From assembly GCF_004210375.1 (NCBI RefSeq), contig NC_134829.1:29156034-29220033 (forward strand): a stretch of 64,000 nucleotides of DNA, in the 5' to 3' direction. The notes under the pieces are model-generated. The model was given only the letters and a program-made list of their open reading frames with translations, ran no database searches and was not told the origin of the DNA. Every line of letters starts with the position of its first letter. The stretch's first letter is position 1. Below are positions 1 to 64,000 of this stretch, piece after piece. Source of the stretch: Tachypleus tridentatus (taxonomy: Eukaryota; Arthropoda; Merostomata; Xiphosura; Limulidae). Made by a program: the position numbers and the translations under genes.

Positions 1-511
1 CTGTACAATAGAAACGAACGCAGACTTTAATATGTTCTAGAGTAATTTTAAAAATAATTCATGGGCATCCTGTTTTTCTTTACGTTCTGAAGAAGTGTTC
101 GAAATCCTCAACTTTCCGCCATTGAAAACATCTGACGTCTTATGAATGCTCATTAACTGTAAAATAATTTGTAAAACTTATACTTGAAAATTTCACACTG
201 AGTGTTCTTCATTTCTCGAGTTTCGAGTCCTCCATTGCTTCTCAATCTCGTTGTTGTACTTTGTTTCTACGTCGTGTTCTGCGACCAGTTTATTACATTT
301 CTTAGAGTCCTTAGCCGTAGACTTGAAAATATAATATTTGCATTTGATTCGACTTTTTTCTGTACCTTTTTGATGATCCCTCTTTCCTTTTCTAAATTAA
401 CAATTTTAATTATCTTGGATGTTAATAATTGGTGTGATACTTATACACGTGATATTGCAGTGCCATCCCGCAGTTCAAAAGAATACTAACAAGTTTTGAT
501 TCACCATTAGG

Positions 512-771
512 CTTGTTTGTTTGGTTTTGAATTTCGCGCAAAACTACAAGAGTGCTAACCGTCCCTAATTTAGCAGTGTGAGACTAGAGTGAAGGCTGCT
601 AGTCATCACTACTCATCGTCAACTACTGGGTCACTCTTTTACCAACGAAAGTGGGATTGACCGTTACTTTATAACGTCCCCGCGGCTGAAAGGGCAAGCC
701 TTTTTGTTACGACGGGGATTCGATTCCACGACCTTCATATTACGAGTCGAGCGCCCTATCCACCTGACCAT
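512..771 (-). repeat. SINE-A (reverse), unit 1
   Basis: tRNA-derived SINE read on the minus strand: decayed tRNA head near 771, then the body, then a tail of CAAAC units near 512. This copy lacks about 9 bp (ATCTGCGCT on the plus strand) that units 2-4 retain. Confidence 0.85.
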
Positions 772-1200
772 AAAGAGTAAAATAACTAAATAAACGGGTT
801 ATATATTTATGCGGCTGCAGTGCCGTCGTATGACTAAGGATAAAACAAATGCACTCTGAATCACTCTGTGGGATTTGAAAACGCGTTTATATGTGAAAAC
901 TTCGATTATTATTGTACAAAATAAAGATGCTGAAAATGAACACATCTAGCAACGCTTAATCAAAAATATAAAATAATTTCTTCTCCCTTCATGTGCATGA
1001 TTACGTTATTCTAGTTACATTTAAAAATTACACTTAAATGTAAACAAAACATAATTTGCAAACAATGGCATGCAGGCATAGTTGTTCATCAGAAGAACAG
1101 GTGTCACATCTATTAGAGTTCTTAATTTTTCTTTTCCAGTTGTTAAAGAACCCAAACGCGGTTATTCTTTCTGAGTTTGTGTACCATTCACGTACACCCG

Positions 1201-1466
1201 GGCCCGGCATGTCCAGTTGGTTAAGGCACTCGACTCCTAATCTGAGGGTCTCGGGTTCGAATCCCCGTCACACCAAATATGTTTTCTCTTTCAGCTATGA
1301 GGGCGTTATAATGTGACGTTGAATCCCAGTATTCGTTGGTAGTCCAAGAGTTGGCAATGGGAGTTGATGACTAGCTGCTTTACCTTTAGTCTAAACTGCT
1401 AAATTAGAGACGGCTAGCGCAGATAGCCATCGTGTAACTTTGTGCGAAAATTCAAAACAAACAAAC
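1201..1466 (+). repeat. SINE-A (forward), unit 1
   Basis: Head GGCCCGGCATGTCCAGTTGG with tRNA A-box-like and B-box-like (GGGTTCGAATCCC) sequences, the conserved body and an AAAACAAACAAAC tail. Short open frames across this element are by-products of the SINE. Confidence 0.9.
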
Positions 1467-2251
1467 ACGTCCGTATTTCGTTTTATTCAGAGTAACGTAC
1501 GGATGTATGAAGAGCTATCTTTCGGACCACACTGAGTTCGCCGTTTCTAAGGGAATATTTGCTCAGTCCTTTCGGTGATAGATATTTGTCAAATTCCTTC
1601 TCTCAGAGAACAGAAGATATTCCTTTAAGTGTCAGTCATGTTTGGTTGACATGCTATCAAGATTCATGTTTTGATTTGGAGTTGTTTTATTCTCATGCGT
1701 TGGTTTTAGAAGCCACAGAACATAGAACTATCGAGGGAAATGTTTTGATTGTTTCTTAAACTGCACTATAGGTTATCTGTAGTGTACCCGATGTAGGTGT
1801 CGAATCCGAAATTTAGTGTCGTAAGCACTTAAGCTTAATGTTGGAACACCTAGGGGCCATGTTCACCATGGAGCATAAATTACACTATGCAACAGAAATT
1901 TTGCTCCTGGACTGTATGTGTTATTTCTTAATCGGCCATTGTTCCGTTCAAACTTAGCTTTTGTGACGTGGATAATGAAATTTAGAAATTAACGTTATTT
2001 TCTATGTAAAACGTGCAAATTTGCACATTTTAATTTACATAAGGTCTGAATAAAACAACATATGAATCATGAGTTAGATGTATTTATACTAAAGTGATAC
2101 AAAATGAACAAAAATGTTTATAAAGTGGTTGTTTTCGAGATTTGTAACTGTAGCGTAAAAGAGTTTCACGTATGAGCCCCCAAATTTAGTCTCCCATCAT
2201 GTTTTTATTATACGCTCCTTGGTAGTGGCGTCCAAAATCCCCTATGTCGGT

Positions 2252-2322
2252 GTCCCTGTAGCGCAGTGGATAGCGTGTTGGACTTCTAATCCAAAGGTCC
2301 GGGTTCGACCCCGGCAGGGATG
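2252..2322 (+). tRNA. tRNA-Arg(TCT), unit 1 copy, shortened T arm
   Basis: Cloverleaf: acceptor GTCCCTG pairs with CAGGGAT, with discriminator G. The D arm follows GCGCAGTGGATAGCG. The anticodon stem is TTGGA/TCCAA with loop CTTCTAA, so the anticodon is TCT (2285-2287). This copy is 71 nt. It lacks one C before the T stem and one C after the T loop compared with the other units, leaving a 6-nt T loop or a mismatched stem. Function is therefore doubtful, or this is a homopolymer sequencing error. Confidence 0.8.
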
Positions 2323-2345
2323 ATTTCCAGTGTAAATTAGCATTA

Positions 2346-2350
2346 TTTTT
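2346..2350 (+). terminator. T-run, likely Pol III stop for tRNA-Arg (unit 1)
   Basis: Five Ts, 24 nt after the tRNA 3' end and directly before the next SINE-A. Confidence 0.5.
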
Positions 2351-2351
2351 A

Positions 2352-2611
2352 AGGCCACGTATGGCCAGGTGGGTTTGAGGCGTTCGACTCGTAATCTGAG
2401 GATCACGGGTTCGAACATCACACATGTTCGCCCTTTGCAGCCGTGGAGGCGTTATAACTTGACGGTGAATCCCACTATTCCTTTGTAAAAGAGTAGCCCA
2501 AGAGTTGGCGGTGAGTAGTGATTACCTTCCCTCTAGTCTTACATTGCTAAATTAGGGACGGCTGGCGCAAATAGCCCACGCGAAGCTTTGCGCGAAATTG
2601 AAAACAAACCC
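2352..2611 (+). repeat. SINE-A (forward) just after tRNA-Arg, unit 1
   Basis: Older SINE-A with B box GGGTTCGAACATC and a full-length body. It begins about 30 nt after the tRNA gene, so every unit has two Pol III-type promoters in the same direction close together. Confidence 0.85.
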
Positions 2612-2920
2612 AACCCTAACTAGACCTAGTCTACTAACTGAAAAGGGTATAAACAGTTGGAAAAGTCTTATCACGATAAGCGACACTTAGTGCTTTTAAT
2701 TATTTCGAATAATGCGTACTCGATAAACAATTTTATTTTCTTATTTTGGACAAACATTTTGTAAGTCGAAAATAGACGTAATTACAACGAAAATACTGTA
2801 TAATATCTGTATTCACACGACATAACGACAAACTTTTCCAAACAAGATGTATTCTCGTATTTATTATAATGCCATACTTGAAATGTGATGTTACCTGTTC
2901 TCCAACGTTAGTGTAACTAG

Positions 2921-3075
2921 GTTTATTGTTTTTCGGTGCTATTATAACGTCTATCTGAAAACTTGATGTCTTTCCGTCAACAATATTGTAGCAACGTTTA
3001 TTGTCGTTCAGTGTTATTTTAACGTTATGCTGTAAATACCTTTCTCTGTCTGTCAACAATATTGTAGCAACGTTT
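2921..3075. repeat. Two-copy 76-bp tandem repeat inside the unit
   Basis: Segments starting GTTTATTGT at 2921 and 2996 and GTTTACAGT at 3072 each end in GTCAACAATATTGTAGCAAC, giving two diverged copies and the start of a third. The same structure is at about 7995, 13,076 and 18,141. In unit 4 the third copy still starts GTTTATTGTCAT, closer to the repeat consensus. A 116-codon minus-strand open frame spans this repeat and is probably a chance product of it. Confidence 0.8.
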
Positions 3076-3763
3076 ACAGTCATACTCTGACTGTAGAGAT
3101 ATGATATTATCTATTGTTAAACAACGTATTAGCAAAGTGTAAAAATAAAACCAATGGACAATACGTTATGACATGTCAGTAATACTATATCCGATTATAC
3201 AGTGGCGACAAATATTTGCAGCAATAACATCAGGACTGACTGGGATGCTACAGATATTTTAGCGGTTTAGACGACCTTATTCGTTCTTAAGGAGCTAGTA
3301 GAGAGATGTACTACCTTAAGGTGTGGTTATAACCTAATACGAGAAATACATTATGATCAAAATTTGAAAGTAATACTGAAATATTTCCGCCTTTATTGTA
3401 ATGTTTCGCTGCACTCGATGTCTGATAATAAAATATATCGTTTGTTAAATCCTGTCTTATGTAGAATATAAAAATTACCTGATATCAATACTATTTCACC
3501 AAAAACGTTAAATGACCGATAAGTTTTCATGCGACTTTGAGCCAAAAGCATTACTTGACAGCAGCTAATAAAACCGGAGAAAAGTTAATTAGCATCTTGT
3601 TGTGCCTTTTGTTTTTCTAATCTCCTAAAAATCTTTATTGAATCTTAAAGAATATTTTTCTGTCGCGACACTTTTCACATTGATACATTAGAATTGTATT
3701 CAGTTTATGTAATCTAGAAAGTAGGATTTGAAACATCTTACTTCTTCATATGAAAAAAATAAA

Positions 3764-3901
3764 TTTGTTTGTTTACTTATTTCTTGTTAAACACAAGCAT
3801 TCGCAATGGGCTATCTGTGTTGAACTCACTACGAATTTTGAAACCTGATTGTTTAGTGTGTTAAGTTTGTAGACTTGCCGCTGAGCTTTCGGTTGTGCTG
3901 A
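3764..3901 (-). repeat. SINE-B-like (reverse), unit 1
   Basis: On the minus strand: tRNA-like head (AGCGGCAAGTCTACAAACTT), TTTCAAAATTCGTAGTGAG, then CACAGATAGCCCATTG and an AACAAACAAA tail. The same order is seen in SINE-B copies at 50,241 and 62,305. A second, more decayed piece of the same kind may lie at 4015-4095. Confidence 0.6.
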
Positions 3902-4778
3902 CTTTATGGAGTGCAAGAAACAGACATAATGAAATACCAATGGTATTGCGATGTCATCTATTAAATCAAAAGTAAGCAAAATTTACAAGAAAAGAAAATA
4001 GAGCAAAGTTACGTTGGGATTTCTTCTGTATCCACGGCAGGACATTTAACTCCGTACTTTGATGTTTTAAGTTTGCAAGCTTAACGCTGTCAAACTGGGA
4101 AACAAATTAAAAAGAGAAAGAGAGAAATCAATAGAGGAGTGTGTTCATTTAATCTGTAAAGTTTTGAAACAGAGAATAAAAATTTCGGTTTGAGGAAATC
4201 TAGCAAAAGTCAATAAGAACGATAAAGTGATTTTCGAGTTGTATTTTAAATGCGTCATAAAGTTGTTACCTGCACACATCGATCAAACTACCCTCTAATG
4301 CTTTATGTCTCAGACCTTGAAATTATCATGAATCACAAACGTGGTTCATAATAAGCATAGCACACGAATTTTATAAAAGATGGCGAAATTCATCTTTAAA
4401 AGTAGACTTATTCTTGAAATAACAATAAAGGTCTTTAAATCAACTGATAAGAGCAAAAAAAAATTGATTCTACGTTTCTTAGAGAAAATACACCATTCGT
4501 CCATTTCTTTTCCATGTTATTACTTTCATATAAACTTTGTTTAATAGGCCTACCGGGAAAAAAAACGGTTATGCATATTTTATTCAAACATGAGCAATAC
4601 AACTAAAAAAACTCAAGTCCAGGTCTTAGAACTATTTTTATGTTAACTTTTAAAGAGAAGGAGAGACTTGATTAGTTTGTTTTTTATTTGCTTTTGGCCA
4701 AATTTCTCATCGAAACCATTTAAGCACCGAAACTTAGAGCTAAAACGGCTAGGTGTACTAACGTTTTCTTCGCTACCA

Positions 4779-4888
4779 GTTCCCCGCTTTTACAGCGGTA
4801 AGTCTTCAAATTTACAACGTTAAAACCAGGAGTTCGATTCGTCTCGGTGGACTCAGCAGAGAACTTTGGTATAAAAAAAAACACATGC
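4779..4888 (+). repeat. SINE-C (forward), unit 1
   Basis: Short tRNA-headed element: ACAGCGGTAAGTCTTCAAAT, then GTTCGATTCGTCTCGGTGGA, then CTCAGCAGA and an A-rich ACACA tail. Matches copies at 45,388 and 49,467. Confidence 0.75.
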
Positions 4889-5561
4889 TTTTTCGCTACA
4901 AACATAAGTTCTTCGAAGCCATTCCAGCCCAGTAGAAATGTTCTATTGAAGTACACAAAGTACATATTTATAACAGCGTATTTAGCCTTATTATAATTTC
5001 ACATTTCGTTACACAAAAAAAAAGACACTTTGAATATTGTACCTATACCTGGACAATAGAAACGAACGCATACTTTAATATGTTCTAGAGTAGTTTTAAA
5101 AATAATTCATGGGCATCCTTTTTTTTTCTTTTCGTTCTGAAGAAGTGTTCGAAGTCCTCAACTTTCCGCCATTGAAAACATCTGACGTCTTATGAATGCT
5201 CATTAACTGTAAAATAATTTGTAAAACTTATACTTGAAAATTTCACACTGAGTGTTCTTCATTTCTCGAGTTTCGAGTCCTCCATTGCTTCTCAATCTCG
5301 TTGTTGTACTTTGTTTCTACGTCGTGTTCTGCGACCAGTTTATTACATTTCTTAGAGTCCTTAGCCGTAGACTTGAAAATATAATATTTGCATTTGATTC
5401 GACTTTTTTCTGTACCTTTCCGATGATCTCTCTTTCCTTTTTCTAAATTAACAATTTTAATTATCTTGGATGTTAATAATTGGTGTGATACTTATACACG
5501 TGATATTGCAGTGCCATCCCGCAGTTCAAAAGAATACTAACAAGTTTTGATTCACCATTAG

Positions 5562-5831
5562 GCTTGTTTGTTTGGTTTTGAATTTCGCGCAAAACTACAA
5601 GAGTGCTATCTGCGCTAACCGTCCCTAATTTAGCAGTGTGAGACTAGAGTGAAGGCTGCTAGTCATCACTACTCATCGTCAACTACTGGGTCACTCTTTT
5701 ACCAACGAAAGTGGGATTGACCGTTACTTTATAACGTCCCCGCGGCTGAAAGGGCAAGCCTTTTTGTTACGACGGGGATTCGATTCCACGACCTTCATAT
5801 TACGAGTCGAGCGCCCTATCCACCTGACCAT
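5562..5831 (-). repeat. SINE-A (reverse), unit 2
   Basis: Orthologous to the unit 1 element at 512-771, with the 9-bp segment present. Confidence 0.85.
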
Positions 5832-6259
5832 AAAGAGTAAAATAACTAAATAAACGGGTTATATATTTATGCGGCAGTAGTGCCATCGTATGACTAAGGA
5901 TAAAACAAATGCACTCTGAATCACTCTGTGGGATTTGAAAACGCGTTTATATGTGAAAACTTCGATTATTATTGTACAAAATAAAGATGCTGAAAATGAA
6001 CACATCTAGCAACGCTTAATCAAAAATATAAAATAATTTCTTCTCCCTTCATGTGCATGAATACGTTATTCTAGTTACATTTAAAATTACACTTAAATGT
6101 AAACAAAACATAATTTGCAAACAATGGCATGCAGGCATAGTTGTTCATCAGAAGAACAGGTGTCACATCTATTAGAGTTCTTAATTTTTCTTTTCCAGTT
6201 GTTAAAGAACCCAAACGCGGTTATTCTTTCTGAGTTTGTGTACCATTCACGTACACCCG

Positions 6260-6525
6260 GGCCCGGCATGTCCAGTTGGTTAAGGCACTCGACTCCTAAT
6301 CTGAGGGGCTCGGGTTCGAATCCCCGCCACACCAAATATGTTTTCTCTCTCAGCTATGAGGGCGTTATAATGTGACGGTGAATCCCAGTATTCGTTGGTA
6401 GTCCAAGAGTTGGCAATGGGAGTTGATGACTAGCTGCTTTACCTTTAGTCTAAACTGCTAAATTAGAGACGGCTAGCGCAGATAGCCATCGTGTAACTTT
6501 GTGCGAAAATTCAAAACAAACAAAC
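6260..6525 (+). repeat. SINE-A (forward), unit 2
   Basis: Same insertion as 1201-1466 in unit 1. The tRNA-like B box is GGGTTCGAATCCC. Confidence 0.9.
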
Positions 6526-7302
6526 TCGTCCGTATTTCGTTTTATTCAGAGTAACGTACGGATGTATGAAGAGCTATCTTTCGGACCACACTGAGTTCGC
6601 CGTTTCTAAGGGAATATTTGCTCAGTCCTTTCGGTGATAGATATTTGTCAAATTCCTTCTCTCAGAGAACAGAAGATATTCCTTTAAGTGTCAGTCATGT
6701 TTGGTTGACATGCTATCAAGATTCATGTTTTGATTTGGAGTTGTTTTTATTCTCATGCGTTGGTTTTAGAAGCCACAGAACATAGAACTATCGAGGGAAA
6801 TGTTTTGATTGTTTCTTAAACTGCACTATAGGTTATCTGTAGTGTACCCGATGTAGGTGTCGAATCCGAAATTTAGTGTCGTAAGCACTTAAGCTTAATG
6901 TTGGAACATCTAGGAGCCATATTCACCATGGAGCATAAATTACACTATGCAACAGAAATTTTGCTCCTGGACAGTATGTGTTATTTCTTAATCGGCCATT
7001 GTTCCGTTCAAACTTAGCTTTTGTGACGTGGATAATGAAATTTAGAAATTAACGTTATTTTCTATGTAAAAACGTGCAAATTTGCACATTTTAATTTACA
7101 TAAGGTCTGAATAAAACAACATATGAATCATGAGTTAGATGTATTTATACTAAAGTGATACAAAAATGTTTATAAAGTGGTTGTTTTTCGAGATTTGTAA
7201 CTGTAGCGTAAAATAGTTTCACGTATCAGCCCCCAAATTTAGTCTCCCATCATGTTTTATTATACGCTCCTTGGTAGTGGCGTCCAAAATCCCTATGTCG
7301 GT

Positions 7303-7375
7303 GTCCCTGTAGCGCAGTGGATAGCGTGTTGGACTTCTAATCCAAAGGTCCCGGGTTCGACCCCCGGCAGGGATG
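7303..7375 (+). tRNA. tRNA-Arg(TCT), unit 2 copy
   Basis: A 73-nt tRNA with paired acceptor (GTCCCTG/CAGGGAT, discriminator G), anticodon stem TTGGA/TCCAA, loop CTTCTAA (anticodon TCT) and a perfect T arm CCGGG-TTCGACC-CCCGG. The T arm holds the B box GGTTCGACC. No intron and no encoded CCA. It decodes AGA arginine codons. A T-run at 7399-7403 is a plausible Pol III stop. Confidence 0.93.
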
Positions 7376-7398
7376 ATTTCCAGTGTAAATTAGCATTA

Positions 7399-7403
7399 TT
7401 TTT
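7399..7403 (+). terminator. T-run, likely Pol III stop for tRNA-Arg (unit 2)
   Basis: Five Ts, 24 nt after the tRNA 3' end. The matching place in unit 3 is interrupted. Confidence 0.5.
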
Positions 7404-7673
7404 AAGGCCACGTATGGCCAGGTGGGTTTGAGGCGTTCGACTCGTAATCTGAGGATCACGGGTTCGAACATCACACATGTTCGCCCTTTGCAGCCGTGGA
7501 GGCGTTATAACTTGACGGTGAATCCCACTATTCCTTTGTAAAAGAGTAGCCCAAGAGTTGGCGGTGAGTAGTGATTACCTTCCCTCTAGTCTTACATTGC
7601 TAAATTAGGGACGGCTGGCGCAAATACCCCACGCGAGGCTTTGCGCGAAATTGAAAACAAACCCAACCCTAAC
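7404..7673 (+). repeat. SINE-A (forward) after tRNA-Arg, unit 2
   Basis: Same insertion as 2352-2611. It carries the AATACCCCACGCGAGG variant shared only with unit 3. Confidence 0.85.
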
Positions 7674-8840
7674 TAGACCTGGTCTACTAACTGAAAAGGG
7701 TATAAACAGTTGGAAAAGTCTTATCACGATAAGCGACACTCGTTTAAAAGTCACTTTGCTTTTATGCTTTTAATTATTTCGAGTAATGCGTACTCGATAA
7801 ACAATTTTATTTTCTTATTTTGGACAAACATTTTGTAAGTCGAAAATAGACGTAATTACAACGAAAATACTGTATAATATCTGTATTCACACGACATAAC
7901 GACAAACTTTTCCAAACAAGATGTATTCTCGTATTTATTATAATGCCATACTTGAAATGTGATGTTACCTGTTCTCCAACGTTAGTGTAACTAGGTTTAT
8001 TGTTTCTCGGTGCTATTATAACGTCTATCTGAAAACTTGATGTCTTTCCGTCAACAATATTGTAGCAACGTTTATTGTCGTTCAGTGTTATTTTAACGTT
8101 ATGCTGGAAATACCTTTCTCTGTCTGTCAACAATATTGTAGCAACGTTTACAGTCATACTCTGACTGTAGAAATATGATATTATCTATTGTTAAACAACG
8201 TATTAGCAAAGTGTAAAAATAAAACCAATGGACAATACGTTATGACATGTCAGTAATACTATATCCGATTATACAGTGGCGACAAATATTTGCAGCAATA
8301 ACGTCAGGACTGACTGGGATGCTACAGATATTTTAGCGGTTTAGACGACCTTATTCGTTCTTAAAGAGCTAGTAGAGAGATGTACTACCTTAAGGTGTGG
8401 TTATAACCTAATACGAGAAATATATTATGATCAAAATTTGAAAGTAATACTGAAATATTTCCGCCTTTATTGTAATGTTTCGCTGCACTCGATGTCTGAT
8501 AATAAAATATATCGTTTGTTAAATCCTGTCTTATGCAGAATATAAAAAAATACCTGATATCAATACTATTTCACCAAAAACGTTAAATGACCGATAAGTT
8601 TTCATGCGACTTTGAGCCAAAAGCATTACTTGACAGCAGCTAATAAAACCGGAGAAAAGTTAATTAGCATCTTGTTGTGCCTTTTGTTTTTCTAATCTCC
8701 TAAAAAATCTTTATTGAATCTTAAAGAATATTTTTCTGTCGCGACACTTTTCACATTGATACATTAGAATTGTATTCAGTTTATGTAATCTAGAAAGTAG
8801 GATTTGAAACATCTTACTTCTTCATATGAAAAAAATAAAT

Positions 8841-8977
8841 TTGTTTGTTTACTTATTTCTTGTTAAACACAAGCATTCGCAATGGGCTATCTGTGTTGAA
8901 CTCACTACGAATTTTGAAACCTGATTGTTTAGTGTGATAAGTTTGTAGACTTGCCGCTGAGCTTTCGGTTGTGCTGA
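8841..8977 (-). repeat. SINE-B-like (reverse), unit 2
   Basis: Same insertion as 3764-3901. Confidence 0.6.
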
Positions 8978-9852
8978 CTTTATGGAGTGCAAGAAACAGA
9001 CATAATGAAATACCAATGGTATTGCGATGTCATCTATTAAATCAAAAGTAAGCAAAATTTACAAGAAAAGAAAATAGAGCAAAGTTACGTTGGGATTTCT
9101 TCTGTATCCACGGCAGGACATTTAACTCCGTACTTTGATGTTTTAAGTTTGCAAGCTTAACGCTGTCAAACTGGGAAACAAATTAAAAAGAGAAAGAGAG
9201 AAATCAATAGAGGAGTGTGTTCATTTAATCTGTAAAGTTTTGAAACAGAGAATAAAAATTTCGGTTTGAGGAAATCTAGCAAAAGTCAATAAGAACGATA
9301 AAGTGATTTTCAAGTTGTATTTTAAATGCGTCATAAAGTTGTTACCTGCACACATCGATCAAACTACCCTCTAATGCTTTATGTCTCAGACCTTGAAATT
9401 ATCATGAATCACAAACGTGGTTCATAATAAGCATAGCACACGAATTTTATAAAAGATGGCGAAATTCATCTTTAAAAGTAGACTTATTCTTGAAATAACA
9501 ATAAAGGTCTTTAAATCAACTGATAAGAGCAAAAAAAAATTGATTCTACGTTTCTTAGAGAAAATACACCATTCGTCCATTTCTTTTCCATGTTATTACT
9601 TTCATATAAACTTTGTTTAATAGGCCTACCGGGAAAAAAAACGGTTATGCATATTTTATTCAAACATGAGCAATACAACTAAAAAAACTCAAGTCCAGGT
9701 CTTAGAACTATTTTTATGTTAACTTTTAAAGAGAAGGAGAGACTTGATTAGTTTTTTTTTATTTGCTTTTGGCCAAATTTCTCATCGAAACCATTTAAGC
9801 ACCGAAACTTAGAGCTAAAACGGCTAGGTGTACTAACGTTTTCTTCGCTACC

Positions 9853-9962
9853 AGTTCCCCGCTTTTACAGCGGTAAGTCTTCAAATTTACAACGTTAAAA
9901 CCAGGAGTTCGATTCGTCTCGGTGGACTCAGCAGAGAACTTTGGTATAAAAAAAAACACATG
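9853..9962 (+). repeat. SINE-C (forward), unit 2
   Basis: Same insertion as 4779-4888. Confidence 0.75.
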
Positions 9963-10637
9963 CTTTTTCGCTACAAACATAAGTTCTTCGAAGCCATTCC
10001 AGCCCAGTAGAAATGTTCTATTGAAGTACACAAAGTACATATTTATAACAGCGTATTTAGCCTTATTATAATTTCACATTTCGTTACACAAAAAAAAAGA
10101 CACTTTGAATATTGTACCTATACCTGAACAATAGAAACGAACGCATACTTTAATATCTTCTAGAGTAGTTTTAAAAATAATTCATGGGCATCCTTTTTTT
10201 TTCTTTTCGTTCTGAAGAAGTGTTCGAAGTCCTCAACTTTCCGCCATTGAAAACATCTGACGTCTTATGAATGCTCATTAACTGTAAAATAATTTGTAAA
10301 ACTTATACTTGAAAATTTCACACTGAGTGTTCTTCATTTCTCGAGTTTCGAGTCCTCCATTGCTTCTCAATCTCGTTGTTGTACTTTGTTTCTACGTCGT
10401 GTTCTGCGACCAGTTTATTACATTTCTTAGAGTCCTTAGCCGTAGACTTGAAAATATAATATTTGCATTTGATTCGACTTTTTTTCTGTACCTTTCCGAT
10501 GATCTCTCTTTCCTTTTTCTAAATTAACAATTTTAATTATCTTGGATGTTAATAATTGGTGTGATACTTATACACGTGATATTGCAGTGCCATCCCGCAG
10601 TTCAAAAGAATACTAACAAGTTTTGATTCACCATTAG

Positions 10638-10908
10638 GCTTGTTTGTTTGGTTTTGAATTTCGCGCAAAACTACAAGAGTGCTATCTGCGCTAACCGTCC
10701 CTAATTTAGCAGTGTGAGACTAGAGTGAAGACTGCTAGTCATCACTACTCATCGTCAACTACTGGGTCACTCTTTTACCAACGAAAGTGGGATTGACCGT
10801 TACTTTATAACGTCCCCGCGGCTGAAAGGGCAAGCCTTTTTTGTTACGACGGGGATTCGATTCCACGACCTTCATATTACGAGTCGAGCGCCCTATCCAC
10901 CTGACCAT
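10638..10908 (-). repeat. SINE-A (reverse), unit 3
   Basis: Same insertion as 512-771. Confidence 0.85.
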
Positions 10909-11337
10909 AAAGAGTAAAATAACTAAATAAACGGGTTATATATTTATGCGGCAGTAGTGCCATCGTATGACTAAGGATAAAACAAATGCACTCTGAATCA
11001 CTCTGTGGGATTTGAAAACGCGTTTATATGTGAAAACTTCGATTATTATTGTACAAAATAAAGATGCTGAAAATGAACACATCTAGCAACGCTTAATCAA
11101 AAATATAAAATAATTTCTTCTCCCTTCATGTGCATGAATACGTTATTCTAGTTACATTTAAAAATTACACTTAAATGTAAACAAAACATAATTTGCAAAC
11201 AATGGCATGCAGGCATAGTTGTTCATCAGAAGAACAGGTGTCACATCTATTAGAGTTCTTAATTTTTCTTTTCCAGTTGTTAAAGAACCCAAACGCGGTT
11301 ATTCTTTCTGAGTTTGTGTACCATTCACGTACACCCG

Positions 11338-11603
11338 GGCCCGGCATGTCCAGTTGGTTAAGGCACTCGACTCCTAATCTGAGGGGCTCGGGTTCGAATC
11401 CCCGCCACACCAAATATGTTTTCTCTCTCAGCTATGAGGGCGTTATAATGTGACGGTGAATCCCAGTATTCGTTGGTAGTCCAAGAGTTGGCAATGGGAG
11501 TTGATGACTAGCTGCTTTACCTTTAGTCTAAACTGCTAAATTAGAGACGGCTAGCGCAGATAGCCATCGTGTAACTTTGTGCGAAAATTCAAAACAAACA
11601 AAC
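11338..11603 (+). repeat. SINE-A (forward), unit 3
   Basis: Same insertion as 1201-1466. Confidence 0.9.
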
Positions 11604-12382
11604 TCGTCCGTATTTCGTTTTATTCAGAGTAACGTACGGATGTATGAAGAGCTATCTTTCGGACCACACTGAGTTCGCCGTTTCTAAGGGAATATTTGCT
11701 CAGTCCTTTCGGTGATAGATATTTGTCAAATTCCTTCTCTCAGAGAACAGAAGATATTCCTTTAAGTGTCAGTCATGTTTGGTTGACATGCTATCAAGAT
11801 TCATGTTTTGATTTGGAGTTGTTTTTATTCTCATGCGTTGGTTTTAGAAGCCACAGAACATAGAACTATCGAGGGAAATGTTTTGATTGTTTCTTAAACT
11901 GCACTATAGGTTATCTGTAGTGTACCCGATGTAGGTGTCGAATCCGAAATTTAGTGTCGTAAGCACTTAAGCTTAATGTTGGAACATCTAGGAGCCATAT
12001 TCACCATGGAGCATAAATTACACTATGCAACAGAAATTTTGCTCCTGGACAGTATGTGTTATTTCTTAATCGGCCATTGTTCCGTTCAAACTTAGCTTTT
12101 GTGACGTGGATAATGAAATTTAGAAATTAACGTTATTTTCTATGTAAAAACGTGCAAATTTGCACATTTTAATTTACATAAGGTCTGAATAAAACAACAT
12201 ATGAATCATGAGTTAGATGTATTTATACTATAGTGATAGAAAAATGTTTATAAAGTGGTTGTTTTTCGAGATTTGTAACTGTAGCGTAAAATAGTTTCAC
12301 GTATCAGCCCCCAAATTTAGTCTCCCATCATGTTTTTATTATACGCTCCTTGGTAGTGGCGTCCAAAATCCCCTATGTCGGT

Positions 12383-12455
12383 GTCCCTGTAGCGCAGTGG
12401 ATAGCGTGTTGGACTTCTAATCCAAAGGTCCCGGGTTCGACCCCCGGCAGGGATG
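12383..12455 (+). tRNA. tRNA-Arg(TCT), unit 3 copy
   Basis: Same 73-nt sequence as the unit 2 copy, with all four stems paired, anticodon TCT and intact A and B boxes. Unlike the other units, the downstream T-run is broken by an A (TTATTATTT), so the usual four-or-more-T Pol III stop is missing just downstream. Confidence 0.93.
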
Positions 12456-12483
12456 ATTTCCAGTGTAAATTAGCATTATTATT

Positions 12484-12744
12484 TAAGGCCACGTATGGCC
12501 AGGTGGGTTTGAGGCGTTCGACTCGTAATCTGAGGATCACGGGTTCGAACATCACACATGTTCGCCCTTTGCAGCCGTGGAGGCGTTATAACTTGACGGT
12601 GAATCCCACTATTCCTTTGTAAAAGAGTAGCCCAAGAGTTGGCGGTGAGTAGTGATTACCTTCCCTCTAGTCTTACATTGCTAAATTAGGGACGGCTGGC
12701 GCAAATACCCCACGCGAGGCTTTGCGCGAAATTGAAAACAAACC
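12484..12744 (+). repeat. SINE-A (forward) after tRNA-Arg, unit 3
   Basis: Same insertion as 2352-2611. With the upstream T-run broken in this unit, a Pol III transcript from the tRNA gene could run into this SINE. Confidence 0.85.
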
Positions 12745-13920
12745 CAACCCTAACTAGACCTGGTCTACTAACTGAAAAGGGTATAAACAGTTGGAAAAGT
12801 CTTATCACGATAAGCGACACTCGTTTAAAAGTCACTTTGCTTTTATGCTTTTAATTATTTCGAGTAATGCGTACTCGATAAACAATTTTATTTTCTTATT
12901 TTGGACAAACATTTTGTAAGTCGAAAATAGACGTAATTACAACGAAAATACTGTATAATATCTGTATTCACACGACATAACGACAAACTTTTCCAAACAA
13001 GATGTATCCTCGTATTTATTATAATGCCATACTTGAAATGTGATGTTACCTGTTCTCCAACGTTAGTGTAACTAGGTTTATTGTTTCTCGGTGCTATTAT
13101 AACGTCTATCTGAAAACTTGATGTCTTTCCGTCAACAATATTGTAGCAACGTTTATTGTCGTTCAGTGTTATTTTAACGTTATGCTGGAAATACCTTTCT
13201 CTGTCTGTCAACAATATTGTAGCAACGTTTACAGTCATACTCTGACTGTAGAAATATGATATTATCTATTGTTAAACAACGTATTAGCAAAGTGTAAAAA
13301 TAAAACCAATGGACAATACGTTATGACATGTCAGTAATACTATATCCGATTATACAGTGGCGACAAATATTTTCAGCAATACCATCAGGACTGATTGGGA
13401 TGCTACAGATATTTTAGCGGTTTAGACGACCTTATTCGTTCTTAAAGAGCTAGTAGAGAGATGTACTACCTTAAGGTGTGGTTATAACCTAATACGAGAA
13501 ATACATTATGATCAAAATTTGAAAGTAATACTGAAATATTTCCGGCTTTATTGTAATGTTTCGCTGCACTCGATGTCTGATAATAAAATATATCGTTTGT
13601 TAAATCCTGTCTTATGCAGAATATAAAAAATTACCTGATATCAATACTATTTCACCAAAAACGTTAAATGACCGATAAGTTTTCATGCGACTTTGAGCCA
13701 AAAGCATTACTTGACAGCAGCTAATAAAACCGGAGAAAAGTTAATTAGCATCTTGTTGTGCCTTTTGTTTTTCTAATCTCCTAAAAATCTTTATTGAATC
13801 TTAAAGAATATTTTTCTGTCGCGACACTTTTCACATTGATACATTAGAATTGTATTCAGTTTATGTAATCTAGAAAGTAGGGTTTGAAACATCTTACTTC
13901 TTCATATGAAAAAAATAAAT

Positions 13921-14057
13921 TTGTTTGTTTACTTATTTCTTGTTAAACACAAGCATTCGCAATGGGCTATCTGTGTTGAACTCACTACGAATTTTGAAAC
14001 CTGATTGTTTAGTGTGATAAGTTTGTAGACTTGCCGCTGAGCTTTCGGTTGTGCTGA
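13921..14057 (-). repeat. SINE-B-like (reverse), unit 3
   Basis: Same insertion as 3764-3901. Confidence 0.6.
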
Positions 14058-14933
14058 CTTTATGGAGTGCAAGAAACAGACATAATGAAATACCAATGGT
14101 ATTGCGATGTCATCTATTAAATCAAAAGTAAGCAAAATTTACAAGAAAAGAAAATAGAGCAAAGTTACGTTGGGATTTCTTCTGTATCCACGGCAGGACA
14201 TTTAACTCCGTACTTTGATGTTTTAAGTTTGCAAGCTTAACGCTGTCAAACTGGGAAACAAATTAAAAGAGAAAGAGAGAAATCAATAGAGGAGTGTGTT
14301 CATTTAATCTGTAAAGTTTTGAAACAGAGAATAAAAATTTCGGTTTGAGGAAATCTAGCAAAAGTCAATAAGAACGATAAAGTGATTTTTCAAGTTGTAT
14401 TTTAAATGCGTCATAAAGTTGTTACCTGCACACATCGATCAAACTACCCTCTAATGCTTTATGTCTCAGACCTTGAAATTATCATGAATCACAAACGTGG
14501 TTCATAATAAGCATAGCACACGAATTTTATAAAAGATGGCGAAATTCATCTTTAAAAGTAGACTTATTCTTGAAATAACAATAAAGGTCTTTAAATCAAC
14601 TGATAAGAGCAAAAAAAAATTGATTCTACGTTTCTTAGAGAAAATACACCATTCGTCCATTTCTTTTCCATGTTATTACTTTCATATAAACTTTGTTTAA
14701 TAGGCCTACCGGGAAAAAAAACGGTTATGCATATTTTATTCAAACATGAGCAATACAACTAAAAAAACTCAAGTCCAGGTCTTAGAACTATTTTTATGTT
14801 AACTTTTAAAGAGAAGGAGAGACTTGGTTAGTTTTTTTCTTATTTGCTTTTGGCCAAATTTCTCATCGAAACCATTTAAGCACCGAAATTTAGAGCAAAA
14901 ACGGCTAGGTGTACTAACGTTTTCTTCGCTACC

Positions 14934-15043
14934 AGTTCCCCGCTTTTACAGCGGTAAGTCTTCAAATTTACAACGTTAAAACCAGGAGTTCGATTCGACT
15001 CAGGTGGACCAGCAGAGAACTTTGGTATAAAAAAAAACACATG
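14934..15043 (+). repeat. SINE-C (forward), unit 3
   Basis: Same insertion as 4779-4888, with private changes just after the B box (GACTCAGGTGGACCAGC). Confidence 0.75.
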
Positions 15044-15716
15044 CTTTTTCGCTACAAACATAAGTTCTTCGAAGCCATTCCAGCCCAGTAGAAATGTTCT
15101 ATTGAAGTACACAAAGTACATATTTATAACAGCGTATTAAGCCTTATTATAATTTCACATTTCGTTACACAAAAAAAAAGCCACTTTGAATATTGTACCT
15201 ATACCTGGACAATAGAAACGAACGCAGACTTTGATATGTGCTAGAGTAGTTTTAAAAATAATTCATGGGCATCCTTTTTTTTTCTTTTCGTTCTGAAGAA
15301 GTGTTTGAAGTCCTCAACTTTCCGCCATTGAAAACATCTGACGTCTTATGAATGCTCATTAACTGTAAAATAATTTGTAAAACTTATACTTGAAAATTTC
15401 ACACTGAGTGTTCTTCATTTCTCGGGTTTCGAGTCCTCCATTGCTTCTCAATCTCGTTGTTGTACTTTGTTTCTACGTCGTGTTCTGCGACCAGTTTATT
15501 ACATTTTTTAGAGTCCTTAGCCGTAGACTTGAAAATATAATATTTGCATTTGATTCGACTTTTTTCTGTACCTTTTTGATGATCCCTCTTTCCTTTTCTA
15601 AATTAACAATTTTAATTATCTTGGATGTTAATAATTGGTGTGATACTTATACACGTGATATTGCAGTGCCATCCCGCAGTTCAAAAGAATACTAACAAGT
15701 TTTGATTCACCATTAG

Positions 15717-15986
15717 GCTTGTTTGTTTGGTTTTGAATTTCGCGCAAAACTACAAGAGTGCTATCTGCGCTAACCGTCCCTAATTTAGCAGTGTGAGACT
15801 AGAGTGAAGGCTGCTAGTCATCACTACTCATCGTCAACTACTGGGTCACTCTTTTACCAACGAAAGTGGGATTGACCGTTACTTTATAACGTCCCCGCGG
15901 CTGAAAGGGCAAGCCTTTTTGTTACGACGGGGATTCGATTCCACGACCTTCATATTACGAGTCGAGCGCCCTATCCACCTGACCAT
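15717..15986 (-). repeat. SINE-A (reverse), unit 4
   Basis: Same insertion as 512-771. Confidence 0.85.
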
Positions 15987-16415
15987 AAAGAGTAAAATAA
16001 CTAAATAAACGGGTTATATATTTATGCGGCAGTAGTGCCATCGTATGACTAAGGATAAAACAAATGCACTCTGAATCACTCTGTGGGATTTGAAAACGCG
16101 TTTATATGTGAAAACTTCGATTATTATTGTACAAAATAAAGATTCTGAAAAAGAACACATCTAGCAACGCTTAATCAAAATTATAAAATAATTTCTTCTC
16201 CCTTCATGTGCATCAATACGTTATTCTAGTTACATTTAAAAATTACACTTAAATGTAAACAAAACATAATTTGCAAACAATGGCATGCAGGCATAGTTGT
16301 TCATCAGAAGAACAGGTGTCACATCTATTAGAGTTCTTAATTTTTCTTTTCCAGTTGTTAAAGAACCCAAACGCGGTTATTCTTTCTGAGTCTGTGTACC
16401 ATTCACGTACACCCG

Positions 16416-16681
16416 GGCCCGGCATGTCCAGTTGGTTAAGGCACTCGACTCCTAATCTGAGGGGCTCGGGTTCGAATCCCCGTCACACCAAATATGTTCT
16501 CTCTTTCAGCTATGAGAGCGTTATAATGTGTCGGTGAATCCCAGTATTCGTTGGTAGTCCAAGAGTTGGCAATGGGAGTTGATGACTAGCTGCTTTACCT
16601 TTAGTCTAAACTGCTAAATTAGAGACGGCTAGCGCAGATAGCCATCGTGTAACTTTGTGCGAAAATTCAAAACAAACAAAC
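16416..16681 (+). repeat. SINE-A (forward), unit 4
   Basis: Same insertion as 1201-1466. Confidence 0.9.
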
Positions 16682-17469
16682 TCGTCCGTATTTCGTTTTA
16701 TTCAGAGTAACGTACGGATGTATGAAGAGCTATCTTTCGGACCACACTGAGTTCGCCGTTTCTAAGGGAATATTTGCTTAGTGCTTTCGGTGATAGATAT
16801 TTGTCAAATTCCTTCTCTCAGAGAACAGAAGATATTCCTTTAAGTGTCAGTCATGTTTGGTTGACATGCTATCAAGATTCATGTTTTGATTTGGAGTTGT
16901 TTTTATTCTCATGCGTTGGTTTTAGAAGCCACAGAACATAGAACTATCGAGGGAAATGTTTTGATTGTTTCTTAAACTGCACTATAGGTTATCTGTAGTG
17001 TACCCGATGTAGGTGTCGAATCCGAAATTTAGTGTCGTAAGCACTTAAGCTTAATGTTGGAACACCTAGGAGCCATATTCACCATGGAGCATAAATTACA
17101 CTATGCAACAGAAATTTTGCTCCTGGACAGTATGTGTTATTTCTTAATCGGCCATTGTTCCGTTCAAACTTAGCTTTTGTGACGTGGATAATGAAATTTA
17201 GAAATTAACGTTATTTTCTATGTAAAAACGTGCAAATTTGCACATTTTAATTTACATAAGGTCTGAATAAAACAACATATGAATCATGAGTTAGATGTAT
17301 TTATACTAAAGTGATACAAAAATGAACAAAAATGTTTATAAAGTGGTTGTTTTTCGAGATTTGTAACTGTAGCGTAAATGAGTTTCACGTATCAGCCCCC
17401 AAATTTAGTCTCCCATCATGTTTTTATTATACGCTCCTTGGTAGTGGCGTCCAAAATCCCTATGTCGGT

Positions 17470-17542
17470 GTCCCTGTAGCGCAGTGGATAGCGTGTTGGA
17501 CTTCTAATCCAAAGGTCCCGGGTTCGACCCCCGGCAGGGATG
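17470..17542 (+). tRNA. tRNA-Arg(TCT), unit 4 copy
   Basis: Same 73-nt sequence as the unit 2 copy: paired acceptor, D, anticodon (TCT) and T arms, discriminator G, no intron. A five-T run follows at 17,566-17,570. Confidence 0.93.
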
Positions 17543-17565
17543 ATTTCCAGTGTAAATTAGCATTA

Positions 17566-17570
17566 TTTTT
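17566..17570 (+). terminator. T-run, likely Pol III stop for tRNA-Arg (unit 4)
   Basis: Five Ts, 24 nt after the tRNA 3' end, as in units 1 and 2. Confidence 0.5.
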
Positions 17571-17831
17571 AAGGCCACGTATGGCCAGGTGGGTTTGAGG
17601 CGTTCGACTCGTAATCTGAGGATCACGGGTTCGAACATCACACATGTTCGCCCTTTGCAGCCGTGGAGGCGTTATAACTTGACGGTGAATCCCACTATTC
17701 CTTTGTAAAAGAGTAGCCCAAGAGTTGGCGGTGAGTAGTGATTACCTTCCCTCTAGTCTTACATTGCTAAATTAGGGACGGCTGGCGCAAATAGCCCACG
17801 CGAAGCTTTGCGCGAAATTGAAAACAAACCC
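17571..17831 (+). repeat. SINE-A (forward) after tRNA-Arg, unit 4
   Basis: Same insertion as 2352-2611. It carries the AGCCCACGCGAAGC variant shared with unit 1. Confidence 0.85.
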
Positions 17832-18639
17832 AACCCTAACTAGACCTGGTCTACTAACTGAAAAGGGTATAAACAGTTGGAAAAGTCTTATCACGATAAG
17901 CGACACTTAGTGCTTTTAATTATTTCGAGTAATGCGTACTCGATAAACAATTTTATTTTCTTATTTTGGACAAACATTTTGTAAGTCGAAAATAGACGTA
18001 ATTACAACGAAAATACTGTATAATATCTGTATTCACACGACATAACGACAAACTTTTCCAAACAAGATGTATTCTCGTATTTATTATAATGCCATACTTG
18101 AAATGTGATGTTACCTGTTCTCCAACGTTAGTGTAACTAGGTTTATTGTTTCTCGGTGCTATTATAACGTCTATCTGAAAACTTGATGTCTTTCCGTCAA
18201 CAATATTGTAGCAACGTTTATTGTCGTTCAGTGTTATTTTAACGTTATGCTGGAAATACCTTTCTCTGTCTGTCAACAATATTGTAGCAACGTTTATTGT
18301 CATTCTGTATCATTAAATGTCATACTCTGACTGTTGAAATATGATACTATCTATTGTTAAACAACATATTAGCAAAGTATAAAAATAAAACTAATGCACA
18401 ATCCGTTTATCCAGTGGCGACAAATATTTTGAGCAATACCATGAGCTCATCAGGACTGACTGGGATGCTACAGATATTTTAGCGGTTTAGACGACCTTAT
18501 TCGTTCTTAAAGAGCTAGTAGAGAGATGTACTACCTTAAGGTGTGGTTATAACCTAATACGAGAAATACATTATGATCAAAAATGAAAGTAATATTGAAA
18601 TATTTTCAGCTTTATTGTAATGTTTCGCTGTTTTTGTTA

Positions 18640-18985
18640 TGGTAAAGTGATATAAAAATGAACAAAAATGTTTAGAAAGGAGTAGGATTTCTAGATTTGT
18701 GACTGTAGCGTAAATCAGTTTCAAGTATCAGCCCCCAAATATAATCTTTCATCATGTTTTTATTATAGGGTTCTTCGTATCGGCGTTTCAAGTGTACTGT
18801 ATCGGTGTACCTGTAGCGCAGTAGACAGCGTGTTGTATTTTTAATTCAAAAGTCCAGGATTCGACCACCGGCAGGTATGATTAAGAAAGTAAACTAGCAC
18901 TATTTGTAAGGTTAAGAATGGCCAGATATATTTGAGGCGTTCGACTTGTAATCTGAGGGTCACGGGTTCTCGAACATCAAACATG
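18640..18985 (+). repeat. Old diverged fragment of the array unit
   Basis: From AAAGTGATATAAAAATGAAC onward the sequence follows unit positions about 2,090-2,425 with many substitutions: flank, tRNA-Arg position, then the head of the following SINE-A. It retains the AATGAAC segment lost from units 2 and 3, so that loss is derived. It is a fossil copy at the edge of the array and is much older than units 1-4. Confidence 0.85.
18807..18879 (+). pseudogene. tRNA-Arg pseudogene in the fossil unit
   Basis: Lies where the tRNA-Arg gene should be and keeps the 73-nt spacing, but is scattered with changes. The acceptor reads GTACCTG/CAGGTAT. The anticodon stem is TTGTA/TTCAA with a mismatch. The loop is TTTTTAA, so the anticodon position reads TTT rather than TCT. 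The T arm is CCAGG-ATTCGACC-ACCGG-like and weakened. Almost certainly non-functional. Confidence 0.85.
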
Positions 18986-19030
18986 AAGAGAGCTAGATGT
19001 GGCTTTGCTATAAAAAAAAAACACTTTTAC
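18986..19030 (+). repeat. SINE-C tail fragment
   Basis: GAGCTAGATGTGGCTTTGCT followed by ATA and an A-run with ACAC matches the 3' part of SINE-C (compare 49,555-49,590). The head is missing. Confidence 0.5.
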
Positions 19031-21906
19031 TCTACCAAGACGTCACCAGCTTTGACCTTTGCCTCAGACGGCTTAGGGAAGAAGTATCGAAAGTACCTGA
19101 AGGCTGCAGACTCCTTATGTTTCTGCTGTCTCAGACGTAAAGATAACAGGGAAACATGGTAAAGCCTTCTTGGATACCTATCAGGAATGACACCATTTTG
19201 AAGTCTCTGAATACCTTTCAGCCATACGCATCATACTTCAAGACGTAAGGTCTTGACGCTGTTGTATTTCTTTTTGAGGTGCACCAAATGAGCCAGGGGA
19301 AGAGATGGATACTTATTACTATTATGGAGCAATACAGCTTTCAGGTTTCTGGATGAACTATTAATGAAGAAGCGCCACTCATTTCAGTTACAAGCAATTC
19401 CATTGCCTCGCACAGACCGGATACATTGAGGCAGAAGCAGAGCCTATCTTGACGATGGAAGTTTTTCAACATTCTATAAAGTTTTTGTAAATTCTTAAAC
19501 ATTTTAGGAAGTTTTTGAAAACTTTTGTAAGTTCGAGAAAATTCTCTATCAGCTACTTGGCACTAAATCTACCTTTAATGTTCTGGAAAATTGGCAGATT
19601 TGTAAATTTCATTAGCCAGTTCACAAAAACAAAGTTTGAAGAGAAAAATAGGTTTTTTCCATTTAATTTAGGCATAAGCAATTGGGAAATGACACTTTCT
19701 TCCTAGAAACAAGAAAAAGTAAAAATTTTGTTGTAATAAAAAACTTACTATATAATATCATTTCCGTAATGGTACTTTTTAAAATGCTTGTGTCTGGACT
19801 TTCTTCATTCAGAATAGAGTACAGAGTACACCTGGTGTTTCTGTTTTCAGTTTGTTTGCCTTAAAATATGAACTTTATGAACTTTTCGATAAAATAACAA
19901 TACAAAAGTTCTTTGGGGAAAAAACAATGTGTAATAAATTAGGAGGATAAATCTATCTCATCGACAAAATAATATGAATTTTTACGGCGTGGATTAATTT
20001 ATTTTTCCCACAAATTTTTATATCTCAAATTTAAAAGATACCTTATGTGAAAAATGGGCTAAACTACCAGATTTCAGAATTTGTTCAGTTCCTGGAACTG
20101 GATGATGGAACTTGCTGCCAGTTTCTTAATTACCCCTACAGTTGAAAGTTTTCTCAACCATGTTCAACGAAACTGTTGTAAGTTTCTTTAACATTTTTTA
20201 GCTTATATAAAATGGAAAATTTGTTGACATTTTGAGGAATTGAATATTTAAACCTTCCACCGTTTGTTACAATATAGTTTGGATGTTATTCACAATAGGA
20301 AGTTTTTAGTACTTTCTTTACTCCACCAATAACATCATACGTGTAATTTATTACACACACTTCCACATTGATTTCATGTAAAATGATATTCACGTGTTTT
20401 TTAAAGTTTCTACAGACCACAGATTATGTGAGTAATGACTTGTAAGTTATTTCCTTAACATATTCGTTTATAAAACCTTTCTAATTTAAGTCCCGAGGCG
20501 TTTTAAATAAATCAAAATTTGCATGGTCATTATAATTAAAACGAAATAATTTACTTTCAAATATTTTTATTTTCCGTTTCACAAAAGTAATAACATTTAT
20601 ATATCATTAGTTTTAATGATTATTTCTGTTGATCTTTCGAACAAATAAGATGTACAAAAAAGCACAGAAAACATTAATGGAAACAAATATAAGTAACTAT
20701 TAAGCACTAGATGGCAGCACATACGTAGCATAAAGAAAACGTTTGTGATAAATTCTCATTTGTCTCATAAGCCTCGAAGTACATATGAATGTTAAAAATA
20801 TAGATTCTCAAATACTTTAATGTCGTATAACTAACGAAGTCACATAATTTACTGATATTAGTAATGAATTATTTACGTTTATTACTGATTTGACTTTTGT
20901 TTTAGAAAGTTTATTTTGATCCTAGGCTACCAATAATTTCTTTCACCGTCTTCTCTCGACTGATGTTCTGGAACTAAAAAAACAACAACAAAAACAAACC
21001 AGTCTTTCTGTTTATGCAGATACAGCTTGATCAGGTGATTTCCACATAAAAAATGCAACGTGTAGTTTTAAATTAGATGATTGTGAAAAACATGCTAATA
21101 ATGCTCAGTAGCTACATTAGCCGAAGTTATGATATAACTATCTTAATTGTATTATATAAAGGGTTAGGGTTAACTTTTACACTTGGTCTTTGTATATGGT
21201 TTACTACAATCGTTATTAATTAGTAATAAAATAAAGACAGAAAAAGAAATATCTTAACTTAAACCCCAGCGAATAGAATACAGAAATTTTTTTGTTTGTG
21301 TTGAACCTGCAGAATTATAAAAAATAAACACAATATTTTTGTAGGCATGCACTTATCTGTGTTTTTATCATAGTCATTTGTTCGATGTAAAAAAAATTCA
21401 CTGTTAATTTGCGGTAAAAGGCCTAACAATGAAGCAGGTAAACAAGCTTCTTGTCATTAAATAAAATATGTTCAGAATCTTGAACTATTTCAAGGAGTCT
21501 TATGTTAAATTTACCCTTACATTTTATCTGAATTTACACAAAAATAACTGTTTTGGTTTGTATTTTAAGAATCTTTCACTGTCATTCTACAATAAAAAAT
21601 ACCCTTAAATTAACAGATGTCTCTAATAAAATAAGTGTTTTAACAGGTATTTTAAGTTGTTCATTGTCATTCCACAATGTCATGCTTTAAAATTAATGTG
21701 TAATTCACATAAATACATTTTATGCGTGTATTTCTACAATTTTACAACCATTCCATAAAGTAACTACTTCTTAATTAATTACTCTACAAAGTATGTTTAT
21801 ATATACATATATCTTTAGTGATTTTTCATAATCAGTCTTGAAAATATATTCTAAAAGTAACATACAATAATTGTTTCATTGCTTCTTTCATTATTTTCTT
21901 TTTTTC
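19031..21906. other. Intergenic or intronic DNA, nothing firm
   Basis: Moderately less AT-rich at 19,030-19,450 (CTTTGCCTCAGACGGCTTAG and around), with no open frame I can tie to a protein. The remainder is AT-rich with several AAGTTTTTnAAA-like short motifs at 19,450-20,330 that may be a decayed simple repeat. No gene seen. Confidence 0.5.
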
Positions 21907-22184
21907 TTGTTTTTGAATTTTGCGCAAACCTACAAGAGAGCTGTTTGTGCTCGCCGTTGCCCAATTTAACACTGTAACACTAGAGGGAAGATAGCTAGTT
22001 AGCTCGTCATCACTACTCACTGCCAACTCTTGAGCTACTCTTTTACCAACGAATAGTGGGTTTGACTGTCACACTTTAACGCCCCCACGGCTGAGAGGGC
22101 GAGCATGTCTGGTGCGACCGGAATTCAAATCCGCGACCCTCGGATTACCAGTCGAACGCCTTAACACGTTTGCCCATGCCGGGC
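21907..22184 (-). repeat. SINE-A (reverse)
   Basis: Full-length reverse copy: head GCCCGGCATGGGCAAACGTG near 22,184, body, tail at 21,907. Well diverged. Confidence 0.85.
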
Positions 22185-22199
22185 TATGAATGAAAGATT

Positions 22200-22316
22200 T
22201 TGTTTGTTTTGAATTTTGCGAATAGTGGGATTGACCGTAACATTATAACACTCCCATGGCTGAAAGACCCTCAGATTACGAGTCGAACAATTTTACCCAC
22301 CTGGCCATGCCGGGCC
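22200..22316 (-). repeat. SINE-A (reverse) with large internal loss
   Basis: Has both ends of SINE-A (head GGCCCGGCATGGCCAGGTGG at 22,316; tail at 22,200), but the middle from the CGCAAAATTC tail region to the CACTATTCG body is missing. It lies 15 bp from the previous copy in the same orientation. Confidence 0.8.
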
Positions 22317-22865
22317 TATGAGACAGAAAATAACTACTGTTAAACTGTTTTTCTCAGTGCTTTTTGTTGGTATAAGTCATTATTGATCATATTTTTCCGA
22401 CTAAAATTACAATGCTGAAAATAATTAAAGGAACGCACAGATAAAATACACACAGGCGTTACAATAATGAGAAACTGCAAATACATAGTCAATATATATT
22501 TAACATAAAATGTAAAGAAAACGTAAGTTTTACAATACAATGTTATTTATTATTTGCTATAAAAACATTACAGTACGTTTTTATTATGCTACAAAAGGTT
22601 ATGAATTAATTGTTGTTAAATGTTATTTTAAGTGCACTGTATATCTCTCAACAATTCAAACAAGCTGTTTAGGTGTCACTTGCAAGTTTTAATTTGTATA
22701 TAAGCCCGCATAACCATGGTAATATTTATATTAGATTTTTATTCCAGGCCAACCCATGATTCCTGATATCATTTCATGATATTTGCTGCTTGCTTGTGAT
22801 AGCTGTCTCTCTGGAAGCTTTATTCGCGCCCTTTAAATGTCGTTTTCTCAAGGAAATGAAACAGT
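22317..22865. other. AT-rich stretch, nothing recognised
   Basis: No coding signal, RNA gene or repeat identified by reading. Confidence 0.5.
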
Positions 22866-23010
22866 GGATATGAACAAAGTTTGTACCTGTATTCCAGAAT
22901 GGCTGGTATGGGCATTAACACTTTTATTGATAAGCAGAGAACAACGTTTCGGCTTTCTCAGGCCATTTTCAGGTTAGCAATTCCTGTACCTGTTATCAGT
23001 TAGGGTGCCA
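22866..23010 (-). mobile_element. Penelope-like hammerhead-bearing repeat fragment
   Basis: On the minus strand: AACCTGAAAATGGCCTGAGA, AAGCC, GAAACGTTGTTCTC. This is the order of a hammerhead core: CTGANGA, stem II, then GAAAC with a tiny ACGT stem III. Hammerhead motifs are known from the terminal repeats of Penelope-like retroelements. The first box reads CTGAAAA, so the catalytic G of the core is changed and this copy is probably inactive. Boundaries are approximate. Confidence 0.5.
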
Positions 23011-23182
23011 TCAATTTATGTAAATATTCAACACAGCTAGCTGAGAGGCAGAGAACACATGTATTGTTCTCCGGCCTGCTTCACTGTACGTGTCATATGT
23101 TGACCGTTGCATAGTTCTCCTGCAGATTATTCTTACAAAACAACGGGAATTCATATTTATTAGTAAAGAACACCAGTCACAT

Positions 23183-23453
23183 ACACTGCTGGCCAAAATC
23201 TTGAGGTCAATGAACGTAAAGAAAAATATGCATTTTGCGTTGTTAGACTCAACCACTTATTTGAATAGAGCTTCGAAAGATGAAAATAAGAAAAGGGAAA
23301 ATAAAAATAAAAATACATTTTTAGCATTTAATAGGGAAAATGTGAACACTGTGAAACACCATCTAGTATTTTGGCTAATTTCATTGTGTTCACATTTTCC
23401 CTATTAAATTCTAAAATGTTTTTTAATTTTATTTTCCCTTTTCTTATTTTCAT
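23183..23453. mobile_element. Foldback or MITE-like remnant with Tc1-like terminus
   Basis: TACACTGCTGGCCAAAATCT at 23,183 resembles a Tc1/mariner end after its TA. It leads into a long imperfect palindrome with arms 23,280-23,349 and 23,386-23,453 and a 36-bp loop. No transposase sequence is present, and no matching terminus is seen on the right. Confidence 0.5.
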
Positions 23454-26165
23454 ACACAAAGAAACAATAAATATATTTATTTCTGCTTAAAACGTCTGCA
23501 ACTATTAAACTCCGTGTGAAATACATGGTTTACAAAAACACCAATGACAAAAATGAAGATTAAACAGTGTAAAATGTATGTTTGAACCTCTGTATAATAA
23601 AGACCAAAACAGATTACACGCCCGCAACGTCTTAAGTCACAATAGGATAAAAGTCAGTAATGTGCGCGGTAAAATAGTTTAGGGTATAGAAATTTGTTGT
23701 TAGGCTTGGAAGGTATATAAATTTGAAATGAACCGTGCGCACGTGGCCTTAAGTATAGTACTGCAAAATTAAATCAGTGCTATTTTCAGTTAACACAAAA
23801 GTATTAATTATTATGTTAGAAAATTCCAAATCAGATATGCACTGGTTCAGTGCTTATTCCGGGTTTCCCTGATAACTCTGATGAATTAAAAATCTTGTAG
23901 CACTTTTCTCGAGGGAACAGAAGTGCTAAAATCTTGACAGAAGAAATTTAACCAACATCGAAGTGTTATTAGTGTTGAAGCAACTGATTTTATCTTTGAT
24001 CTCCTTCAAAAGGTGTTTTTAATGAAGAAAAACACAGAAAACTGCATTTTATAGCACATTTGCGTTAGAAAACTTCAAATACAACAACGTGAAAACTGTC
24101 GGTTACAAAGATTTGAATCTCGATTTTTCTAATATAGTTTTAGTATTTCCTGTTAATCTCATTTATACTTGCTACACTAGTTCCACAGAAGAAAAGAAAA
24201 CAACATACATCAAATGAGCTTTATAACTGAACTGAGACAGCAATGTTCTCCAGTGGTCTCTTTCAAATCTTTAATCACTTATGCTAAGTCGTTGGACTTA
24301 TAACACCTGTCTTCACCATTTCAAGTTTTAGTTTTGTTACCAGCTGTGGTTTTTGGAGACCCAGCAGCTGAAGAATCATCTGCCTGATATATTAGATTAA
24401 ATGTTCAAATTGTTTATAGTTCTTTCTATAAAAAACACACCAAATAAACAAAAACAACTCATTTTATCTGACACCATACCAAAATCACGAAACGTAGCAT
24501 AGCGGAAATCATGTATTTGACCACCTGGAAGAAAAAGAAAACACTTCATCCCATCGTTCTAATACTTTTTGACAGTATGATCGCTATTGAAACATCGGAT
24601 AATACATGAACGGAGTATTTATGAGAATCTGCGTCATTTATGTGCGAAAGAGTGTTGTGTATTCTAGCCACCTCTTGGAAATATATTGTAAAGTTTAAAT
24701 AACAACATATCCACATGACAAAGTGATACCACTATTACTGTGTAACTTACGACCAAGCTAAGTAAGTGAACATTACACACGTTTTACAGTCACGAGGTTA
24801 AATACACTATCTTGCAGATGACAAAAAACACAATTATTGCTCCACCATACTGTTAGTTCTATCAACACCTATATCCATCATTCTCAACAGTGATAATTTA
24901 ATTTGTGCTTAATCAGTCTACACAGTAGTTTTAGTGCTTATTTCTGCATAATTACCACCAATTTTTAAACGTTTTTTCAAACATATTTTGGATGTTCGTT
25001 TTGAATGAGTTGAAATAACCCTTAGTGAGAGCAAAGCACTTCTATGCAGTTTTATCTGTGGACGTGTTAATAAACAATCCGATTTTACCGATTTGAGTAT
25101 CAGGGAATAACAGCCGTGTAACTTTGCAGCAAATACACATTTTGTTAGGCCTATACACTAAGTTCGACAAATGTTCTTATTTTGCAAAGAAATTGCATTA
25201 TTGTGCAGATTCCCTTATGTGTTCAGCTACATGTTGCAAATAAACTAAGAACACACAACAGTTCATTATTTTAACAACTCTATTATTTTTAATCAACAGT
25301 TTTAACACAAAATCATCACATCAAAGAAGTTATAATACGACTACGTAATACTTAATAAATCATTAGCAGTATCATTATTTTGTAGAAGATTTTATAGTTA
25401 TAATATTTCTAAATATCGCAGTACTAATAGTTTAGTGATCACACAGTAAAACTGTAGAAAATACATCTATAATGATACAATTAGATTGATATAATTTTAT
25501 CAATGAATTTGAATTGTTTTTGAGAAATGGCAATTCATTAGTGAGAAAGAAACGGCTCTTAATAAATTTATATTAATTTAACGAGCGTCTTTGTTTGTTT
25601 TCTTCTATATTTTATACTTTTAGATAATAAAAGAACTGTACGTAGGCCTAAAAATTATAAAGTAGATGTTAACCCATTCGTGTCCTCATTGGCTAATCGT
25701 TAAGTATTAGCGCATAACATTTAAAATTCGCGGTTTGAGAACCATAGTGGGTAGAACAACGATAGATCATTGTGTCATTTCATTCTTAATAACAAATATA
25801 AACTAATTAGAATTTAAGGAAGTGGGCTTAAGCCTAAGCTAGTTTAACCAAGTGACTGACAAAAGATGGATACTCATCTTATAACCTAAACACTTTTATA
25901 TTTGTTTTTCTTTTTTGCTGTCAATTTTCGCAATACTTTTGAATATATTGTTTTGGTATTTTAAAATTATCTAAGTATTATTATAAAATAATGCATGATA
26001 TTAGTAAAGTCGATAAAAGTTACAGTTGTTATAGTGTGAATGCCTTTTCTAAACTGGCGAAAGAGAATTAGTTAGATTCATGTTTTGTCAGCTCAGAAAA
26101 GACATTCCTTCAATAATGAATCTTTTTGTAACAAATAATATATATCGTTACTATGTTGTTGCATC
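23454..26165. other. AT-rich DNA, nothing recognised
   Basis: About 2.7 kb without gene, SINE or tandem repeat that I can support. Confidence 0.5.
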
Positions 26166-26240
26166 CTAACCGGCCTGATGAACACTATATTGAGCAAAAC
26201 GTATCTTCGTCGATAGATATGATGGACATAGTATGGTTGA
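26166..26240 (+). other. Degenerate hammerhead-like motif
   Basis: CCTGATGA at 26,174-26,181 is followed after 14 nt by AAAACGTATC (26,196-26,205). This is the box spacing of the motifs at 22,950 and 53,990. Stem II is not convincingly paired and the second box lacks the G. It may be a relic of a Penelope-type terminal repeat. Confidence 0.3.
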
Positions 26241-26789
26241 AATACGCTCTTATTCTTCTTGAGAAATCCTGAGGGACTGAATAAGGAGTGTTAGGGTTAG
26301 AAATGTAATAGGTCTGATATTGATATCTTATGACAAGTATAATTAATTATAAAAGCCACAAAACAACGATTAACATATAAACGTTGTTAATGCTTCTACA
26401 TCATTAAGTGTTACAAAATTTATAAAGTGAAACAATCCACACACACAACATGAATATCGCACACAGGTTTAAATACCTTACAAGACAAGTATCGGCCTTA
26501 GCCTTAGGACGAGATGAGGGGACAAGATAGCCTGTTCGTGTTATATACATGTTTGTGTATATGCGAACGTGTTGAGAGTAATAACGTAAAATATTTACAT
26601 TCTGGAATATACTTGAAAACTTACCAGTATCCTTTGAGGAGCACTAACTACCTTCTTTGAAAGTTGATAGGTTTCTAATAATACCAAACACCCTTTACTT
26701 AACAACAAAAATACTCAGTTTAGAGCTAAATGTGATTTATTCATTAATTTTTTTATTTACAGACGAACATTCATAAATGGCCCTCCTCA

Positions 26790-26900
26790 TGTTCAAGCAG
26801 GCTTACGACTCTAAAATTCGGGCTTCGATACCTGTGTTGTGCAGAACACTGATAATTCATCGTATAGCTTTGCGTTTAACAACGACCAAGACAAGCAGTT
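26790..26900 (+). repeat. SINE-B-like fragment
   Basis: AGGCTTACGACTCTAAAATTCGGG then CTTCGATACCTGTG and TATAGCTTTGCG follow the SINE-B order of tRNA-like head, B box and TAGCTTTGTG body. Confidence 0.5.
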
Positions 26901-27190
26901 ACGAATCACGTAGTGTTTATACACATCTGAACACTAATTACAAATTTTTTAATAACTATTTAACTTAAGTCGTATTTTTATTTCTCCTGAAAACTATAAT
27001 CTGAGACTTAAACGAATTTTAATATAACATATTTTAATATTAATTAACAATTGTTTTTATCTGTTTGCAGAGATTTAAAAAAAAAATGAACGCAGTGGGT
27101 TTTAAATAATCGATTACTCTTGCTTGTCACCACAGTTTGTGTTTGTTTGTAAAATGTAAATGACTCAATGATAAGCCTTATTTTTGTCTG
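26901..27190. other. AT-rich stretch, nothing recognised
   Basis: No coding or repeat signal seen. Confidence 0.5.
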
Positions 27191-27202
27191 CAAAAGGTTT
27201 AG

Positions 27203-27454
27203 TTTGTTTTGAATTTCGGGCAAACTACACAAGAGCTATCTGCGCTGGCCGTCTCTAATTTAGCAGTGTGAGTCTACGTGAAAGGCAGCTAGTCATCACC
27301 ACCCACCGCCAACTCTTGGGCTACTATTTTTACCAACGAACAGTGGGATTGACCGTCACATCATAACACCCCAACAGCTGAAAGGTCGAACATGTTTGGT
27401 GTGACCTTCAGTTTACAAGTCGAGTACCTTAACCACCTGGCCATGCCGGGCCCT
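27203..27454 (-). repeat. SINE-A (reverse) with 12-bp target duplication
   Basis: Reverse SINE-A, head GGGCCCGGCATGGCCAGGTG at 27,454, flanked by CAAAAGGTTTAG at 27,191-27,202 and 27,455-27,466. A clean retroposed insertion. Confidence 0.92.
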
Positions 27455-27466
27455 CAAAAGGTTTAG

Positions 27467-27745
27467 AAGTATAAGTCTACCATACAGGTTATACCTTCTT
27501 TTTTTGTAGATTTTGTGATATACATTTGAAGGCAAAGATTATTGTTTCCTAATTTAATGGACTTATTCAATTAACAAGTTTTGTTAGTAGATTTACAGTA
27601 CATGGGTAAAATTTGTATACGTATGTAAGTTTGTTCACTAAATAGTAATCGTAAAAGGCCTTTGTCTAAGTCTTACCGCATTAAAGGAAATTATCAGTAG
27701 GCTTATGTTTTTAAAGGTTATAATAGTTTTGATTAAAGTTATGGC
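27467..27745. other. AT-rich stretch, nothing recognised
   Basis: No coding or repeat signal seen. Confidence 0.5.
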
Positions 27746-28075
27746 ACAATGGGCTACATGTTCTCTGTTCACCAGGTGTATCGAAACCCGGATTTAAGTG
27801 TTGTACGTCCGCAGACTTAGCGCTGTGCTACTGGAGGGGTGGGTTTGTTTGTTTTGAATTTCGCGCAAAGTTACTTGAGAGCTATCTGCGCTAACCGTCC
27901 CTAATTTAGCAGTGTAAGACTAGAGGGAAGGCAGCTAGTCATCACCACCCACCGCCAACTCTTGGGCTACTCTTTTACCAACAAATAGTGGGATTGACTG
28001 TCACATTATACAGCCCCCACGGCTGAAAGGGCGAGCATGTTTGGTGCGACCGGGTGGAGGGGTGGGGCGGAGGAT
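27746..28075 (-). repeat. SINE-B (reverse) interrupted by SINE-A
   Basis: The minus strand reads as SINE-B: head near 27,840, GTTTCGATACACCTGGTGAA, then tail. Its 5' head is split by the SINE-A at 27,844-28,054. Confidence 0.65.
27844..28054 (-). repeat. SINE-A (reverse), head-truncated, nested in SINE-B
   Basis: Starts inside the tRNA-like head (CCGGTCGCACCAAACATGCT on the minus strand) and has a complete body and tail. Flanked by TGGAGGGGTGGG at 27,832-27,843 and 28,055-28,066, so it inserted into an existing SINE-B by 5'-truncated retroposition. Confidence 0.88.
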
Positions 28076-29826
28076 ATAATCGGCTGGCTTATATTTTTGA
28101 AGAATGTTATCGTTAGGCTTAAGTCTACTTGCAACAGTTGATAATTTTAGTAATACAAAATTTATCTGTATATAAGTAACTCCACAAAATAAGGTCAGTT
28201 AACGTAAATAAACTATTTTTGACCAGATAACGAATGACAGATCAAAATCTATTTATGTAAAAGTGAGTAATCTCTAGTGTTTCTGTTCACTGTGAAAAAT
28301 CTGAGTTAGCGTTAACCTTCTCCATATTGTTACAATTTACGATCAGTTAAGCTTACATTATACGGTTTCATTATAATGTTGAAATGTTGACCTAATATTT
28401 CTGACAAAAAACACACTAGACAGCATATTTTTTTTCTCAAATATCTCGTAATTCTCTCCATTACAGATTTCAGATCAAGAGTTGGCGTAAAATTAGTTTT
28501 TAATTTTTATCTTTCGTCTTTCACACAGTAAGTCACTATCTAATAGGTCTTTCTATCAGTATTGGATTTACGTAGTTTGACTGGACGATTAGAGATTCAA
28601 ATAGAAGAAAAATTATATTTTAAATGCTATTTTGACACACAACTGGTATGGAATCCGTAATAAACAAGCTCAGGGAAATTGTGAAACAAATATCCTACAG
28701 CGGAGCATTGTCTTCATCTTTTTATTAAACCTTTTACTTACTAATGTTTTGGCAGTTTTAATGGTTTAATTTGTCAAAATTTGCTATTCTAATATTACTA
28801 TTATTGACTTTAAAGAAAACATTCGAGTTTTTAACAGATCGGAAAAGTTTTCATGTTGATTTAAGAAACGACTTCATAATTTGCATGTTTAAACATAATA
28901 AATAACAGGACAAAATTTTTGATAATAATTTCGGTTTGATTAGAAACATACGTAATGTGGACTTCAAAACATAATTAAAGAATAAATTGTTATTATCAGT
29001 GAATTTATTTGTTTCTTTATGAAGTCCATAAAGAAACACTGATATAGTAGGTACAGAAGCGAAATACATCTACGCCTATGTACAAGAATATCTAAATTCG
29101 TACATGATGGCCATCAGAAACATAACATCTTGTTGGATGTCAAGGTCTTATCTAAATATTATAATATGCTAGAACGAGAGATTATAGAATCTATTTTAAT
29201 CTGGAAATTAAGCCTGAAAATAAACAAATATGAAAGCTAGCTTCTAGCTCAGAGATATTGACCGTAATATTAAGACTGTAATTTTGCAAAATCTCTATAC
29301 ACTTTAACAATGAATAATACATCTATAGAAGCATTTTGACACTTTAATGTGTATGTATTTATATAATAAAATAGAAGAATACACAGGTATAGATTCAAGT
29401 GTAAAGTATATCGTATAAGTGACGTATTTTCTTCTAAATCCTATGTTTTTAACAGTTCACTTGTTGATTTATATACAAAAACATCGAAAGCCAGCACATA
29501 CGTCATTTCTCTATCTTTTCTATCGTTTGTAAGAACTTATTACAAACTAGATCCTAATTTAGGACAGCAACTAGCTTACATTCAAGGCCAAATCACAGCA
29601 GCAGGTGTTTATAGCTCACATTTCTAGCGTGTGAATGTTAATGAACTAACAACAAACATCTATTAAATCTATAAAGTAACAAATATATATTAATTAGTAC
29701 TCAAATTATTATTTCAATTATTCTTAACGTATCGAGTGTCTATACGGAGAAAAAACCTACAAACTATGCTTTTTGTAATTAAATGAAAATATAGCCTAAA
29801 GGTACTTTGTGAGCTTTATGACTTAC
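28076..29826. other. AT-rich DNA, nothing recognised
   Basis: No supported features. Confidence 0.5.
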
Positions 29827-29868
29827 CCAGATTTCATTCGCCCAGGATCCTGGGCAGTTGTTCTTCAT
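29827..29868 (-). CDS. Candidate short first coding exon (weak)
   Basis: On the minus strand a TATATAAG (29,904-29,897) lies about 29 bp before an ATG in a reasonable context (GGAGGAGCATGA). The ATG opens 14 codons (MKNNCPGSWANEIW) and ends exactly at a strong donor, CTGG then GTAAGT (29,826-29,821). Local GC content is raised. No known family is recognised and no downstream exon was found. It could be chance. The implied 5' leader would be only a few bases. Confidence 0.2.
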
Positions 29869-29896
29869 GCTCCTCCCCTCCTTGTCGGCCGGTCTG

Positions 29897-29904
29897 CTTA
29901 TATA
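29897..29904 (-). promoter_or_regulatory. TATA-box-like site for the candidate exon
   Basis: TATATAAG on the minus strand, just outside a short GC-rich patch. Suggestive only. Confidence 0.2.
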
Positions 29905-31197
29905 CATAATTTATTTATCGTTGTTCAGTATATCTGATTCATATAGATTCAATAATTATATTTGTCGTGAAAAATTAGTATTAGGCCCATTATATATTTA
30001 AATACTAAGTTCTTTACCTAGTTGAGAAAGAGATCCTAGACTGAGAGAAACACTGTTGCTCAGATACTATTATACACTATTCGAGTTCCTGAAAATCTCA
30101 GAAAATAGGTAAAGAATGTAGAGTTTAAGAATAAGATGGTCCTTATAACAAGTATGTAACTAGAATCATGTATCGTCATATTGTAAAAAGGCGTTCACAT
30201 CATATAAATTCAACAATGTTTGATATATTATTTAATACGACCCAAACTTTTTAGACACGTGTGCCAATCTTCGAATAACTGAAGACGGCGTTTCAACTTA
30301 GTCTCAATAGTTCCTGAATAAGTTATAGTGACGAAGTATTCAGCTAATAAAAATACGTTCTGAAGATACAGGTCTGTTTTGTTTATATTGAAATATGTTA
30401 TTTTGTGAAGCTAGTATTCACATATCTTAATAATAATAAAGTTATTGCTTACGTAATCATGGAACTGATTTAAGCTCGTTACTAAACTTTGTTCAATTTA
30501 ATAAAAGCGATTAAATTCATTGAATTGCCGTATTGAACACGCGCTGTTTAATATACATGTAATCAATCACCACGTGTTGTTTCTTTAAAGAAACACGCAT
30601 CATGTATCCATCAACAGTAAACTGATCCAAGGCTTCATATCGTTGCGAATATTTTATTTCGTATCTAAAAATACATTTACGAGATTAAATAAATTTAGAA
30701 ATCATGATAAACATATCGGAGTTTTAAATTATCTATAATTTATTTTCTATAAAACGCTTGTTTCATAACTGTAGATGCTTGATTAGTTGTTTTTAATTCA
30801 GCATGAAGCTACAAATTGAGATTTTTGTGCTCTACCCACCACGGTATCGAAGGCCGGTTTCTAGAGATTTAAGTCCAACTGGGAGCCAAGACGTTAGAAA
30901 CGTGAATGTAATAAGTTACATGTGGATATGTTTCTGAAGCTTCATTGTATGTTATTATTTGATAGATAAAAGCTCAATGGCGTAACAGAAATGTTTACAT
31001 TGTGTTTTAGAATCATTTGCAAATTTTATTTTTGTTTACGCATCAAATTATTATTTTATTAATTTTACAATTTATATTTAACAATTTCAACCAAGGTGTT
31101 TCTGTTTGTATCATTCATGAAAGTCAGTAATTTTTGTTTTATTAAAAATTGATGTATTTTGATATGCTTTTGATAGTGCTATTTCACGAGTACATTT
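29905..31197. other. AT-rich DNA with one SINE-B scrap
   Basis: A reverse SINE-B-like fragment is likely at about 30,826-30,892 (TGCTCTACCCACCACGGTAT and CCGGTTTCTAG). The rest shows nothing. Confidence 0.4.
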
Positions 31198-31473
31198 GCC
31201 CGGCATGGCCAGGTGGGTTAAGGCGTTCGACTCATAATCTGAGGGTCGCGGGTTCGAGTCCCCGTCGCACCAAACAAGCTCGCCTTTTCAGCCGTGGGGG
31301 CATTATATTGTGACTGTCAATCCCACTATTCGTTGGTAGAAAAGTAGTCCAAGAGTTGGCGATGGGTGACGATAACTAGCTGCCTTCCGTCTATTCTTAC
31401 ACTGCTAAATTAGGAACGGCTAGCGCAGATAGCCTTCGTGTAGCTTTGTGCGAAATTCCAAAACAAACAAACA
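31198..31473 (+). repeat. SINE-A (forward), near-consensus
   Basis: One of the best-preserved copies: GCCCGGCATGGCCAGGTGGG head, anticodon loop CTCATAA, B box GGGTTCGAGTCCC, full body, AAAACAAACAAAC tail. ATTTCACGAGT at 31,181-31,191 and 31,474-31,484 is the target duplication, with a short filler before the head. Confidence 0.92.
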
Positions 31474-31484
31474 ATTTCACGAGT

Positions 31485-33487
31485 GACACTTCCGAAGCAA
31501 CTTGAGGAAATTCATTGAAGGGAACATTAGTTTGACTAGATTATCTAAATTCTTACTTCAAGAAGCCATCAGCTATAGTGCCAGCTCGAGTGACCAGTAG
31601 AGTGGTCATTGACAAAATTTTTATTTCGTTAACTGTTATAGTTGTTGGTTCAGGTTTGTGTATCACCCTAACGAAATGGTCACTTTATGTACACGGCAAA
31701 TGGCCATCGGAAAACTATTCAATTCAAATAAATGACTACTTTTATGTCACTATTCAACATCGGAAGTCCCAACAGATTCCTGTTTCCTGTTGTGGGAAAT
31801 TCTGTAGATAACAGTATCCAAGAGAGACATCTGGTCTTGTCTGGCTGTCTTCTCGTCGTTTATTCCACAATCTCGTTTTATTTTATTTTTCGAATTAGCT
31901 GACAGAGATATAAAAACACTCTAAAGTGTGTTTATAAGGACCGACTAGAAGAAATGTTAGCATTTTAAATTTCACTTGAACTACAGAACCTTAATAAAGC
32001 TCACGTCGTTGAAATAATATTCCAAAAAGGCAACAGTAAAACAACACATACATTTAAAGTTCGATTCGCCCCTTCCCCCTCACGATGTCCCATTTCCTAT
32101 GTTTTCGTTAAAAACAAAACGAAAAGAGAAAGAACATAGATTATCAAACTTTTGCTTCTGTGTTTATCCTGTTTCATATCCCTCCCTCCAAATCAGTTTC
32201 TCAACGACAAGTTTGAGGGCTAACACTTTTAAAAACCTGTTTTCGATACCTGTCGTAGGCAAAACGCATAAACACCACTGTAGACTTTTGCTTAAAGACA
32301 AACAAACAAATCTATATTTTTTAAATCTTCATACAAATTACACAACAGATAAAATATGAACAACCAAACTCCCTTAATTAAAAGAACCCGCGATGCTTAT
32401 TTCTGTCGAAATGCTTTGGATATGATGTCGCGAAACTGTTTTAAACGTAAAGTGAGGACACCATAATTAGTTTTAAGAATAATTCAGTTGTATTGCGAAT
32501 TGATATAAAATATTATTTTACCTCCGACTCCATTCAAAACAGTCAACTTGTAGTCAATTATTTTACTTCCGACTCCATTCAAAACAGTCAACTTCTTGAC
32601 GTTTAGAGCTTCTATAAGTCGAATTCACTCTAATCAGATAACTTTAAAAATATAAAAAATTAAGTACAAAGACTAAAAATGAGCGAGTTTTCGAATTTGA
32701 TAAAAATGCACCTGATTGAACATTTATCGGCAAATCATTACATTTTGGAATAAAATAATGTGACATTAAAAAGTCTCCCCTTCTCTGCATAATCGACCAT
32801 AATATAGATTTCCAATCATTTTTTCCTTCTATATTAACGCCATCATTCTCGAACCCGAAATTCTATTCTTGTCGTTTCTGACAAACTGTGGACCAATGTC
32901 TGACGTCGTTTCTACAAATAAGAGTGCCACTAAGGTTACGAAAAAAAAGTTCACACGATTTATTTTAATCTCGTTAACTTTAAGCATTTTTCAACTTTTC
33001 AATAATAACTGTTTTCAACAACACATTCAAGTAAACTTTCATTAACGTATTTCACCAGTGTGAAATTACACAATACGATGTAATTAATGGACTCCAATGG
33101 TTGTAAAAGAGAGATATAATTTGAGGGATAAAATATACAGGAGTTATTTCTGTATAAATTATTAAACTACGAAGCATATGGACTTCTGTTATTCTATGTC
33201 TATTTGAAACGTTCCTCAAATAAAAATGAAATATTAAAAACAAATCAAAGCTGGAAGACTTCTGTCTGAATCGAAAGGATTTATAATAATGTATTTCGAA
33301 AAGCTTATGTATTCTTGGCTTGTTAATGACTCTATGATCCAACTCTAAAACTTCTAACTAACATACAGGTGACACAATTGTGTTACAGAATAAAACGTGT
33401 TTTGTGAAGTAAATAACACCTTGCTCGGCATTTTGGGTAGAAAACACTTATGTTATGTTAAAGTAAATATCGTATTTAGTGAATATT
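31485..33487. other. Intergenic or intronic DNA with small repeats
   Basis: Holds a likely SINE-B fragment at about 32,205-32,312 (GAGGGCTAACACTTTTAAAA, TTTCGATACCTG) and a two-copy 45-bp tandem repeat at 32,513-32,600 (CCGACTCCATTCAAAACAGT). It also contains the first member of a dispersed pair (33,068-33,165). No gene seen. Confidence 0.45.
33068..33165 (+). repeat. Dispersed repeat pair, copy 1
   Basis: GATGTAATTAATGGACTCCA ... AAAGAGAGATATAATTTGAG ... ATACAGGAGTT recurs at 34,446-34,535 with the same order and spacing and scattered differences. Family not recognised. Confidence 0.7.
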
Positions 33488-33742
33488 TTGTTTGTTTGTT
33501 TTTGAATTTAACGTAAAGCTACACGAGGGCTATCTGTGCTAGCTGTCCCTAACTTAGCAGTGTAAAACTGGAGGGAAGGCGGCTGGTCATCACCACCCAC
33601 CGCCAACTTTTTTACCAATGAATAGTGGGATTAACCGTAACATTATAACGCCTCCACGGCTGAAAGGGCGAGAATGTTTGATGCGAGGGGGATTCGAACC
33701 CGTAACCCTCAGATTACGTGTCGAGCACCTTAACCCCCTTAG
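33488..33742 (-). repeat. SINE-A (reverse)
   Basis: Diverged full-length copy with a short body loss (the CTTGGGCTACT part) near 33,608. Head at 33,742 is decayed. Confidence 0.85.
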
Positions 33743-36261
33743 CAGTTTGTTTACAGTGGCAGGCCTTAGATTAATACTACTATTACATTAAATAATTGTA
33801 GTAATATTTAAGAAAGACATACAATATTGTAAAGTTATACGTGGAATGTTTCTGTTTTTACTTTTTTTTCTTTCTTTTTTACTATAATGATGATTTATTG
33901 TGTATTGTTAAGGGAATATGTGTGTAATAATCGCAACCTTAAGAACGCATAACATTTCATTTCTATATATGTATGACTTATCTGTTAATCGTTTCTATGG
34001 AAGCAAGAGACGGGTCATTTTATCTTTTATATACATTCTTAAACTTGCACTTCGTTCCATGAAATGGCTTACCAAGGGTGCCTCAAGAACTGTAGTCCAA
34101 TGTTAGAGATTTGATAGTGACAAATCTTTATTGCAAAAGACAGATACATATTTCAACTCTAAATTTCGAAAGCAGGCGCACCCATATGTTTTTCTGAAAC
34201 ATTTTTTCTGAGCTGTTTGTGCTCCATAGTACTTGTCGGTCCGTGACGTTGTTCCTAATAACACGAATTACTTATGAGATTTAAACAAAGCTGATATTAA
34301 TATTGTATATATCATTATATAATTACTGCTGGATTTTCCTTTAAACTTTACAGAGAAAATTACTAATTTCACCAACTGTGATTGGATGGGGCAATTCTTT
34401 ATACCGAGCTTCATAACAGACAAAATTATAAACTTACACATTGTGATGTAATTCGCGGACTCCAACACTTGTGAAAGAGAGATATAATTTGAGTATTAAA
34501 TATATACAGGAGTTGTTACTGAATATATATTAAATCAGCCCTCTGAGCCTAATATATGTGTAAAGCCTTTTTCTAATGAAACCTAAGATTTTAAATTCAT
34601 TATCACATTCGATAAGCCTGTTCGACCAATGGAGTCATTTCTAAGTGTCAACCTCCTTCTGCCTCTTCCCGCGGGACTGTAATGACAAATGTTAGGTTTA
34701 GTTAAATCGATCCAATATAAAATAGCAGCATATTTCATATAATAAATTAAGAACCTTATTTATTTCTGTTAACGTTATTTCTCCGCTTAAACTCTCGAGT
34801 GTTTTACATTCAACTTTTTAACATTTCACATTTACGTCGCTATTTGTCAAGTAAGTATAGCAATCAGTGTTTAAAATTTGATTTTGGTCCTTTAAGTTCA
34901 TTTTAAGATTATAATATGCTAAGGTACACGTAAACGTCATTTCCTTACACACTGGCATATTACTATTCATTTTCTGTAGGTTTGTTGTTATAATATGATT
35001 TTTCGCTTCCTTAACCGGTTTTTGTGTCCAGTTAGGCCTAACTGAGATCAAAGGTTTAAAATTTTAAAAAATGCACGTTTCACTTTTTATGTGACAAAGT
35101 AGTAGTTATAAAGTACAAGAGTGATGATTATAAGTTTCAACTAAACTATATGTTACATGAATTCAAACAACTGCTGTCACCTATATAGTAGCTAATGGAA
35201 CAGAATTGGTTATCTGAGCAATAATTTGCTTTATCTTTGCATCGTTTGCCATATATTTTTGTTTTTAACACGATATATATATCTGCCCTAGAACACTGTT
35301 AAGGATACTGTAGATTATAAATCATGATATTATATTTGTACTTAGGAGGTATTTTGCCTCTGGTCATATTCTTTTCACTAGTTTGGTGTTAAAAATCCTA
35401 AGTTAATTAATTTTCCCTTTCTTGTTTGTTTCAATCCTTTTCTCACGAGCTTATGTGACTGTTCACCTTTGTTTGACAATTTGCAGTCTGGACTACTTTG
35501 TTTATTATTTTCCTGATTCTTTTTGTTATAGCATTTGATATTTTTTTGTTGTTTCCTTGACTATACCTTACAGTTTTACCCTTCTTTTATAAGCTAATTG
35601 GTCCTCCTTCATCCATACACACACACACATACGGTAAAAGCTGTGCAACAATACACAATGACCCAACTCTTTGTAAAGGTTTTTTTCATCAAGATCGCTT
35701 ACTATAAAAACTACTTTGTTAGAATGTAAACTTTCCCCTAGGCTGACGTCGTTCTACTAATGATGAGAAGTTATGGTCAATAACTACGCTGTCCCTGTGT
35801 CACAGCGGGATTGAACGAATTGGGAAAAGGTACCGTCATTATGAGTAGAAACTTCTTACTTCTCGACCTAAAAGCATGGACGGGAATTTTTCTATAGAGA
35901 GGTTTTTATGTTCCAAAGAACAGCCCAGAACACAATATAAACATTACGTCGAGCTTTTAGTTGCATGATGTTCTTTCTCACGCTCTTATGTAACATGTCA
36001 AATAATTTCTTCCACACGTAATGATACTTGCTTTTATTACGGCGTTCACACACTTTGCGGGTAGGTGAAAAATTAGGCGTTTTTCCCTGTATTATTACCA
36101 AAGAAATGGCTTTTGAATGTTTTTTAAAGATAGGATTACAATTCTGGATCAACTTTACAGGTACTGACAAGTTGAATAAGGGCTAAAGTCATTGTCTTGA
36201 AACAAGTATTTATAGTAACTTGCTACGTGTACTATACCTCAATCCTAAATATATTAAAAAA
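33743..36261. other. AT-rich DNA, no gene supported
   Basis: Contains the second copy of the dispersed pair (34,437-34,535). The 92-codon minus-strand open frame at 35,892-36,170 has no recognisable domain and is not called. Otherwise empty. Confidence 0.5.
34437..34535 (+). repeat. Dispersed repeat pair, copy 2
   Basis: Matches 33,068-33,165 about 1.37 kb upstream, same orientation. Confidence 0.7.
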
Positions 36262-36531
36262 TGTTAAACTATAACCAATGTCCAGACATTCCGTAAGGAT
36301 TTATTTTGTAAACAATAGCCGATGCCCAGACACTCCGTGAAGATTTAATTTGTAAACAATAACCGATGTCCAGACACTCCGTGAGAATTTAATTTGTAAA
36401 CAATGACCAATGTCCAGACTCTCCATGAGTATTTAATTTGTAAACAATAACCAATGTCCAGATACTCCGTGAGGATTTAATTTGTAAACAATAACTGATG
36501 TCCAGACACTCCGTGGGGATTTAATTTGTTA
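36262..36531 (+). repeat. 44-bp minisatellite, about six copies
   Basis: Unit contains GTAAACAATAACCGATGTCC and AGACACTCCGTGAGGATTTA. Starts near 36,264, 36,308, 36,352, 36,396, 36,440 and 36,484. The first copy is most diverged. 44 is not a multiple of three, so it is not coding. Confidence 0.9.
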
Positions 36532-36754
36532 AGAAAATTGACTAGCTTTTCTAAAAATATACAACCGTATTGGTTTGAAAATTGTCGTTACAGTTTGTCC
36601 ACTTATTCTTAAGGTAACTGATATTCAAGTTAGCTTAACCTGTTAATTTCACCAAAGCAAAATCTATTTCACTCAGATAACACTCTGCATTTTATGAATT
36701 GCTTTACCACATGTGGTCACTTTTAATCTTTTCTTTTTTTTTTTGACTAATCAG

Positions 36755-36869
36755 GAACAAGCTAACTTAGAGATTTGCACCACAATGCGAAGATTAGATG
36801 TGTTTAATGCACGATTCCAGCTTACGTGTATTTTACAGACTGGGAATTCATTACGGATTGATACAACCA
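36755..36869 (+). CDS. Candidate internal exon, 115 nt (unidentified protein)
   Basis: A long polypyrimidine run ends in ACTAATCAG (AG at 36,753-36,754; ACTAA could serve as a branch site). It is followed by an open 38-codon stretch and then by CCA|GTGAGT, a strong donor (GT at 36,870). The peptide reads EQANLEICTTMRRLDVFNAR then FQLTCILQTGNSLRIDTT, which is protein-like in composition, unlike most frames here. I do not recognise the family. The exon would be phase 0 at its start and phase 1 at its end. No partner exon is evident within the window. Confidence 0.35.
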
Positions 36870-37945
36870 GTGAGTTTTCAAATCATTGGATATTTGTGTT
36901 TCTTTTTAATATTTCTGCAAAGAAAACACATTGTACAATACTTACTAGAACAAGTCTTATAAACATAATTTATTTTCGCCCACAATATAGTGCAACATCA
37001 TTAACGAAACATTCTGAGAAAAATTAAAAAAGATAATATATAATAACGCATCAACCACTGTATAATAGTTGTATCCGGGGCCGAAATGGTCTTTAGGCAA
37101 ATACCCCATATAAATATGGGGCCTGCTGAGACATTACAGCTATAGCAGAGGTTGAATAAGTTGGTAAAATGGAAATTTTCATCAGTTTTATTTATGTCAC
37201 AACATAGAAGAATTAAGTTTAAGAATTGTTTATCGCTAGTGTATCTATTTATTATAAAGTACTGTATTATTAATTATTACTAGATTGAATTAACTTACTC
37301 ATAACTCATAAGAATTTGATCCCATTGAAAAGGAATGTTCTGTTTGGGTGGTTTCACCCAATAGGGTTTAGCCGGATGGACTCTAATTATGATTCAAGGA
37401 AGGCTAGAGATTCTAGTAAGTTTTCATATACTTTTTAGTCAAATGGGTTATATTTAATTGACCGAGAAGGATACTTATATAATCAAACATACCGGAAACT
37501 CAAAAAGTTTGTATCTAAAATTAACTGCATGTTTTTTTCATAAAAAGTTATCCATGAGAACCTGCTTTCGCTCGTTGTTAATATCTAAATTAGAAAGACA
37601 TATTCTTAAACAACAACGCTATAATGAAATAATCTACCCAGAACTTTCATCTCACGGATGCATTCGTCTTCGAGACTTTGTGAGTAATATGTTGCATTCA
37701 TGTATAAGAATCAGTGAACTATGGTGATGTCGAACAGTTATCACGTGTCATTTAGTACGTGTTTCCGAAAGGTAATGTTTCTCTTCGCGATAAGACTGCG
37801 TATATCTAATGATGTCAGGTAAAGAGAGAATAAGTTACTTGATTCCTCAAGCATGTTTACAGTCGCTGTACTATATAGGTAGTTTAAAACTACAGTCACT
37901 GTACTATATAGGTAGTTTAAAACCTGTGTTTTGATTATTTTTACT
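36870..37945. other. AT-rich DNA with a 31-bp direct duplication
   Basis: CACTGTACTATATAGGTAGT with its flanks occurs twice at 37,859-37,922. A short palindrome, CCCCATATAAATATGGGG, lies at 37,106-37,123. No gene seen. Confidence 0.5.
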
Positions 37946-38160
37946 TTAATTTAGCAGTGTAAGACTAGAGGGAAGGCAACTAGTCCTTATCACCCGCCAC
38001 CAACTCTTGGGCTATTCTTTTACCAACGAATAGTGGGATTGATCGTAACATTATAACGCCCCTATGGCTGAAAGGACGAGGATGTTTTGGTGTGACGGGA
38101 TTCGAACCCATGACCCTCAGATTACGATTTCAGCATCTTAACCATCTGGCCATGCTGGGC
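37946..38160 (-). repeat. SINE-A (reverse), tail-truncated
   Basis: Head GCCCAGCATGGCCAGATGGT at 38,160 with a full body. The 3' tail part beyond GCTAAATTA is missing. Confidence 0.85.
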
Positions 38161-38922
38161 CTTGTGAATTTTATTTTGTAACTGGATTTGGCATGCTTAT
38201 TTGAAAATTAGATGCGGTTCGTTATATGAGAGAGAGACCTGCTCTCCTGGAAAACAATTTAAATGTCAGCAGGGAACTTCTTTATTCTGATGTAATTTAG
38301 AATATAACAATAAAATAAATTCGCAATTGTTGTTGTACTTCCCATCCACCCTCTTTTTCTCAATTTAAAGCTCACTGTTGTGAATCAAAATTAAATGTCA
38401 GAGTTGTACTTGTTGCAGGTATGTACCTGTGTCTTACATAAATGCTGCTCTTATAATTAGGGATTATCGCTTCTTCACATGAGTTTGTAGTTTGTGTTCA
38501 GTTTGATGCTTGAAATGCTCTCTATATAAAAAACAAAAACTTTAAATAAACTTTTATTTTTAAAGCGAATTGAAAGCATTTACCATAAACAAATAATATC
38601 TTTTTATATTAAACGCACCAAGAGACACGTTATCTGTTTATAAAGATATTTACTAGACCAAGTTTCTTGGTGTAATCGTTACATATTATTCTTACAAATT
38701 ACATAATTTATTGTTTGCAAGATTAAGTCTAACGATTTTTTAAGAAATGCTTTTATAAATATTTGTATTTTATCTAATTAGGTAGAAAATATCAATAGTT
38801 TGATCTTTATATTTTCATCTCTTATTTAGCCCATTATAAAAGTTTGAAACTTTCTCACAATATACAAATAAATGATGACAGAATAATAGTTTTTCATTAA
38901 TGACTGCGTTTATTTAACATTT
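38161..38922. other. AT-rich DNA, nothing recognised
   Basis: No supported feature. Confidence 0.5.
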
Positions 38923-39165
38923 GTTTTTGCAAAGCTTCGCAAAAACTATCTATGCATAGCTGTCACTAATATGGAGTTCATAGGTTAAAGGTAAAGCAGC
39001 TAGTTAATAACACCCACTGCTGACCATCGGGTTACTCTTATCTAATCAAATAATGGGATTTGAAGGTAATTATTATAATACATTAATGACCTTAAGGTTC
39101 TCATTTGCGGCAACAGATTGTAAACCGTGCATCCTCTGGTTCAGAGACTGTGTCAACCACAAAGC
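38923..39165 (-). repeat. SINE-A (reverse), heavily decayed
   Basis: Order of weak matches: tail CGCAAAAACTATC, AGCAGCTAGTTAATAACACC, GGTTACTCTTATCTAATCAA, ATAATGGGATTTGAAGGTAA. Head region uncertain. Confidence 0.5.
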
Positions 39166-39341
39166 TAGCTTTAGCCTCTCAACGAATCAGAATGCGATTT
39201 GAAGAAGTTGGTAATAAGCCACGCTTTTTAGAAACTTTAACAACATTTTATAACATACACGTTTTGCGACATTTTTTCTAAGCATTTTTTAAAAAATAAG
39301 TTTTTCTGGCATATATTTAAAAATGCTTTTGTTGCGTCTTT

Positions 39342-39405
39342 TCCAGCAGAGGTCGCCAGCCCAATGTGTAACTTTGTGGTTAATTCCAAATTAAACCAAA
39401 AAGAA
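39342..39405 (+). repeat. SINE-B tail fragment
   Basis: GCCCAATGTGTAACTTTGTG then GTTAATTCCAAATTAAACC matches the 3' part of SINE-B at 62,392-62,430. Confidence 0.5.
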
Positions 39406-39516
39406 TTTCGTGACGCTTCTAACAAACAAAGTTTATATTGCTTCTTCTAATCAGATTTTGTAGTATTTCTTTCGGAATCACCTTTTTTCAAATCAATGTT
39501 TGCTTGTATCGTATCT

Positions 39517-39950
39517 TTCAAACAGTTTTTGTAGTGTTTCTTTCGAACAGTTTTTGTAGTTTTTCTTCCAAGCAGGTTTTGCAGTGTTTCTTCTTGACAT
39601 TTTTGTAGTGTTACTCTCAAACAGTTTTGCAGTTTCTTCTAAACAGTTTTTGTAGTGTTTCCTCCAAACAGTTCTTCTAGTGATTTTCCAAACAATTTTT
39701 GTAGTGTTTTTCCAAACAGTTTTTGTAGTGTTTCCTCCAAACAGTTCTTCTGGTGATTTTCCAAACAATTTTTATAGTGTTTTTCTAAACGATTTTTGTA
39801 GTGTTTTTCCAAACAGTTTTTGTAGTGTTTTTCTAAACGATTTTTGTAGTGTTTTTCCAAACAGTTTTTGTAGTGTTTTTCCAAACAGTTTTTGTAGTGT
39901 TTCTTCCAAACAGTTTTTGCAGTGTTTTTTTTACAAATAGATTTCGTAGT
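39517..39950. repeat. 24-bp minisatellite with variants
   Basis: About 17 imperfect units built on CAAACAGTTTTTGTAGTGTT plus 4 bp, with insertions in the first half and clean 24-bp spacing from about 39,700 on. Because 24 is a multiple of three, several overlapping frames stay open on both strands (for example KHYKNCLE repeated on the minus strand). These frames are by-products of the repeat, and I see no start context or exon signal to call a gene. Confidence 0.85.
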
Positions 39951-40149
39951 GTCTCTTCAGTGATTTTGTTTGATTGGCAAAAGTTAATTAAAAATATCCA
40001 AGTCACTGAAAGCTTATACCATTATCAGAACTCGTATTATAGGAAGAGCGTTGAAAGCCTATTGTTTCCAAATGAAATACTTTGGCAAACAGTTATCAGT
40101 TTCATTGAACAAGCATTAACCAAGGACTAGTAAAGTATTACTTGTGAAA

Positions 40150-41578
40150 CATAGGCGGTATTTACCACATTAGCGTTGTATTGTAAAGTCCTACGTTATG
40201 TCAAGGAACCACATTTCACTAAGTAATTTGATAGAATATTTGATGGTCTGAGAGATTTTACACGGTTTGTTTAATAACTAATTATTGATAAATTAATCTT
40301 TATGTACAGAAAGGCTACTTAAATTAAATTTGCAGAGACTTTACACTAGATATTTAATGTTTAACTTTAAAGAAATTGAAAACTAGTGCTTGATATTTGA
40401 TTGTAGAAAGAGTTAACACTAATTATTTAGTGTTTAATTCTACGGAAACTAGTCTCTAATACATTCTTATTCGAGAGACGTAAACTCATTACTAACAACT
40501 AAAATAACTAATGCAGTCTTGTTCTAACGTATACAAACTCAGCATTATTAAAACCTATCATGAATAATACAGTATTATTGTGAAATGGTAAGCTCATATT
40601 AATAATTACAACAAATAATAAAGTATCGTGTCAGAGTGGGTAAGCATATTATTAAGAACTATAATAATTAAATACTATTTCATAGTGCACAAGCTTGCAG
40701 AGAACAAGAGCAACAATTATTATCACCGATTAACTTGTGTACAAAAGTTTTGTTGTAGTTTCAGTAAACTTATTATCAGTAACTTTCATTTGTTTAATCA
40801 GTCGCAGGTATAAAAAGTGTCTCTGCTGTGGCTTAATAAGTCCTGGTGCTGTTCGAGAGGCTTCTTTGTCACTAGATGTAGAACAAATATTTGTTCTTCT
40901 TTATTTTCATTCGTCAGTTCTTATAACAAAGAAAACAATCATGAATTGTGTCTTTGTGTACATAGTGTTAACCACTATCACGCATAGAAAACTAGTGTTG
41001 TATTGTAACTCAATACGTTAGTCAGAGAACTGTATTTTACTAAGTAATCTGATATAACAGTTGGTGGTTCGAGGGACTTTACACTGTTTTTTGACAACTG
41101 ATTGATGGAAAACTGAAAATAGCTGTTCGATGGTTATCTGCTGGGAGAATACTAAAATTTAAATGTGCAAAGTCTAGACACTGGTTGTGTAATGTTTAAC
41201 TCTACAGAAATTACACATCATTTAGTTAATAGTTGATAGTAAAAAGAGATAACATTAGTTGTTTAAAGCTCAACTCTTCACGTATTCACGTATTAAACGC
41301 TGGTTGGTTAGTATATAACATGTATAGTGGAAAGAGGGATAGCATTAGTTGTGTAATGTTTAGCTTGCACGCTTGTTGCTTGATTTTTGATAGTAGAAAA
41401 AATCGACACTTGTTGTCTACATAACTACATAAATAACTGTAGATATTTTCACGCTAGTAGCTTAACGTTTAACAGTTGAAAGAGTTAATACTAATTATTT
41501 CATGTTATCCCTACAGAAATGGGGCACTAGTTGATTAATATTTGAATATGGAAAACGTTAACACTAGTTGTTAATATA
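40150..41578. repeat. Decayed tandem repeat region (left of Tc1)
   Basis: Related phrases recur out to the transposon: GTTAACACTAGTTGTTTAAT, GTTTAACTCTACAGAAA, TTGATAGTAGAAAAA. Larger blocks also match, for example 40,175-40,270 with 40,993-41,085 (TTGTATTGTAA, ACTAAGTAATNTGATA, GGGACTTTACAC). Period roughly 65-80 bp with heavy decay. Two short plus-strand frames here (40,628-41,021) are not convincing genes. Confidence 0.65.
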
Positions 41579-41580
41579 TA
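41579..41580. other. TA target-site duplication (left)
   Basis: TA precedes CAATCATGTGAAAAAGTTAG. The matching TA is at 42,975-42,976. Confidence 0.9.
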
Positions 41581-42974
41581 CAATCATGTGAAAAAGTTAG
41601 GGTACCCTATGAAAGCCTGTGTATTTGTGTATTTCTGGATATATAGATATTTAATCTCAATTTCAACAATACTGAGATATTATATACTAAACAATTAAAA
41701 CTGAAAAAAAGACTTTTCGAAATCTTCTGTAAAATAATTTTACAAAAATGCATATTCTAACTGAGGAAAAAGTTAGGACACCCCAAATTTATTCCCACTT
41801 AAAATGGCTCAACTAACACACAGGTGTATCACACCAGGTGCACATGATTAGAAGATAATAACCCAGCATTTTGAATGAGGCTTGTTCTATTTAAACCTCA
41901 GACATTTAGTTTGGTGTGCTCCTGACTGTTGAAGATGGAGTAAGCACCATGGTGAGAGCAAAAGAGCTGTCTGAGGCCTTCAAAAATAAAATTGTAGCAG
42001 GTTCTGAGTCTGGTAAGAGATTCAAAAATACCCCAAAATATTTTGAAATCAGCCATTCCACTGTCCGGAAAATAGTCAACAAGTGGAGGCCTTTCAAAAC
42101 AACTGTCAACATGCCCAGTTCTGGTCGTCCAAGCAAGTTCACCTCGAGAGCAAACCGCAAGATGCTAAAAGAGGTCTGCAAACACCCTTACATGTCACCG
42201 CGGAACCTACAGCAGGCTCTGGCTATCTGGCTATTGTGGATGTGAAAGTGCATGCCTCTACAATCAGAAAGAGACTGCACAAGTTTAATTTGCATGGGAG
42301 GTGTGCAAGGAGGAAACCCTAAAAGAAACATCAGACTGAAGTTTGCCAGAGAAAATGTAGACAAAGACCAGGACTTTGAATAATGTTCTTTGGACAGATG
42401 AGTCAGTCCAAAATTGAACATCTCACAGTGGCGTAAATCAAATACAGAATTTCTTCACTGTGAAGCATGGAGATAGAAGTGTCATGGTTTGGGGCTGCTT
42501 TGCTGCAGCAGACAACTCACAATCATAGAATCCACCACGAATTCTACTGTGTATCAGTCTTGAGGATCATGTGAGACCAGTACGAGAATTAAAGCTGAAG
42601 TGGAACTGGACCCTGCAACACGACAATGACTCAGATGGCTACAAGAAGCTGGCTCTAAGAAATACTGGTCTTAATCCAATTGAGAATTATTTCAGCCATC
42701 TCACAGGGGTAACACTGGTTATGTCAGAGACTGGTAGATGGCTGTCTAACTTTTCCTCAGTTAGAATATGCACTTTTCCTCAGTTAGAATATGCATTTTT
42801 GTAGAATTACATTTACAGAAGATGTTGAAAAGTCTTTTCTTCAGTTTTAATTGTTTATTTATATTCCTATAATCTCTCAGCATTGTTAAAATTGAGATTA
42901 AATATCTATATATCCAAAAATGTTACACAAATACACAGGCTCTCATAGGGTATCCTAATTTTTTCACGTGACTG
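41581..42974 (+). mobile_element. Tc1/mariner element, 1,394 bp, both ends present, inactive
   Basis: Terminal inverted repeats run about 200 bp (41,581-41,783 and about 42,755-42,974). The outer ends read CAATCATGTGAAAAAGTTAG on the left and CAGTCACGTGAAAAAATTAG as the reverse complement of the right. An inner direct copy of the GAAAAAGTTAG motif lies at about 41,768 on the left and in inverted form near 42,756-42,765 on the right. This is the IR/DR layout known from the Sleeping Beauty/TcB branch. TA flanks both sides. The right inner end has a 26-bp duplication (TTTCCTCAGTTAGAATATGC twice, 42,753-42,800). The transposase inside is broken. It is inserted in the decayed tandem repeat of 40,150-43,200. 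Confidence 0.93.
41949..42700 (+). pseudogene. Tc1-type transposase pseudogene
   Basis: The first part is clear: ATG at 41,949, MVRAKELSEAFKNKIVAGSE, a helix-turn-helix with HSTVRKIVNKWRPF, and the linker PSSGRPSKFTSRANRK. The frame then shifts near 42,190-42,240 (the frame with HASTIRKRLHKFNLHGR continues one phase over) and stops follow. WTDES (first catalytic D, 42,397-42,399), VMVWGCFAA (42,481-42,507), LQHDND (second D, 42,622-42,624) and NPIEN (E, 42,682-42,684) are all still visible. The second D to E distance is only 20 residues against 34 in the family, so about 14 codons are missing there. Confidence 0.9.
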
Positions 42975-42976
42975 TA

Positions 42977-43200
42977 GACGAATAAAACAAACCACGAGTG
43001 AAGTATTTAATGTTTAAACAAAACATCGATTGTTTGACTGTAGAGAGATCAGACATTACTTATTTAATATTCCACTCCAATATATAAAATATATATATAT
43101 TTTATATAGTTCTTAAATGTTTAACTTCTGTGACAGTCGACACTTGTTATTTATTGTTAAACCTCCAAGCAACTATTATTAATCTTTTAGTCATAGACAG
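42977..43200. repeat. Decayed tandem repeat region (right of Tc1)
   Basis: GTATTTAATGTTTAAACAAA, TTGACTGTAGAGAGATCAGA and TTAACTTCTGTGACAGTCGA continue the style of 40,150-41,578. It includes an AT palindrome (TATATAAAATATATATATAT) at 43,082-43,110. Confidence 0.5.
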
Positions 43201-43712
43201 CAATAAACGTTAATCGCACCGAAACTTGAGTGGACAGTTTAGTTATTGTTGAAGTTTCACACGCTTTTGGTGCAATTATTAGAGTCTGCAACAGGTGTCG
43301 GATGTTGATGTATCTTACTGTAGTTGATCTTTCTACCTAAACAGCTGCCAGAGAGTTGAGAGTTGTGTTATAAAAGAAAATTAAAATAACTTAGGCTAAT
43401 TCAGTCTATTTTTAATATATTTAGTAATTGTTTGATAAAAGATAATTTGGTCTATTGTTTGACCAAAGTTAATAAAAAAGAGACCTTTACATTCCAGATA
43501 TATATATATATATTAAATTTACTCTAACGTTTCGTCTTTGCGGCAGGGTTAATACAGATAACTATTTGACATTAGAATATTCATTGGATTATGAAACTGC
43601 TTGTGATGTTTTATTTCTCTAATATATCGTAAGGCCTTTAACGTTTTTAACACTAATAATAAAGTTTGTATCCTGTCCACGTATTTCTGATTTTTAACAG
43701 CTTCTACTTTCT
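43201..43712. other. AT-rich DNA, nothing recognised
   Basis: A (TA)n run at 43,499-43,513; otherwise nothing. Confidence 0.5.
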
Positions 43713-43990
43713 GTTTGTGGTTTGATTTGAATTTCGTACAAAACTACACGAGGGATATTTGTGCTAGCTGTCCCTAATTTAGCAGTGTAAGACTAGAGGG
43801 AAGGCAGATAGTCATCACCACCCACCACCAACTCTTGGGCTACTCTTTTACCAACAAATAGTGGAATTGACCATAACATTATAATGTCCCTATGGCTGAA
43901 AGGGTGAGCATGTTTGGTGCGACCAGGATTCGAACCCGTGATCCTCAGATTATGAGTCTAATACCTTAACCCACATGGCCATTCTGGGCC
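43713..43990 (-). repeat. SINE-A (reverse)
   Basis: Full-length: head GGCCCAGAATGGCCATGTGG at 43,990, B box on the minus strand GGGTTCGAATCCT, tail near 43,715. Confidence 0.9.
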
Positions 43991-44610
43991 TATACAATTT
44001 TTGAAACATTTCTACTCCTTGAAATTTCGCTGTATTTAAGCCTTTTATATTGCCTCTTCTACAATTTGGAATTGGATTATAGTCGCCAAAATATAATTAT
44101 TTTTACAAATTAAAATTTTTACTCAGGTGGGTAAATTACCTGTTCTTAAACCATCAAATTCAGGAATGTCCTGTACCTTACTTCCAATACATCTTCAATA
44201 TGTGATATCCCCATATTCTTATCATTTTGTGCGTTTTGCATCTCCATAACGCTTCAACGTGTGTATAAAACACACACGTCAAAGTTTAAGACCTGAATAG
44301 TTCGGTGTATTTCCTACATGAGTCAAATTTTATTCAAAACAAATTGCTAATAATTTTCTTCACTTCGTACAATCAGTTTACGTATTATTAAAAACCATAG
44401 AACATGAGTCAAATTAAAATATTTCCTTCACAATTACAACAACTCATTTTCAACATTCATCACTATTATCACCTCCATAAATCTTGCTTGTCCTGTGTAT
44501 GGTTGCACTCCCACCCCTCTTTTTATGTACCTGTTCATAGAGGTTAAGAATGCTTCACCCGTGGTGGTTGGTGATTCAAATTCAGCTGAATCTTCAACTA
44601 CACCTAACAC
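43991..44610. other. AT-rich DNA, nothing recognised
   Basis: No supported feature before the minisatellite. Confidence 0.5.
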
Positions 44611-45340
44611 TAGGTCCTCCTATAAACGTCACTTTCACCACTACTCTCTTCTAAGGCTCTTGCAGATGTCTAACAATAGATCTTTCTCTCACCACTGTTT
44701 TATCCACTGCTCTTCTTTGAGGTTCCTGATGATGTCTAACAATAGATCCTTTTCCTCACCACTGTTTTATCCACTACTCTCTTCTGAGGTTCCTAAAGAT
44801 GCCTAACAATAGATCCTTCCTCACCACTGTTTTATCCACTACTCTCTTCTGAGGTTCCTAAAGATGCCTAACAATAGATCCTTTCCCTCACCACTGTTTT
44901 ATCCACTACTCTCTTCTGAGGTTCCTAAAGATGCCTAACAATAGATCCTTTCCTCACCACTGTTTTATCCACTACTCTCTTCTGAGGTTCCTAAAGATGC
45001 CTAACAATAGATCCTTTCCCTCACCACTGTTTTATCCACTACTCTCTTCTGAGGTTCCTAAAGATGCCTAACAATAGATCCTTTCCCTCACCACTGTTTT
45101 ATCCACTACTCTCTTCTGAGGTTCCTAAAGATGCCTAACAATAGATCCTTTCCCTCACCACTGTTTTGTCCACTACTCTCTTCTGAGGTTCCTAAAGATG
45201 CCTAACAATAGATCCTTTCCCTCATCACTGTTTTATCCACTACTCTCCTCTGAGGTTCCTAAAGATGCCTGACAATAGATCCTTTCCCTCACCACTGTTT
45301 TGTCCACTACTCTCTTCTGAAGTTTCTGAAGATGAGCAAA
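44611..45340. repeat. 67-bp minisatellite, 11 copies
   Basis: Unit runs CTCTTCTGAGGTTCCTAAAG, ATGCCTAACAATAGATCC, TTTCCCTCACCACTGTTTTA, TCCACTA. The GATGCC landmark recurs at about 44,667, 44,734, 44,801, 44,866, 44,933, 44,999, 45,066, 45,133, 45,200, 45,267 and 45,334. Central units are nearly identical and outer units diverge, as expected for a slippage or unequal-exchange array. The 67-bp length breaks any reading frame. Confidence 0.95.
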
Positions 45341-45387
45341 CTATATCTTCATCATCAAAGATGTTTTCTCCATTACTAGTTTACATG

Positions 45388-45519
45388 TCCCCCGCCAGTA
45401 CAGTGGTAAGTCTACAGATTTACAATGCTAAAATCAGGGGTTCGATTCCCCTCGGTGAACTCAGCAAATAGCCCATTATGACTTTGCAAAAGAAAAGACA
45501 CACACACACACACACACTA
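45388..45519 (+). repeat. SINE-C (forward) with (CA)n tail
   Basis: CAGTGGTAAGTCTACAGATT, B box GGGTTCGATTCCCC, TGAACTCAGCAAATAGCCCA, then a (CA)n microsatellite at 45,497-45,519. Degenerate 67-bp units resume right after it (ATTCCTGAAGATGTCTAGCA at 45,520), so it inserted in the edge of the minisatellite. Confidence 0.85.
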
Positions 45520-45600
45520 TTCCTGAAGATGTCTAGCACTAAATCCTCCTCTTCTCAATTTCTGCTTTCCACATTACTATCCTCTGAGCTTCTTGAAAAT
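45520..45600. repeat. Degenerate minisatellite unit after SINE-C
   Basis: CCTGAAGATGTCTAGCACTA and CCACATTACTATCCTCTGAG are decayed versions of the 67-bp unit. Confidence 0.65.
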
Positions 45601-47026
45601 AGACCTGTATGTTTGTGACATTCTTGATCATCAGGAGGAAGAAATATTTTCAGCTTTTTTCTCGTTTTCGGAAACAGTTTTTTATTATTGCAGTAAACAA
45701 GGGGTAATATATTCTTACTTGAATTAGATACTTTTTGCTGAATGCTAGGAATGTGTGGAGTTTAAAGTTTATTGTTCTCTTGAGCATAATTGGGTGTTTG
45801 CGTTGAAACGTGTACAGATTATTTATATCCGATCATTTTTTCTTTATTTTATTACATTATTATAGTAAATCACGTACTCGTGCACTAAATAGGTTGTTAT
45901 CAAGTTTATCAATAAACAGCACGAAGGTTCTCAATTAACGATCAAGAATATCCTGTAGTAACGTTGTTGCAACCACTATAAGATAAAGCATGCCTGTAAG
46001 TATCGTCAGCCATGTCTGTATACTGTATAGAACAGACATGTTACGTATTATAATTTATCTCGAACGAGTCTCAAATTTATTATGTTACGTACATTAAATA
46101 TTACAATCTCAAAGAGCCGGAATTCTTATTCCAATTTAGAAGTTAATTGACTGTGAATAGGTATTAAATTTATAATTAATGCCAAAAGAATTGATACACA
46201 CAATTTTCTTTCTTTCTTTCTTAACACAAATATATTTTAATATACAAACAACAGTACAATTTATAATAACGGTTATTACAAATAGTTATAACCAAAAATG
46301 ATTTATATACATAATTTTTATAAACTTGCAAACAATACTGACTGTTCTATCTGATTTGAAACTATCTTTTATTGATGATTCGCTCTCCATGAACCGTTGA
46401 TAAAATATGCAGTTAATACACAGGTACACTTTTCTGGACGACAAGCTAGCTCTTAATCTTGGCTGGTTTTACACGGTTTACAAGCTCACTTTTGACTGAA
46501 GAAGATATCTAATGCCCTATTTGAAATACTAACGTCCGAAGTTAATTCACCAAAGTCAAACGGTTTGTAATATTTGAAGTATATAAACGTTCCTAGTCAA
46601 TTATCTGTAATTTTCTGACTAATAAGTGTTTATCACAATTATATCTTCCGAGGTTTATAGTATACTGAATGTAGCAGCAACCCAACAATATTAACCTGTC
46701 TTTCCTCGTGTTGCGATGGTTATCTTTTATACTCATTAGGAGATATTACAGAAAACTCAACTGACAATAATACTAGCAGTCTCTATTATTTTACATACAC
46801 AAGTAGTACGTTGTTAATTATTGCGCTCGAGAATCTTCTACAAATTCAGGAAACAGGCAGGAATTTCGTAATACACAGTTAGCAATATACGTTACATGCA
46901 TTTCTATGTATGAATTAAACTGAAACAAACAAAAATATTAAAATAAATTTATGGCAAACAAAGATAAGGACCAAATTGTTCTTGAATCCAAAAAAATTTG
47001 ATTAATTTTTTTAAATATCAACCTGA
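45601..47026. other. AT-rich DNA, nothing recognised
   Basis: A short (TTTC)n run is at 46,207-46,222. No gene or mobile element seen. Confidence 0.5.
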
Positions 47027-47255
47027 ACATTAAACAAGTGTTAAGTGCTTTTATCAAACTCATTGTTAACAAAGTGTCCAGTCTTAAGAAATATTAAGTT
47101 GGAAAACAAACAAGTGTTAAGTGCTTTTATCAAACTGGATGTTAACCAAGTGTCCAGTCGTAATAAATATTAAACAAGCGTTAAGTGTTTTTAACAAAAT
47201 GAACGTTAACCAAGTGCCAGACCTCAATATCCAACTGAACTTATTAAACATGTGT
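47027..47255. repeat. Three-copy tandem repeat, 63-77 bp
   Basis: AACAAGTGTTAAGTGCTTTT begins at about 47,033 and 47,110, with a third variant at 47,173. Each is followed by CAAACTNNNTGTTAACNAAG and TGTCCAGTC. Confidence 0.85.
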
Positions 47256-47318
47256 TGTTTGGTATCGTTATTAAATTGAGCGCTAAACAAATATTAAGAA
47301 TCATGCAATATTGAACCG

Positions 47319-47579
47319 GGCCCGCATGGTCAGGTAGGTTAAGGCGTACGATTTGTAATCCGAGGGCCGCAGGTTCAAATCCCTGTGACACCTGACATGC
47401 TCGCCCTTTCAGCTGTGGGGACGTTATAATCCTACGTTTAATCCCACTATTCGTTGGTAAAAGAGTTAGCGGTGGGTGATGATGACTAGCTGCCTTCCTT
47501 CTAGTCTTACAATGCTAAATTAGGGACGGCTAGTGCAGTTGGTCCTCCTGTAGCTTTGCACGAAATTCAAAACAAACCA
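47319..47579 (+). repeat. SINE-A (forward)
   Basis: Head GGCCCGCATGGTCAGGTAGG, B box AGGTTCAAATCCC, body with a short loss near 47,462, tail AAAACAAACCAA. Confidence 0.88.
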
Positions 47580-48677
47580 AAGTTGTATATATTATTCTCT
47601 TTTCCATGAGTGTATCATAAATGATTTTCAAGGAAATTTTGTTTTAGAAAGTTTTATATTCTTTTAGGATAATACAACTAAAAGATGCGCAAACATACAT
47701 ACATACAATCTCTTAAGTCGACAAGCTTGTTTCACTCATTACATCAGGTTAAGGTACGTTGTGTTTCTTGTTTTTTACGAAAAAAGCCATGTGTAGACTA
47801 CGTTTTTACTTATGAAACTTTGTTTAAATCCAACGATAAGAGTTAATAAACGACTGTTCCCTGACTATACTTATCAAATGTTTTTTTTAATACACAATTA
47901 CTTAACATGAGGTTTTTACTCTGAGTTTATTAAGGAGAGTTGATGACACAAGTTTAACTGTTCGTTTTGATAGAATTACCTGGCAACAGTTGGTAAAATG
48001 TTTGTTTTTATAGAGACTTTTGACAAGATTTTTGACTTTAGTTGAATAAAAGAGGGCTGACAACCCGTGTTTTAATGTCCAGACGCACCGAAAAACATCT
48101 GTCTGATACTCCGTTTGACAGTAAGACAGGTGTTTTATCTAGGCCGAGGCAATGTTAGAATTATTTCACACAAACTTTTATATATTCACTGTTTTACTTT
48201 AATAATTACCTGTTGTATTAGGAATTGTATGATAACCTTCCAAAATATCGCGTTTTTGGCGGGTAAAATGGCGAGTGGGAATAGTGTGGAAAATCCTTTT
48301 AGTACGTGGAAACTGATGATGATAAACGATTAAAGGAAAGTTTTACCTAAGATGTCGGCCACAAACTAGTTTTATTCTTTCATCACTAGGTGATTATCAC
48401 AACTGGACACCATCACTGTCCTTCTATCGAACTACAAGCTTCAAAGATTCAAATGAATGTTCAGAAACCCGATTTTCATACAAGCCTTCAATACAGCAAT
48501 TTAGATTCATTGGATGTGCACGAATTGGCCGGTACGTGACACTGTTGAGGTAGCTACCAAATGGTGTTTTGCATTCCAAGTGTTTTGACTTAATAGTTGC
48601 CCATATTGATACACAGAATCCCGTGAATGTATTCGAGACCAGAAGAGATGTTAAGAGAAAATACTTATTAGCTAATC
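47580..48677. other. AT-rich DNA, no gene supported
   Basis: The 90-codon minus-strand frame at 48,424-48,696 overlaps a SINE scrap and has no recognisable domain. Confidence 0.45.
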
Positions 48678-48779
48678 TTTGGTAAAAGAGTAGCACAAGT
48701 TGGTGACGGGTGGTATTGACTTCCCTCTAGTCTATTTCAGGTGGCCATCGAGCACTTTTGCACGAAATTCAACAAACAA
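48678..48779 (+). repeat. SINE-A 3' fragment (forward)
   Basis: TTTGGTAAAAGAGTAGCACA through GACTTCCCTCTAGTCTATTT to a CAACAAACAAA tail. The head is missing. Confidence 0.75.
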
Positions 48780-49466
48780 ATACCAAAATATCGATTTTAT
48801 TTCGTAAATGAGACACCAAACCAAGGTCAAGCTGTTGAGACTTCATATGTGATAGTCATTTAAATATATTAAAACAATTCAAAATATTAAATTGGGGGTT
48901 TCCGTTGGTACCTGAAACGTTACTACTTTGGAAACGTTAAAATTTGTTTTACCTCAGAGGAAAAAAGAAAGATGGTGTAAAAACATGTAATACAGAACAA
49001 GAATAACAAATATGATTCATTGTGAATGTATTCATGTTAAAGATTGTCTCGTCTTGTGCATTTAGGTTAACCTAGAGTGTCTTGTATCACATCCAGCTTC
49101 TGTAGGCTCAACAATGACAAGATGATGAAATCGACCATTAGTATGTGCCATATGTGGTTCAAAGTCTATATCCAGAGGGTGGGGATCTAGATGCAATATT
49201 CAATGCTAAACTCTGATTCAACGATCTTGAAAGCCTATTGCCCAGTGACTTTCCTGGTGCGTTTTAGCTCCTTTGTTACCTTCTTGGTAGGGGACTACGC
49301 CAAATAAAGACTCCTCTTCCAGAGCTACCAGAAGTCAACCTGACAAAATCGGTCTTTCTATTTATTAAACTGTGGGAAAGTATTGTGGTTAAATAAATTC
49401 ACACTTGTAATAAATTAATAGAGGATTTCCAAAAGCACTTTCTAATTGCGTGTTTACCACTTACTT
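48780..49466. other. Mostly unremarkable, possible old gene fragment on minus strand
   Basis: Between 49,060 and 49,350 base composition is less AT-rich. One minus-strand frame reads VALEEESLFGVVPYQEGN then KGAKTHQESHWAIGFQD, which looks protein-like but is broken by stops further on. A second piece in the same frame reads HPLDIDFEPHMAHTNGRF. Family not recognised. It could be an old processed pseudogene or part of a transposon. Confidence 0.25.
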
Positions 49467-49590
49467 GTCCCTCGCTGCTACAGCGGTAAGTCTACAGATT
49501 TACCATGCCAAAATCAAGGATTCGATTTCCCTATATGGACTCAGCAGATAGACTGATGTGGCTTTGCTATAAGAAAACACACACACACTT
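49467..49590 (+). repeat. SINE-C (forward)
   Basis: CTCGCTGCTACAGCGGTAAG, GGATTCGATTTCCC, GGACTCAGCAGATAGACTGA, TGTGGCTTTGCTATAAGAAA and an (AC)n tail. This copy shows the family most completely. Confidence 0.8.
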
Positions 49591-50022
49591 GTATGAACAC
49601 TCAAGTTGATGGAGTTTTGTTTTTCTTCATGGTATATCCACTGGCAACATGTTTAAAGTCAAAAACATTATTTGCACAAAATATTAAATAGTTTTGTACA
49701 AGTTAAATCCATTGATGTCCGAGATGAACTCAAGAATGCCACATGGTATTTGCTTCCTTCACGTGTAACGATATAAAATTAAACTTAGGGATATGAGAAA
49801 TGCTTATTGCTCTAAGCATTATAGTATAGCTTCTAACTGTTCCTGAAAGAAGAACGTGGATAGATATAAATAACAGATAGTCTTAACTAAAGCTGTAAAA
49901 CTTTCAGAGAACAGTTGCTCTTAGTTTTATGTAATGCATATCGGAATTCACAAGTAAGAAATCGACCAAGCGTAATAAATATTCCAACAAAAGATTAATC
50001 GAAATTAAGTTTGTCGAACAAT
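49591..50022. other. AT-rich stretch, nothing recognised
   Basis: No supported feature. Confidence 0.5.
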
Positions 50023-50131
50023 AAAAAACAAACACCAACAAGATATAGCCCCAAGAGTAAAAAACAAACACCAACAAGATATAGCCCCAAGAGTAAAAAC
50101 AAACACCAACAAGATATAGCCCCAAGAATGA
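50023..50131. repeat. 36-bp tandem repeat, three copies
   Basis: AAACAAACACCAACAAGATA then TAGCCCCAAGAGTAAA recurs, with landmarks at 50,041, 50,077 and 50,112. A minus-strand frame (VFYSWGYILLVFVF repeated) runs over it and is a by-product. Confidence 0.9.
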
Positions 50132-50240
50132 AAACTAGTTAACGATTTGGATGATTTTGTTAAACTTTCTAGTTCAATGGAAAATTGCTACTCATGGAAG
50201 GTTTTCAGTTTTAACAGAAAATAAATCCCTCAAATATTTT

Positions 50241-50368
50241 GCCCCCCAGTGGTTCAGCGGTATGTTTGCGGACTTACAAAGCTAAAATACGAGTTTCGAT
50301 ACCCGTAGTGGGAAAAGCACAAATAGCCAATTGTATAGTTGTGTGCGTGATTCAAAACAATAACAACT
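50241..50368 (+). repeat. SINE-B (forward)
   Basis: CCCCAGTGGTTCAGCGGTAT, GTTTGCGGACTTACAAAGCT, TTTCGATACCCGTAGTGGG, AAAGCACAAATAGCCAATTG and an AAAACAATAACAAC tail. Confidence 0.8.
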
Positions 50369-51166
50369 GAAATGTTCCTTGAGGGATTTTAAATTGTATT
50401 GAAACGAACAAGTTTTCTTTACGTATGGGATTTTGTACTACAAACTGTAAAAATAATTTCTTAAAATACAAATCTGACTATAAGTATTTAACTTTTAACA
50501 CGTACTTTTGTAAAAGCTGTATAATAAACAAAAACGTTTAATGATACGTCATGACTGGATTAAGAAATCGAACCATGGAGTTAAACGTTATAATCCTTCA
50601 AGCACACCGCTGAAACACTGAAGGGAGGTGCATCATGAAACAGAAGAGCTCGTTCCATAAAGTGTTAAACTTTATCCCACTTTTGATTCAGGTATAACGC
50701 AAATTTTGTTTGAAACTTTGTGATAAGACGGAAAGTATTAAACGTTGCTAACTTTCGTCATGATTGTGAAATATCCTTAAGGACACACGTGATTAGGAAA
50801 CAGTTAAATATCAGGTTATTTTCAGAGGGCGCTGGAGGTCGTTAACTATCATTTTGCCGTTATCAATATGTTTTACTATCATTATGTCCATGTAAGTATG
50901 TTTTGAAACCTGTCGTTATATTCGTGTTTGTTTGTTACGCTGCCATTAAATCCACGTGAATATGTGTTATTAACTGTAGTTTTGTCCATATCAATACCAT
51001 TTTCTAACTCACATGTTCGCATGAATACATTTCGCTGTAGTTATGTGATTGAATAAGTTTTGCTAACATTATCTTTAATGTATGCATTTTGCCTACGTTC
51101 CTGTGGAATAGAAGTTAACTGCCTGATTTACATCCATGGAAATATGTTTTGTTAACTGTTGTTACA
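50369..51166. other. AT-rich DNA with decayed short repeats
   Basis: At 50,840-51,160 the phrase TTAACTNTCATTNTGTCCAT plus a TATGTTTT-like element recurs loosely every 45-60 bp and may be an old tandem repeat. No gene seen. Confidence 0.35.
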
Positions 51167-51289
51167 TGTGTGTGTGTTTTTATAGCAAAGTCACATCGGG
51201 CCATCTGCTGAGCTCACCGAGGGGAATCTAACCTTTGATTTTAACGTTGTAAATCCGTAGACATACCGCTGTACTAGCGGGGGGGGGGA
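51167..51289 (-). repeat. SINE-C (reverse)
   Basis: Minus strand: CCGCTAGTACAGCGGTATGT, TCAAAGGTTAGATTCCCCTC, GGTGAGCTCAGCAGATGGCC, then TATAAAAACACACACAC. A G-run of nine sits at its head (51,280-51,288). Confidence 0.8.
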
Positions 51290-52874
51290 AGGGCGTTGTT
51301 ACGTATACAAGAATATACTTTCTTAACCGACCTTAAGTTCGTAGTAAATTATTTATCTTAACGAAGAAAAGGTATAGATTTGGAGCCAGAACACTCGGGT
51401 TATAAGCTCAGTTCGTGATGGATAACGTGGATATGTCCTTACTTTGTGGTGACTCTGGTTTGGGGAAGACTTGAGTAGCGTTTGCACTATTTGTTATCTT
51501 ACCCATGTCAACCAGTATATTACATGCTAAAATATAATCCAGTATTACTGGCACTCGCTAGTAATTTGATCCTTGTTTTGTATATATATGGTGTTTCGTC
51601 TCTTGTATTCACGTGTCTGATATAGGAGTCGACCACGCGCTTACGATGTCATTATTAACCTTGCAAAATGCTCACACCCCATGGGCTTTTCGAATAATCC
51701 TCGTAGGTACCTTTAATCATAACGTATCGAGTTATATACATGCCGTTTGTGGTTTGTTGTTGCTACACCGCCATAAACGAAACATAATTCTCTCCTATAT
51801 TATCGCTTAGCGAAAGCGTGTAGAACAACGGCTTGAAACGCGTTCAGCGCGGTGGGACGTCCGTCTTCGTTCTCGTGTGCGGTGAATATAACGCGGATGA
51901 GGCTTGGCGTCAGAACAAAGTAGATATTAGACCCCCTACCCTACACGTAACATTAGTTGCTAATAAAACCGACTAACACCCCGGTGAAGGTGGTTGGTAA
52001 GAACCCCGTGATATTAGCTGTGATGTTTTATTGTATCTTCCATCTAGAGTCGCCTATCTAGAGGCTAAAAGCATAAATCACTTTTATACATATTATGAAC
52101 AGAAGGACGTATGAGCCGAATTCCTTTCTCATTTCAGACTTGAAAAGATATTCACTCATCATTGAAACTGCTTGTCACTTTACACGTGTAAACATGGCAA
52201 TGGTAAAATAATCTACAATATTTACCATTCTATACACTGTTAACACTTTGCAAAAAAAGTTTAAAAATATAGAATATGTTCCACAAAAAAAAGCTTAGTT
52301 CGAAGTGACAAACAACTATCCTAAATTATCATAATGACTTAATGGAACTGATTGTCACGTTTTTAAATACGTCATTTTTTTGAATGAGAAAGTAAAGTAA
52401 GTAAAGCACTATAACCTAACAAGGGAGTCTCAAAAAACCCGTCAAAATGATAGAAAGAAACATACTTATTGTGCTGTATGTATATAGTGATTTAAGCGAA
52501 ACTTTGAATGCAAATGACATTTATTACCAGAGCCGAGGTAGGTAATTTACCGTTTTTTCATTTCTACCACCTCTGAACCAACATGACTTGTCGTTTCAAC
52601 TCGTTTATTCACAGGATAAACCTTAATAACATTCTACGGAAACCACTTTAATAACCACGTGGCTAAACCCAGGATAGTTTATATGCATGATGTCCTCATG
52701 GAAAGCCAAGAAATTTGGAATTTTACTTGGAATCGATCTAAAGACGATTCTATAATCACGTTGTACTACATATAGGAACTTAGCAGGGTATATTTGCCCG
52801 AATCTTGAATATAAGCTACCACGGCTCTAGCAGTAATGTTGTCATTTACAGCTTTTTGTGTTCTATCAATGAAG
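51290..52874. other. No gene supported; CpG-rich patch
   Basis: 51,800-51,915 is clearly CpG-rich (GAAACGCGTTCAGCGCGGTG and around) against an AT-rich surround. It has no long open frame and no recognised RNA. The rest is ordinary AT-rich sequence. Confidence 0.4.
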
Positions 52875-53110
52875 GGACCTGGTATAGTGATTAGTGAGCA
52901 AACTGCAGGTCGCGGGTTCGAATTCCCTCACCGAACATGCTTACCATTTCAGCCGTAGGTTTATTAAAACGTGACGGCTAATCCCACTATTCGATCAGAG
53001 TAGTCGTAGAGTTGGTAGTGTTAACTAGCCGCCTTTCCTCTGGTCTATCACTTCTGAATTAGAGACGGCTAACGCAGACAGTCCTCGAGTAGTTTGCATG
53101 AAATCCAACG
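52875..53110 (+). repeat. SINE-A (forward), decayed
   Basis: B box GCGGGTTCGAATTCCC at 52,913, body with GCCGTAGGTTTATTAAAACG and AATCCCACTATTCGA, and a poor tail. Confidence 0.8.
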
Positions 53111-53177
53111 TATAAATGAACATTATAGAAATTAAAAGAATATACAATATGCTCCTTTTTTTGTTTCTTTCCGGTGC

Positions 53178-53303
53178 GACCCCCAGTGGCACAGTGGCAT
53201 ATCTTCAGACGTATGCCGTTAAAACCCGGGTTTCGATACCTGTGGTGAATATAGCGCAAATAGACTTTATATAGCTTCATGTGCTGAATAACAAACAACA
53301 ACA
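53178..53303 (+). repeat. SINE-B (forward)
   Basis: ACCCCCAGTGGCACAGTGGC, CCGGGTTTCGATACCTGTGG, AGCGCAAATAGACTTTATAT, tail ACAAACAACAAC. Confidence 0.8.
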
Positions 53304-53388
53304 GCCTTTGCGATGTTTAGAGTCGCTTACAAGACACGTGGTTTAAACTGTACGAGACTGTCAAGCTTTAAATACATAAATACATCGT

Positions 53389-53664
53389 GGCCCGGCGTGG
53401 CGAGGTTGGTTAAGCCATTCGACTCGTAATCTAAGGGTCTCGGGTTCGCATCCCTGTAGCACCAAAAATGCTCGCCCTTTCAGCCATAGGGGCGTTATAA
53501 TGTGACGGTCAGTCCCACTATTCGTTGGTAAAAAGTAGCCCAAGAGTTGGCAGTGGGTGGTGATGACTAGCTGCCTTCCCTCTAGTCTTACACTATTAAA
53601 TTAGGGACGACTAGCGCAGATAGCCCTTGTGTAGCTCTGCGCGAAAATTCAAAATAAACAAAAT
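53389..53664 (+). repeat. SINE-A (forward)
   Basis: Full-length: GGCCCGGCGTGGCGAGGTTG head, B box GGGTTCGCATCCC, full body, tail AAAATAAACAAAATAA. AAATACAT on both sides may be a short target duplication. Confidence 0.9.
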
Positions 53665-53873
53665 AAAAATACATTGTTCTTTGGAACAGGAAAACCTAAA
53701 TGCATACCTTAACGGAAACATAGTTTAAACCTAAATAGTATAAAATAAAACCTAAAAAAAATACAATAAGAGCTTGAATACTACAAAAGTTATATTTATA
53801 CAATACAGCATTGGAAATATTATGGAAAAGTGTATAGGAGGCGAATACTACTAGAGTGTATCGTGTGAAGATA

Positions 53874-54243
53874 AAACGTACCAGAGTTTCAGTGATGACG
53901 AGAAACCCACTTGTTGAGAAATTTATATGCAAAAACGGCTCGTTTGGGCTGAGAAAACACTTTACATAGAAGAGCGAACAACGTTTCGACCTTCTTCGGT
54001 CATCGTCAGGTTCACAAAGAAAGAGGTAACTGACCGGAAGCTGACCACATGTTTGAAAGGGGTTGTGTAAAAACATCTAATACCGCCCTCTACATTTCGA
54101 CACACAGTTACACAACCCCTTTCAAACATGTGGTCAGCTTCCGGTCAGTTACCTCTTCTTGTGAACCTGACATTGAAGAAGGTCGAAACGTTGTTCGCTC
54201 TTCTATGTAAAGTGTTTTCTCAGCCCAAACGTACCAGAGTTTC
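53874..54243. mobile_element. Hammerhead-bearing foldback insertion (Penelope-like)
   Basis: Two long inverted arms (53,941-54,070 and 54,108-54,231) separated by a 37-bp loop. The whole is bounded by the 17-bp direct repeat AAACGTACCAGAGTTTC at 53,874-53,890 and 54,227-54,243, the first five bases of which also end the right arm. The left arm, read on the minus strand, contains CTGACGA, stem GACC/GGTC, GAAAC, ACGTTGTTC, a hammerhead-type core. About 50 bp between the left direct repeat and the arm has no inverted partner. The arrangement suggests a retroposed, end-truncated Penelope-type element joined in inverted orientation, but no reverse transcriptase is present to prove it. The 126-codon minus-strand frame over it is not a gene. 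Confidence 0.7.
53976..54014 (-). ncRNA. Hammerhead ribozyme-like motif
   Basis: Minus strand: GAAC, then CTGACGA (54,009-54,003), GACC/GGTC stem II (54,001-53,998 with 53,991-53,988) around a short GAAGAA loop, then GAAAC (53,987-53,983) and GTTGTTC. GAAC can pair with GTTC as a short stem I, and A-CG-T gives a one-pair stem III, the minimal form known for Penelope-element hammerheads that act as dimers. An unpaired T sits between the first box and stem II. The corresponding site in the right arm (54,166-54,190) has lost part of the core. Activity is untested. Confidence 0.5.
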
Positions 54244-54838
54244 GTGTTAATAAGTCAAATCATGATTTGTAATTACACAACCAATCAGAAAACCAATATA
54301 AGGCATAAAGTGTTAAATCTAGTCATATTATTCTAAATGGTCGTAGTACCAATCCAGTGATGTCTCTTACGGTTGACATCTGCATGACATGTCGAAATGA
54401 AGCGTTGATTGGTTAAATAAACTTTAAACTAAACAAAATTCTAAAACGTGTACGAGAGAGTGGTCACACAGTTAATAATAAAAGTAGTGGAGACAGAAAA
54501 AAATTTTGTAAAACTTATGTTAAGTATGTCTGGATGTGTTCATTATAAACGGGTCGACGTTTCACTATAAGTGATGTTACCCAATGAACAGCAAGATGGC
54601 TACTTAGTCTCACTATAAGTGAATGTTACCCAATGAACAGCAAGATGGCTACTTACACGAAGTGGCCTTAATGCCCGTTTAGTTCTTCTGAGAAGAGGTA
54701 ACCAAACCAAAGAGTTGAAAATGAGCATCGGATCCTGATTTAATCTAAATTGAAATTGTCAGCAAAAATCAGTGACAAATCATCAGACAGCGGAGAATAT
54801 AACGTTAATCATAGAAAACATGCGACACTACAGTGAAT
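54244..54838. other. AT-rich DNA with a two-copy 53-bp repeat
   Basis: CACTATAAGTGATGTTACCC and AATGAACAGCAAGATGGCTA occur twice at 54,559-54,655. Otherwise nothing. Confidence 0.6.
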
Positions 54839-55099
54839 TGTTTGTTTGTTTTGAATTTCGCGCAAAGCTACTCGAGGGCTACCTACACTAGCCATCCCTA
54901 ATTTAGCAGTGTAAGACTAGAGGAAAAATAGTTAGTCATAACCAACCATCGCCAACTCTTGGGCTACTCTTTTACCAACGAATAGTGGGATTGCTCACCA
55001 CATTATAACGCCTTTACAGCTGAAAGGGCAGGCATATTTGGTGCGACGGGGATTCAAATTACGAGTCGAACGCCTTAACACACCTGGTCATGCTGAGCT
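54839..55099 (-). repeat. SINE-A (reverse)
   Basis: Head AGCTCAGCATGACCAGGTGT at 55,099, full body, tail with (TTTG)n at 54,839. Part of the tRNA-like head (about 17 bp around the B box) is missing near 55,052. It abuts the transposase fragment that follows. Confidence 0.88.
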
Positions 55100-55104
55100 T
55101 TCTA

Positions 55105-55505
55105 CAGAGAAGCATGGTATGTTACACGTTTGGGGCTGCAGCTCAGCCAACAGTGACAGTAAACTGCAAAACATTGATGGTACCTTGACTGCTAACAGGC
55201 ACATGCTCATTCTTATCCATCATACTGTTCACTCAGGAAGACTACTCTTTGGACCGGGATTCATATTCCAGCTAAATGGTGTTCCGAAATGTACAATGAA
55301 TAGTGTTAAATATATATCTTGAGTATACAGAGACTGAAGAAGCAGCAACAACTCTAGTTTGGTCCGCAGAAAGTCCTGATATGGACATTACTAAGGCTGT
55401 ATGAGCTTGTGTAAAACGAAGGTCAAAGGACAACCAAGCAGGTTGGCTGAATCGTGTAATACAAGACATTTGGAGCAATATTGATAAAGTATGACAACGT
55501 GAAGA
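55105..55505 (+). pseudogene. Tc1-type transposase fragment, heavily broken
   Basis: Reads EKHGMLHVWGCSSA, KLQNIDGTLTANRHMLIL, IHHTVHSGRLLFGPGFIFQ, NGVPKCTMNSVK, then in another frame VWSAESPDMDITKAV, matching the C-terminal half of Tc1 transposases (KHGGGSVMVWG, HDNDPKHT, SPDLNPIE). The second catalytic D is replaced (NGVPK for NDPK) and the final E position reads K. Frames shift and stops occur. The N-terminal half is absent, and no terminal repeats were found. It is distinct from the element at 41,581. Confidence 0.8.
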
Positions 55506-56359
55506 GAAGGGTTAATAATTTATGTAAACTAAAGTATACCATACAGAATAGCATACAACTTATTTATTTTCCTTTTCCCATGATTATTAGTATTATTAGT
55601 AAATCCACCATCTGGTTGTCATTACCATTCTTAGTGACACCTTACATGTAAAGCTGGTTTATTGGTGTTTCCGTAAATATTTCTTCAAAGGAACAACTCG
55701 ATAAGTTCATAAAATATAAGTGTTAAAAGTTTATGAAATTTCTGGTACAAATACGAAATGTTCTTGTTGTAAATTGTATAGTTTATTTTAGTTTTAGAAT
55801 ATAATTTTTGCCAAATTTCATACTTTACACATGGTTTTAGTTTTAGCATAACGTGCTTGAAAATTGTGTGTGTATTTATTTAATTAAGTTTTTTTATGGA
55901 TATTAAAATAAACTTGTACAAAGGATTATCTAATAAACCATTTAACTGTTTCTGAGGTGAATAAGCATCATGGTACAGTGTAGATAATTAAACCATCTGT
56001 TTTCAAGCTAATCTTTCTGTGGTTGGAGTGACATAAAACTTATTACTTCTTGTGAATGAGTTATGTGTGACCTAGTTCGAAGTATTTCTGGACTGCATAT
56101 ACGAACGAGGGTTAATGGTTCGCGAATCGTTGCTGCAAAAATGCTCTCCACCATTTGAAGCGACAAAAGTGACTGTAGAACCGCACTATTAAACCAAACA
56201 AGAGTAGTAAAATGGGTACTGTTGACTAGGTACTTACAATTCTTTATTATGGACAAATATACTTTCGTCTCTAAGTGTTGTTGAATAGCTGAATAGCTAT
56301 TTACAGTTCTTTGTTATGGATGAATATAACTCCGTCTCCACTAGATCATGGATATTCTG
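55506..56359. other. AT-rich DNA, nothing firm
   Basis: An imperfect direct repeat (TTACANTTCTTTNTTATGGA, 56,230-56,251 and 56,300-56,322) is present. No gene seen. Confidence 0.45.
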
Positions 56360-56460
56360 AAGGCTTATAACGTTAAAAGCCAAATTTCGATATCCTTGGT
56401 AAGCACAAGAGATGTATTCTATTGTGTTGTTCTGTGCTTAGCTACAAACACAATGACGAA
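56360..56460 (+). repeat. SINE-B-like (forward), decayed
   Basis: GGCTTATAACGTTAAAAGCC, TTTCGATATCCTTGGTAAGC, TTGTGTTGTTCTGTGCTTAG follow the SINE-B order. Confidence 0.55.
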
Positions 56461-56797
56461 TAGACAAGCTAGTCCTAATACACATTTACGCGAAGTTCTG
56501 AAACAAAGAAATTTCGTATTAAACATTATTTTGAAATACAAGTCAGTTCAAGAGAGTTTATTTGTTACTTTATATATATATATACACACAGCTGCATAAT
56601 GGAGTGCTTCATCTGTGTCCACGAGGGATACTGAAACTCACAATTTCTGAAATTTACCGTTAAGCCTTAACTCAGTCCAAATCGCTTTACTTTGTTTTGG
56701 ATTTCCGACTTTTTTCCTATAACATGGAGAATATGAACAAACATACGCTTCTATTGTTTATCTTGATGCAATAAAATGTAAATTTTAGCATGTACTT

Positions 56798-57069
56798 GTT
56801 TTTTTTCAATTTCGCACAAAGCTACTCGAGGGCTATCTGTGCTAGCCGTCCCTAATATATCAGTGTAAGACTAGAGGGAAGGCAGCTAGTCATCACTACC
56901 CACCGCCAACTCTTGGGCTATTCTTTTACCAACGAATAGTGGAATTGACTGTCACATTATAACGCCCCCACGGCTGAAAAGGCGAGCATGTTTGGTGCGA
57001 CCGGGATTCGAACTCGCGACCCTCGGATTTCGAGTCGAACGCCTTAACACGCTTGGCCATGGCGTGCCA
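56798..57069 (-). repeat. SINE-A (reverse) with 8-bp target duplication
   Basis: Well-preserved reverse copy, head GGCACGCCATGGCCAAGCGT at 57,069, B box GAGTTCGAATCCC. ATGTACTT at 56,790-56,797 and 57,073-57,080. Confidence 0.9.
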
Positions 57070-57080
57070 AGTATGTACTT

Positions 57081-57734
57081 TAAGTGAGTCAGAATTGAAC
57101 ATCAATAATTATTTTAATTTTCCTCGAGATTTTTTTATTTCGTATTTTCTAACAAAATTTCAACTGCCATATTTTCTACCGTGAAAACGTTCTTTGTTGT
57201 GTATAGGCAAAACTGGTCTTAACGTGTGGTTTATTCAACTTCTTAAGTTTTATAATCCAAATAACCTGTGCTTGAATACTAGTCACTAACACTTGAAGGC
57301 GGCCACAAAAGTAGTAACCTCAGAGTTATATAATTAATATTAAGGTTATTAATAAATGGAGCGGTGTAAGCTTATGATTTGAGTTTGGGCAAGACGCTTT
57401 ACCTCGATCGGTTCAAGCTATCTTGTTACGTACTGAATATTAAATGAAGGCTGTAAGTTATTCTCCGATGGAGCGATTTCCCATTCTGGAAAATATGGCT
57501 CACCATTTCAATCCGCTTTTGTCAGTGAAACCGAAGTTAAGCATCGGCTCATATGTGTCGTATAGCATAGGCACGGGACTAACTGAAGTTTTTTATTAAT
57601 AAATACACGTATGCAGGTACGTATTGCCTGCTAATTATGAATGAAAAATTAATTAGTATACAACTATATTAGGATGTACAGCATTTGCTTCTAACTCTAG
57701 ATATTTCTAAGAAAACAATAATGGTGATAATGTA
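57081..57734. other. AT-rich DNA, nothing recognised
   Basis: No supported feature. Confidence 0.5.
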
Positions 57735-57998
57735 TTAATTTATCAAATGCTCGCTAGCCTTTAGATGATTGCATCTGGTAATTGGTTCATAAATGTCTTC
57801 CACTACTTCAAACATCTGACCAACAGGATGAACAATAAACAGTTTTAGAGTTCGAACGTGTGTAGGTATAAAAGCTGTTATAGCAGGTAAGGATATGTTA
57901 AACGTTCTGGGTTCTAAATCTATGTAATCAATATAAAATACTTGAACTCCATTGCTGTATTCAAACACCTCTACATGGTTAATAAGAACCTCAATGTA
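57735..57998 (-). CDS. Protein-like open stretch, unidentified (weak)
   Basis: An open minus-strand frame of 87 codons between stops, with no ATG near its start. It reads YIEVLINHVEVFEYSNG, VQVFYIDYIDLEPRTFNI, SLPAITAFIPTHVRTLKL, FIVHPVGQMFEVVEDIYE. The alternation of hydrophobic and charged residues is more protein-like than other frames in the window. FYIDYxDLE followed by LP and IP weakly recalls a Tudor-type fold. No convincing acceptor precedes it. It may be an exon, a pseudogene piece or chance. Confidence 0.22.
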   Translation of the reverse strand, partial: YIEVLINHVEVFEYSNGVQVFYIDYIDLEPRTFNISLPAITAFIPTHVRTLKLFIVHPVGQMFEVVEDIYEPITRCNHLKASEHLIN

Positions 57999-58261
57999 TC
58001 AATAAAGCTCCTCTATTACCGACAATTATTTTTATTGCCATCCAAAAAAAAGAGGATCTAGGAAAATAAAAACCCCGTTAGGACATCCACCCATGCAACA
58101 AGTTTGGTCCCTTTAGCTTATGAATGGAGGTCACACACGATCCACGTGAGTGCAGCAGAAACAACGTCCAGTTCTTGATTTGAGGTTAGTGACCCTGCAA
58201 AACTATTTTGAGACCACTATTTATACTGGGAAATTTGCGATACCCATTCCTATTTTTGAAG

Positions 58262-58476
58262 TGATAGAAAGCTGAAAGAAAGGCCGCTAGTTAACAGTAG
58301 TCAATGCCAACTTTTAGGATACTGTAATCGAATAGTGAGATATGAGCGTGACTCTTATAACGTACCCACGGTCCCAAAATACGGAGTGCGATTTTACAAT
58401 AGAAAGATGCGAAGCAAGGATGACCCCCTTTCAATTCACAGTCAGGCAATCTGGCCACTGAGCCACGCTCGACCCA
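58262..58476 (-). repeat. SINE-A-like (reverse), heavily decayed
   Basis: Weak order of matches: GCTAGTTAACAGTAGTCAAT, AATCGAATAGTGAGAT, CTTATAACGTACCCACGG, and a tRNA-like head on the minus strand (GAGCGTGGCTCAGTGGCCAG) that differs from standard SINE-A and may mark a related family. Confidence 0.5.
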
Positions 58477-58789
58477 ATTAAATACCAACGTACTCCACAA
58501 CTACCTTATATTACTTATAATACAATATTATCATAGCTATCCATTTTTTGTTATTGTGTATATTTTGTTATGACATCTCAAGATAAGCACATAAAAAATT
58601 GAGCATCTGTATCTAACGGAAACACTTTGAATCTGCTGAATATTCCAGTTCAGAAGTCCTATCTAAATCCTAGGGGCTCGGAACAGTGGTTCGGATTTTA
58701 CTCTATTAAGTACACATAAAGGATTTTCTAAATTGAGAGTGCTTGACAATCTTCCTTTTATCATCAAGATTGTACCATTCTCTTTGTTA
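58477..58789. other. AT-rich DNA, nothing recognised
   Basis: No supported feature. Confidence 0.5.
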
Positions 58790-58940
58790 TTTTATGACTT
58801 GGGTAGCAATTTACAGTCGAAAACCTTTCTAAAATCGGCAGTATATATTTCTTGTTATACGTTGTCAGTTTGAAAAGCACAAACTATCCAATCAACGATT
58901 GTGCCTAGGCTCAATCTCTGAACTAAACCAGCTTGAAGTC
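58790..58940 (-). pseudogene. LINE reverse-transcriptase fragment
   Basis: Minus strand reads QAGLVQRLSLGTIVDWIV, CAFQTDN, then after a stop QEIYTADFRKVFDCKLLPKS. This is the QAGFRxGxSTxDxI and DFxKAFDxV order of non-LTR reverse transcriptases. Only about 45 residues are recognisable. No YADD region or element ends found. Confidence 0.55.
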
Positions 58941-60469
58941 TTCGATTTTATTAATGAGCTACATGTACAGTGATAGCTTTCCAATAAACCCTCTTTCCAT
59001 GTATATATACAATAGAGATGGAGGGACAGAGTAAAAGCAGAATCTCTGGCACGTGCATCTGTTGTGTCCACGGCAGAAGCTGGCTGGTTTTGATTTTCCC
59101 ACAGCTCGTGAGAACTCCCTCAATGACACTAGCTGTTAATCTCATGATCCGCTAATGGCTTCAGCACTTATACTTTGATTAAGTGTTTTGACTGTTTGCG
59201 CTTATACATTTCGATTTTCTAAGAATGGGCCTCGGGGACAAAAACTGCCTCTTGACTATAGATTCTAGTATAAGGGTTCTTATCTCAGCTAAGTTTGATA
59301 CCTAGGTGTGTAAGTCTGTAGACGGTAGCAACAACTTGCGAAAATCCCATGATGGTTTTATCATGTGTATGCTAGCGTACAAACACATATTACCTGATCA
59401 TCCAAGCGTCTGTGCGCTCATTATTATTTGTTTTTACAGGTGTTGTCAACTACAAAAATGATGATTTGTTGACACTACCATATTTTACTAGTTATATCTT
59501 GGATTAAAACCAGAGACGGAAGTTCAGTTTTTACGTTGGAGTGAAGATTTTGGATGATCTTTCAAGTAAACGTTCAAAGGATGTGAAATTTCTTTCATTT
59601 AAGTTCCTAATTTCGAACTGATAGACCAGAAGGAAAGCATTCATTCAACAATACTCATCCACAACCTCAAAGTGCAGAGAGCGAGTTTGTGTTTACGGGT
59701 CTCAAACCATGATATCAGGATTCATACTTGGGACACACTAGCCACTGGCTGTGCTAGCTCCTAAGAGTTTACGTGTAACTAAATCACGAATGTTTATATG
59801 AAAATTAGTGTGTACTCAAAACTACTATAAAAATAACATCTCTAAGGCGAACCATCACGTATATTTAGAAAAAACAACAACACATAGTGTTGTAGTACGT
59901 AAAATCTTGTAGTTTTTGGCAATTTCGCATCTATTTCTTTTATTTGTACAGTTTTTTTTAATCACTGTTAATTTACACTTTGTTGAGTTATTCATTTATC
60001 GAGGTTTCAGAGAAATTCCGCGAAGATAATAAAATGTTATACAAAGAGTAACAACTTGGGGCAAAATGACAGGTAAAACAAAATTTGTGATCTGGCTAAG
60101 TAATGAAGGAATATTTGTTGAAAAGTTCCTATTAAAGCTGTAAGTGTAGCTACCGGTTTGGCTGCGCAGCTTTTCCACGCGTAAGGTGCCCTTCATTAGA
60201 TATCTTAACCTTTTTATCAATACACGCCAACTAACCAAAGCAAGTTAGAAGGTGACACTCGACAGTAACCAATATTACCTTTGTGATTGCAACCCTATTA
60301 TTTGAAATAGGCCTATTTAGACCTATACTTTACCAAACCAACCAGATTCTTTAAAATCTATGCTTGTAGTTTTATTCTCTAATCTAGGTTATTTGTTAAT
60401 AAGTAGGGCACGTACCACCACCGTTGATCGCTGATCTTATGCGGACCTCAAAAAACAAGAAAGTGTGTC
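58941..60469. other. No gene supported
   Basis: The upstream side of the LINE scrap (58,941-59,150) has an open minus-strand frame with no RT motif. 59,600-59,760 weakly resembles SINE material. The rest is AT-rich. Confidence 0.4.
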
Positions 60470-60770
60470 CTTATGTCCCTTGTTATCAACAGACACGGAC
60501 AATTTTTGGTAGGATAAAGTTTACCGAGATTCATCAAAGTCCAATCATATTTGACTGAGTTATAGAACAAAAATAGTGCGAAAAATTGGTCCCTATGTTT
60601 GTGACCTTGACCTTCCGAAACTAATCACCTTTAAGTTATGTCATAGTACAAATGTGTACCAACTTTAGTCCAAATCCACTCAGCCGTTTTAAATAAATTT
60701 TGCTGACAAATACAAACACACAGAGAAAGTAAAACACAAACACAGGTTAAACATAACTTCATTAGGAGTA
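60470..60770 (+). mobile_element. LINE 3'-end-like repeat (RTE-type guess)
   Basis: TTTGTGACCTTGACCTTCCG, TACAAATGTGTACCAACTTT, AGTCCAAATCCACTCAGCCG, TTTTGCTGACAAATACAAAC, then a CACAAACACAGG tail and AACATAACTTC. This order is a common 3' end of non-LTR retroelements and derived SINEs in marine animals, from memory. The 5' boundary is uncertain. Confidence 0.45.
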
Positions 60771-62304
60771 ACGCTATGGAAACTACATTAACAGTCCCTT
60801 GTCAATAACCGCATGCACTCAGAACAGTTGTATCACGCATCATTATTTACGCTGATTGGTTTAGCTAATATCACGTGAAACTAGACGTTCTTTACTTAGG
60901 ATAATTTCATAAAATATAGCTACGTTAGCAGTGAATAATGAATAACAACCGCCCACCTATATGATTCTTTTGAAAACTTGAGCTAAAAACTGCTAATCTG
61001 CACGTGCTTTTACCCCATCATTTCGCTATTCTAAATCAGCCATCTTTAATTTGAATGATAAAAACCAAAAAAAAAGTCTCTTCTTTCATTCTTAGTTGAA
61101 GCTGTAGTAAAGATTTCAGACAGATAGCTGGTATGAAGTTTCGTGTAGGCGTGCGCAAAAATTTTGGTCACATTGAATGGTTTTTGTTAAAAAAACTTTG
61201 TAGGTGTCGCTTACATTTAGATCAAATTTATCACTTTATTGTAGGTTGTAAAGGTATACCAGAGGATCGAATATGAACAAAAAATCCATGAAAGGCAAGC
61301 ATGTTTTTATATCAAACAAAATTTCTATAACTTCGGTGCGAATAAAAAAACAACAAGAGGGAATCCTCAATAGCCACAGCACATGAAATTCTTTTAGGCA
61401 GGATTAGAGTAAATTAATGTATGTGGCCTTGAGCGACGTCTGATATATCAATCAAATGGATTTGGTCTTCTAAGTCCAAAACTGTAATCAGATCTAAAGC
61501 CAGTCAAGAGATGATGGAGGTACGAGAGAAAAGTTTGTACTTGAAAAATTCAGAGCCATTCTCTGAGCCGTTATGCCGCGGCTACAAATTCGAAGAAATT
61601 CAATCAAAATTATAGATTTTATTATATACTGTGTGCTTCTTAATGTATTTCTTTGAAATTTGATCTGCGATGTAAAGGTTCTGTAGAATATACCCACTCT
61701 AAATATGTGATAATTCGGATTTACCACCGTTCGAGCTATAAACAGTAAAAAATTGCTAAGCAATCATTCCTGTTAACAGCACACAGTGTTCTCTGTAGGT
61801 TGTGACTTGATATTTGTAATAAGACGGTTGTAACAGGTTATATTTGATTGTAGATAAGATCGTTGTTGCAATTTTTACTGTGCTTCATTAAAAAAAGATT
61901 CGTGTCGTCGATAATTGTGCCAAAAATAGTTCGTTTTGTATTCTATTACTTTGTTGTTATTTTTTCGAACCTAGTAATATTTAATTATTTACAATTTGAT
62001 ACGTGATTGTTTATTAAACATACTATCAAACATTTGCTTTAACATCTTCTCGTTTATACCAGCAGTAAGTACCACCTGTGCTCGACTTTGTATCTTTGTC
62101 TAATTGTGTCTCCGGTCAAATACCTTTAACAAAGTGGAAAGATAAGACAGAAGTCCATAAAACATGAACTTCTTGTTCTCGTAATCATGTTTATATTGGT
62201 CAAACAAAGCGATCTCTTTCAGTCAGAGTACAGGAATAAAAAGTTGCTGTTAGAAGGAAGTTGAAAAATCGCTTTTAGTTACACGTTAACACAAACAACC
62301 ATAA
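60771..62304. other. AT-rich DNA, nothing recognised
   Basis: No gene, RNA gene or repeat identified. Open frames are short and of biased composition. Confidence 0.5.
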
Positions 62305-62430
62305 CCCTCCCTCCCAGTGGCACAGCGGGATGTTTGCGGACTCCCACCACTAAAACCGGGTTTCGATACCAGTGGTTGGCAGAGCACAGATAGCCCATTG
62401 TTTGGCTTTGTGGTTAATTTTAAAACAAAC
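62305..62430 (+). repeat. SINE-B (forward)
   Basis: CTCCCTCCCAGTGGCACAGC, GGATGTTTGCGGACTCCCAC, CCGGGTTTCGATACCAGTGG, GAGCACAGATAGCCCATTGT, TTGGCTTTGTGGTTAATTTT, AAAACAAAC tail. The best SINE-B copy in the window. Confidence 0.85.
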
Positions 62431-62552
62431 ATAAAGTCAGTTGTGGTCAATCAGAAATTATTGCAAAACATAAAAGTCTTCCAAGAACACAACACAAAAT
62501 AATTCACAAAAATATTTAAGAATAGAGAAAGTATACAGATAGCACATTGCTG

Positions 62553-62795
62553 GGCTCGGCGTGGTCAGGTGGTTAAGGCACTCGACTCGTACTTTGAGGG
62601 TCGTGGGTTCGAATCCCTGTGACACCAAACATGCTCCCCTTTCAGCCGTAGGGGCATTATAATGTGATGGTCAATCCCACTATTCGTTGGTAAAATAGTA
62701 GCCCAACAGTTGGCAGTGGGTGGTGATGACTACCTGCCTTCCCTCTAGTCTTACACTGTTAAAGTAGGGACAGCTAAGAGAAATGAAACAAACGT
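62553..62795 (+). repeat. SINE-A (forward), tail shortened
   Basis: GGCTCGGCGTGGTCAGGTGG head, B box GGGTTCGAATCCC, body through GTTAAAGTAGGGACAGCTAA. The TAGCTTTGCGCGAAATTC part is missing before AAACAAACG. Confidence 0.9.
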
Positions 62796-64000
62796 TATTT
62801 AAACGTTATACTCATTGTTAATGTTCTGTTTTGTGCAATATTTGTTTATTTTGTTTAGTTAGCATGGTAACCACGCCCCAACAAAACATTTTTATTAGCG
62901 AAGACGATGGATGAAGCGCCAAATCTAATATTTTCTTTGAAGACCTTTCTTTTTTATCGGATGGCTACGGAATTAAACTCTTTCAAACAGTCACAAAGCA
63001 TGAATACTAAATACATTGCTTGTGAATTGTACATAGTTCAGCTTACAAAGCTTCTTCGTGTTATTTGTTTATTTAAAACACGGGTTTAAAAAATGTATTT
63101 TATGTTCGAAAATTGCGCGAAGAACTACGATACAAAGATTTTTACAAACGTTTCTTCTAAGAAACTGTGAGATATTTCTCTCAGTGTCAAGTTGCATACA
63201 TCATGGTATTCAGACTGGTTTTATTTTAGCTGCAACGGCTAAACCTTTATTTTAAGTAGATTAATAAACATGCGAATTTGCATGTTATCCCTCTCGCAGA
63301 GCAAGATATAAACAGTGTAGTTTATTAATAGTTTGGTTGTGGTCGACATCAGTTTGATGTTATGAACAGAGTGTGTACGCAGTAAGGATTAACACCTTCG
63401 TTCGAGGACTTCGTAAATGTGTGAACTTCGTCAATGCGTCACGCTTGGTCTGCAGCTCGTTACATATCTCATTTTCAAGGGTGACACTGTAACTAATGGA
63501 CGTTCGGACGCCTTCAATTGGCCTAGTGATTTTCATCCATAATACATTTATACAACCATTAAGAACGTCAGCTTCCTAATTTGAGACCCATTGAAGGACG
63601 CCCCCTGTCACAGAGTGTGATGTTGCGATTCCCGTAGTGGCTCCCACATAAGCTGGGGAGCCAAACCTATAGACTAAGCAGAAAGCTCGGTACATAGATT
63701 TGGATGTAGGGGGAAGGGAGGTATCGACTAGTGAAGTGTACGAACACTTCCTTCCGCAGCTCTTCCGTCAACAAAATGAGAAAGTCGACAAGCGCCGCTG
63801 TGTAAGAGAACTCGGCTAATCTGACGAGTCCCTTGACGCCGCTGACGTGCTGCGAGGGGTTAGAGGAGCAATGCGTGCATCGCTCTTAATGTATTTTCCG
63901 TGTTCAGCCTCTACTGCTGACACATGTAGGCAGTAGCCAATACACAGCATGCCGCATGTCCAACCGCTCGTTTGATTCGGTACACGGATTTCTACTAGAA
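62796..64000. other. No gene supported; GC-richer end
   Basis: 63,590-64,000 is clearly richer in GC and CpG than the rest (CAAGCGCCGCTGTGTAAGAG, TTGACGCCGCTGACGTGCTG). No domain recognised in any frame, and no RNA gene seen. The window ends inside it, so it may be the start of another repeat or a transcribed region. Confidence 0.4.

What the first reader, a model, noticed from the sequence alone, without database searches (positions are those of the whole stretch)
53874..54243. Foldback insertion with 17-bp target duplication and a hammerhead-type ribozyme core
Inverted arms of about 125-130 bp, a 37-bp loop and a 17-bp direct repeat show a single insertion event. The minus strand of the left arm has CTGACGA, a GACC/GGTC stem and GAAAC with the minimal ACGT stem III. 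Penelope-like retroelements are known to carry hammerheads in their terminal repeats. The compact inverted form here has no reverse transcriptase and may be a non-autonomous hairpin derivative.
Basis: partly seen in the sequence, partly recalled or inferred. Interest (0 to 1): 0.72.

Follow-up and report, generated by a model that had tools for sequence, protein, structure and literature searches.

The report
Hairpin-shaped Penelope retroelement insertion
This is a dead fragment of a very common Penelope-type jumping gene, most likely copied into both cut DNA strands at once so that it forms a hairpin, and the relatives sampled from the same genome show a strict one-end-of-each-kind pattern that bears on how these elements insert themselves.

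Summary
In detail: a 17-bp direct repeat flanks two inverted arms (130 aligned bp, 93% identical) with 37 bp between them. The arms are the 3' end of an abundant Penelope-like element (PLE): 12,533 copies of its 36-bp core with at most 1 mismatch; reverse transcriptase and GIY-YIG domains in longer copies. It is not a mobile foldback family: its inner junction occurs once in 2.17 Gb. It is one head-to-head, doubly 5'-truncated PLE insertion; among listed close neighbours 42 of 52 are head-to-head, none tail-to-tail. The left arm has hammerhead core letters, but with an extra U before stem II and a loopless stem III; Rfam reports no hammerhead, and the right arm's core is broken. Main new result: 42 of 43 independent head-to-head insertions with a target duplication have one outer end at site I (..GCATATAAA) and one at site II (..CATCACTGA, 33 nt further); none is I+I or II+II. 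The exception is this window: site II plus an internal stop. Best reading: both target strands are primed, one from each start site. Key PLE papers were not held, so novelty of the rule is unproven.

The parts
53874..53890 (.). left copy of the 17-bp direct repeat (target site duplication plus end microhomology)
53889..54070 (-). left arm: PLE 3' fragment, reference positions 2604-2785, 100% identical to the L077 copy; outer end at site II (..CATCACTGA)
53980..54009 (-). hammerhead-like core CTGACGA-T-GACC-GAAGAA-GGTC-GAAACGTT in the left arm; GTGAAC of stem I at 54010-54015; not matched by Rfam
54071..54231 (+). right arm: PLE 3' fragment, reference positions 2567-2733, 94.6% identical; outer end 19 nt short of site I at an AAACG microhomology with the target
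54071..54107 (+). 37-bp 'loop': the part of the right arm that reaches further upstream than the left arm; ordinary PLE sequence
54070..54071 (.). inner (5'-5') junction of the two fragments; occurs once in the genome
   Evidence: (1 match with up to 3 mismatches)
54167..54189 (+). damaged core in the right arm (CTGACATTGAAGAAGGTCGAAAC); this variant is found once in the genome
54227..54243 (.). right copy of the 17-bp direct repeat

Best explanation
The feature is one remnant, without coding sequence, of an endonuclease-bearing Penelope-like retroelement, made in a single event. The PLE protein cut both target strands about 13 bp apart (inferred from the duplications) and let both freed 3' ends prime reverse transcription, so each side of the break received an antisense cDNA that starts at the element's 3' end. 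The two cDNAs stopped early (about 180 and 165 nt here) and their far ends were joined with no visible homology, giving a head-to-head hairpin. In the family the two primings use the two different start sites, I and II, one per target strand. In this copy the left arm starts at site II; the right one starts 19 nt inside site I, where the target primer end can pair with AAACG. SHOWN: family identity, single unique junction, target duplications, the one-I-one-II pattern in the insertions read, correlated arm lengths, shared rare variants of the two arms. INFERRED: order of events, that both cDNAs come from one RNA or from sister RNAs of one locus, and any role of the hammerhead-like motif.
For: Family and copy number. 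RT and GIY-YIG: (RVT_1 in 4 of 7 frames, GIY-YIG in 1 of 7). Orientation: 42 of 52 adjacent listed copies within 6 kb are head-to-head, 0 tail-to-tail, 10 in the same direction (for contig C1, for the C2 part). End rule: 31 independent insertions in the first set and 11 of 11 fetched after the rule was seen. A uniform recount by presence of the tail gave exactly one tail in 44 of 44 (these 42, L070 and the window). Unique junction; varied junctions. Arm lengths correlate, Spearman 0.82, n = 23. Arms of one insertion share rare variants 2.28 per kb against 0.31 in cross pairs and differ 5.5 against 17.4 per kb (19 insertions). Independent biochemistry on an anole PLE (PMC11167929, text parts 1-2 of 4 and passages read): both strands cleaved and extended, two internal RT start sites that bound the 'tail'.
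Against: The window's own right end is not at site I, and its two arms are not closer to each other than to other copies (3 of 124 mismatches against a pooled 2.0%; L035 likewise; 17 of 19 insertions go the other way). Solo insertions with a duplication but one visible arm exist (L050/L052 and L053 at site I, L010 at site II), so dual priming is not the only route. In the anole assay both strands used the start sites without visible difference, which does not predict a strict one-of-each rule. L062 has a 473-nt gap in one arm only. Without the short-armed insertions the arm-length correlation weakens (Spearman 0.63, n = 17) and the median-distance test is not significant (P 0.16). Arm similarity could also come from gene conversion between the arms.
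Confidence: 0.85

Rival explanations
1. Self-priming: one cDNA (or an antisense transcript) folds back on itself and is copied into a hairpin, which is then inserted. This is the model proposed for bdelloid Penelope elements in PMC3846280.
For: Near-palindromic short forms and correlated arm lengths; the published proposal (passages read).
Against: A folded-back copy cannot contain sequence beyond its template's start, yet in 21 of 31 insertions the arm that stops nearer the 3' end is the one ending at site II, which carries 33 nt absent from the longer site-I arm. In my reading self-priming on an antisense template predicts equal outer ends; 0 of 44 rows have equal ends.
Confidence: 0.07
2. 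A mobile foldback or MITE-like family: the hairpin itself is the transposing unit, moved by PLE or transposase proteins.
For: Inverted arms, flanking duplication, many similar-looking hairpins.
Against: The junction is unique (1 match with up to 3 mismatches in 2.17 Gb); the other pairs read have their own truncation points, apart from four pairs with identical flanks that look like segmental copies (L062/L063, L035/L036, L049/L051, L087/L088); outer ends are not inverted copies of each other (I versus II).
Confidence: 0.03
3. Two separate PLE copies landed head-to-head by two successive insertions.
For: PLEs are very common here.
Against: One exact duplication encloses both arms; 42 other pairs show the same with one end of each type; 0 of 52 close neighbours are tail-to-tail.
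Confidence: 0.02
4. An active hammerhead (retrozyme-like) element whose circular or dimeric RNA produces the inverted form.
For: Left arm holds the core letters; PLE hammerheads with minimal stem III are reported to cleave as dimers (title in reference lists and one passage; the paper itself is not held).
Against: No Rfam hammerhead at E<=10 (no positive control); extra U next to stem II; lowest-energy fold of the monomer pairs core bases; right-arm core broken; inverted arms are explained without it; in the anole PLE hammerhead mutants did not change insertion in vitro.
Confidence: 0.05

Closest known systems
Endonuclease-bearing Penelope/Poseidon-type PLEs (e.g. Poseidon of Anolis, PMC11167929; Penelope families of Adineta vaga, PMC3846280)
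   Same: RT plus GIY-YIG, pLTRs in tandem or inverted arrangement, target duplications, a 'tail' on one inverted pLTR, hammerhead motif next to two internal RT start sites; site II here lies about 117 nt from the ATG of the hammerhead motif, against 111-118 nt into the ORF in the anole element (my arithmetic).
   Different: This copy is only two 3' fragments, about 340 bp in all, without coding sequence. In the sampled insertions of this genome the tail is not optional but present on exactly one of the two ends (44 of 44 rows). The start sites lie in front of the long frame that I read as beginning MSELAYR, not inside it.
L1 twin priming (recalled, not fetched)
   Same: Two target 3' ends prime cDNAs that are joined in inverted order inside one target duplication.
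   Different: In L1 the two segments are non-overlapping parts of one RNA; here both arms start at the same RNA 3' region and overlap.
Minimal PLE hammerheads / retrozymes (PMC6155905 and PMC7229834, passages read)
   Same: CUGACGA..GAAAC core, minimal stem III.
   Different: Extra U before stem II, not recognised by Rfam; arms inverted, not small tandem repeats.

Membership tests
Penelope-like element (truncated copy) | Sequence identity to the ends of RT/GIY-YIG elements in the same genome | tested here: met
   Arms 100% and 94.6% identical to the L077 copy, which has RVT_1; GIY-YIG in L079
Penelope-like element (truncated copy) | Own RT and endonuclease genes | tested here: not met
   Both arms begin downstream of the RT-bearing part (reference 2567 and 2604); so it is filed as a remnant, not as an autonomous element
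Penelope-like element (truncated copy) | 3' end at a family end site, with target duplication | tested here: met
   Left end at site II, 17-bp repeat; the right end stops 19 nt short of site I
Hammerhead ribozyme | Core letters CUGANGA..GAAA..UH (recalled consensus) | tested here: met
   Left arm only; right arm broken
Hammerhead ribozyme | Three helices, stem II abutting the core | tested here: not met
   Extra U between core and GACC/GGUC; stem III ACGU has no loop in cis
Hammerhead ribozyme | Match to a curated covariance model | tested here: not met
Hammerhead ribozyme | Self-cleavage | not testable with these tools
   Needs a transcript
Mobile foldback / MITE family | Same hairpin at many loci with different duplications | tested here: not met
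   Junction found once

The most novel reading that the evidence does not exclude
Each PLE integration is a paired reaction on a single RNA molecule (or a locked pair of sister RNAs). One protein subunit starts at site I on one target strand and the other starts at site II on the opposite strand. The long-known optional 'tail' is therefore the footprint of the second start, and head-to-head insertions are the normal product rather than an accident.
Probability: 0.4. Interest if true: 0.75.

Novelty: new member of a known kind. Interest (0 to 1): 0.5.

Why it matters
The insertion itself is ordinary. The family statistics are not: how PLEs insert is an open question (PMC11167929 says further steps remain to be validated), and the ideas in print that I read (self-priming; internal initiation at two sites on both strands) make different predictions about outer ends. 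A one-site-I, one-site-II pattern in 42 of 43 insertions, with correlated arm lengths and shared rare variants, argues for paired priming of both target strands. It gives a simple count that can be repeated in any PLE-rich genome.

Tried and rejected
A DNA search of the genome with the arm gave nothing, not even the window itself; the tool says it skips very common words, so exact patterns were used instead. A gapped hairpin pattern was not accepted. A PDB search with one RT frame gave no match. Overall identity of the two arms did not decide between one and two RNAs, so mismatches only and shared rare variants were used. Rfam's microRNA matches on the window are below the curated cut-offs and are what a long near-perfect hairpin would give. 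Papers on PLE hammerheads and PLE structure by Luense et al., Cervera and De la Pena, Arkhipova et al. (Terminons) and Schostak et al. are not held.

Rows left out of the 42/43 count: likely segmental duplicates L063, L036, L051, L088; L070 (I+II but duplication with 2 mismatches in 13); L066, L041, L009, L015, L018 (no clear duplication or end); L083 and L085 inner pairs (both arms run on through site II into a tandem unit; the outer ends of L083, read later as L105/L106, are I+II and are counted; those of L085 were not fetched); L054 (right arm also runs on) and L001, L012, L016, L017, L019 (an outer end or partner not seen); L047, L048, L057, L060, L020, L030 and the solos L010, L050/L052, L053 (no second arm seen by BLAST). 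Weak spots inside the 42: in L100/L101 the duplication lies in a tandem repeat of the target; in L005, L006 and L049 the wide recount window picked an inner repeat, and the duplication rests; three of the later 11 (3015918, L098/L099, L100/L101) were read by eye after the script misplaced an end; L103/L104 ends 3 nt short of site II; the right arm of L043 had been seen before that test.

Full report
What is there. The window lies in a 2.17-Gb genome (G000, contig C5), by its repeats an animal (inference). At 53874-54243 an exact 17-bp repeat encloses two inverted arms with 37 bp between them. Elsewhere in the window only weak matches to the arm were found: 40 bp at 22936-22975 and 29 bp at 29458-29482 (E 7e-5 and 0.01; only the first against the longer reference).

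What it is made of. A pattern search for the arm's 36-bp core with at most 1 mismatch finds 6,240 + 6,293 copies in the genome; a 70-bp pattern with up to 3 mismatches finds 1,839 + 1,845; the reversed control patterns find none. A second subfamily has 1,664 + 1,634 exact copies of a 56-bp pattern. Of seven open frames taken from longer copies, four match RVT_1 (E 2.9e-12 to 2.4e-11) and one GIY-YIG (E 8.9e-5, 23.2 bits against a cut-off of 22.6). Tandem copies run from one unit's end region, through about 60 bp, into the next unit, as described for PLE pLTRs. So the arms are the 3' ends of an endonuclease-bearing Penelope-like element. Against one natural copy (2,787 bp of L077), the left arm is positions 2604-2785 in reverse at 100% and the right arm is 2567-2733 at 94.6%; the 37-bp loop is simply the longer upstream reach of the right arm.

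One event, not a family of hairpins. The left-arm/right-arm junction occurs once in the genome with up to 3 mismatches. The lesion in the right arm's core also occurs once (up to 1 mismatch). In the other regions read each pair has its own two truncation points, apart from four likely segmental duplicates. Of 36 joints, 24 abut or share 1-11 bp and 12 hold 2-55 bp of filler.

Head-to-head is the rule. The tools list only the first 100 places per pattern. On contig C1 (84 of the 100 listed places, all 100; 252 distinct copies) 39 of 45 neighbours within 6 kb are head-to-head (3' ends outward), 6 are in the same direction and none is tail-to-tail. The 16 places on C2, first left out, add 3 head-to-head and 4 same-direction pairs: 42 of 52 in all, none tail-to-tail. 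Segmental duplicates are not removed from these counts. Among the 30 loci that cut out in genome order I count about 21 independent insertions (my reading): 13 head-to-head, 6 without a visible second arm, 2 unclear.

The end rule. Outer ends fall, within a few nt, at two sites: I (reference 2752..GCATATAAA) and II (2785..CATCACTGA), 33 nt apart; exact ends are blurred by letters shared with the duplication. For every head-to-head insertion with both outer ends seen and a target duplication, I noted the pair of ends. First set: 22, all I+II. I then fetched 11 more as a test, nine of them from the second-subfamily list: 11 of 11 are I+II (three read by eye, one ending 3 nt short of II). Total 42 I+II, 0 I+I, 0 II+II, plus this window (II + a stop 19 nt inside I). 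A uniform recount that asks only whether the 33-nt tail is present gives exactly one tail in 44 of 44 rows (the 42, L070 and the window). If ends were chosen independently at 50:50, 42 of 42 would have p about 5e-13. The search patterns would not hide I+I or II+II. Patterns would hide arms that stop well before site I, as the window's right arm does; one search's would not. Twenty-five exact duplications listed (edges trimmed by eye) are 11-17 bp long, 16 of them 13 bp, and 76% A+T.

What the rule says. With antisense cDNA, a head-to-head insert means that both freed target 3' ends were extended along the element RNA from its 3' region. Fold-back copying of one cDNA cannot give this: in 21 of 31 insertions (L070 included, L078 not) the shorter-reaching arm is the one with the extra tail, which the longer arm does not contain. 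The lengths of the two arms are correlated (Spearman 0.82, n = 23, p = 2e-6; within 60 nt in 10 of 23 against 3.8 expected on shuffling); with the short-armed insertions removed the correlation is 0.63 (n = 17) and the median-distance test fails (P 0.16). Over 19 insertions the two arms share rare variants seven times more often than arms of different insertions and differ three times less; own-pair mismatch is below the pooled rate in 17 of 19, not in L035 and the window. This fits one RNA, or sister RNAs of one locus, serving both strands; simultaneous elongation stopped at one time would also correlate the lengths, and gene conversion could add to the similarity.

Literature. PMC11167929 (parts 1-2 of 4 and passages read) shows for an anole PLE that both strands are cut and extended, that RT starts at two internal sites bounding the 'tail', and that its hammerhead cleaves only with protein present and is not needed for insertion in vitro. 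PMC3846280 (passages read; [quoted passage not shown] Thus the asymmetry was seen before as an option. I did not find the strict one-of-each rule in seven searches (listings) or in the passages read, but key PLE papers are not held, so novelty of the rule is not established.

The ribozyme. The left arm has the core letters and a 6-pair stem I with one G-U pair (GUGAAC/GUUCGC), but a U intervenes between the core and stem II, stem III is a bare ACGU that could only pair between two molecules, the lowest-energy monomer fold pairs core bases, and no Rfam hammerhead is reported at E<=10. The right arm is broken. A motif of the PLE hammerhead type, of untested activity, is the most that can be said; nothing here shows that it causes the hairpin form. 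Many arms begin at 2652-2663, the upstream foot of stem I; part of this is a selection edge, since one search's pattern starts at about 2662, but arms found's pattern show it too. Unexplained.

Noticed in passing
window 1-18630: Tandem units of about 5.08 kb (about 3.7 copies, 96-98% identical), each full one with a tRNA-Arg (TCT) gene; a further, diverged tRNA match at 18807-18879.
   Followed up: no
window 22936-22975 (-): A second PLE-like end motif (CTGAAAATGGCC..GCCGAAACGTTGTTC) with a different stem II; if both are related, the stem is kept while the hammerhead core is not.
   Followed up: partly
window 31198-31473, 43715-43990, 53389-53663, 56796-57079 and others: Dispersed 270-bp repeat, 76-86% identical, SINE-like; Rfam tRNA match at 43922-43982 inside one copy. 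It resembles a horseshoe-crab SINE as I recall it.
   Followed up: no
window 44638-45334: 67-bp tandem array, 10.5 copies, 94% matches.
   Followed up: no
L071, L073, L074, L082, L050, L053, L030 and others (reference 2652-2663): Cluster of 5' truncation points at the upstream foot of the hammerhead stem I, not at the predicted cleavage site; partly a selection edge of the pattern.
   Followed up: partly
L083, L105, L106 (C1:125225570-125232250): What looks like a head-to-head pair of tandem dimers, still with one site-I and one site-II outer end and a 13-bp duplication.
   Followed up: yes
L062/L063, L035/L036, L049/L051, L087/L088: Same PLE insertions with the same target duplications at two places of contig C1: likely segmental duplications of the surrounding DNA, L087/L088 inverted.
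   Followed up: no
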